A DNA stretch of 32,970 bases from contig CALWUJ010000021.1 of assembly GCA_944384725.1 (NCBI GenBank), positions 1 through 32,970 on the forward strand, read 5' to 3'. A program made the position numbers and the translations under genes. The notes beneath the pieces are model-generated. The model had not been told where the DNA came from and made no database searches. It worked only from the letters and a program-made list of their open reading frames with translations. This DNA is from an uncultured Agathobaculum sp. Its GTDB lineage: Bacteria; Bacillota; Clostridia; Oscillospirales; Butyricicoccaceae. This document shows, piece after piece, positions 1 to 32,970 of this stretch; position 1 is the stretch's first letter, and every line of letters starts with the position of its first letter.

Positions 1-561
1 CCGTGGAAAGATATTTTGGATGAAGCGAAACGTCTTGGCTATCGCAGCCACGGCGCAGGCACCTGTGGGCTGCACGTTCATATTTCGCGCATGGCGTTCG
101 GCTGTACTTACGAGACACAGGAAGCCTGCATCGCCCGCTTGGTGTACTTCGTCGAAAAGTTCTGGCCGGAGTTGCTGCGGTTCAGCCGGAGGACACAGGC
201 ACAGCTCAACCGCTGGGCAGCACGTTACGGCATGAAACTATGCCCACGGGAACAACTCAACCACGCGAAGGACTCCTGCGCCGGACGGTACACCGCCGTT
301 AACCTTACCAATGCGGACACGATCGAGCTTCGCCTGTTCCGCGGCACGCTCAAATACAACACCCTGATCGCCACCTTGCAGTTGGTCAACCACCTCTGCG
401 AGGTGGCGATTTCGCTTTCCGACACTGAATTGCAGGACATGAGTTGGTTCGATTTTCTCGACCGCATCGACGAACCCGAGCTGATTCAATACCTGAAAGA
501 ACGCCGGCTCTATGTCAACGAGCCGGTAAACACCAACACGGAGAACGAGGAGGCCTGCTGA
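1..561 (+). CDS. Amidoligase family protein (5' end outside window)
   Basis: The reading frame is open from the first base, so the gene begins upstream; about 186 C-terminal residues are visible. The motif GTCGLHVHIS near the start of the visible part is typical of the Amidoligase_2 family, a divergent glutamine-synthetase/ATP-grasp-related fold predicted to join carboxylates to amines. A later segment, TIELRLFRGTL, matches the conserved E-x-R-x-F-x-G region of that family. The stop codon overlaps the start of the next gene (TGATG), so the two are translationally coupled. Amidoligases paired with class II glutamine amidotransferases are a known gene neighbourhood, predicted to modify peptides or make small amide-linked metabolites. 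Substrate unknown. The early ATG at base 20 is in a different frame and is not the start. Confidence 0.85.
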   Translation, partial: PWKDILDEAKRLGYRSHGAGTCGLHVHISRMAFGCTYETQEACIARLVYFVEKFWPELLRFSRRTQAQLNRWAARYGMKLCPREQLNHAKDSCAGRYTAVNLTNADTIELRLFRGTLKYNTLIATLQLVNHLCEVAISLSDTELQDMSWFDFLDRIDEPELIQYLKERRLYVNEPVNTNTENEEAC

Positions 562-1505
562 TGTGCAGTTTATTCGGAATAATTGACCAACAAAACAAAC
601 TCACCACACGTGAAAAGAACCGCATTTTGAACACTCTTGCCCGCGAATGCGAGGTGCGTGGCACGGATGCGACCGGTATCGCCTATCACTTCGGCGGACG
701 GCTGCGCATCTTCAAGCGCCCGCTGCCAGCCCGCAAGCTACGCTTACGCGTGCCGAGCGGTGTAAACGTCATTATGGGGCACACCCGTATGACGACACAG
801 GGAAACGAAAAGTTCAACCAAAACAACCACCCATTTCCCGGCAGCATCGATGGCAAGACCTTTGCTCTTGCGCATAACGGCATCCTGTGGAACGATAAGA
901 TTCTGAAACAACAGGAAAATCTGCCGCAGACCAGCGTCGAAACCGACAGCTACGTTGCCGTGCAGCTCTTGGAACAACAAAACGCCCTCGACTTCGCCAG
1001 CCTGAAAGCTATGGCCGAGACGGTCGAGGGCTCTTTTGTATTTACGGTGCTGGACAGTGAGGACACCATCTGGTTCGTGAAAGGCGACAACCCGCTGTGC
1101 CTGTTTCACTACGACGGCTTCACGCTTTACGCTTCGACGCAGGAAATCCTTGTGAAAGCGGTAAAGCGACTGCGGCTAGGCAAGCCGCAGACCGTTCAGC
1201 AGCCGGAGGAGGGAGAAATCCTGAAAATCGACAAATTCGGCAATCAGACCACCGGCAGCTTCCTTCCGCGCACCAGCTACGCCCACTGGTGGCGCGGCGC
1301 GCCCTACTACGGTTACCCGTGGGACGTGGACGAGGCCGACAGCCTGCACGACGAGCTGCTCGCCGCCGCGAAGTCCATGGGCGTGAGTGCGGACGAAGTG
1401 CAAGCGCTCTTGGACTACGGCTGCGACCCGGACGAGATCGAGGAGCTGCTGTATGACCCGGCACTGCTGCATGAGATGACCGGCGAATTACTATACGCAT
1501 ATTAA
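561..1505 (+). CDS. Class II glutamine amidotransferase domain protein
   Basis: 314 residues starting MCSLFGII; Cys2 becomes the N-terminal nucleophile after Met removal, the hallmark of Ntn-type (GATase_6/7) glutamine amidotransferases. Supporting motifs are RGTDATGIA (33-41), GHTRMTTQG (73-81), HNGI (105-108) and ETDS (127-130), which match the glutamine-binding elements of the PurF/GlmS superfamily. There is no attached synthase domain; the C-terminal ~70 residues are acidic and specific to this branch. The start at 561 was chosen because Cys2 must follow the initiator Met, GAGGAGG lies at 547-553, and the ATG overlaps the amidoligase stop. Longer readings from upstream codons would bury the nucleophile. 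It probably supplies ammonia or transfers an amide in concert with the amidoligase; that cooperation is inferred from coupling and from known neighbourhoods. Confidence 0.88.
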   Translation: MCSLFGIIDQQNKLTTREKNRILNTLARECEVRGTDATGIAYHFGGRLRIFKRPLPARKLRLRVPSGVNVIMGHTRMTTQGNEKFNQNNHPFPGSIDGKTFALAHNGILWNDKILKQQENLPQTSVETDSYVAVQLLEQQNALDFASLKAMAETVEGSFVFTVLDSEDTIWFVKGDNPLCLFHYDGFTLYASTQEILVKAVKRLRLGKPQTVQQPEEGEILKIDKFGNQTTGSFLPRTSYAHWWRGAPYYGYPWDVDEADSLHDELLAAAKSMGVSADEVQALLDYGCDPDEIEELLYDPALLHEMTGELLYAY

Positions 1506-1520
1506 GGAGGGGCATCACAC

Positions 1521-1624
1521 ATGGGGCAATTTCCAAAGCGTTCGAACTGCTTGGTTCGTTCGTCGAAGTCGTGATTGAGATCGCGGAGAAATCCGCCAAA
1601 AACAGCAAAACGCCGGACAAATAG
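1521..1624 (+). pseudogene. Small ORF with apparent one-base frameshift
   Basis: A strong ribosome binding site (AAGGAGGGG, 1504-1512) precedes ATG 1521, but that frame stops after 17 codons. One frame over, an uninterrupted peptide-like stretch runs to TAG at 1622-1624 and reads ISKAFELLGSFVEVVIEIAE then KSAKNSKTPDK, a plausible amphipathic helix with a charged tail. A single missing base in the GGGG run just after the ATG would restore a protein of about 34 residues. It lies 16 bases after the amidotransferase stop and would be the third gene of that operon. It could be a decayed gene, a sequencing or assembly error in a homopolymer, or coincidence. Confidence 0.4.
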
Positions 1625-1626
1625 TC

Positions 1627-1725
1627 TGTCAATAGAGTATACCCTACTGACACAGCCAAAAAGTATGGCAATAGGGTCGGTTTCGGGGTTTTGCAATATG
1701 TCAAAACGGAACCCGACCCTATTGC
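1627..1725 (+). repeat. Two inverted repeats (hairpin-rich spacer)
   Basis: The 307-base spacer between the amidotransferase and the toxin-antitoxin pair holds two hairpins. The first pairs TGTCAATAG (1627-1635) with CTACTGACA (1644-1652), one mismatch. The second is much longer: GCAATAGGGTCGG at 1668-1680 pairs with the arm ending at 1725, continues imperfectly inward, and closes with GTTTTG against CAAAAC around a short loop near 1697. Both contain AATAG. Neither is followed by a clear T-run, so a simple terminator is not obvious; recombinase or regulator binding, or a decayed small mobile repeat, are alternatives. Confidence 0.6.
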
Positions 1726-1756
1726 AACACTTCGACCCGATTCAACAGCATCTTGC

Positions 1757-1785
1757 TTTACGGGCGGAGCGATTTTTGTTATAAT
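1757..1785 (+). promoter_or_regulatory. Promoter of the toxin-antitoxin operon
   Basis: A perfect -10 TATAAT sits at 1780-1785, with TTTACG at 1757-1762 as a moderate -35 after a 17-base spacer. It lies about 30 bases upstream of the antitoxin start and directly after the hairpin region. Confidence 0.6.
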
Positions 1786-1812
1786 GAGGACAATCTAACT
1801 AGGAGGGATGGT

Positions 1813-2112
1813 ATGCTGCCCGAATCGACCGGCATCCGCGATGTCGTTTTGAAACAGATCTGCGATCTTGCGGCACAATATGGCCTACGCAAGGTGATCC
1901 TGTTCGGTTCCCGCGCACGCGGCGACTTTAAAGAACGCAGCGACATCGACCTTGCGGTCAGCGGCGGCAACATTTCCGGCTTTGCGCTCGCGGTAGACGA
2001 AGAGACTGATACCCTGCTGCAATATGACGTGGTCAATCTGAATTGCCCCGTGGATGAGGCGCTGCTTGAAAATATTGAGAAGGACGGAAAAGTGCTTTAT
2101 GAAGAAGTTTGA
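1813..2112 (+). CDS. mntA: MntA-type nucleotidyltransferase antitoxin
   Basis: A 99-residue minimal nucleotidyltransferase. The motif GSRARGDFKERSDID (32-46) fits the GSx10DxD signature exactly; G32/S33 bind the nucleotide phosphates and D44/D46 bind magnesium. In characterised MntA/HepT systems this enzyme transfers AMP onto a tyrosine of its HEPN partner and silences it. The ATG at 1813 follows AGGAGGG (1801-1807) at proper spacing; an upstream in-frame start at 1753 has no ribosome binding site and precedes the promoter. The gene overlaps the downstream HEPN gene by 14 bases, so antitoxin and toxin are made together. HI0073-like housekeeping pairs of unknown role are the alternative reading of the same family. 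Confidence 0.87.
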   Translation: MLPESTGIRDVVLKQICDLAAQYGLRKVILFGSRARGDFKERSDIDLAVSGGNISGFALAVDEETDTLLQYDVVNLNCPVDEALLENIEKDGKVLYEEV

Positions 2113-2491
2113 GAATTTCTGTAAGGCACTGCACAATCTCGAGGATATCCAAAATTATCAGCCGCCTTATGACAATGTCGTGCTGATTGGACTGGTTTCG
2201 CTCTATCAAATTTGCTTTGAGCAGGCTTGGAAGGCAATGAAAGAGGCCATGGAGAACGAAGGCGTCAACACCGCTGTGACCGGCTCGCCGCGCAGCATTA
2301 TCAAGGAAGCCTATCGACTGCACATGATCGATGACGAGGCTGCTTGGCTGGGTGCATTGCAGGCGCGTAATCTCGCGTCCCACGCCTACAATCAGCAAAC
2401 CGCGCTCGAAATCATTGCGCAAATCAGCAGCACCTATCTACCGCTGTTCCGCGCATTGCAAACATCCATTGAGCAAAACTGGGTGCATTAA
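2099..2491 (+). CDS. hepT: HepT-type HEPN toxin (nucleotidyltransferase substrate-binding family)
   Basis: A 130-residue all-helical protein of the HI0074/HepT family. R90-N-L-A-S-H95-A-Y97 fits the Rx4HxY motif exactly: Arg and His form the HEPN ribonuclease site and the Tyr is the residue AMPylated by MntA in characterised systems. All three key residues are present, so the toxin looks intact. ATG 2099 was chosen because it is the first family-like Met and overlaps the antitoxin's end; the start at 2054 would run deep inside the antitoxin gene. A strong terminator follows 19 bases after the stop, closing a two-gene operon. It sits between the amidoligase module and a resolvase and probably stabilises the element or acts in phage defence (inference). 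Confidence 0.85.
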   Translation: MKKFENFCKALHNLEDIQNYQPPYDNVVLIGLVSLYQICFEQAWKAMKEAMENEGVNTAVTGSPRSIIKEAYRLHMIDDEAAWLGALQARNLASHAYNQQTALEIIAQISSTYLPLFRALQTSIEQNWVH

Positions 2492-2509
2492 AACCAATAA
2501 GAAACACAA

Positions 2510-2536
2510 AACGCTGCCGTTTGGCAGCGTTTTTCT
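2510..2536 (+). terminator. Rho-independent terminator after hepT
   Basis: AACGCTGCC and GGCAGCGTT form a perfect nine-base-pair stem around a GTTT loop, followed by a T-run. Confidence 0.9.
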
Positions 2537-2559
2537 TTTAGGAAAGAGGGAGAGAGCAC

Positions 2560-3120
2560 ATGAAAATCGGTTACATCCGTGTCAGCACGGAGGAACAGAA
2601 CCCTGTCCGGCAGCAGGTACTGCTGCACGAGTTGGGCGTGGACGAAATCTTCATCGACAAGGCGAGCGGCAAAAATACCGACCGCCCAGAACTGCAGCGC
2701 ATGATGGACTACGTCCGCAAAGGCGACACGGTGATCGTCGAGTCGATCAGCCGTTTCGCCCGCAATACTCGCGACCTACTGGAGCTAGTCGAGCAACTAA
2801 CCGCCAAGCAGGTCGAGTTCGTCTCCAAGAAGGAGGCGATCGACACCACCACCCCAACCGGCAAGTTCATGCTGACCATATTCGCGGCGGTGGCCGAGCT
2901 GGAACGAGAGTATATCCTGCAACGCCAGCGCGAGGGCATCGCCATCGCCAAGTCACAAGGCAAATACCATGGCCGCGCACCGCTGCCACTGCCCGACAAC
3001 TTCGACGATATCGTCGCCCAGTGGCGGCGCGGCGAGATCACCGCGAGGGAGGCCATGCGAAGGACAGGGCTTAAGCCTAATACATTTTACCGGCGGGTGC
3101 GATATATAAAAGCACTCTAA
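2560..3120 (+). CDS. Small serine recombinase (resolvase/invertase family)
   Basis: 186 residues with the full resolvase/invertase layout: the nucleophile Ser9 in GYIRVSTEEQ, the conserved RPELQRMM and VESISRFARN segments, a long E-helix rich in Glu and Arg, and a C-terminal helix-turn-helix around ITAREAMRRTGLKPNTFYRR (about 155-175). It should catalyse site-specific recombination at short inverted-repeat sites, acting as resolvase or invertase. ATG 2560 follows a GGAAAGAGGGAGAG ribosome binding region. It is separated from the toxin-antitoxin operon by a terminator, but no distinct promoter is obvious. Likely targets are nearby inverted repeats, possibly those at 1627-1725, which is a guess. 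Confidence 0.9.
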   Translation: MKIGYIRVSTEEQNPVRQQVLLHELGVDEIFIDKASGKNTDRPELQRMMDYVRKGDTVIVESISRFARNTRDLLELVEQLTAKQVEFVSKKEAIDTTTPTGKFMLTIFAAVAELEREYILQRQREGIAIAKSQGKYHGRAPLPLPDNFDDIVAQWRRGEITAREAMRRTGLKPNTFYRRVRYIKAL

Positions 3121-3336
3121 AAAGATTCAGCCATCGGTGGCATTCGGTGAAGGTACGCAGATGTCCAAAATAGTGCAAGATACTCGCCGGATTCAACTTC
3201 CATCGAGTTTATACAAATTACTCAGGAATTGAGGAAGCCTTACAATATCAATTTCTGACGAACCAACATAATCTGTGATAGTCCATGATACAAAGGGGGG
3301 CTTTCCTATTTATAGAAAAGCAAAAGTCCTCCATGA
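3121..3336. other. Intergenic spacer, no gene seen
   Basis: This spacer separates the resolvase from the oppositely oriented AT-rich gene. It holds only very short ORFs with no credible ribosome binding site and marks the sharp change in base composition. The inverted repeat at 3300-3321 is listed separately. Confidence 0.5.
3300..3321 (-). terminator. Weak hairpin after the AT-rich gene
   Basis: On the minus strand GCTTTTCTA and TAGGAAAGC pair (one wobble) around TAAA, 15 bases after the stop of the AT-rich gene. It is followed by CCCCCCTTT rather than a T-run, so termination strength is doubtful. Confidence 0.35.
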
Positions 3337-5442
3337 TCATTTTTGAATAATCCAAACAAGTTTCAGTTTTAAAGATTGCAATATGCACTCCCAAACTTCT
3401 AAATAAGCCTGAGATAGAATATATCGAATATCCGAAATCAGAGATTCATTAAAGCTTGTCAAAATAGTCTGTATTTCTGATTGCATATCAATTGTCTCCA
3501 ACAGCCATTTCAGAAAATAGAATTCACGCAATCCATATAGTAAAGTACGTTTATTTGAGTCACCGCTTTTCCTAACCATTTCAAAGTATTGGGTCAGTGC
3601 ACGGTGTATCTGCATATTTTCTTGTAAATCCATGATATCCTTATCACGAAATTCTCTTTTTATGATATTTAGGGTCTGTTCTTCTGAAAATACTGTCGTC
3701 ATCAAGTCGTCGTATATCTTTGAATTTTGGATTATTTCATCTAATTCTTGTTGGCCAATCATTTGTGAGCACAAAAAATCAAATATTTCTTGCAAAGTAA
3801 GTTGATGAAAATGAATCTGACACCTTAACAAAAGTGCTGCCAATTTGGTATCTGGCTCTAATTGATATTCAAGAGGAATTTCGTACGAAAAAATAGGTTG
3901 TTGCTTTAAGAAATTGTATACCATTATTGAGAAAATATTATTTATGATACACGAGTATTCATCAGTACAATTTGATTTGCTCTGGTATTCGACAAAATGT
4001 GTAGTAATCTGAAACGAAACAATATTTAAGTCTACACAAACAGTGCCCACTGCCAATTGAATTCTTCTGTAGCATTCCAATACTTGCATAGCCGAAGCTT
4101 TTTTCTCATTAAGAGGCAATTGTTCGTTTGGAAACAGCCAATGATATACCTGAAAGATAGCATTAATTGATTTTTGAGAAGGTAACAGACCGCAATACAG
4201 GGGAATAAAAACCTGCTCCGACAGCAGTTCTGCAATTTTCAAAATTGCACATCCCATATCTGTCTGTTGAAAGAACTTACATACTATTTTCCTTCTATTG
4301 CAGATATTTTCTAAGTTTCCCATTATGCCAACTACTATCATATCAAACGCTTGTGCATATAAATCAAAATGGTCATCCGCATATACATCACCAAACACGG
4401 GAACCAGCGCGTCATATATACGCCGAAAAGATAGGATAAAGTAAGGGAGCTTTCCCAAGAAGGAATTCGTTATAAATTTATAATTTTCCATATATATCGC
4501 ATGAGGTCCTTCGTGATTCCCACTGATCGCCCCATATATATCTTCAAACAGTTGCGTATACTGTCGTGCTGTAAACAATTTTTTCAGTTTATCAGGAAAA
4601 GTCATTTTTAAATAAAACTTCTTTTCGTCATTTGCAGTATTTTGTTTGCAATGCCGATCAGTGTTTGTCAGACATCTTACCGACTCATAAATACATTCAG
4701 GATATCTGACAAATAGCAAGAAGACATATAATGGAAAAACATAGGCGTATACCGGGCAATTAGCAATTACGCCGAACATTTTTTGTAAGTTTCGGATCAT
4801 TATCTTTTCAATATTTGGGCTCATAACGCTATGTAACTGATTGAAATAGAAATTGCAAAAAATATTCTTTAGGGTTTCTACCATACATGCATTTTGGCGG
4901 CATAATACCGAAAATATTTTGATCTTCCGTGCACGCGCAGATTCATCCAAAGGATCTCGTTTTTCTTCGAGGGATAAAAGCAAATCATCCAAGCTGACAA
5001 TATAATTTTTATGAAAAGAATTGATACTTTTACAAACATTCTGAAACAGATATGTGGCGCTCTTACGCGAATTATATTGTGCATTTAAATGATCAACCCA
5101 TGCGTTTATATCTTTGGAACTGGGCAGATCAGGGGAAAGCATATGACCATTTTGTAATTTCCAATCTTTGTTCGACACGCTCCAAGCCGTTGTTAATACT
5201 CGCATGCCATGCTGGACGTTTTTGGAGAAAAAATCCGAGTCAAAAGAATACTCATAACTGGCTAAAGTACTGACCAGCATACAGAAAACTTGAAAATCTT
5301 CATCGTTTTGCGAATCGATATCTGCATTTTTCAGAATCTCATCAATTTTTATCGTCAAGTGTTGTGCATATTCTATATTATTTGCTAGCGCCATTTTGTT
5401 GTATTCCAACACCAAAGGCATAAGCTGATTCACTATACTCAT
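3337..5442 (-). CDS. Unrecognised large helical protein, AT-rich cargo gene
   Basis: 701 residues, not recognised as any family. The sequence is rich in Leu, Ile, Phe, Tyr, Asn and Cys, with predicted helix throughout and no signal peptide. A hydrophobic patch (CPVYAYVFPLYVFLLFVRYP) could be a buried helix or a weak membrane segment. No P-loop, nuclease, methylase or protease motif is visible. The start is ATG at 5442 because AGGAGG sits seven bases upstream; the ATG two codons earlier is only one base from that site. The gene is on the strand opposite to its neighbours, has its own promoter, and its codon and base use are clearly more AT-rich than everything around it. That pattern, between a resolvase and a helicase operon, fits recently acquired defence-type cargo, but its function is unknown. 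Confidence 0.75.
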   Translation of the reverse strand: MSIVNQLMPLVLEYNKMALANNIEYAQHLTIKIDEILKNADIDSQNDEDFQVFCMLVSTLASYEYSFDSDFFSKNVQHGMRVLTTAWSVSNKDWKLQNGHMLSPDLPSSKDINAWVDHLNAQYNSRKSATYLFQNVCKSINSFHKNYIVSLDDLLLSLEEKRDPLDESARARKIKIFSVLCRQNACMVETLKNIFCNFYFNQLHSVMSPNIEKIMIRNLQKMFGVIANCPVYAYVFPLYVFLLFVRYPECIYESVRCLTNTDRHCKQNTANDEKKFYLKMTFPDKLKKLFTARQYTQLFEDIYGAISGNHEGPHAIYMENYKFITNSFLGKLPYFILSFRRIYDALVPVFGDVYADDHFDLYAQAFDMIVVGIMGNLENICNRRKIVCKFFQQTDMGCAILKIAELLSEQVFIPLYCGLLPSQKSINAIFQVYHWLFPNEQLPLNEKKASAMQVLECYRRIQLAVGTVCVDLNIVSFQITTHFVEYQSKSNCTDEYSCIINNIFSIMVYNFLKQQPIFSYEIPLEYQLEPDTKLAALLLRCQIHFHQLTLQEIFDFLCSQMIGQQELDEIIQNSKIYDDLMTTVFSEEQTLNIIKREFRDKDIMDLQENMQIHRALTQYFEMVRKSGDSNKRTLLYGLREFYFLKWLLETIDMQSEIQTILTSFNESLISDIRYILSQAYLEVWECILQSLKLKLVWIIQK

Positions 5443-5549
5443 TTTCATACCTCCTATATGCACCCATGTTTGCCGTGCCTCGTTGTATGATACAAATACG
5501 ATACCGTTCACCCAGCTCGTATATGACTGGGCTATTGGTGCCTATTTAT

Positions 5550-5578
5550 ATTATACCTTACCACACTTTATATGGAAA
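5550..5578 (-). promoter_or_regulatory. Promoter of the AT-rich gene
   Basis: On the minus strand, TTTCCA (5578-5573) and a perfect TATAAT (5555-5550) are separated by 17 bases, leaving a leader of about 100 bases before the start at 5442. Confidence 0.55.
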
Positions 5579-5607
5579 TATTTTGCTTCCTATTTTTATA
5601 GTTTTCT

Positions 5608-5613
5608 TATAAT
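5608..5613 (+). promoter_or_regulatory. Possible -10 element of the helicase operon
   Basis: A perfect TATAAT lies about 100 bases upstream of the operon start. No good -35 stands at 16-18 bases; TTGCTT is 19 bases away. The spacer 5443-5713 therefore seems to hold divergent promoters. Confidence 0.35.
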
Positions 5614-5684
5614 AAAAATAGAACATAATCTGATATTCACATCAGCTTCCCATTGATAAGATATTAGTGAGCTCAAAAAATTGA

Positions 5685-5704
5685 GGAGGCCTCCCCATAA
5701 GGAG
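5685..5704 (+). promoter_or_regulatory. Palindrome beside the operon's ribosome binding site
   Basis: A perfect palindrome GGAGGCCTCC (5685-5694) stands just before the likely ribosome binding site AAGGAG (5699-5704). The CTCC part could pair with either GGAGG before it or GGAG after it, so it might limit ribosome access. Confidence 0.35.
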
Positions 5705-5713
5705 AAATGCACC

Positions 5714-7315
5714 TTGAAAAAGCAAAACAAAATTCATGTCAAGCGGGTGATTAGCCTGCAAGACTCAACACTGGTACTCGGCAAGAGTTCTGGAAATGTT
5801 TTGCACGAACTGACTGAAAAAGAATGCGTTGCATGTGGTATTGATTTGGCCATTTCGCCAGAAGACATTGCGGAACAGAAAAATGTCGAATTCACCGAAA
5901 TCAAGCTCAACCGCAAAACCGCAGATCCGCCGATCTCACGTGCATCCCGCATCTCACCGGACAGTATGCTCCTGCGCCTGTTCGATCTGTTTGTGGATCC
6001 GGGATTCACCATCCAGCTACTAGGCGTGCTACTGCTTAGCCGATTCTGGTCGATTTTTTGGCCGGAGCTTGTGCCACGTATGCAAGTGCTGCTGACTGGA
6101 TTGATCGTGCCATCTGGCCCGTTGCTATGGATGATCCGGCTGATCGGTGGAGCAGAGTCATGGACGGGCAACGGTTGGAGTACCCAGCTTCCCACTTGTC
6201 TTTATGCCCGTCACAGCTTCGGACAAGCTACCGTAGCATCCCACTGGACGGACTATACTCGTACGGAAATTCGATTACGCAACCAAACAGTGCAGTTGCG
6301 CACCAGATATGTGGATCGTGCCGTTCTTATTCTGTCTAGCTTTCCAGCTTCCCTACAGCGAACCTTCCATGAGGAACAGCCGTTTGCTATACCGCTATTT
6401 GCGATGAGCAAAACGCCAACTCGTACCGATGTGACACTTTCCCTCGATGGTAGCATTAGCTGTACTTACGAGCAAATATTGTTCGACTATATGAAGGACT
6501 GCACGGACGAGCTGATGGCTGAATGTGAGGCGTTTGTCCGAACAGTACACAAGAAAAAACGTTGGCGGCAAGCTCTACTCGATGCCTTTCAGCAGCACTG
6601 CATCATTGGACGTGACGGTGATTATGTCAAATGTGCTACAGATGCAGATCGCCGCGTACACGCTGCTATGCTTGCGGTCCTGGAAATCTGGTTTCGCTGG
6701 CTCATTGATACGAATCGATGTGCCGAAGAAACCGCAAATGAGCGGTATATGGAAGTTTGGGCAGTAATACTGCCCGAAACCTATCCGAAACCGGCTGGCG
6801 ATTCCCAAGGAGAATTCCGAGTGGAGTCGCTTGGAACCTTTCTACGCTTCCTGAATGAACAGCTTGCGACAGTGCGTATCTCAGATCGTTTCGAACAAGG
6901 AAGTGTGGCGGTTGTTCGGGAAGTCGGCAGTGAAAAGCTGCTGATTTTACATCGCGAATTAACAGTCAATGCCTTGCTTGACTGGGCCAAAGCCCGACAG
7001 GTTGATTGCGCCTTCATCGATGGTCGCAAGTCTAGCGAAATCCCTGCTAAACTGCAACGTGAATGGATGACCGAAGCGCCGGATCTATTCAAAACAGGGG
7101 GACGAGATGTTACATGGAAGTGCGGTCTTGTAGACTCAAAGCACAAGGTGGCAGCCCTTGGCCTACGGTTGGAATTACTGCGGCGGCAGCTGGAAGCATA
7201 TCAAATTCCGGTCGATAGTGCGCTCGGGCAGTTAGTGTATCCACCGGAGTCGGATGCGCAGCCCGAATTTACAGAATCAGCAATTTGGGAAGACTTTCAG
7301 GAGCTTGACCTATGA
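5714..7315 (+). CDS. Unrecognised protein coupled to a Fe-S helicase-like gene
   Basis: 533 residues from TTG 5714, chosen because AAGGAG lies nine bases upstream; a TTG at 5681 is also possible but would place the ribosome binding site inside the gene. I do not recognise the family. An N-terminal region carries a CVACGID pair of cysteines. Around residues 90-145 is a hydrophobic stretch, including PELVPRMQVLLTGLIVPSGP, that might be a degenerate P-loop ATPase core (the GKS/T of a Walker A is absent) or two membrane helices. The remainder is mixed and charged, with KKKRWRQALLDAF suggesting a nucleic-acid-binding helix. The stop overlaps the helicase start (ATGA), so the two proteins are almost certainly made in fixed ratio and act together. 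Confidence 0.75.
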   Translation: MKKQNKIHVKRVISLQDSTLVLGKSSGNVLHELTEKECVACGIDLAISPEDIAEQKNVEFTEIKLNRKTADPPISRASRISPDSMLLRLFDLFVDPGFTIQLLGVLLLSRFWSIFWPELVPRMQVLLTGLIVPSGPLLWMIRLIGGAESWTGNGWSTQLPTCLYARHSFGQATVASHWTDYTRTEIRLRNQTVQLRTRYVDRAVLILSSFPASLQRTFHEEQPFAIPLFAMSKTPTRTDVTLSLDGSISCTYEQILFDYMKDCTDELMAECEAFVRTVHKKKRWRQALLDAFQQHCIIGRDGDYVKCATDADRRVHAAMLAVLEIWFRWLIDTNRCAEETANERYMEVWAVILPETYPKPAGDSQGEFRVESLGTFLRFLNEQLATVRISDRFEQGSVAVVREVGSEKLLILHRELTVNALLDWAKARQVDCAFIDGRKSSEIPAKLQREWMTEAPDLFKTGGRDVTWKCGLVDSKHKVAALGLRLELLRRQLEAYQIPVDSALGQLVYPPESDAQPEFTESAIWEDFQELDL

Positions 7316-9423
7316 AAAATCTCAAAAAAGTTACAGATTCGGGATTCGGGGCACAGCCATCCGTTCGGGCAGGAGAGAATGGTTTTGAAAAACTGCATCG
7401 ACGTCCAGATGATGAACGAATCGTGTTGGAGGTCATGCAAGAGATCAAGCGCATCTTTCAATCGCATGACCTATCCTTTTTTAACGGGCAGCAAGTGCTG
7501 TTAGAGCAATCGGTGCGCCAGATTTTAAATTTTGAGCGGGAGCGGCCTATCGTGATACCGCTCCCCCCGGGGTATGGCAAAAGCACACTACTGCGCGCGA
7601 TGCTACGGGTGCTGGCACGAGAGTTTGCACAGGGCACCCAATATGCTGAAAAGGTTAGCGGACTGATCATCGTCGTTGAAAAAACGGCGGAGGCGTATCA
7701 ACTGCGAGATCTGGCTAACCGATTCTCTGACAACATTGCACATGTGCTGGAGGGACCCAATGACTACAACATCTCACTTGGTAAGTGTCCGCGTCCAGAG
7801 GTGAAGAACTATGCAGACTGCCGCGGCATCGCTTGTCCAGACCAAGCCGACTGCCCGATTGCCCAATCGAAGAAGCGTGCTAATGTAACGCCTGTGCTTA
7901 TTCTGCTACATGCACGCTATCAACATTTTGTGGAGTGTATGACCCGCTTTTCTGTTTGGACAGATGCGCAGGGACAAAATCACGCCCGCAAGCTACTGCT
8001 CGTTGACGAAGCGCCGTCGCTGATGATGGATAATCGTATCAGTGATAGCGTGATCGCACGGCTGACCGAGGAAATCAGCCTGCTGCATCCGAGTTATGAT
8101 ACGGCAATCCGCTCTCGCAAGCAGGAAGTTCTGTACCAGATAACGCATCATTTAACCATTCCTTACCGGCGTCTCAAGCACAAGCTTTTCCTGCCAGATA
8201 CGCAAATTGCACTCATCTCGGCTGAGGCGCTGGCAGATGCGGGGTTTACCGAGGAAGGTTGCGGCAAGCTCGTTCAGGCGCTGTCAAAATTCAGTCCAGC
8301 GCATGCTGATCGTTGGCAGCAGATTCTGAACAGTCTGTTGTGCGAACCGGCATTGTTTGTCGTCGGGCAAGAGGAAACTGTATTCATACCAGCGCGAAAA
8401 AAGCCGGATGTGACACTGAATACAGCCTTTCTTAGCGGGTCGGCCATGTTTTCACCAGAATTGTGCTGCAATCCGGATCTGGAGATTCTGGATGTTCCGG
8501 AGCTTGAACAGTTTGCACATCTGACCATCCGTGTACTGCAAAACGACGCGCTGCAGGTTCACAAAACTGCGCTACAAAGCCGCAGCAGCAGACAGGCTTT
8601 GCTCTGCTGGATACATCATCAACTGACCGAGCTATCTTCGGACGATTCCGTGCTGCTGGTGGTGTACAAGCGCTATGCTGATGCATTTTGGCACGAACTG
8701 AATGCATTTCATGACAGGCTCATTCCGTTACAAATGGAAGATGGCAGAACCGCCAAACCGTCGCTTCCGTATTTTGGCGGCATGAACGGTTCTAATCGCT
8801 ATGCGCAGGCACAACATTTAATTTGTGCAGGGTTGGGTCGTTTTGAGACGTTGGATTATCTGAGTCGTGCTCTGGCATACGATTTTGACGGCAGCGCATA
8901 CAACGAACTGTGCCAACGCAGCACCAATCACCAACTGTGTCAGGCGCACGATTTGAACTGCGTTCTCGAGATGGAGTATCAGACGCTGGCGCGTGATCTG
9001 GTACAGCTGTTCTATCGTACCGCGCTGCGTAATCACGGTACCCACACTCCGGTCACCGTCTGGCTGATCAATCCGCCGGAACCGGTACTTCATAAAATCA
9101 CGAACTTTTTCCCGGGCTGCATAGTGCAGGTGACAACCGACTTGCCATCAGACTGCTTGAACGCTGCTGCCAGCAGCCGTAGGTATGCCGGAAAACTTAC
9201 CCACGCAGCGAAAGTTCTACGATGGTTAGACAGTTGGGATGGTAGCGAAATTTCCGTCGACCAAATCTGTGCAGCAACCGGTCTTTCCAAATCGCAATGG
9301 AAAGAGGCTCGAAAAAATCCCGCTGTCCGGGCGCAATTTGCTCAGATCAGGAAGCAGAAATATGGCATAATCACATATTACAGTCGAATGCCTGCTGATA
9401 CGGATCATGTGTCACCGATTTGA
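7312..9423 (+). CDS. DinG/XPD-like superfamily 2 helicase with cysteine cluster
   Basis: 703 residues. The Walker A region PPGYGKST ends at 92 and the Walker B is LLLVDEAP with D232/E233 (DEAP box). Between them, C159, C170, C175 and C181 have spacing Cx10Cx4Cx5C; the Cx4Cx5C part equals that of DinG, so an iron-sulphur cluster is likely. A motif III-like FLSGSAMF stands at 374-380, YFGGMNGSN at 487-495, and a motif VI-like QLFYRTALR at 565-573. The C-terminus (about 635-685) looks like a helix-turn-helix (ISVDQICAATGLSKSQWKEA). It should unwind or translocate on DNA using ATP. The branch is not ordinary DinG, and its fixed partner is unrecognised. pPIWI-RE systems also pair with DinG-like helicases, but no PIWI gene is present here. 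Confidence 0.78.
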   Translation: MKNLKKVTDSGFGAQPSVRAGENGFEKLHRRPDDERIVLEVMQEIKRIFQSHDLSFFNGQQVLLEQSVRQILNFERERPIVIPLPPGYGKSTLLRAMLRVLAREFAQGTQYAEKVSGLIIVVEKTAEAYQLRDLANRFSDNIAHVLEGPNDYNISLGKCPRPEVKNYADCRGIACPDQADCPIAQSKKRANVTPVLILLHARYQHFVECMTRFSVWTDAQGQNHARKLLLVDEAPSLMMDNRISDSVIARLTEEISLLHPSYDTAIRSRKQEVLYQITHHLTIPYRRLKHKLFLPDTQIALISAEALADAGFTEEGCGKLVQALSKFSPAHADRWQQILNSLLCEPALFVVGQEETVFIPARKKPDVTLNTAFLSGSAMFSPELCCNPDLEILDVPELEQFAHLTIRVLQNDALQVHKTALQSRSSRQALLCWIHHQLTELSSDDSVLLVVYKRYADAFWHELNAFHDRLIPLQMEDGRTAKPSLPYFGGMNGSNRYAQAQHLICAGLGRFETLDYLSRALAYDFDGSAYNELCQRSTNHQLCQAHDLNCVLEMEYQTLARDLVQLFYRTALRNHGTHTPVTVWLINPPEPVLHKITNFFPGCIVQVTTDLPSDCLNAAASSRRYAGKLTHAAKVLRWLDSWDGSEISVDQICAATGLSKSQWKEARKNPAVRAQFAQIRKQKYGIITYYSRMPADTDHVSPI

Positions 9424-9553
9424 ACAGCGCTGGCCACCAAAAACATACTATAAAAATAGGATATATAAAGGGTATTACTTCGATTGCTGACGGATTGTGC
9501 AATTCCAGAAGCGAAGAAGCATAAAGTAACTAAGACGGAGAGGAGGTCAATCT

Positions 9554-9670
9554 GTGAACGGTACGCAGACAAACAAGCGTTCATCGCAGTATCGGCAATT
9601 CCTGTTCGAGCTGCTCGAGAACGTTATCGCAGCGCAGTTCGAGGCAGAAACGGTCGGGACGCCGGTATAG
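9554..9670 (+). CDS. 38-residue ORF upstream of the large recombinase
   Basis: GTG 9554 follows AGGAGG (9541-9546) at seven bases. The product starts MNGTQTNKRSSQYRQFLFEL and continues into a short acidic, helical tail. The good ribosome binding site, helical pattern and position 48 bases before the recombinase start suggest a real small gene, perhaps an accessory or directionality factor. No family recognised. The spacer before it (9424-9553) shows AT-rich stretches but no confident promoter. Confidence 0.55.
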   Translation: MNGTQTNKRSSQYRQFLFELLENVIAAQFEAETVGTPV

Positions 9671-9718
9671 GGCATTAGGATCGCATGCAGGCGGAGAGTA
9701 GAAAGGAGGGAATACGCC

Positions 9719-11341
9719 ATGCGCGAAGTATCGACCGCTTGCAGGGCGGTTCTGTATCTGCGGCTGAGCCGCGACGACGATAGTCCCGGCGAAAGTGAGA
9801 GCATCCAGAACCAGCGCAGCCTGCTGCAAGAGTATGCGGCACAGCATGGATTCACCGTTGTCGGGGAATATGTGGATGATGGGTGGTCGGGCACGCGCTT
9901 TGACCGACCGCGCTTTCAGGATATGCTCCGCGATATGAAGCAGCACCGGTTCGAGGTCGTGCTGGTCAAGGATTTGTCGCGGCTTGGGCGCGATTATATC
10001 CAAACCGGGCGGTATTTGGAATTGGTGTTTCCGGAAAACGGCGTGCGGCTGATTGCGGTAGGGGATGGAATCGACACCGCGCGGTCAGATACCGACCTCG
10101 CGCCGTTCCGCAATGTTATCAACGAAATGTATGCCCGCGATACCAGCCGCAAGATTCGCAGCACGCTGCATACTAAGATGCAGGCGGGCAAGTTTATCGG
10201 TAATTTTGCACCATACGGGTATCAAAAAGATCCGCAAGACAAAAACCACCTGATTCCGGACGAGCGGGCTGCCTCGACCGTGCGGCAGATCTTTGCATGG
10301 GCGGCGGCGGGTAAGCGCCCGACGGAGATCGCGCGGATGTTGAACGAGCGCGGCGAGCCGCCGCCGGCGGTTTATCGCACTTTGGTGCATCCGGAACTGA
10401 ATCCGGACCATTACTCCAAACGCAAGGCGTGGACCTCGGTGGGCGTTAGCCGCATCTTGCAGGATGTGGTGTATCTGGGCCATATTGCGCAGGGGAAAAC
10501 CGACAAAATCAGCTTCAAAAGCAAAAAGACGCGCGAAAAACGGACAGAAGAGTGGATCATCGTCCCCGATTGTCACGAGCCGCTGGTTTGCCAGCAGACC
10601 TTTGACGCAGTGCAGCGCCAGCGGTCGGCTCGCCGCTGTGATCGGAAAGGAGCATTTTCCAATCTGTTTTCCGGGCTCGTCTTTTGTTTGGACTGCGGCA
10701 AGGCGATGTCAACAGTCAGCACACGCCGGAAAGGTTCGGCAGCGAGTCTGGCCTGCGGTGCGTACAAGCTGCGGGGAGCATCCGCCTGCTCCAATCATTT
10801 TATCTCCTATGAGTCGCTCTATCGCTGCGTTCTGGAGGCGGTGCGTCAATATGTCTGTCTGTCCGAACAGGACTGCGACGCCTTATTCGAGCGGTTGCAG
10901 CATCGTCTGCGTCTGGATGAGCGGGGACGAGAAACAAGCTGCGAGCGGGAACGTCTGATGCAGGAGCAGAAGCAGGTGCAGCGTCTGGTCGCGCAGCTTT
11001 ATGAAGATCGCGCGGCAGGGAAGATCGGGGAGACGAACTTTTATCCTCTGCTCGAACGGTATGAGCGCAAAACGGCTGCGCTGCAGCAGCAGATCGACGC
11101 GTTGCGGCCGGATAGCGGGGTGCAAAGCTTGCAACAGCTACAGGAACGCTTGCGGGTGATCATTCGCCGCTATACAGATGTGAAGGAGCTGACGCCGTCG
11201 CTGTTATTTGAACTGATCGAGCGGATCGAAGTCGGACAGGGTACATACGAAAAAACAGAAAAAGGCAAGGTGAAGCGGCAGAAAGTGATCATTCATTTCC
11301 GCTTTCTGCCCGCACCTTGTGAAATCGACTGGTTAGAATAA
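9719..11341 (+). CDS. Large serine recombinase (integrase)
   Basis: 540 residues. The catalytic domain holds the nucleophile Ser17 in VLYLRLSRDDD, the SESIQNQR segment and VKDLSRLGRDYIQTG. A recombinase domain follows (NFAPYGYQKD to about 280), then a zinc ribbon (FCLDCGKAM, then two more cysteines in ACGAYKLRGASAC) and a coiled-coil tail typical of TnpX/Tn4451-like integrases. It should integrate and excise the element through attP/attB without host factors. ATG 9719 follows AAGGAGGG. It is the last gene of the accessory region, its 3' end facing the chromosome. Domain order and length are complete, so it is probably active. Confidence 0.93.
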   Translation: MREVSTACRAVLYLRLSRDDDSPGESESIQNQRSLLQEYAAQHGFTVVGEYVDDGWSGTRFDRPRFQDMLRDMKQHRFEVVLVKDLSRLGRDYIQTGRYLELVFPENGVRLIAVGDGIDTARSDTDLAPFRNVINEMYARDTSRKIRSTLHTKMQAGKFIGNFAPYGYQKDPQDKNHLIPDERAASTVRQIFAWAAAGKRPTEIARMLNERGEPPPAVYRTLVHPELNPDHYSKRKAWTSVGVSRILQDVVYLGHIAQGKTDKISFKSKKTREKRTEEWIIVPDCHEPLVCQQTFDAVQRQRSARRCDRKGAFSNLFSGLVFCLDCGKAMSTVSTRRKGSAASLACGAYKLRGASACSNHFISYESLYRCVLEAVRQYVCLSEQDCDALFERLQHRLRLDERGRETSCERERLMQEQKQVQRLVAQLYEDRAAGKIGETNFYPLLERYERKTAALQQQIDALRPDSGVQSLQQLQERLRVIIRRYTDVKELTPSLLFELIERIEVGQGTYEKTEKGKVKRQKVIIHFRFLPAPCEIDWLE

Positions 11342-11375
11342 ACGGGACGTACCAATCGGATGGTGCGTCCCGTTT
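11340..11375. terminator. Bidirectional terminator at the element/chromosome junction
   Basis: Bases 11340-11353 pair with 11362-11375 over 14 positions with one wobble, around an eight-base loop. A T-rich tail follows on the plus strand and an A-rich flank precedes it, so it can serve both the recombinase and the convergent deacetylase gene. Confidence 0.8.
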
Positions 11376-11394
11376 GTTTCTGTCTGTTATGGAG

Positions 11395-13149
11395 TTATGT
11401 CAGTGCGGTGAAGCTTGTCAGAATTTTTGCGCCCTCTGCGCGAGTCGCGCTGCCCTGCGGAGCGAGTGTGGTCGCAGTGCGGCCGTTCAGCAGTCCGGAC
11501 GCGACCGCCCACTGCATGGCTTCCTGTGCATAGACGCTGATTTGCGCCGCATCCGTATAAGCAGACAGGTCGGCGCGTGCGCTGGTGTCCATGCCGAGGT
11601 GATTTGCCAGTCGGTAGAGCAGCACGGCGACCTGTTCGCGGGTGACTATGTCGTTTGGTGCGAAGGTTTCGTCGGTGTAGCCGGTCACAAGTCCGTTTGC
11701 CCGTGCCCAGTAAACGGGCAACGCATAATAGGCGTTTGCGTCCACATCCGCATAGGGATAGCCGAGGTTATCGCCTACCTCAGGCTTGCCCGCAAGGTTG
11801 TAGAGCACCGTGGTCAGCATCGCGCGCGTCATGGTCGTGTCGGGAGAGAAGGTATACGCGCTCGTGCCGTTCATCAGCCCCTGCTCGACGATCTCGCCCA
11901 CGCTGTCATAATACCAGCTGTCCGCCGGTACATCGGTGAACAGACGGCCATATTCAGTCAGCGTGCAGGTGACGACCGGGCTGTCCAGATGGCCGGACAG
12001 GACGGCGATGCACTTGGTCGTGTTGGTTTCGGGCGTAAACGCACCGGTGTAAAGCGTGCTTTGTGCGGTTGGCGTGGAGCCGTCGGTCGTGTAATAGATA
12101 GACGCGCCCGCGGTAGTGCACGAAAGCGTCAGCATACCGTTTTCATACGAAACGGTTGGTGCGGCTGTGGGCGGTACGCCTGCAACCTTTTTGGTGGTGA
12201 CAGGCGTGCGCGTACCGTACTGGTCGATGCCCACAACAGTAAACGTGGTGTCGCGGGTGATCGTGATCGGCCCGGTGTATTTCTGGCTGCCGAGGTGCGG
12301 GGTCATGCTGCTGGTCGTGTAGTACAGCGTCAGTCCTTTGTCAGCGGTAGAGAACGTCACCGAAACACCATTATCGCCCGTGGTGGAGCTGATGGTTGGC
12401 GCGGAATAAGCGGGCAGGTTGGTGCCGGTGTTCGGCGCGCTGGTGTAAACCTTACCATTTTGCGGGGTGATGCCGCGGCGGCGCAGAAGCTCGGAAACGG
12501 TCACAAATTCATAGCCTTGGCTTTTCAGCGTGTCGATCGCACGCAGCGCACCTTGCACGCTGGTCTGGTAGATGTCGTGTGCCAGTACGATTGCGCCGTC
12601 GTGCGCCTGTGACACGATCTGATTGTAGACCGTATTTGCGTTGCGGTATTTCCAGTCGAGGGGATCGACGCTCCACAGGATGATGGGCGCGGCAACCGCG
12701 CTCTTGACCGCGCCGCCCACAGCGCCGCCGGGCGTGCGCACCATATCGGTGTACGAACCACCCATGCGGTCAAACAGCAGGCTTTCCACGCGGCTGACCT
12801 CGCTCGAGATCGTGCTTGCGCCGTAGCTGTCGAACGGGATGAGGTGCTGGTAAGTATGGTTTGCGAGCTGGTGGCCTTCATCCCGCATGCGGGTGAGCAG
12901 GTCTTTGTGGTTGACAATGCCGTGCGAGCCGTTTGTACCGTTCATAAAGAACGTCGCCTTGGCACCGCGGGCTTTCAAGCCATCCAGCAGAGTAGCGGTG
13001 TAGGCCGAGGGGCCGTCGTCAAAGGTGAATGCAATCAGTTTGGTGTTTGCGCTCGCGGCAACAGGCGTTTCCTCGGCTGCGGCGGCCAGCGGCAGGCAGG
13101 AAATAAATAGGGCGAGCATCAATAGCAGAGCAGTCAGTCTTTTTTTCAT
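11395..13149 (-). CDS. Secreted polysaccharide deacetylase with SLH anchors
   Basis: 584 residues. A signal peptide (about 1-25, ending LAAAA) precedes a NodB-type deacetylase domain: TFDDGP (42-47), NHTYQH with H98 and H102, RTPGG, WSVDPLDWK and LAHD, giving the D45/H98/H102 metal triad and the catalytic motifs. Next come chitobiase-C-terminal-like beta domains (TTDGSTPTAQSTLYTGAF), then three SLH repeats (LFTDVPADSWYY onward, YPYADVDANAYY onward, LSAYTDAAQIS onward) that bind the pyruvylated wall polymer. It probably removes N-acetyl groups from peptidoglycan or another surface glycan, giving lysozyme resistance or wall remodelling. ATG 13149 follows AAGGAG; an upstream in-frame start would lie before the promoter's transcript start. 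Confidence 0.92.
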   Translation of the reverse strand: MKKRLTALLLMLALFISCLPLAAAAEETPVAASANTKLIAFTFDDGPSAYTATLLDGLKARGAKATFFMNGTNGSHGIVNHKDLLTRMRDEGHQLANHTYQHLIPFDSYGASTISSEVSRVESLLFDRMGGSYTDMVRTPGGAVGGAVKSAVAAPIILWSVDPLDWKYRNANTVYNQIVSQAHDGAIVLAHDIYQTSVQGALRAIDTLKSQGYEFVTVSELLRRRGITPQNGKVYTSAPNTGTNLPAYSAPTISSTTGDNGVSVTFSTADKGLTLYYTTSSMTPHLGSQKYTGPITITRDTTFTVVGIDQYGTRTPVTTKKVAGVPPTAAPTVSYENGMLTLSCTTAGASIYYTTDGSTPTAQSTLYTGAFTPETNTTKCIAVLSGHLDSPVVTCTLTEYGRLFTDVPADSWYYDSVGEIVEQGLMNGTSAYTFSPDTTMTRAMLTTVLYNLAGKPEVGDNLGYPYADVDANAYYALPVYWARANGLVTGYTDETFAPNDIVTREQVAVLLYRLANHLGMDTSARADLSAYTDAAQISVYAQEAMQWAVASGLLNGRTATTLAPQGSATRAEGAKILTSFTALT

Positions 13150-13173
13150 AATAGTCTCCTTTTCGGGGAAAAC

Positions 13174-13192
13174 GTGGATATGAGATATCCAC
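13174..13192 (-). promoter_or_regulatory. Perfect inverted repeat at the deacetylase transcription start
   Basis: GTGGATAT and ATATCCAC form a perfect eight-base inverted repeat around three bases. It begins directly at the downstream edge of the -10 element and covers the expected transcription start, a typical repressor operator position. Confidence 0.55.
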
Positions 13193-13221
13193 ATTGTACC
13201 CGTTTTCTCGCGTGCCGTCAA
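13193..13221 (-). promoter_or_regulatory. Promoter of the polysaccharide deacetylase gene
   Basis: On the minus strand TTGACG (13221-13216) and TACAAT (13198-13193) are 17 bases apart, a near-consensus sigma-A promoter. Confidence 0.75.
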
Positions 13222-13236
13222 TCATGGCAGGATATT

Positions 13237-13265
13237 AAAAAGCCGCTGCCCTAAAGGACAGCGGC
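13237..13265 (-). terminator. Terminator of the apt-purine permease operon
   Basis: On the minus strand GCCGCTG and CAGCGGC extend inward with one wobble to a TTTA loop and are followed by five T, starting 17 bases after the permease stop. Confidence 0.88.
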
Positions 13266-13281
13266 CCCTGAGCGTTTGCAC

Positions 13282-14655
13282 TTACAGGAAGATATACTTC
13301 AGGATGAACAGTACCGCCAGCACATACATGAGAGGGGTAACCTTTTTGCCCTTGCCTGCGGCGAGGTTGAGCAGCACATAAGAGATTACGCCCATGGAAA
13401 TGCCTTCGGAAATGCTGTAAAACAGCGGCATGGAAATGATGGCAAGGTAAGCCGGGATGGCTTCGGTCAGGTTGTCCAGATCGAAGCGGATTTCGGTGAC
13501 CGTGCCGACCATCAGGAAGCCGACCATAATCAGCGCCGGGGCGGTGGCGAAGGAAGGAATGGCAGTGAAAATCGGCGCAAACAGCGTCGAAATCAGGAAC
13601 AGTACGCCCGTGACCAGTGCGGTCAGGCCGGTGCGGCCGCCGACCGCCACGCCGGAAGCGGACTCGACAAAGGTTGTGGTGGTCGAGGTGCCGAGGATCG
13701 CGCCCGCCGAGGTTGCAATCGCATCGGACAGCAGCGCAGGCTTGATGCGCGGCAGCTTGCCGTCCTTGTCGAGCATTTTTGCCTTGGTGGCAACGCCGAT
13801 CAGTGTGCCGAGCGTGTCAAAAATATCGACGAACAGGAACGAGAAAATGACAACGGCGAAGTTGAGAATGCCAACTGCGCCGAAATCGACGTTGAAGCAC
13901 TGGCCGAAGGTCAGGCCGAGCTTGGTAAAGTCGGTCATGCCGAAGGTCGGGAACAGGGTATAAAAGCCCGCTTCCGCGTTCGGCACATACAGGCCGGTCA
14001 GCTGGCAGAGCATACCGATGATCCAAGTTGCCAGAATGCCGAACAGGATCGCGCCTTTGACGTGGCGGATATACAGCACCGCCGTGATGAACAGACCGAT
14101 CAGCGCAAGCAGTGCGCAGATGCCAGCGGTGTGGAAATTATCCGTAAAGCTGGTGATGGTGACGAGCGTGGAGGAGTCGACCGACAGGCCCGCGTTTTGC
14201 AAACCGATGAATGCAATAAACAGGCCGATGCCGACCGAAACGCCCTTTTTGAGCGTCAACGGAATGGCGTTGAAGATCGCTTCGCGCACATTGGTCAGTG
14301 ACAGCATGATAAAGACCAGACCTTCGATAAAGACCGCGAGCAGCGCGACCTGCCAGCTGTAGCCATAACCGGCGACAACAGTGTATGCCATAAACGCATT
14401 CAGCCCCATGCCGGCGGACAGCGCAAACGGCAGGTTTGCCATAAACGCCATGCAGACCGTGCCGAGGCAGGAGGCAAGCGCAGTTGCCAGCAGGACGGCA
14501 GTCGGGTCCATACCGGTCGAGCCGAGGATGCTCGGGTTGACCGCGAGAATGTATGCCATGGTCATGAAGGTGGTGATACCTGCCATGACCTCGGTCCGGA
14601 CGGTGGTGTGGTGATCCGACAGCTTGAACATCTTTTCAAACATGTGTGGTTTCAT
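13282..14655 (-). CDS. NCS2 family purine (guanine/hypoxanthine/adenine) permease
   Basis: 457 residues, nearly all hydrophobic helices, typical of the AzgA-like NCS2 transporters (about 430-480 residues, 14 membrane segments). Signature stretches are TTFMTMAYILAVNP, ALSAGMGLNAF, the loop FVDIFDTLGTLIGVA, and STTTTFVESASGVAVGGRTG, which hold substrate-binding residues. It should import purine bases by proton symport. It lies 30 bases after apt on the same strand, so imported adenine or other bases would be salvaged directly. The start is ambiguous: the ATG at 14655 lies right against AAAAGGGG, while an ATG four codons later is 12 bases from it. Exact base specificity cannot be read from the sequence. 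Confidence 0.92.
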   Translation of the reverse strand: MKPHMFEKMFKLSDHHTTVRTEVMAGITTFMTMAYILAVNPSILGSTGMDPTAVLLATALASCLGTVCMAFMANLPFALSAGMGLNAFMAYTVVAGYGYSWQVALLAVFIEGLVFIMLSLTNVREAIFNAIPLTLKKGVSVGIGLFIAFIGLQNAGLSVDSSTLVTITSFTDNFHTAGICALLALIGLFITAVLYIRHVKGAILFGILATWIIGMLCQLTGLYVPNAEAGFYTLFPTFGMTDFTKLGLTFGQCFNVDFGAVGILNFAVVIFSFLFVDIFDTLGTLIGVATKAKMLDKDGKLPRIKPALLSDAIATSAGAILGTSTTTTFVESASGVAVGGRTGLTALVTGVLFLISTLFAPIFTAIPSFATAPALIMVGFLMVGTVTEIRFDLDNLTEAIPAYLAIISMPLFYSISEGISMGVISYVLLNLAAGKGKKVTPLMYVLAVLFILKYIFL

Positions 14656-14685
14656 CCCCTTTTGTTCTCTCTATTTTCCCTTTTA

Positions 14686-15210
14686 TTATTTACCGTCGTA
14701 GGATACAACGGTTGCGAGCGGGTAGTTCTGCAAACGGTCGCGGCCGTGCAGTCCCTTCAGCTCCAGCAGGCACACGATCTTGACCACGGTTGCGCCGAGC
14801 GACTCAAGCAGCTTGGCTGCCGCTTCCAGCGTGCCGCCGGTGGCGATCAGATCATCGATCAGCACGACGCGCATGCCCGGACGGATATCGTTGCGGTGCA
14901 CCTCGATCGAGGCAGTGCCGTACTCCAACTCGTAGGACATGCCTGCGGTCTCGCGCGGCAGCTTGCCTGCCTTGCGGATCGGGATAAAGGCTTTGTGCAG
15001 CTTGTAGGCGATCGGCATGCCGAACAGGAACCCGCGCGATTCCAGCCCCGCGATCACATCAAAGCTTTCTCCCTCCAGCAGCGCCGCCATTTCGTCTACG
15101 GAAAGCTGCAAGCCGTCCGCGTTGCCGATCACTGTGGTGATATCCCGGAAGATGACACCCCGCTCCGGGAAATCCGGGATGCTGGTGATATAGGATTCGA
15201 TTTTGCTCAT
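14686..15210 (-). CDS. apt: Adenine phosphoribosyltransferase
   Basis: 174 residues, the usual length. It converts adenine and PRPP to AMP in the cytoplasm. The PRPP-binding loop VVLIDDLIATGGT (115-127) is intact, as are the N-terminal IPDFPERGVIFRDI and the ESRGFLFG and IRKAGKLP segments that define Apt. ATG 15210 follows GGAGGAGAAAG. It is the first gene of a two-gene salvage operon with the purine permease. The 251-base region upstream has no recognisable purine riboswitch. Confidence 0.96.
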   Translation of the reverse strand: MSKIESYITSIPDFPERGVIFRDITTVIGNADGLQLSVDEMAALLEGESFDVIAGLESRGFLFGMPIAYKLHKAFIPIRKAGKLPRETAGMSYELEYGTASIEVHRNDIRPGMRVVLIDDLIATGGTLEAAAKLLESLGATVVKIVCLLELKGLHGRDRLQNYPLATVVSYDGK

Positions 15211-15288
15211 GCTTTCTCCTCCATGTGGCTTTTTCTCCGCATTCTGTGTGGGCTTGTGCCGCCCGCAGGCAGCACATGATATACCATC

Positions 15289-15317
15289 ATTTTAAGCAAA
15301 ACCGGCGTGCAATACAA
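15289..15317 (-). promoter_or_regulatory. Possible promoter of apt
   Basis: On the minus strand TTGTAT (15317-15312) and TAAAAT (15294-15289) are 17 bases apart. The -35 is weak. A TATAAT at 15330-15325 further upstream is an alternative but lacks a -35. Confidence 0.4.
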
Positions 15318-15414
15318 GAGTTTTATTATATGAAATCCGGTGGGTTATCTTGGTGTTTTTCTGCATTTTATGCATTTTGGAAGCGGTTTCCATACAATTT
15401 GCGGTAAAGTGTAC

Positions 15415-15456
15415 AAAAAGCAACGGCGGCGCCTTGCGCAAAGGACGCCACCGTTG
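15415..15456 (-). terminator. Terminator of the YibE/F-like gene
   Basis: On the minus strand bases 15456-15443 pair with 15434-15421 with two wobbles, and the stem is followed by CTTTTTG. It begins a few bases after the gene's stop. Confidence 0.82.
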
Positions 15457-15461
15457 GGAGT

Positions 15462-16625
15462 TCAGGAAGATTGCTTTTGCCGGCCGAGTGTATACAGGAA
15501 AACCGCAAGCAGCACGGTCACCGGAACGCTCAGCACGATGCCGAAGCTGCCGGCCAGCCCCTGCATGATTGCGATACCGATGTTGTTGGAGTTGATGATT
15601 TGCAGATAGGGCAGGTCGTAGGCATAGTCCAGCACCAGCATGCTGATGCTGCCGCCCGCAAAGGCGAGGATAAGTGTATTGGAATCTGTGCCCATCATGT
15701 CGCGGCCGACGCGCATGCCTGCGCGGAACAACTCACGGCGGGAGATATCCGGCGTCTGGGCATGTATCTCGCTGATGGCGCTGCCGATCGACATGGCAAC
15801 GTCCATCGTGGCGCCCAGACTGGAGATCAGCAGGCCGGAAAACAGCAGACCGCCGACCTGAATGCCATTCGTGTTCCAGAGTGTCAGCAGGCTTTCGATA
15901 TCGCTGACGTTCCAGCCGGTGATGCCCGAAGCTGCGCTGAACGCAGTCGCAGCCAATCCGGCGATGAACACACCAGCGACTGTGCCGCCGGTCGCGACCA
16001 GCGTTTTCATCGTCGGGCCGCCTATTAGATACATGGTAACGACCGTCGTGATCGTGCAAATGAACACTGACACCCAGAACGGGGAATGACAGCGATAGAC
16101 AAGCGGCAAATACACGAACAGGATGCAGAAAAAGGTGAACACCAGACCGAGCGCACCCTTTACGCCCTGCTTGCCGCCCACAAGGCACAGCACAAGCAGG
16201 TACAGCCCAGCAAACACATAGATAACCGTTTCTCGATCCTGCGCATAGACGCTTGCAACGGTTGAGTCGCCCGAAACGCTCTGCATGACGATGACCTTCA
16301 TGCCCACGGTGCAGCCTGCGCCGAACAGATAGCCGGAAGAGCTGGTCATTTCGAGCGTCTGCCCGGCGCGTGCACCGGTTTTCATTTCAACGCGTACCAG
16401 CTGTTCGCCCACGCGGCTGCCGTCATATTGCAAATTGTCCTTTATGATCTCGGTGACAACGCCTTTTTCGAAGGTTTGCCCGTCGCGGGAGACGAGACCG
16501 ATTTTATCCACCGCATTGATGCGCACGACAAATATGCCGAACAAAAACAGCAGCAAAAGCGGCGGCGCCCAGCGGAGCAGCAGGCGGCGGATAGGATGTT
16601 TGGGGTCGGTATGCAAATCAATCAC
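15462..16625 (-). CDS. YibE/F-like multipass membrane protein
   Basis: 387 residues. One N-terminal membrane helix (LLLRWAPPLLLLFLFGIFVV) is followed by an extracytoplasmic beta-type domain (about 40-125), then roughly seven membrane helices. Characteristic motifs of the YibE/F family are GGTVAGVFIAGLA, SLGATMDVAMSIGSAI and GRDMMGTDSNTLILAFAGGS. The biochemical role of the family is not firmly known; a transport function is usually suspected. The start is GTG 16625, which has only a weak AAAGCGA upstream; no better in-frame start is seen. It is followed by its own terminator and lies downstream of the metallophosphatase gene on the same strand, separated by a terminator. Confidence 0.88.
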   Translation of the reverse strand: MIDLHTDPKHPIRRLLLRWAPPLLLLFLFGIFVVRINAVDKIGLVSRDGQTFEKGVVTEIIKDNLQYDGSRVGEQLVRVEMKTGARAGQTLEMTSSSGYLFGAGCTVGMKVIVMQSVSGDSTVASVYAQDRETVIYVFAGLYLLVLCLVGGKQGVKGALGLVFTFFCILFVYLPLVYRCHSPFWVSVFICTITTVVTMYLIGGPTMKTLVATGGTVAGVFIAGLAATAFSAASGITGWNVSDIESLLTLWNTNGIQVGGLLFSGLLISSLGATMDVAMSIGSAISEIHAQTPDISRRELFRAGMRVGRDMMGTDSNTLILAFAGGSISMLVLDYAYDLPYLQIINSNNIGIAIMQGLAGSFGIVLSVPVTVLLAVFLYTLGRQKQSS

Positions 16626-16689
16626 TCGCTTTACAGAAATGGGTGTGCCCTGCGCAGCAGGGCGAGGGAAAAACGGGGGAACCGGAAAA

Positions 16690-16723
16690 ATTCTCCGCAG
16701 ATGTCAATACATCTGCGGAGAAT
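16690..16723 (-). terminator. Terminator of the metallophosphatase gene
   Basis: A perfect 15-base inverted repeat around four bases, followed by TTTTT on the minus strand, about 40 bases after the stop. Confidence 0.92.
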
Positions 16724-16765
16724 CTGCCGAAAGAGCGGGGGAGGAGAGGAAGAGAGAAAGCGGAA

Positions 16766-18682
16766 TTACTTGGTGGTAATCGCCAGTGTGTCCCCCGATA
16801 CCGTGCTTTGGATGCCCAGCGTGGACAGCAGACTTGCCGGGACATAGTAGTTGCCGTTTACGCCGGCGGCGGACGTGGTTACAGTTTTACCGTCCACCTG
16901 GATGGTCAGGGTTTCCTTTACGCCGGTTGCCTCGGCAGCCGGAGCAAGCGCTGCGGTGTCGTACTTCTCGCCGGTGATGACGATGACGCCGTTTCTCCAC
17001 TCGACGTTAAACTGAGCTGCCGTGCCGTTTACCGCGGTAGCGAGGTCGCGCAGGCGGTAGTAGGTCTCACCGCTAACCGAAGCGGTTGCAACCTGCTTGG
17101 CAGTGCCGTCCACGGTGACCACAGCAGCCTGCTCATCAGTCTTTTTGATGGTGAAGGTGCTGTCGATCTTTTCTACCTTGCCGGCATCGGTGATCTGGTA
17201 GGTGTCGATCGAGAAGGTGTCAGCCGTCAGGTTGATGACCGAGTAGCTCGGCAGCCAGTTCTGGCTGCGCTCGGCAACGTAATCCTGCTGAGAAGCGATC
17301 AGCTCATAGAACTTGGAGCCCGAAGCGGAGTTTGCGGTCATGTACAGGATGCCCTGCGGGTTGGTGACGGTGTTGCCCTGTACATCCTCGATGGTGTAGC
17401 ACTCGTTGTCGGACTGGAATGCGTCGTGCTTAGCCTGACCGGCTTCATCCTCGGGATAGAGCGGGATCTGCTCGTCGGTCTGGGTGTTATATGCATTGTC
17501 CCAGTCGTAGTCCGAGCCGTCCTCGTTCAGACGGAACTCATAGGTGCCGTGGGTCTGGCCATCGCCGTAGAGCAGCTTGGTGCGGCTGTAAGTATGGTCG
17601 TGGCCTTGCAGGACAACGTCGATGTCGTACTCGTCAAAGATCGGGGTCAGCTGGGTGCGCAGGATCATGCCGTCGGTGTCCGAGTGGTCAAGGCCCGAGC
17701 CGTAAATGTCCTGATGAATGGTGACGATGCGGAACTTCGCGTCCGGATCGGATGCAACCGCTTCTTTGATAGCCTTTTCATGCTCAGCCACATTGTAGTT
17801 GTTGGTGTTGAGTACGATGAACAGGCCGGAGCCATAGGAATAGTAGTAGTCGCCGCCCGCTTCGGTTTCGCCGTAGCCAGTCTGGTTCGGGTTGTAGAAG
17901 TGGTTCTGGTAGTCCGCGTTGAGAGAGTCATGGTTGCCGATCGTGGTAGCAACCGGCAGGCTGGTGAGTGCGCTGGCGGAGAGATAGCCTGCATACTCCT
18001 CTTCCTTGGGTTTGCCGGTCTTGTTGACCTGATCGCCTGCGGAGATCACGAAATCCAGACCTGGATTCTGTTGAAGCGCAATATCCAGCGTGCGGTCCCA
18101 TGCAAAGCTGTCGTTGCGCGCGGCGGTGTTGGCAGCGCCGCTGTCCGCGGTCAGCGATTCGCCGTTCTGTGTCTGACCCTTGGAAGCGCCGATCTGCGGG
18201 TCACCGACATACAGGATCTGCGCGCTTTCAAAATCGCCGGTCTTGTAGGTCTTGACCTCGGTCTGCACGCCGTTCTTTTCCACCGTGTAGTAGTAGGTGG
18301 TGTTGGCCTTGAGGCCGGTCACCGTGACATGGTTGTAGGAATACGCCGTGCCGTCGGTCAGGCTGGTGTCCACGGCGGCAGAGGTGCCGGTGAACTGGGC
18401 AAGGTTATTTTTGTCCGTGCCGAAATGTACGACCGACGTTGCGCTCTTGCCGGTCTCGTTCTTGCTGTACCAGGCGAAGTTCAGCTGCGTCTCGTCCGCG
18501 CCGGGTGTCATGGAAACCTGCGTGTAGTCGGCAGCGACCGTGTTCCACGCTTCGGTCCACGCCTGCCAGCCGTCCGCGCCGGTGATGCTGGAATCGTTAT
18601 AGTCCGCTGCGGAAGCGCACGGATAGGCGCCAAGTAGCAGCGTGCTGGTCAGGATGCCTGCCAATACTCTTTTTGTCTGCAT
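16766..18682 (-). CDS. Secreted purple-acid-phosphatase-like metallophosphoesterase
   Basis: 638 residues with a signal peptide (about 1-25, PCASA). An N-terminal fibronectin-like purple acid phosphatase domain (about 45-150, ending in LKANTTYYYTVE) precedes a calcineurin-like fold: DPQIG (161-165), GDQVN (216-220), GNHD (249-252), a His in TIHQD (323) and GHDHTYSR (360-367). These supply the two-metal site; the first motif has Gln163 where many enzymes have His. The C-terminus (about 530-638) is a copper-amine-oxidase N-domain-like stalk module (YRLRDLATAVNG; YYVPASLLSTLG), common in clostridial surface proteins. It probably releases phosphate from extracellular esters. ATG 18682 follows AAAGGGAG. 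It has its own promoter and terminator, so it is monocistronic. Confidence 0.92.
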   Translation of the reverse strand: MQTKRVLAGILTSTLLLGAYPCASAADYNDSSITGADGWQAWTEAWNTVAADYTQVSMTPGADETQLNFAWYSKNETGKSATSVVHFGTDKNNLAQFTGTSAAVDTSLTDGTAYSYNHVTVTGLKANTTYYYTVEKNGVQTEVKTYKTGDFESAQILYVGDPQIGASKGQTQNGESLTADSGAANTAARNDSFAWDRTLDIALQQNPGLDFVISAGDQVNKTGKPKEEEYAGYLSASALTSLPVATTIGNHDSLNADYQNHFYNPNQTGYGETEAGGDYYYSYGSGLFIVLNTNNYNVAEHEKAIKEAVASDPDAKFRIVTIHQDIYGSGLDHSDTDGMILRTQLTPIFDEYDIDVVLQGHDHTYSRTKLLYGDGQTHGTYEFRLNEDGSDYDWDNAYNTQTDEQIPLYPEDEAGQAKHDAFQSDNECYTIEDVQGNTVTNPQGILYMTANSASGSKFYELIASQQDYVAERSQNWLPSYSVINLTADTFSIDTYQITDAGKVEKIDSTFTIKKTDEQAAVVTVDGTAKQVATASVSGETYYRLRDLATAVNGTAAQFNVEWRNGVIVITGEKYDTAALAPAAEATGVKETLTIQVDGKTVTTSAAGVNGNYYVPASLLSTLGIQSTVSGDTLAITTK

Positions 18683-18748
18683 TCGTGATTACTCCCTTTT
18701 TGCATGTAATTGCAGGGTGTGAATTGATGTTCCCTGTGTCCAAAAGCG

Positions 18749-18777
18749 AGTATAGCACCGAGAAAATGCCAGCTCAA
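18749..18777 (-). promoter_or_regulatory. Promoter of the metallophosphatase gene
   Basis: On the minus strand TTGAGC (18777-18772) and TATACT (18754-18749) are 17 bases apart, about 67 bases before the start codon. Confidence 0.72.
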
Positions 18778-18815
18778 CCACTCTTGCCAAAGCTTATCCT
18801 ACATTTTAACTGGGC

Positions 18816-19976
18816 TTAACGAAGGGGGGGATGCATGACATGCCGCATCCATTTTTGACCCAAGCACATGGTTAGGCTTTGCTTGCCGCAGGCATGCGCG
18901 CGGCGGAATGCATGGTCGAGCTGAAAGGCGACGCGCGGCAGATAGCCTGCGTCCTCAAGCAGTGTAAACAGCGGGAAAAAGATCGCCATGGGCGGCAGCA
19001 TGACCGAAATGACTGTCGCCAGCACGCGCCACAGACCATCGACCAGCAGGGAGACGACAAACGGCGGCAGACCGAGCACGGAAAGGGCGGCGGTAAACGG
19101 TGCGCTCAGGCCGAGCAGATGCTCGCTCAGCCATTCGCTGGGGACGTTGGCGCCGAACAGGGTGATGTAAAACACAAGCGCAAGCAGTAGGAGCATGAGC
19201 GGCAGCCCGAACCGGCGGCTGAGCAGGATGCGGTCGATGCGCCGGTCGCGCGCATCCGCGTCCGCGGGGATCTGCACGCAGGTCAGGGCGATTTCCTCCG
19301 CGCGCAGCGCCGCCGCTGCGGTCAGCAAATCATCCAGCTGCTGCGCGGACAGTCCTTCCGGTGGGCATTCCGAGAGTGCAGCCAGTGCTTCCGCGCGTGC
19401 AAGGCCGGAGGTTCGTATGGCCTGCTCGATTTCGGCGGGATAGCGGATGGCGGTGGGCTGGGGGATGGGTTCTCCATCCAGCAGGCGGCAGACTGTTTGT
19501 GTCAGTGTGGGCAGACCGCGCCCGCGCCGCGCCGCGCACGCTACGACCGGCACGCCCAGTTCGCGCTCGAGTGCAGTAACATTGATGCGGATGCGCTTTT
19601 TGCGCGCTTCGTCCATCAAATTGAGGCATACGACCACATTAGGGATGACCTCAAGCACCTGCAAAATCAGAATGAGGTTGCGCTCCAGACAGGTCGCGTC
19701 CGCGACCAGAACGGCGGCATCCGCCTCACCCTGCGTCAGAAAATCCCGCGCGACCCGTTCTTCTTCCGAGCGGGGATGCAGCGAATAGGTGCCCGGCAGG
19801 TCGACCAGCGTCATTTCCCGCCCGCTGCAGTGCATTGTGCCGCGTGCACAGGATACGGTTTTGCCGCTCCAGTTTCCGGTGTGCTGGCGCGCGCCGGTCA
19901 GCGCATTGAATACGGTGGATTTGCCGACATTGGGGTTGCCCATCAGTGCGATGACCGGCATCCGCTCCGCCGCCAT
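18816..19976 (-). pseudogene. feoB: Ferrous iron transporter FeoB, truncated
   Basis: 386 residues against 600-700 or more in complete FeoB. The GTPase domain is intact: G1 GNPNVGKST (13-21), G3 DLPG, G4 NLMD and a plausible G5. The helical regulatory domain follows, then the first membrane helices (LMLLLLALVFYITLFG; VLATVISVMLPPMAIFFPLFTLLEDAGYLPRVAF). The match ends inside the conserved ACGKQSLTMCLG segment, about residue 373; the last 13 residues (QKWMRHVMHPPLR) are unlike FeoB. The remaining membrane core is absent and the next gene begins 133 bases on, with no remnant in other frames. Without the second gate domain it should not transport iron. It overlaps feoA by one base (TGATG). Decay, an interrupted deletion, or a repurposed GTPase are the options. 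Confidence 0.85.
18829..18850. repeat. Imperfect palindrome at the feoB break point
   Basis: GGATGC and GCATCC flank an inner ATG/CAT pair, forming a 22-base imperfect palindrome exactly where feoB similarity ends. It may mark the recombination or deletion junction. Confidence 0.55.
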
Positions 19977-20278
19977 CAGGTGTCCACCCCGATTTCGATT
20001 TGCGCCGCATCATCCGACCGCAGTGCGATGATCGCGCCGCGGATGCGGTAAGCCGTCGGATCGCCCGCCGCGGCGCGTTGGATGCAGGATACCCGCGTGC
20101 CCGCCACCAGCCCGAGGTCTTGCAGACGGCGGCGCATGCCGCCCGACAGGTGCAGCGCATGCACGCGCGCCCGTGTGCCTTCTGGCAGGTCGGACAGCGG
20201 GGAAAAGGTTTCGTGATTCATGTAATCATTCCCGGTTTGAGAGATTTCGACCGCACTTTCCATGGAAAAGGCGGTCAT
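19976..20278 (-). CDS. feoA: FeoA domain protein
   Basis: 100 residues from ATG 20278, or 81 from ATG 20221. The FeoA/SH3-like domain begins at SPLSDLPEGTRARV and continues through GGMRRRLQDLGLVAGTRV to the terminal AYRIRGAIIALRSDDAAQIEI, the standard pattern. FeoA is a small cytoplasmic partner of FeoB needed for ferrous iron uptake. Neither start has a strong ribosome binding site (GGGA before 20221; AGGA before 20278); the shorter form matches family length better. The stop overlaps the feoB start by one base. Its partner is truncated, so the system is probably not functional as a transporter. Confidence 0.88.
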   Translation of the reverse strand: MTAFSMESAVEISQTGNDYMNHETFSPLSDLPEGTRARVHALHLSGGMRRRLQDLGLVAGTRVSCIQRAAAGDPTAYRIRGAIIALRSDDAAQIEIGVDT

Positions 20279-20317
20279 TGCATCCTATGCGGCAGCGAAG
20301 GCGCGGGTGCGGACAGC

Positions 20318-20349
20318 AAAAAGCCGGAACCCGAAGATTCCGGCTTTTT
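20318..20349 (-). terminator. Terminator of the activase operon
   Basis: AAAAAGCCGGAA and TTCCGGCTTTTT form a perfect 12-base stem with an eight-base loop, just after the stop of the second activase-operon gene. It is symmetrical, so it could work in both directions. Confidence 0.93.
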
Positions 20350-20352
20350 GCG

Positions 20353-21621
20353 TTATTCTGCGCTTGACAGCATCAGCTTGATGCGGTTTTCCTGATTGAT
20401 TTTGGAAGCGCCGGGGTCGTAGTCGACCGCGACGATGTTCGCCTGCGGGTAGACCTCGCGGATTCTGCGGATCATGCCCTTGCCCGCGATGTGGTTGGGC
20501 AGGCAGCCGAACGGCTGGGTGCAGACGATGTTGGTCACGCCTTCGCTGATGATCTCGACCATTTCAGCCGGCAGCAGCCAGCCTTCGCCCATCTTGACGC
20601 CCTCGCCGATGATGGCGTGCGACTTTTTGCGCACCTCGTCAAACGGCATCGGGGGACGGAAGTTGCCATCCTTTTTCATCAGCTTGATGATGTCCGCCTG
20701 CTTGCCCAGCAGGAACTGATAGACAAATTTATAGATGGCGGCACGCTTGGCCGAACGGCCATACAGGTTATGGTCAATAACCGAGTTGTAGATGGAATAC
20801 AGACAGAAGTCGGTCAGACCGGGCAGCACCGGCTCACAGCCTTCCGAGAGCAGGAACTCCTCCAGCCGGTTGTTACCGAGCGGGGAGAACTTGACATAGA
20901 TCTCGCCCACGATACCGACCATCTTCTTTTTCTGCGTCTTGTCCAGACGCAGCTTGCCGAACGCGGTCAGCACATACTGATACAGGTGCTTGACCTCGCT
21001 GTAACGAACCATGCGGTCGCCCGTAAAGCGCGCGGTGACGGCGTTCATGCAGATTTCAATGGCCTTTTCGGTCGAACCGGGCACGATCTCATATGGACGG
21101 CACTGGTTGGCCACCAGCATAATCAGATCACCGATCAGCAGCGCATAAGCAATCTGGATGAGCATGGTTTTGGTCAGCTTGAAGCCGGGATTTGCATCCT
21201 CTTCCAGACCGGCAAAGTTGAGCGAAATGACCGGAATAAAGCCGTAGCCGTTCTTTTCCAGCGCCTTGCGCATCAGATGGATGTAGTTGGAGGCGCGGCA
21301 GCCGCCGCCGGTCTGCGGCAGGATGAGCGCGATTTTGTGGATGTCGTACTTGCCGGACTCAATGGCGTCCAGCAGCTGGCCGATGACCAGCAGCGCGGGG
21401 TAACAGGTGTCGTTGTGCACGTTGCGCAGACCCTGCTCCGCGATGTTCGGCCCATAGGTGTGAAGCAGCTCCATGTTATAGCCGAAGTTCTTCATCAGAC
21501 GGCACATCAGGCCGAGCTGCACAGGCAGCATATTGGGCACTAGAATGGTGTAATCCTTGCGCATTTCCTCGGTGAACTGCGCGTATGCATAAGTTTTAGG
21601 CGTTGTGTTGTTGTTTTGCAA
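20353..21621 (-). CDS. 2-hydroxyacyl-CoA dehydratase/activase-related protein, C-terminal partner
   Basis: 422 residues matching the C-terminal section of the very large (about 1400-residue) activase-related proteins common in Clostridia. Visible features include NDTCYPALLVIGQLLDAI, LPQTGGGCRASNYIHLMRKAL, and CTQPFGCLPNHIAGKGMIR with conserved cysteines, as in the 2-hydroxyglutaryl-CoA dehydratase D-component-like family. The start is TTG 21621, preceded by GAGGAGGG at eight bases, and overlaps the upstream gene by 26 bases in another frame. So this is a separate, coupled gene and not the result of a sequencing frameshift. Likely role: an iron-sulphur partner of the activase in radical dehydration or a related reductive reaction; the substrate is not known. 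Confidence 0.85.
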   Translation of the reverse strand: MQNNNTTPKTYAYAQFTEEMRKDYTILVPNMLPVQLGLMCRLMKNFGYNMELLHTYGPNIAEQGLRNVHNDTCYPALLVIGQLLDAIESGKYDIHKIALILPQTGGGCRASNYIHLMRKALEKNGYGFIPVISLNFAGLEEDANPGFKLTKTMLIQIAYALLIGDLIMLVANQCRPYEIVPGSTEKAIEICMNAVTARFTGDRMVRYSEVKHLYQYVLTAFGKLRLDKTQKKKMVGIVGEIYVKFSPLGNNRLEEFLLSEGCEPVLPGLTDFCLYSIYNSVIDHNLYGRSAKRAAIYKFVYQFLLGKQADIIKLMKKDGNFRPPMPFDEVRKKSHAIIGEGVKMGEGWLLPAEMVEIISEGVTNIVCTQPFGCLPNHIAGKGMIRRIREVYPQANIVAVDYDPGASKINQENRIKLMLSSAE

Positions 21622-24559
21622 GTTTTCTGCCCTCCTCTACGGCGGCCAGCATGCTGCGGATACGGATTTTTGCCGCGCCGAGGTTGCTGATCTCGTCAAT
21701 TTTGAGCTGTGTATAGAGTTTGCCGCCATTTTCGCAGATGGCGCGCATTTCGTCGGTGGTGATGGCGTCGATGCCGCAGCCGAAGGACACCAGCTGGATC
21801 AGCTGCGCGTTTTCCTTCTTGGTGACATATTTTGCTGCGCCGTACATGCGCGAATGGTAGGTCCACTGGTTAAGCACATGCACCTGCGGCGCTTCGGTCA
21901 GCTGCCAGACCGCGTCCTCGGACACGATGACAAGTCCGAACGAGGCGATCAGCTGGTCGATGCCGTGGTTGATCTCCGGGTCAACATGATATGGACGGCC
22001 CGCAATGACCGCGATATCCAGCCCGTGGGTGTCTGCGTAGGCAATGGCCTTTTGTCCCTCCGCGCGGATTTGCGCATAATAGTCGGCCAGTTCCTGATAG
22101 GCAGCATCGGCGGCTGCGAGCACCTGCTTTTTCTTCAGCTGCGGATATTTGCCGCAGAAATACTTGGCCGCATGCTGACCGAACCGTTTGGGGTCGGCCA
22201 ACTCGAAGTACGGCATCATAAAATCAAAATCGGAAAGCGCTGCGACATTGGCCTTGAGTAGTTCGGGGTAGTATGCAACGACCGGGCAATTGTAGCAGTT
22301 GGTCGCGCGGCCCTCGTCGAGGTTATAGGTCATGCACGGATAGAAGATCGCGTCCACGCCCTTTTCAAGCAGATTCTCGATGTGACCGTGCATCAGCTTT
22401 GCCGGGTAGCAGACCGTGTCCGACGGGATGGAGTGCTGGCCCTGCATATACATGTCGCGGGTGGATACATCGCTCAGCACAGTTTCAAAGCCGAGTGAAC
22501 GAAGGAAAGTCGTCCAGAACGGCAGTAATTCGTAATAGTTGAGGCCGAACGGCAGGCCGATCGTGGCGAGCGGCGCGGGATTGCCGGACGGTTCACCATA
22601 GCTTTTGAGCTTCTCCAGCTTCCATTTATAAAGGTTGGGCAGCTCGGTTTTTTTCACACCGCCGAGCGGACGCTCGCAGCGGTTGCCCGAGATAAAGCGG
22701 CGGCCGCCGCCGAAGTCGTTGATGGTCAGGTTGCAATGGTTTTCGCACAGGCCGCAGCGCGTTGTGCGAACGGTGTGCGCAAAGCCGGCAAGTACGTCCG
22801 TGCCAATCAGGTTGGTCTGCTCCGGACGGTTGTCCTTGGCGTGCAGCGCCGCGCCATACGCGCCCATCAGGCCGGAAATCGCCGGACGGGTCACAGCGCG
22901 GCCAATCTCCTGCTCGAACGAACGCAGAATCGCGTCGTTGAGGAAGGTGCCGCCCTGCACAACGATGTGCTGGCCGAGGTCGTCCGGTGAGTGCGCGCGG
23001 ATAACCTTATACAGCGCGTTCTTGACGACCGAGACCGACAGGCCGGCCGAGATCGCGTCGATGCCCGCGCCGTCCTTCTGCGCCTGCTTGACCGAAGAGT
23101 TCATGAACACCGTGCAGCGCGAGCCGAGGTCGATCGGGTGCTTGGCGAACAGGCCGAGCTTGCAGAATTCCTCGATCGAGTAGCCCATCGAGCGGGCAAA
23201 GGTCTCGATGAACGAGCCGCAGCCCGACGAGCAGGCTTCGTTCAGTGAAATATTGTCGATGCACTTATTGCGGATCTTAAAGCACTTGATATCCTGTCCG
23301 CCAATGTCGATGATGAAATCAACATCGGGACAGAAGTGGCGCGCCGCACGGAAGTGCGCGACCGTTTCGACCAAACCGAAATCCACGCCGAAGGCGTTCT
23401 GGATGAGCGCTTCGCCGTAGCCCGTGACCGCACTGGATACGATATGTACGCGGTCGCCGCACAGCTCATAGAGCTGGGTCAACTGCTCACGAATAACGTC
23501 CGCCGGATTGCCCTTGTTGGACTGGTAGTGATGGTAGAGGATCTGGTGATCGTCGCCGATCAGCACCAGCTTGGTCGTGGTCGAGCCGCAGTCGATGCCG
23601 AGATAGGCATCGCCCTCGTACATGGTGACGTTCTGTGTCATCACATCGTGAACGCCATGGCGTTGCTGGAATTCCGCATACTGCGCTTCGTTTTCAAACA
23701 GCGGCGGCAGATAGTTTGCCACCACCGGTGCGCCTGCCGCGTGCTCCAGTGCGTCCAGCAGCGATGAGACGGTATAGGTTTTCTGGGTGTCGCCCGCGTA
23801 TTCCGCTGCGCCCGCCGCGATCGCGTAGGGGGCAAGGGCGGGGAAATGCGCATGCGCATCGTCCAGACCGAGTGTTTTCTGGAAACGATGCTGCAAGCCC
23901 TTGAAGAAGAACAGCGGCCCGCCGAGGAACAACACGTCGCCCTTGATCTCGCGGCCCTGTGCCAGTCCTGCGACCGTCTGGTTGACAACCGCCTGGAAGA
24001 TGGACGCGGCAACGTCCTCTTTGCGCGCGCCCTCGTTGAGGAGCGGCTGGATATCCGACTTGGCAAACACGCCGCAGCGGGACGCGATGGTGTAGATACG
24101 CTCCGCGCCCTGTGCCAGCTGATCCAGTTCGGTCGGGGTCACGTCCAGCAGCACGGCCATCTGGTCGATAAAAGCGCCGGTGCCGCCCGCGCACGAACCG
24201 TTCATGCGCTCTTCCAGCTGTCCGGACAGGAATACGATCTTTGCATCCTCGCCGCCCAGCTCGATGACCACATCGGCCTGTGGCACATGCACGCCGACCG
24301 CCTTGCGCGTGGCGAACACTTCCTGCACGAAGTCGATGTCTGCGGCCTTGGCCACGCCCAGACCCGCCGAACCGGTGATCGCGCAGCGCAGCGTGGTATC
24401 CTCACCAATGAGCGCGCGTGCGTTGCGCACCAGCTCGACCGCCTTTTCGCGTACCTTGGAAAAGTGGCGCTCATAGTGCTTGTGGATGATCTCTCCAGCG
24501 CGCGTAACGACGATTTTGACCGTTGTTGAGCCGATATCGATTCCTACATTTACGTTCAT
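21596..24559 (-). CDS. Two-domain acyl-CoA dehydratase activase (BadF/HgdC family) with DUF2229
   Basis: 987 residues. Two ASKHA-type ATPase domains stand in tandem: GIDIGSTTVK (6-15) with C123 and C162, and GIDCGSTTTK (321-330) with C443 and C482. In both domains the two cysteines are 39 residues apart, the same spacing as C127/C166 that hold the single [4Fe-4S] cluster between two HgdC subunits. A pseudo-dimer within one chain could therefore form two or one shared cluster sites. The remainder (about 610-980) is the DUF2229 region beginning with TRCGLCENHCNLTI. Activases use ATP hydrolysis to push one low-potential electron into a dehydratase. It is the first gene of a two-gene operon with a strong promoter and structured leader. 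Confidence 0.9.
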   Translation of the reverse strand: MNVNVGIDIGSTTVKIVVTRAGEIIHKHYERHFSKVREKAVELVRNARALIGEDTTLRCAITGSAGLGVAKAADIDFVQEVFATRKAVGVHVPQADVVIELGGEDAKIVFLSGQLEERMNGSCAGGTGAFIDQMAVLLDVTPTELDQLAQGAERIYTIASRCGVFAKSDIQPLLNEGARKEDVAASIFQAVVNQTVAGLAQGREIKGDVLFLGGPLFFFKGLQHRFQKTLGLDDAHAHFPALAPYAIAAGAAEYAGDTQKTYTVSSLLDALEHAAGAPVVANYLPPLFENEAQYAEFQQRHGVHDVMTQNVTMYEGDAYLGIDCGSTTTKLVLIGDDHQILYHHYQSNKGNPADVIREQLTQLYELCGDRVHIVSSAVTGYGEALIQNAFGVDFGLVETVAHFRAARHFCPDVDFIIDIGGQDIKCFKIRNKCIDNISLNEACSSGCGSFIETFARSMGYSIEEFCKLGLFAKHPIDLGSRCTVFMNSSVKQAQKDGAGIDAISAGLSVSVVKNALYKVIRAHSPDDLGQHIVVQGGTFLNDAILRSFEQEIGRAVTRPAISGLMGAYGAALHAKDNRPEQTNLIGTDVLAGFAHTVRTTRCGLCENHCNLTINDFGGGRRFISGNRCERPLGGVKKTELPNLYKWKLEKLKSYGEPSGNPAPLATIGLPFGLNYYELLPFWTTFLRSLGFETVLSDVSTRDMYMQGQHSIPSDTVCYPAKLMHGHIENLLEKGVDAIFYPCMTYNLDEGRATNCYNCPVVAYYPELLKANVAALSDFDFMMPYFELADPKRFGQHAAKYFCGKYPQLKKKQVLAAADAAYQELADYYAQIRAEGQKAIAYADTHGLDIAVIAGRPYHVDPEINHGIDQLIASFGLVIVSEDAVWQLTEAPQVHVLNQWTYHSRMYGAAKYVTKKENAQLIQLVSFGCGIDAITTDEMRAICENGGKLYTQLKIDEISNLGAAKIRIRSMLAAVEEGRKLAKQQHNA

Positions 24560-24680
24560 ATATCCTTATTCTCTCCCGTGATAAAAACAATGCGTCCATC
24601 GGACGCATGGTGAATGCGAATAAGAATATGCCGCAAAGCCGCGTAAACTGAACGGCGAAAGGGCACATTCTTACTTATTT
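24560..24680 (-). promoter_or_regulatory. Structured leader RNA of the activase operon (candidate attenuator)
   Basis: About 115 bases separate the promoter from the start codon. On the minus strand, arm 1 (24679-24661) pairs with arm 2 (24632-24618) over 14 base pairs with a four-base bulge. Arm 2 can instead pair with the ribosome binding region GAATAAGGAT (about 24572-24562), 10 base pairs with one wobble. Between them lies a perfect hairpin, ATGCGTCC-GAT-GGACGCAT (24608-24590), followed by TGTTTTT, which looks like an intrinsic terminator about 30 bases before the start. I recognise no known riboswitch class. Confidence 0.55.
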
Positions 24681-24709
24681 AATATAACGGTGCGCAGAGA
24701 AAATGTCAA
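24681..24709 (-). promoter_or_regulatory. Promoter of the activase operon
   Basis: On the minus strand a perfect TTGACA (24709-24704) and TATATT (24686-24681) are separated by 17 bases. Confidence 0.82.
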
Positions 24710-24745
24710 TCCGCATACAATATCCGAATTTGCTGAAATTTTCCC

Positions 24746-24774
24746 TTGACAAACCTTCTGTTTTTATATAAAAT
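24746..24774 (+). promoter_or_regulatory. Promoter of metK
   Basis: A perfect TTGACA (24746-24751) and TAAAAT (24769-24774) are 17 bases apart, just upstream of the S-box. It stands back to back with the activase-operon promoter. Confidence 0.82.
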
Positions 24775-24797
24775 AGACCGCGTAAGTGAATATACGA

Positions 24798-24899
24798 CCT
24801 TATCCAGAGCGGTGGAGGGAACGGCCCAATGAAACCCGGCAACCTGCGCAAAACCATGCGTAAGGTGCCAAATCCGGCGTAGGAACACGAAAGATGAGG
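24798..24899 (+). ncRNA. SAM-I (S-box) riboswitch
   Basis: The S-box consensus is clear: CCTTATC (24798-24804) pairs with GATGAGG (24893-24899) as P1; inside are CAGAGCGGTGGAGGGAACGG, then CCCAATGAAACCCGGCAACC and AAGGTGCCAAATCCGGC, and the closing ACGAAAGATGAGG. It binds S-adenosylmethionine. A terminator follows at once, so SAM should stop transcription of metK, the gene that makes it. Confidence 0.95.
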
Positions 24900-24916
24900 G
24901 GGCAAAACGGCTTTTT

Positions 24917-24940
24917 CGCTCCCGAACGGGAGCGTTTTTT
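24917..24940 (+). terminator. Riboswitch-controlled terminator
   Basis: CGCTCCC-GAAC-GGGAGCG followed by six T, 17 bases after the S-box and 40 bases before metK; the expression platform. Confidence 0.93.
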
Positions 24941-24979
24941 GTTATGTCCCGACATACATCAGAAAGGAAGGAACATAGT

Positions 24980-26164
24980 ATGGCACATCATTTTTTCACC
25001 TCGGAATCCGTAACCGAAGGACATCCGGACAAGATCTGCGATCAGATCTCGGATGCAATTCTTAACGAAATCTTAACGAACGATCCGTATGCGCGCGTCG
25101 CATGCGAAACGACCTGCACGACCGGTATGGTGCAGGTCATGGGCGAGATCTCGACCACTTGCTATGTGGATATCCCGAAGGTCGTGCGCGACACCATTCG
25201 GGAAATCGGCTACGACCGCGCCAAGTACGGCTTTGACTGCGACACCTGCGCGGTGCTGACCGCGATCGATGAGCAGTCTGCCGACATTGCGCTGGGCGTT
25301 GACAACTCGCTCGAACGCAAGGAAGGCGCGTCCGATGCTGACCTTGCCATCGGCGCAGGCGATCAGGGCATGATGTTCGGCTATGCGTGCGACGAAACGC
25401 CCGAACTGATGCCGCTGCCGATCTCGCTGGCGCACAAGCTGGCAAAGCGTCTGACCGAGGTACGCAAGAACGGCATGTTCGAATATCTGCGCCCGGATGG
25501 CAAGAGCCAGGTGACTGTCGAATACGACGAGGACAACCTCCCCGTGCGTGTGGATACGGTCGTGCTGTCCACCCAGCATAGCCCGGACGTTTCGCTCCAG
25601 CAGATCCGTAAGGATATGATCGAGCAGGTCGTCAAGGCGGTGATCCCGTCCCATCTGCTGGATGAGAACACCAAGTATTTCATCAACCCGACCGGTCGCT
25701 TTGTCATCGGCGGTCCGCAGGGTGACTCCGGTCTGACCGGACGCAAGATCATCGTCGATACCTATGGCGGCATCGGCCGTCACGGCGGCGGCGCGTTCTC
25801 GGGCAAGGACCCGACCAAGGTGGACCGCTCGGCGGCATATGCGGCACGCTGGGTTGCCAAGAACATCGTTGCGGCAGGTCTGGCGAAGCGCTGCGAGCTG
25901 CAGCTGGCTTATGCCATCGGCGTGGCGGAACCGGTTTCCATCATGGTTGAGACCTTCGGCACCGGCACGGTGGATGAGGGCAAGCTGGCAGAAGCAGTGC
26001 GCAAGGTGTTCGACCTGCGTCCGGCGGCGATCATCGAGACGCTCGACCTGCGCAAGCCGATTTACAAGCAGCTTGCCGCCTACGGTCACATGGGCCGTGA
26101 GGAACTGGGCGTTAAGTGGGAGAACACCGATAAGGCAGAGGAGCTCAAGGCCGCGCTCGTGTAA
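24980..26164 (+). CDS. metK: S-adenosylmethionine synthetase
   Basis: 394 residues, the normal length. It joins methionine and ATP to make S-adenosylmethionine in the cytoplasm. Signature motifs are [20 protein letters not shown] at the N-terminus, the hexapeptide-type GAGDQG followed by MMFGYA, and the phosphate-binding [19 protein letters not shown]. All are intact. ATG 24980 was chosen over the in-frame ATG 24944 because AAGGAAGG lies just before it and the protein then begins at the conserved N-terminus. Control is by the SAM-I riboswitch and terminator directly upstream. The downstream acetyltransferase, 36 bases away with no terminator between, is probably cotranscribed. Confidence 0.98.
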
Positions 26165-26200
26165 GCGCACGGCAAGAAAGATTGCGGGAGGCGGCAAACC

Positions 26201-26806
26201 ATGACGGAGGAAGAAAAAATCTTTGCAGGCAGGCTGTTTGACGCACGCACGAAGGAGTTGCGCGATATCAAGCACAAGGCGCATATCCTGTGCCAGAAGT
26301 TCAACGCGATGGATGAGTATGACCCCGCGCGGTTGCCTATTGTGCGTGAGTTTATTGGGCAGATCGGGGAGAAATACTACTTTCAGGGGCCGATCCAGTT
26401 CAACTATGGCTCGCATACCTTTATTGGGGAGAATTTCTTTTGCAATTTCAATCTGACTGTCATGGACGACGCGCGCATTTTCATCGGAGATAACGTCATG
26501 TTTGGCCCGAATGTGTCGCTCATGGCGACCGACCATCCGCTCATTGCGTCCGAGCGCACCAGTATGCGCTACCCGGACGGGCATGTGTCTATGTCCGAGT
26601 TTGCCAAGGATATCCACATCGGGAATAACGTCTGGATCGCGGCAAATGCCGTGGTGCTCGGCGGCGTGACGATTGGGGACGGTGCGGTTATCGGCGCAGG
26701 CAGCGTCGTGACGCGGGACATCCCGGCGAATTATCTGGCTGTTGGCGTTCCGTGCCGGCCGCTGCGGGAAATCAGCGGCGCGGATTCTAAGATGCACCTG
26801 CTGTAA
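26201..26806 (+). CDS. Hexapeptide-repeat sugar O-acetyltransferase
   Basis: 201 residues of the maltose/galactoside acetyltransferase (LacA/Maa) family. The N-terminal helical cap (about 1-60, RLFDARTKELRDIKHKAHIL) is followed by a left-handed beta-helix of hexapeptide repeats (FIGENFFCNFNL; FIGDNVMFGPNV; HIGNNVWIAANAVVLGGVTIGDGAVIGAGSVV) and the closing AVGVPCRPLREI. H112 in the TDHP motif is the catalytic base. It should move an acetyl group from acetyl-CoA to a sugar; the real acceptor is unknown. ATG 26201 follows GGGAGG. It lies just after metK and ends at its own terminator. Confidence 0.92.
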   Translation: MTEEEKIFAGRLFDARTKELRDIKHKAHILCQKFNAMDEYDPARLPIVREFIGQIGEKYYFQGPIQFNYGSHTFIGENFFCNFNLTVMDDARIFIGDNVMFGPNVSLMATDHPLIASERTSMRYPDGHVSMSEFAKDIHIGNNVWIAANAVVLGGVTIGDGAVIGAGSVVTRDIPANYLAVGVPCRPLREISGADSKMHLL

Positions 26807-26823
26807 CACAAAGGATAAACGAA

Positions 26824-26849
26824 AGCCCTGCCGAAAGGCAGGGCTTGTT
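26824..26849 (+). terminator. Terminator after the acetyltransferase gene
   Basis: AGCCCTGCC-GAAA-GGCAGGGCT, a perfect nine-base-pair stem with a tetraloop, followed by TGTTTATT. Confidence 0.88.
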
Positions 26850-26944
26850 TATTCTAAGGCTAGCTATCGCGCAGGATAAATCCGGCGAAACCGCCAAAAG
26901 CGGGATCGAAAATCCGGCAGAAATGCTAAAAAACGGGCGGCGGA

Positions 26945-26973
26945 TTGACTTTGCGGGAGAAAAAAGCTATGCT
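26945..26973 (+). promoter_or_regulatory. Promoter of the aldose-epimerase-like gene
   Basis: TTGACT (26945-26950) and TATGCT (26968-26973) are 17 bases apart, 32 bases before the start codon. Confidence 0.65.
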
Positions 26974-27005
26974 GAAAGCAAAGAAGAAAGGGAGGCGGAT
27001 ATCCT

Positions 27006-27887
27006 ATGCAGGTATTGGAAAATGAACTGTTTCGGGTGGAGATCAACCCGTTTGGAGCGGAATTGAGCAGTTTTCGGAGCAAAAAGACAGGCACGGAATA
27101 CGTTTGGCAGGCTGATCCTGCGGTCTGGAAGCGGCATGCGCCGATTCTGTTTCCGATTGTCGGACGGCTCAAGGATAAGACGTATACTGTGAGCGGCACA
27201 TCCTATGAGATCACCCAGCACGGCTTTGGCCGTGATCTCGAATGGCAGGTTGGCGCTGCGGGTAAAAACTATGTGGAGTTTGTGCTGGAAGCGAATGATT
27301 TCACGAAAAAAATGTACCCGTGGGACTTTGTCTGCACCGTGCGCTATACGTTGACGGATGCCACTCTGAAAAAGGAGCACATCGTATTTAACCGCAGCGA
27401 TACGGATATGTACTATGAAGTCGGCGGTCACGATGCGTATACGCTGTGTTGGCTGCCGGATGAGTCGATTCAGGATTATTTTGTGGCGTTTGAGGGTACT
27501 GCGGCGCTGCATCCGATCCTGACGGATGAAAATGTGATGCTCAGCCGAGATCATGGCGATTTGCCGCTGCAAGACGGTCGTCTGCCGATCACGCGCGAGA
27601 CATTCCGCAATGACGCGATCATTTCCGACGATCTTCCGGTGCGCCGCGCAACCATCGGCAGTACGCGAAATGACCGCACGGTGACCATGGAATTTACGGA
27701 TTTCCCGTATTTTGCGGTTTGGAGCGCGTATAAGGATTTCGATGTGCCCTATGTGTGTCTGGAGCCGTGGAGCACGCTGCCGGATGGCGGCTACCTTGAC
27801 CACGCGATCGAGAACAAGGTCGGTGTGCGGGTGCTGCGCCCAGGGCAGGAGGAATGCCTGTCTTTCTCCACAACGGTCAGGGAATAA
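27006..27887 (+). CDS. Aldose 1-epimerase family protein
   Basis: 293 residues, a typical length for the galactose-mutarotase-like superfamily (Slr1438-like branch). It begins with the family pattern FRVEINPFGAELSSF, then WQADPAVWKRHAPILFPIVGR, QHGFGRDLEW with H72, GGHDAY, and CLEPWSTLPDGG near residue 253, where the Glu would be the catalytic base. It should interconvert alpha and beta anomers of a sugar or sugar phosphate; the substrate cannot be told. ATG 27006 follows GGGAGG. It stands alone between its own promoter and terminator. Confidence 0.88.
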   Translation: MQVLENELFRVEINPFGAELSSFRSKKTGTEYVWQADPAVWKRHAPILFPIVGRLKDKTYTVSGTSYEITQHGFGRDLEWQVGAAGKNYVEFVLEANDFTKKMYPWDFVCTVRYTLTDATLKKEHIVFNRSDTDMYYEVGGHDAYTLCWLPDESIQDYFVAFEGTAALHPILTDENVMLSRDHGDLPLQDGRLPITRETFRNDAIISDDLPVRRATIGSTRNDRTVTMEFTDFPYFAVWSAYKDFDVPYVCLEPWSTLPDGGYLDHAIENKVGVRVLRPGQEECLSFSTTVRE

Positions 27888-27908
27888 TCAACCGAATAAG
27901 ATGAAAAG

Positions 27909-27937
27909 ACAGCCGCGCTTTTTGGCGCGGCTGTTTG
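27909..27937 (+). terminator. Terminator after the epimerase gene
   Basis: ACAGCCGCG and CGCGGCTGT (27926-27934) pair perfectly, extended by one C-G pair, with a T-rich loop and a short T tail. Confidence 0.8.
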
Positions 27938-27948
27938 CTGTCTGCTGC

Positions 27949-27977
27949 TTGACAAAGGTCGGGATTTGGCGTATACT
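27949..27977 (+). promoter_or_regulatory. Promoter of the copper operon
   Basis: A perfect TTGACA (27949-27954) and TATACT (27972-27977) are separated by 17 bases. Confidence 0.85.
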
Positions 27978-27990
27978 GACCATGCAACAG

Positions 27991-28012
27991 ACCCCCTCCC
28001 CGGGGGAGGGGT
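27991..28012 (+). promoter_or_regulatory. Probable CsoR operator
   Basis: CCCCTCCCC and GGGGAGGGG form a perfect nine-base inverted repeat around one G, flanked by an AC/GT pair. It lies about 15 bases after the -10, in the early transcribed region. CsoR repressors bind GC-rich palindromes of this kind, and the operon encodes a CsoR. Bound apo-CsoR would block the promoter until Cu(I) releases it. Confidence 0.7.
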
Positions 28013-28038
28013 GAAAGATAGGAAAAGGAGATCCCAGT

Positions 28039-30564
28039 ATGAAACAACGATTTCGCGTCGGCGGGATGAGCTGCGCGGCGTGTTCGGCGCATGTGGAAAA
28101 GAGTGTTTCCGCTGTGCCGGGCGTGCGCGAGGTGCAGGTCAATCTGCTCGCGGGCAGCATGGTGGTGGAGTATGACGAGGGCGCATGCAGCGACGCACAG
28201 ATCATTCGTGCGGTCGAAGAGGGCGGCTACACCGCTGCTGTGGACAGCGGCACGCGCACGGCAGCTTCTGCAAAGAATACCGCGCCTGAGGATGATCTGC
28301 ATGAGATGAAAAACCGCATCCTCGTCTCTGCGGTGTTCCTTATCATCCTGATGTATTTTTCCATGGGGCCGATGATTGGTCTGCCGCTGCCCAGCTTTGT
28401 CAGCGGCGAGGCGCACGCTTTTGCGCTTGCATTGGTGCAGCTGCTGCTGACGCTGCCCATCCTCATCGTCAACCGAAAGTATTTTATCAATGGATTTCGC
28501 ACGCTGTGGCACCGCGCGCCGACAATGGACGCGCTGATCGCGGTCGGTTCGGGTGCGTCCGTGGTGTACGGCATTTATGCCCTGTTCCAGATCGGTTATG
28601 CGGGTGCTGCGGGCGATATGGCGCGTGTGCATGAATACGCGCATGATTTGTATTTCGAGTCGGCGGGTATGATCCTGACGCTGGTCACACTTGGCAAGTT
28701 TTTCGAGGCGCGCGCCAAGCGCAAGACCGGAGAGGCCATTGCTGCGCTCATGGATCTTCGTCCGCAGACCGCTTCGGTCATCCGCGGCGAGCAGGAGGTC
28801 ACCGTACCGATTGAAGAGGTGCGCGTGGGCGATTATGTGATCGTGCGTGCGGGACAGTCTGTGCCGGTAGACGGTCAGATTGTAGAGGGACACGCCTATC
28901 TCGATGAAAGCGCCATCACAGGTGAGTCCATGCCTGTGGAAAAGCAAAAGGGTGACACGGTAATCGGCGCTACTGTGACGAAAAACGGATATTTTGCGAT
29001 GAAAGCGTCCCGCGTGGGCGACGATACGACGCTTTCTCAGATCATTCGGCTGGTTGAGGAGGCGGGCGCATCCAAAGCACCGATCGCTAAGCTCGCCGAC
29101 AAGGTTGCAGGTGTGTTTGTGCCGATCGTCATGCTGATCGCGCTCGTGACCGCAATCGTTTGGCTGGTTTACGGCGAAACGCCTGGCTTTGCGCTGACCC
29201 GCGCGATCGCGGTGCTCGTCATTTCCTGCCCGTGTGCATTGGGGCTGGCAACGCCGGTCGCTATCATGGTCGGCACGGGCGTGGGCGCAAAGAATGGCGT
29301 GCTGTTCCAGTCAGCTGAAGCGCTGGAAAATCTGCATAACGTGGACTGCGTTGTGCTGGACAAAACCGGCACGGTCACTGAGGGCCGACCGGTCGTCACC
29401 GATGTCAAGTCGTTCGGCGTGGAGCCGGAAGACCTGCTTTCGCTGGCGCTGTCTCTCGAGGTGCACAGCGATCATCCGCTGGCGGATGCGATTGTGCGCT
29501 ATGCGCGCGCTAAGCATGTCAAGGAGCGCAAAACCGATTCGTTTGAAATGATCGAAGGACAGGGTGTGCGCGCGGTGATCGACGGCGTGCGCTGCATGGC
29601 GGGCAATCGCCGCATGCTGCTGGCAAACGGTCTTGCACTGTCGCGCTCGGCGCAGCAGATGGGCGAAAATCTTGCCGCTGCGGGCAAAACGCCGCTGTAT
29701 TTCGCGGCAAACCGTCAGGTGGTCGGCATCTTTGCGGTCGCGGATGTGCTCAAACCGAGCAGCTGCGCGGCGGTCGATGCGCTGCAAAAGCTGGGCGTAC
29801 AGGTCACGCTGCTGACCGGTGATAACAAAGCAACTGCGCAGTCCATTGCCGCCGAACTGGGCGTGCAGGACGTAGTGGCTGAGGTGCTGCCGCAGGACAA
29901 GGAGCGCGTCGTGCGCGAAAAGCAGGAACAGGGACGCAAAGTTGCTATGATCGGTGACGGCATCAACGACGCACCCGCGCTGGCGCGTGCGGATGTAGGC
30001 ATTGCCATCGGTGCGGGCACGGATGTGGCAATCGCGTCGGCAGATGTGGTGCTGATGAAGAGTGACCTGATGGATGCGGTTGATGCGATCCGTCTGTCTC
30101 GCCAGACCATGCGCAATATCCGTCAGAACCTGTTCTGGGCGTTCTTCTATAACTGCATCGGTATTCCGATTGCGGCGGGCGTGTTGTGGCTGCCGCTGGG
30201 GCTGAAGCTTAGCCCGATGATCGGCGCAGCTGCAATGAGCCTGAGTTCGGTTTGTGTGGTTTCCAACGCATTGCGTTTGAAGTTTTTCAAGTCCTCTCCT
30301 AAGCCGGAGAGTGGTCCGTGTGTAGTACTGCCGAAGGAGGAAGAAAAGAAAATGGAACAGACCAAGGTCATTCAAATCGAAGGCATGATGTGTGAGCACT
30401 GCGTGGCGCATGTGAAAAAGGCGCTCGAGACCTTTGCGGGCGTGCGCGTGGAGGTAGATCTGCAAAGCGGCACGGCAAAGGTCACCGGCAGCGCGCTTCC
30501 GGATGATGCCAAGCTGACCGAGGCGGTCGAGCAGGCGGGCTATAAGGTGGTCGGCCTGAAATGA
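28039..30564 (+). CDS. copA: Copper-exporting P1B-type ATPase with N- and C-terminal metal-binding domains
   Basis: 841 residues. An N-terminal HMA domain carries GMSCAAC (C12, C15). After a membrane hairpin region come the actuator motif TGES, the transmembrane metal site CPC (397-399), the phosphorylated DKTGT (D441), and the hinge GDGINDAP (639-646). A C-terminal HMA domain (772-841) carries GMMCEHC (C785, C788) after a charged linker. It should pump Cu(I) out of the cell using ATP. ATG 28039 follows AAGGAG. It is the first gene of an operon with csoR and a pentapeptide gene, with overlapping reading frames. The C-terminal HMA looks like a fused CopZ chaperone; its linker holds what appears to be a former ribosome binding site. 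Confidence 0.96.
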   Translation: MKQRFRVGGMSCAACSAHVEKSVSAVPGVREVQVNLLAGSMVVEYDEGACSDAQIIRAVEEGGYTAAVDSGTRTAASAKNTAPEDDLHEMKNRILVSAVFLIILMYFSMGPMIGLPLPSFVSGEAHAFALALVQLLLTLPILIVNRKYFINGFRTLWHRAPTMDALIAVGSGASVVYGIYALFQIGYAGAAGDMARVHEYAHDLYFESAGMILTLVTLGKFFEARAKRKTGEAIAALMDLRPQTASVIRGEQEVTVPIEEVRVGDYVIVRAGQSVPVDGQIVEGHAYLDESAITGESMPVEKQKGDTVIGATVTKNGYFAMKASRVGDDTTLSQIIRLVEEAGASKAPIAKLADKVAGVFVPIVMLIALVTAIVWLVYGETPGFALTRAIAVLVISCPCALGLATPVAIMVGTGVGAKNGVLFQSAEALENLHNVDCVVLDKTGTVTEGRPVVTDVKSFGVEPEDLLSLALSLEVHSDHPLADAIVRYARAKHVKERKTDSFEMIEGQGVRAVIDGVRCMAGNRRMLLANGLALSRSAQQMGENLAAAGKTPLYFAANRQVVGIFAVADVLKPSSCAAVDALQKLGVQVTLLTGDNKATAQSIAAELGVQDVVAEVLPQDKERVVREKQEQGRKVAMIGDGINDAPALARADVGIAIGAGTDVAIASADVVLMKSDLMDAVDAIRLSRQTMRNIRQNLFWAFFYNCIGIPIAAGVLWLPLGLKLSPMIGAAAMSLSSVCVVSNALRLKFFKSSPKPESGPCVVLPKEEEKKMEQTKVIQIEGMMCEHCVAHVKKALETFAGVRVEVDLQSGTAKVTGSALPDDAKLTEAVEQAGYKVVGLK
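30334..30564 (+). other. Internal start site for a CopZ-like copper chaperone within copA
   Basis: AAGGAGG (30334-30340) stands 11 bases before an in-frame ATG (30352, codon 772). Starting there gives a 70-residue HMA protein beginning MEQTKVIQIEGMMCEHC, the size and motif of CopZ. It may be translated separately, or be a relic of a copA-copZ gene fusion in which the stop codon was lost. Confidence 0.4.
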
Positions 30565-30827
30565 GGGCGGATCGGAAAAAGGTCGAGCCGCTGCTGCGCA
30601 CCGCGCGCGGTCAGCTGGATGGCGTGCTCAAAATGATTGAGGATGACCGATATTGCATGGAGATCGTCACGCAGCTGCAGGCGATCGAGTCGCTGGTGCA
30701 CAAGGCGCAGCGAGAGGTGCTGCGTGCGCATCTGGCGGGCTGCGTGCAGGATGCTTTTGAAACGGGCGACGAGCAGGCCCGCGAGGGCAAGGTCGACGAG
30801 ATCATCAAGCTGCTCGATAAGGCGTGA
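30561..30827 (+). CDS. csoR: CsoR-family copper-sensing repressor
   Basis: 88 residues of the CsoR/RcnR family, a four-helix dimeric DNA-binding protein without a standard helix-turn-helix. The Cu(I) ligands C32, H57 and C61 are all present, with the same spacing as C36/H61/C65 of the Mycobacterium tuberculosis CsoR, so copper and not nickel or formaldehyde is the likely signal. Its ATG overlaps the copA stop (ATGA). It should repress its own operon through the palindrome at 27991-28012 and release when Cu(I) binds. Confidence 0.93.
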   Translation: MRADRKKVEPLLRTARGQLDGVLKMIEDDRYCMEIVTQLQAIESLVHKAQREVLRAHLAGCVQDAFETGDEQAREGKVDEIIKLLDKA

Positions 30828-31468
30828 GCGCGCAGATGCCCGCGTCGCTGCAACCGGTGCAGGACGCGGATATGCTGCTGGCACGCGCCGTGCGCGACGA
30901 GGAAACCGTGGAAAACGTCTGCATCCGCGGGGTGGACCTGTCGGGTTCGCGTTACGAAGGGCTGCGGCTGCGCGGCGTTCGTCTGGAGGGATGCCGCCTG
31001 ACCGGCTGCTGCTGGGAGCGCGCGGACTTCGCGGATGTGGTGCTAGACGGCTGCGAGCTTTCGGGCAGCGGCTGGCGGGATGCGTTTTTTGAGCGGGTCG
31101 AATTGATCGGCTGTAAAGCTGTCGGTGTAGAATTTGCGGAAACCGGCTGGCGCGACGGGGACTTGCGGGACTGCCGCCTGTCCGACGCGGTGTTCGACCG
31201 GGCGCGGCTGCGTCGAGTGGCGGTTTTGAGCTGCGACCTGACAGGTGCGTCTTTCTGCGACTGTCAGTGGAAAAGCTGGACACTGGTGCGCACAGCGCTG
31301 CGGTCGACGCGCTTTCTGCATACGCCGCTGAGCGGGCTGGATTTGACCAGTTGCGAATTGGACGGCCTTGCGGTGTCGGACACGAATGCGGAATTGCGCG
31401 GCGCGATTGTGACCATGGAGCAGGCAGCCATGCTCGCAAAGCGGCTGGGAATCGTTATCAAGGCATAA
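30824..31468 (+). CDS. Cysteine-rich pentapeptide-repeat protein
   Basis: 214 residues beginning at GTG 30824, which overlaps the csoR stop (GTGA); ATG 30836 is an alternative. From about residue 30 to 195 the sequence repeats every five residues in the A(D/N)LXX-like pattern (VDLSG, VRLEG, CRLTG, ADFAD, CELSG, CRLSD, CDLTG, LDLTS, CELDG), which folds into a right-handed square beta-helix. It contains about 11 cysteines, many at the same repeat position. Pentapeptide proteins include DNA mimics and scaffolds, but no specific function can be assigned. The tight coupling to copA-csoR suggests a copper-linked role (inference). No clear terminator follows until 31524. Confidence 0.85.
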   Translation: MSAQMPASLQPVQDADMLLARAVRDEETVENVCIRGVDLSGSRYEGLRLRGVRLEGCRLTGCCWERADFADVVLDGCELSGSGWRDAFFERVELIGCKAVGVEFAETGWRDGDLRDCRLSDAVFDRARLRRVAVLSCDLTGASFCDCQWKSWTLVRTALRSTRFLHTPLSGLDLTSCELDGLAVSDTNAELRGAIVTMEQAAMLAKRLGIVIKA

Positions 31469-31520
31469 CAAAAGAGCGGAAGCAAGGTACATCCCGATAA
31501 GAAAACATCGTGGGGCAAGA

Positions 31521-31556
31521 GAGAAACGGTATAGCTTCGGCTATGCCGTTTTTCTC
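31521..31556. terminator. Convergent terminator between the copper operon and the second recombinase
   Basis: AAACGGTATAGC (31524-31535) pairs with GCTATGCCGTTT (31540-31551) around TTCG with one wobble, followed by TTCTC on the plus strand. It overlaps the recombinase stop codon. Confidence 0.78.
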
Positions 31557-32970
31557 ATTCTTGCCTTGATGAAGTGACTTTGGATACTTCCAGGGCTCCA
31601 ATGCCCTTATAGTAGATGTCAATTTCCTGGGTGCGGTTCTTGCCCTTCGGATCGCTGGCAGCATGGACAACAATCTTCTCGACAAACTCATGCAAGATAC
31701 ATGGGGTCAATTCGGGAATTTCCGTATACCGTTCTACAACGGAGAGAAACCTTTCCACATTGGCGCTTTTTTGTTCCTCTGCCTCGATTTCATCCCGGAG
31801 GGCAATCGCTACATCTTGAAGCTGATGCTGCTCTTTCTCATAGTCGGTAGAGAGCTTTTGAAAACGCTCGTCAGAAAGTTTTCCCGAAATGGTATCCTCA
31901 TAGAGCCGTTTGAAAATGGTGTCCAGCTCTGCGATCCGCTTTTCGGCATCGGCCAATGTTTTCTTCCGCTTTGCCAAACCTCGGTTACGTTGGCGCATAT
32001 CCGCATCCATAACCATCTTCACAAAATCGTCTTTGCTCTGTGATGCAAAGGAAACGATCTCACGCAGATTTTGCAGAACCAATTCCTCCAGGATAACAGT
32101 TCGGATGGAATGTGTCTGCCCGCATATGTCACGGCTTTTCCGATAGCCCGAACACAGGTAATATTCCTGATCGCGCCGGAAATTGGTTGCTCTGCATTGA
32201 TACATGATGGAGCCGCAGTCGGCGCAGAACATCATGCCGGAGAACATCCCCATTTCTCCCATCTTTGTTGGTCGGCGCCGCGTCTGCCTTGCAAGCCTTG
32301 CTGCATCGGCAATCGCCTCCGTCCAGATGGCTTCATGGGTATTCTCAAAAATCTTCCACTCGGTTTCTGGATTGAGAAGGGTCTTTTTGCTCTTGTAGGA
32401 TTTTTTGCGGGTTTTGAAATTAACTGTGTGCCCCAGGTATTCACGCCAGCGGTCCATGATGTCGGCAATCGTAGAAGAATCCCAGGCATAAGGAGAACCT
32501 TTCTTTGTGACATTGGTCGTCCTGCCTTTACTCTCATAGTAAGCAGCCGGAGTAAGGATTTTTCTTTCCGTCAGCTTTCTTGCGATCTGCGAGGGTCCCA
32601 ATCCGTCCATGATATAAAGACCGATTTCATAAACCACCTGGGCCGCTTCTTCATCCTTCACCCATTGCTTTTTATCATCAGACGATTTCATGTATCCATA
32701 CGGAGGCATGGTAGCCAAATGCTCCCCCGCATTGCCTTTCACTTTCATAACGGCACGGATTTTTTTGCTGGTGTCTTTGGCGTACCATTCATTGATGATA
32801 TTGCGGAAGGGCGTAAACTCGTTGTCGCCCTGGGTACTGTCTACACCATCATTCACCGCAATAAAGTGAATATCATGTTCGGGAAACATGATCTCCGTAT
32901 ACATGCCGACTTGCAGATAATCACGTCCGAAACGTGACATATCCTTGATGATGACCCTCTTGACAAGGCC
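31555..32970 (-). CDS. Large serine recombinase, N-terminus beyond window
   Basis: The frame runs off the right edge; about 471 residues are visible. The visible start holds VIIKDMSRFGRDYLQVG, the second half of the resolvase catalytic domain, so the nucleophile serine lies outside. Then come the recombinase domain (MPPYGYMKSSDD onward), a zinc ribbon (FCADCGSIMYQC, with CSGYRKSRDIC), and a long coiled coil rich in Lys, Arg and Glu (about 300-430). It should act as an integrase for another element. It is less GC-rich than the neighbouring core genes. The ATG at 32940 is internal and not the real start. Confidence 0.92.
   Translation of the reverse strand, partial: GLVKRVIIKDMSRFGRDYLQVGMYTEIMFPEHDIHFIAVNDGVDSTQGDNEFTPFRNIINEWYAKDTSKKIRAVMKVKGNAGEHLATMPPYGYMKSSDDKKQWVKDEEAAQVVYEIGLYIMDGLGPSQIARKLTERKILTPAAYYESKGRTTNVTKKGSPYAWDSSTIADIMDRWREYLGHTVNFKTRKKSYKSKKTLLNPETEWKIFENTHEAIWTEAIADAARLARQTRRRPTKMGEMGMFSGMMFCADCGSIMYQCRATNFRRDQEYYLCSGYRKSRDICGQTHSIRTVILEELVLQNLREIVSFASQSKDDFVKMVMDADMRQRNRGLAKRKKTLADAEKRIAELDTIFKRLYEDTISGKLSDERFQKLSTDYEKEQHQLQDVAIALRDEIEAEEQKSANVERFLSVVERYTEIPELTPCILHEFVEKIVVHAASDPKGKNRTQEIDIYYKGIGALEVSKVTSSRQE
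31555..32970. mobile_element. Edge of a second mobile element
   Basis: The recombinase at the window's right edge, next to core genes and separated by only 86 bases from the copper operon, marks the end of another integrated element. The attachment site should lie near 31470-31560 but cannot be identified without the other end. Confidence 0.5.

Follow-up and report, generated by a model that had tools for sequence, protein, structure and literature searches.

Elements of the SCC and SCC-like type carry a helicase operon directly before the recombinase, and the passages on these elements in two published studies propose that its products replicate the excised element (PMC7581432, PMC10061031). 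In the same passages the helicase Cch is described as containing a DUF927 domain and as related to SaPIBov1 Rep (PMC7581432, PMC10061031). Superfamily 2 (SF2) helicase domains fused to primases in mobile elements are reported in the relevant part of a third study (PMC5862659).

The DNA investigated here, referred to as the window, is a 32,970 nucleotide stretch on contig C21 of an Agathobaculum genome assembly that is 78% complete and in 47 contigs. A preliminary description had reported two overlapping genes, one for an iron-sulfur (Fe-S) helicase and the other for an unrecognised protein, here called the partner, and had interpreted them as an undescribed defence or element-maintenance system. 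The observation itself is confirmed and its interpretation partly supported. To our knowledge, the initiator helicases that have been described from integrative elements are active AAA+ motors. Does the pair belong with these? Or, does it serve the element in some other way? We give it close to an even chance of being the core of a replication or maintenance module in a rare integrative-element family of gut Clostridia.

The partner, the helicase and a divergent third gene

The genes of the module and their features are as follows.

3337–5511, minus strand: divergently oriented third gene of the module, encoding 724 aa, with 35% GC, without a recognised family and probably fast-evolving
5512–5713, no strand: intergenic region common to the third gene and the partner, containing a 15-nt sequence at 5588–5602
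5714–7315, plus strand: partner gene for a 533-aa protein, by prediction an AAA+ pseudo-ATPase of MCM/Cch-like type with a C-terminal winged helix
6095–6115, plus strand: expected P-loop site of the partner, approximately residues 128–134, GLIVPSG, with GK[ST] absent in the aligned loops of nine partners
6824–7204, plus strand: predicted C-terminal winged-helix domain of the partner, approximately residues 371–497
7312–9423, plus strand: DinG-like SF2 helicase with a four-cysteine motif, 703 aa (phrog_2488, E 6.9e-7)
7561–7587, plus strand: helicase Walker A, PPGYGKSTL (K90), from sequence motif and homologue alignment
7786–7854, plus strand: helicase Fe-S-type motif C159-x10-C170-x4-C175-x5-C181, from alignments
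8005–8010, plus strand: helicase Walker B, DEAH-like, D232-E233, from alignment
9004–9030, plus strand: helicase motif VI-like QLFYRTALR (Q565, R569, R573), from alignment

Both reading frames are as first described. The partner starts with TTG at 5714, preceded by AAGGAG, and its stop ends at 7315; the helicase runs from ATG at 7312 to a stop ending at 9423, so that the two overlap by 4 bases (ATGA) and are coupled in translation.

No profile in Pfam, NCBIfam, PADLOC or PHROGs matches the partner significantly, the best being Pfam DUF7833 (E 0.16), and Pfam DUF927 matches none of the 5 partners scanned. Homology to DUF927 was also sought for the partner, the helicase and the third gene by hhalign against a six-sequence DUF927 alignment, and was rejected at a probability of 0.2% or less. 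By structure comparison the predicted partner fold is an AAA+/MCM-like core with a C-terminal winged helix, nearest to SCCmec Cch and SaPIBov1 Rep; prediction quality was poor for the window partner and good for a homologue. With the better model, Foldseek returned nothing at E<=0.001 and its top relevant match was the MCM structure 6raw_7 (E 0.12). We consider it likely, on these models, that the partner has an MCM-like AAA+ fold and a C-terminal winged helix. The model of the window partner itself gave two viral matches at E<1e-4, to an unnamed protein and to a protein labelled as a phage transcription factor, and a weaker one to a phage protein with DUF927 (E 0.065).

Walker A is present in 6/6 DUF927 controls and in 0/9 partners. 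In two partners a GK[ST] occurs close to the N-terminal end, at residues 23 and 18, away from the P-loop position. Purifying selection acts on the partner; the ATP site of its AAA+ domain seems to have been lost, yet the gene is maintained by selection. The suggestion that the partner might hold a degenerate P-loop region was thus a good guess, given a predicted MCM-like AAA+ fold that lacks the P-loop.

The helicase motifs that had been read from the single sequence are present, with exactly the cysteine spacing described, and are conserved. Eight aligned full-length helicases share K90-S91-T92, D232-E233, all four cysteines, between K90 and D232-E233, and Q565, R569 and R573 of the motif VI-like segment. 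The complete GK[ST] is found in 7/8 full-length members, the exception being G1046 with GGAKST. The C-terminal helix-turn-helix (HTH) that had been proposed is conserved in sequence, but Pfam offers only a sub-threshold match in one homologue (HTH_20, E 0.06).

How close is this protein to DinG? The match to the PHROGs 'DNA helicase' profile covers residues 41–238 only; E. coli DinG matches the same profile at E 3.1e-47, and among 6 helicase homologues scanned 5 have no match and L010 has one at E 0.018. Pfam DEAD_2 and Helicase_C_2 do not match the window helicase or the homologues scanned. When five of the eight helicases are aligned with E. coli DinG, C170, C175 and C181 fall on DinG C194, C199 and C205, and the first cysteine is unaligned. 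The hhalign match of the helicase family to DinG (E 4.6e-4) spans 67 columns at a probability of only 33%. Because of the cysteine alignment and this short, low-probability match, the N-terminal half is judged DinG-like by sequence; the divergence of the C-terminal half prevents its placement in this way.

The module had been described as two genes. The pair is indeed coupled, but a third gene on the minus strand (3337–5511) had been overlooked. A long gene of 522–799 aa lies on the opposite strand just upstream of the partner at 9/9 loci; that of the window has no significant profile in Pfam, NCBIfam, PADLOC or PHROGs. By phmmer, homology is confined to two groups of loci, one comprising the window, C18 and L008 and the other G1008 and G814, with none at the other four, so we infer only from position, orientation, size and composition that they are the same, fast-evolving gene. 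GC content is 35–46% in the third gene (nine loci) versus 47–59% in the partner (eight measured). Between the window and C18, a second locus of the same genome, DNA identity is 90% over 1–3074 and 88% over 5668–7580, and the third-gene proteins between these flanks are 28.5% identical. As far as these sequences go, the third gene is a hypervariable cassette.

Distribution and element context

The helicase is rare. It was found in 3/99 relatives, 3/87 family genomes, 5/394 order genomes, 3/391 class genomes (one the window's own genome and two weak) and 6/250 genomes of the family of G166 (one weak); named carriers among relatives are Butyricicoccus sp. Marseille-Q5471 and Agathobaculum butyriciproducens. 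The partner was found in 2/87 family genomes and in 6/400 genomes, one of the six being a short chance match; the samples of the helicase and partner searches overlap. A partner match in G284 (39 residues, E 1.5e-5) was dropped, as its locus has no partner-like ORF. Searches by tblastn found no relatives of the window helicase or partner in plasmids and phages, of the L010 helicase in plasmids, or of the L029 helicase and a distant helicase in phages. Viral contigs held no relatives of the window helicase, the L010 helicase or the window partner. No strong match of the pair to a known system was found. The pair is undescribed in the titles and abstract openings of the PMC papers listed by the searches, which is weak evidence of absence, subscription papers and preprints being outside that scope.

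There are nine partner loci: the window, C18, two in G002, and one each in G166, G216, G814, G1008 and G1046. At all nine the helicase follows the partner and the trio of third gene, partner and helicase is together. In C18, stop codons interrupt the helicase gene, the main part of which belongs to a more distant type. At the eight unbroken loci, with start codons picked mechanically, the two genes overlap by 4 nt at four and by 1 nt at one, and are separated by 94–121 bases at three. The claim of a fixed coupling therefore holds when viewed from the partner (9/9, one helicase broken), but not from the helicase: no partner-like ORF is present in the DNA fetched around two helicase remnants (a C-terminal piece in G007, and G934, which is minus the N-terminal part) or three distant helicases (G647, G547 and G847).

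The surroundings of the trio in the window are as follows.

16–561, plus strand: Amidoligase_2-like gene, truncated by the contig end (E 0.0014, 19 bits, below the 22-bit cut-off)
561–1505, plus strand: element gene resembling those for class II glutamine amidotransferases, with similar genes in other elements
2560–3120, plus strand: the element's small serine resolvase/invertase (PF00239)
9441–9470, plus strand: AT-rich promoter-like stretch after the helicase, ACATACTATAAAAATAG
9470–9602, no strand: approximate right breakpoint of the module, from DNA homology to four congeners without it

Upstream of the trio, several elements carry DUF3846, amidoligase-like, class II glutamine amidotransferase and small resolvase genes. 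The L039 homologue of the Amidoligase_2-like gene matches at E 3.1e-8, and the small resolvase gene of the window is almost wholly inside the DNA that is 90% identical to the C18 copy. Downstream, C18, G216, G814 and the remnant in G934 have tyrosine integrases, C18 and L008 carry an excisionase-like HTH_17 gene, and large serine recombinases are present in C3 and, by eye, in G007 and farther off in G1008; G1046 and L008 have no integrase after the helicase within the fetched DNA. The G934 element has its integrase and is bounded by 23-bp direct repeats of the tRNA-Cys 3' end. Such att repeats were found there only, the compared stretches of the C3 and G1008 elements having none at 11–13 nt or more. 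The C18 integrase is 1.4 kb from tRNA-Ser.

The pair had been described as lying beside recombinases. This is literally so, but the large serine recombinase downstream (9719–11341) does not belong to the module. Together with a small upstream ORF and a deacetylase it co-occurs in G014, G001, G005 and G003, none of which has a helicase or partner match, and from its presence beside the same deacetylase in these congeners we judge it, by sequence, to be a resident gene. As a candidate for the module's integrase it was rejected, since the homology to these four genomes spans the recombinase and the deacetylase and ends before the helicase, beginning at 9499, 9601, 9602 and 9747. The window element possibly no longer has xis and int genes of its own; its AT-rich stretch after the helicase resembles, by eye, one before the xis-int genes of C18. 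The left end of the element lies off the contig, and the flank homologue in C5 shows no junction.

The 15-nt sequence at 5588–5602 recurs inverted at 9447–9461. It is the sole lead from a search for iterons 3' of the helicase, where inspection found nothing notable and the post-helicase gap of the window holds no 9-mer repeat.

Proposed role and alternatives

Of the two interpretations offered in the preliminary description, maintenance fits better than defence because of the Cch/Rep/MCM-like fold predicted for the partner, the excisionase and integrase neighbours, and the att repeats of one relative. For replication, the partner would be a catalytically dead initiator bound to the element's origin, probably as an oligomer, which recruits or loads the DinG-like helicase. 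The helicase would supply ATP-driven unwinding, which Cch and Rep do themselves, and the excised circle would thereby replicate or persist until reintegration. The third gene product could be a fast-evolving accessory or regulatory protein. Counting against replication are the lack of an origin and of a primase, the nearby toxin-antitoxin-like genes, of which one is a PADLOC candidate, and the hypervariable third gene.

If this is a replication module, initiator and motor functions are divided between two proteins, a likely role is gained for protein families unrecognised by the profile libraries used, and there is a testable system for a dead AAA+ scaffold loading an SF2 helicase. The coupled helicase would, from its sequence, be of Fe-S type and from a repair family. 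In the full version, a catalytically dead AAA+ protein of MCM/Cch type would recognise the origin and load an Fe-S SF2 helicase of the DinG/XPD kind, which would serve the integrative element as its replicative motor; this is put forward tentatively and is rather doubtful. If true, such a replicon would rely at the fork on an XPD-family helicase in place of a hexameric ring, and only a scaffolding role would be left to the ring protein.

Three alternatives remain: defence, mobilisation and repair, in that order. Might the helicase and its dead AAA+ partner instead unwind incoming phage or plasmid DNA or interfere with it, with the hypervariable divergent gene as sensor or specificity factor? 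The extent of third-gene divergence inside conserved flanks resembles that of specificity cassettes, and toxin-antitoxin-like genes (MNT-HEPN, Fic, HipA-like) are neighbours of the trio, among them a nucleotidyltransferase at 1753–2112 that matches the PADLOC candidate PDC-S09 (E 5.2e-11); the helicase also has a weak match to PADLOC typeIV_DinG (E 0.026). However, PADLOC 2.0 gave a best E of 0.0098 across 13 trio proteins (3 from the window and 10 from other loci), over 47 residues of one third gene, so that trio profiles do not support defence. No nuclease or known effector was identified within the trio, and the predicted partner fold is of the replication-initiator type. Defence or exclusion of other elements is unlikely.

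Transfer by a helper conjugative element, with the partner as an oriT-binding accessory and the helicase unwinding the nicked strand, is improbable. Winged helices are common folds, this role gives no account of the AAA+ domain, and Pfam scans of 30 proteins from the elements and their flanks revealed no relaxase. Least probable is that the pair assists integrase-driven excision or protects element DNA, the helicase working on unusual DNA structures as chromosomal DinG does. Neighbouring genes include xis and int, the G814 element holds a YqaJ recombinase and DUF932, and a DinB-type polymerase lies beside the G166 trio near the resolvase position. However, YqaJ and DinB each came up at a single locus (other flanks being partly covered and read by eye), and the MCM-like partner is left unexplained.

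Comparison with known replication modules and helicases

Under the replication or maintenance reading, the closest counterparts are SCCmec Cch and SaPIBov1 Rep. The partner shares with them a predicted AAA+/MCM-like fold with a C-terminal winged helix, and the operon likewise lies near the site-specific recombinase of an integrative element in Bacillota. Unlike Cch and Rep, the partner is without Walker A (9/9) and without detectable DUF927 profile similarity, and a separate DinG-like helicase comes after it. The window recombinases are also not those of SCC, scoring 114.8 bits (large) and 92.7 bits (small) with the NCBIfam CcrB profile against a cut-off of 900. Whereas SCC is found at rlmH, the G934 element is at tRNA-Cys, and tRNA-Ser is the gene near the C18 integrase.

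A multi-gene replication operon of sporadic occurrence beside an integrase is also seen, in the portions of two reports that treat them, in the pattern-2 CCPol-MP-Cch2 operon of SCC and in the Pol-SSB-helicase-recombinase elements of Bacillota (PMC7581432, PMC10061031). Compared with these as portrayed there, no PolA-like protein, AEP or DnaG primase is among the proteins scanned here, and the present helicase is an SF2 enzyme with a four-cysteine motif and not AAA+.

With DinG (E. coli; phrog_2488) and XPD the helicase shares Walker A and B, the Cx4Cx5C spacing of the last three cysteines and a motif VI-like Q..R...R. It differs from them in its identity of about 16%, the lack of Pfam DEAD_2 and Helicase_C_2, the unaligned first cysteine, and a diverged C-terminal half that contains both a PYFGGxNGxN-type block and an HTH-like region at the C-terminus. 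By analogy, a precedent for SF2 enzymes in mobile-element replication may be found in the AEP-primase-fused SF2 and UL9-like phage helicases (pVOG1685, pVOG9714), as presented in the part of PMC5862659 that deals with them. Those are primase fusions, whereas here a separate helicase is coupled to what appears to be a dead AAA+ protein.

Left part of the element in two copies

The left part of the element is present twice in this genome, with window 1-7580 corresponding to positions 1-7377 of L011, a stretch of a second contig, C18. The C18 copy is a mosaic, in which a window-type partner gene and helicase start are fused to a different, broken helicase. The gene divergent from the partner, window 3337-5511 (-), has a low GC content and encodes a protein 28.5% identical to its C18 counterpart. 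The DNA of its flanks is 88-90% identical to the C18 copy, unlike the hypervariable gene between them, which on this comparison resembles a cassette that has been swapped or is diversifying rapidly.

Surroundings of the partner-helicase operon

A perfect 15-nt inverted match, ACTATAAAAATAGGA, is found at window 5588-5602 and 9447-9461, in non-coding stretches flanking the partner-helicase operon, one on each side. It is a possible candidate for a shared operator or promoter. A large serine recombinase and the 38-aa ORF upstream of it (window 9554-11341) make up a resident unit, which four congeners carry next to a polysaccharide deacetylase gene. Window 31555-32940 (-), at the contig's right end, encodes another large serine recombinase.

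Helicase relatives and an MNT/HEPN-like pair

In stretch L041, a 12-kb element (7358-19433) with 23-bp att repeats is inserted in tRNA-Cys and carries a truncated helicase and, judged by eye, two-component and TRAP-transporter-like genes. Distant helicase relatives are encoded in L031, L032, and L042, with a serine recombinase nearby in L031 and L042 (by eye). No partner-like ORF was found in these three stretches (0/3), nor did any of their helicases match a helicase PHROG profile (0/3). Window 1753-2491 holds an MNT/HEPN-like pair, in which a Polbeta nucleotidyltransferase (PF18765), matching the PADLOC candidate PDC-S09 (E 5.2e-11), is followed by NTase_sub_bind (PF08780).
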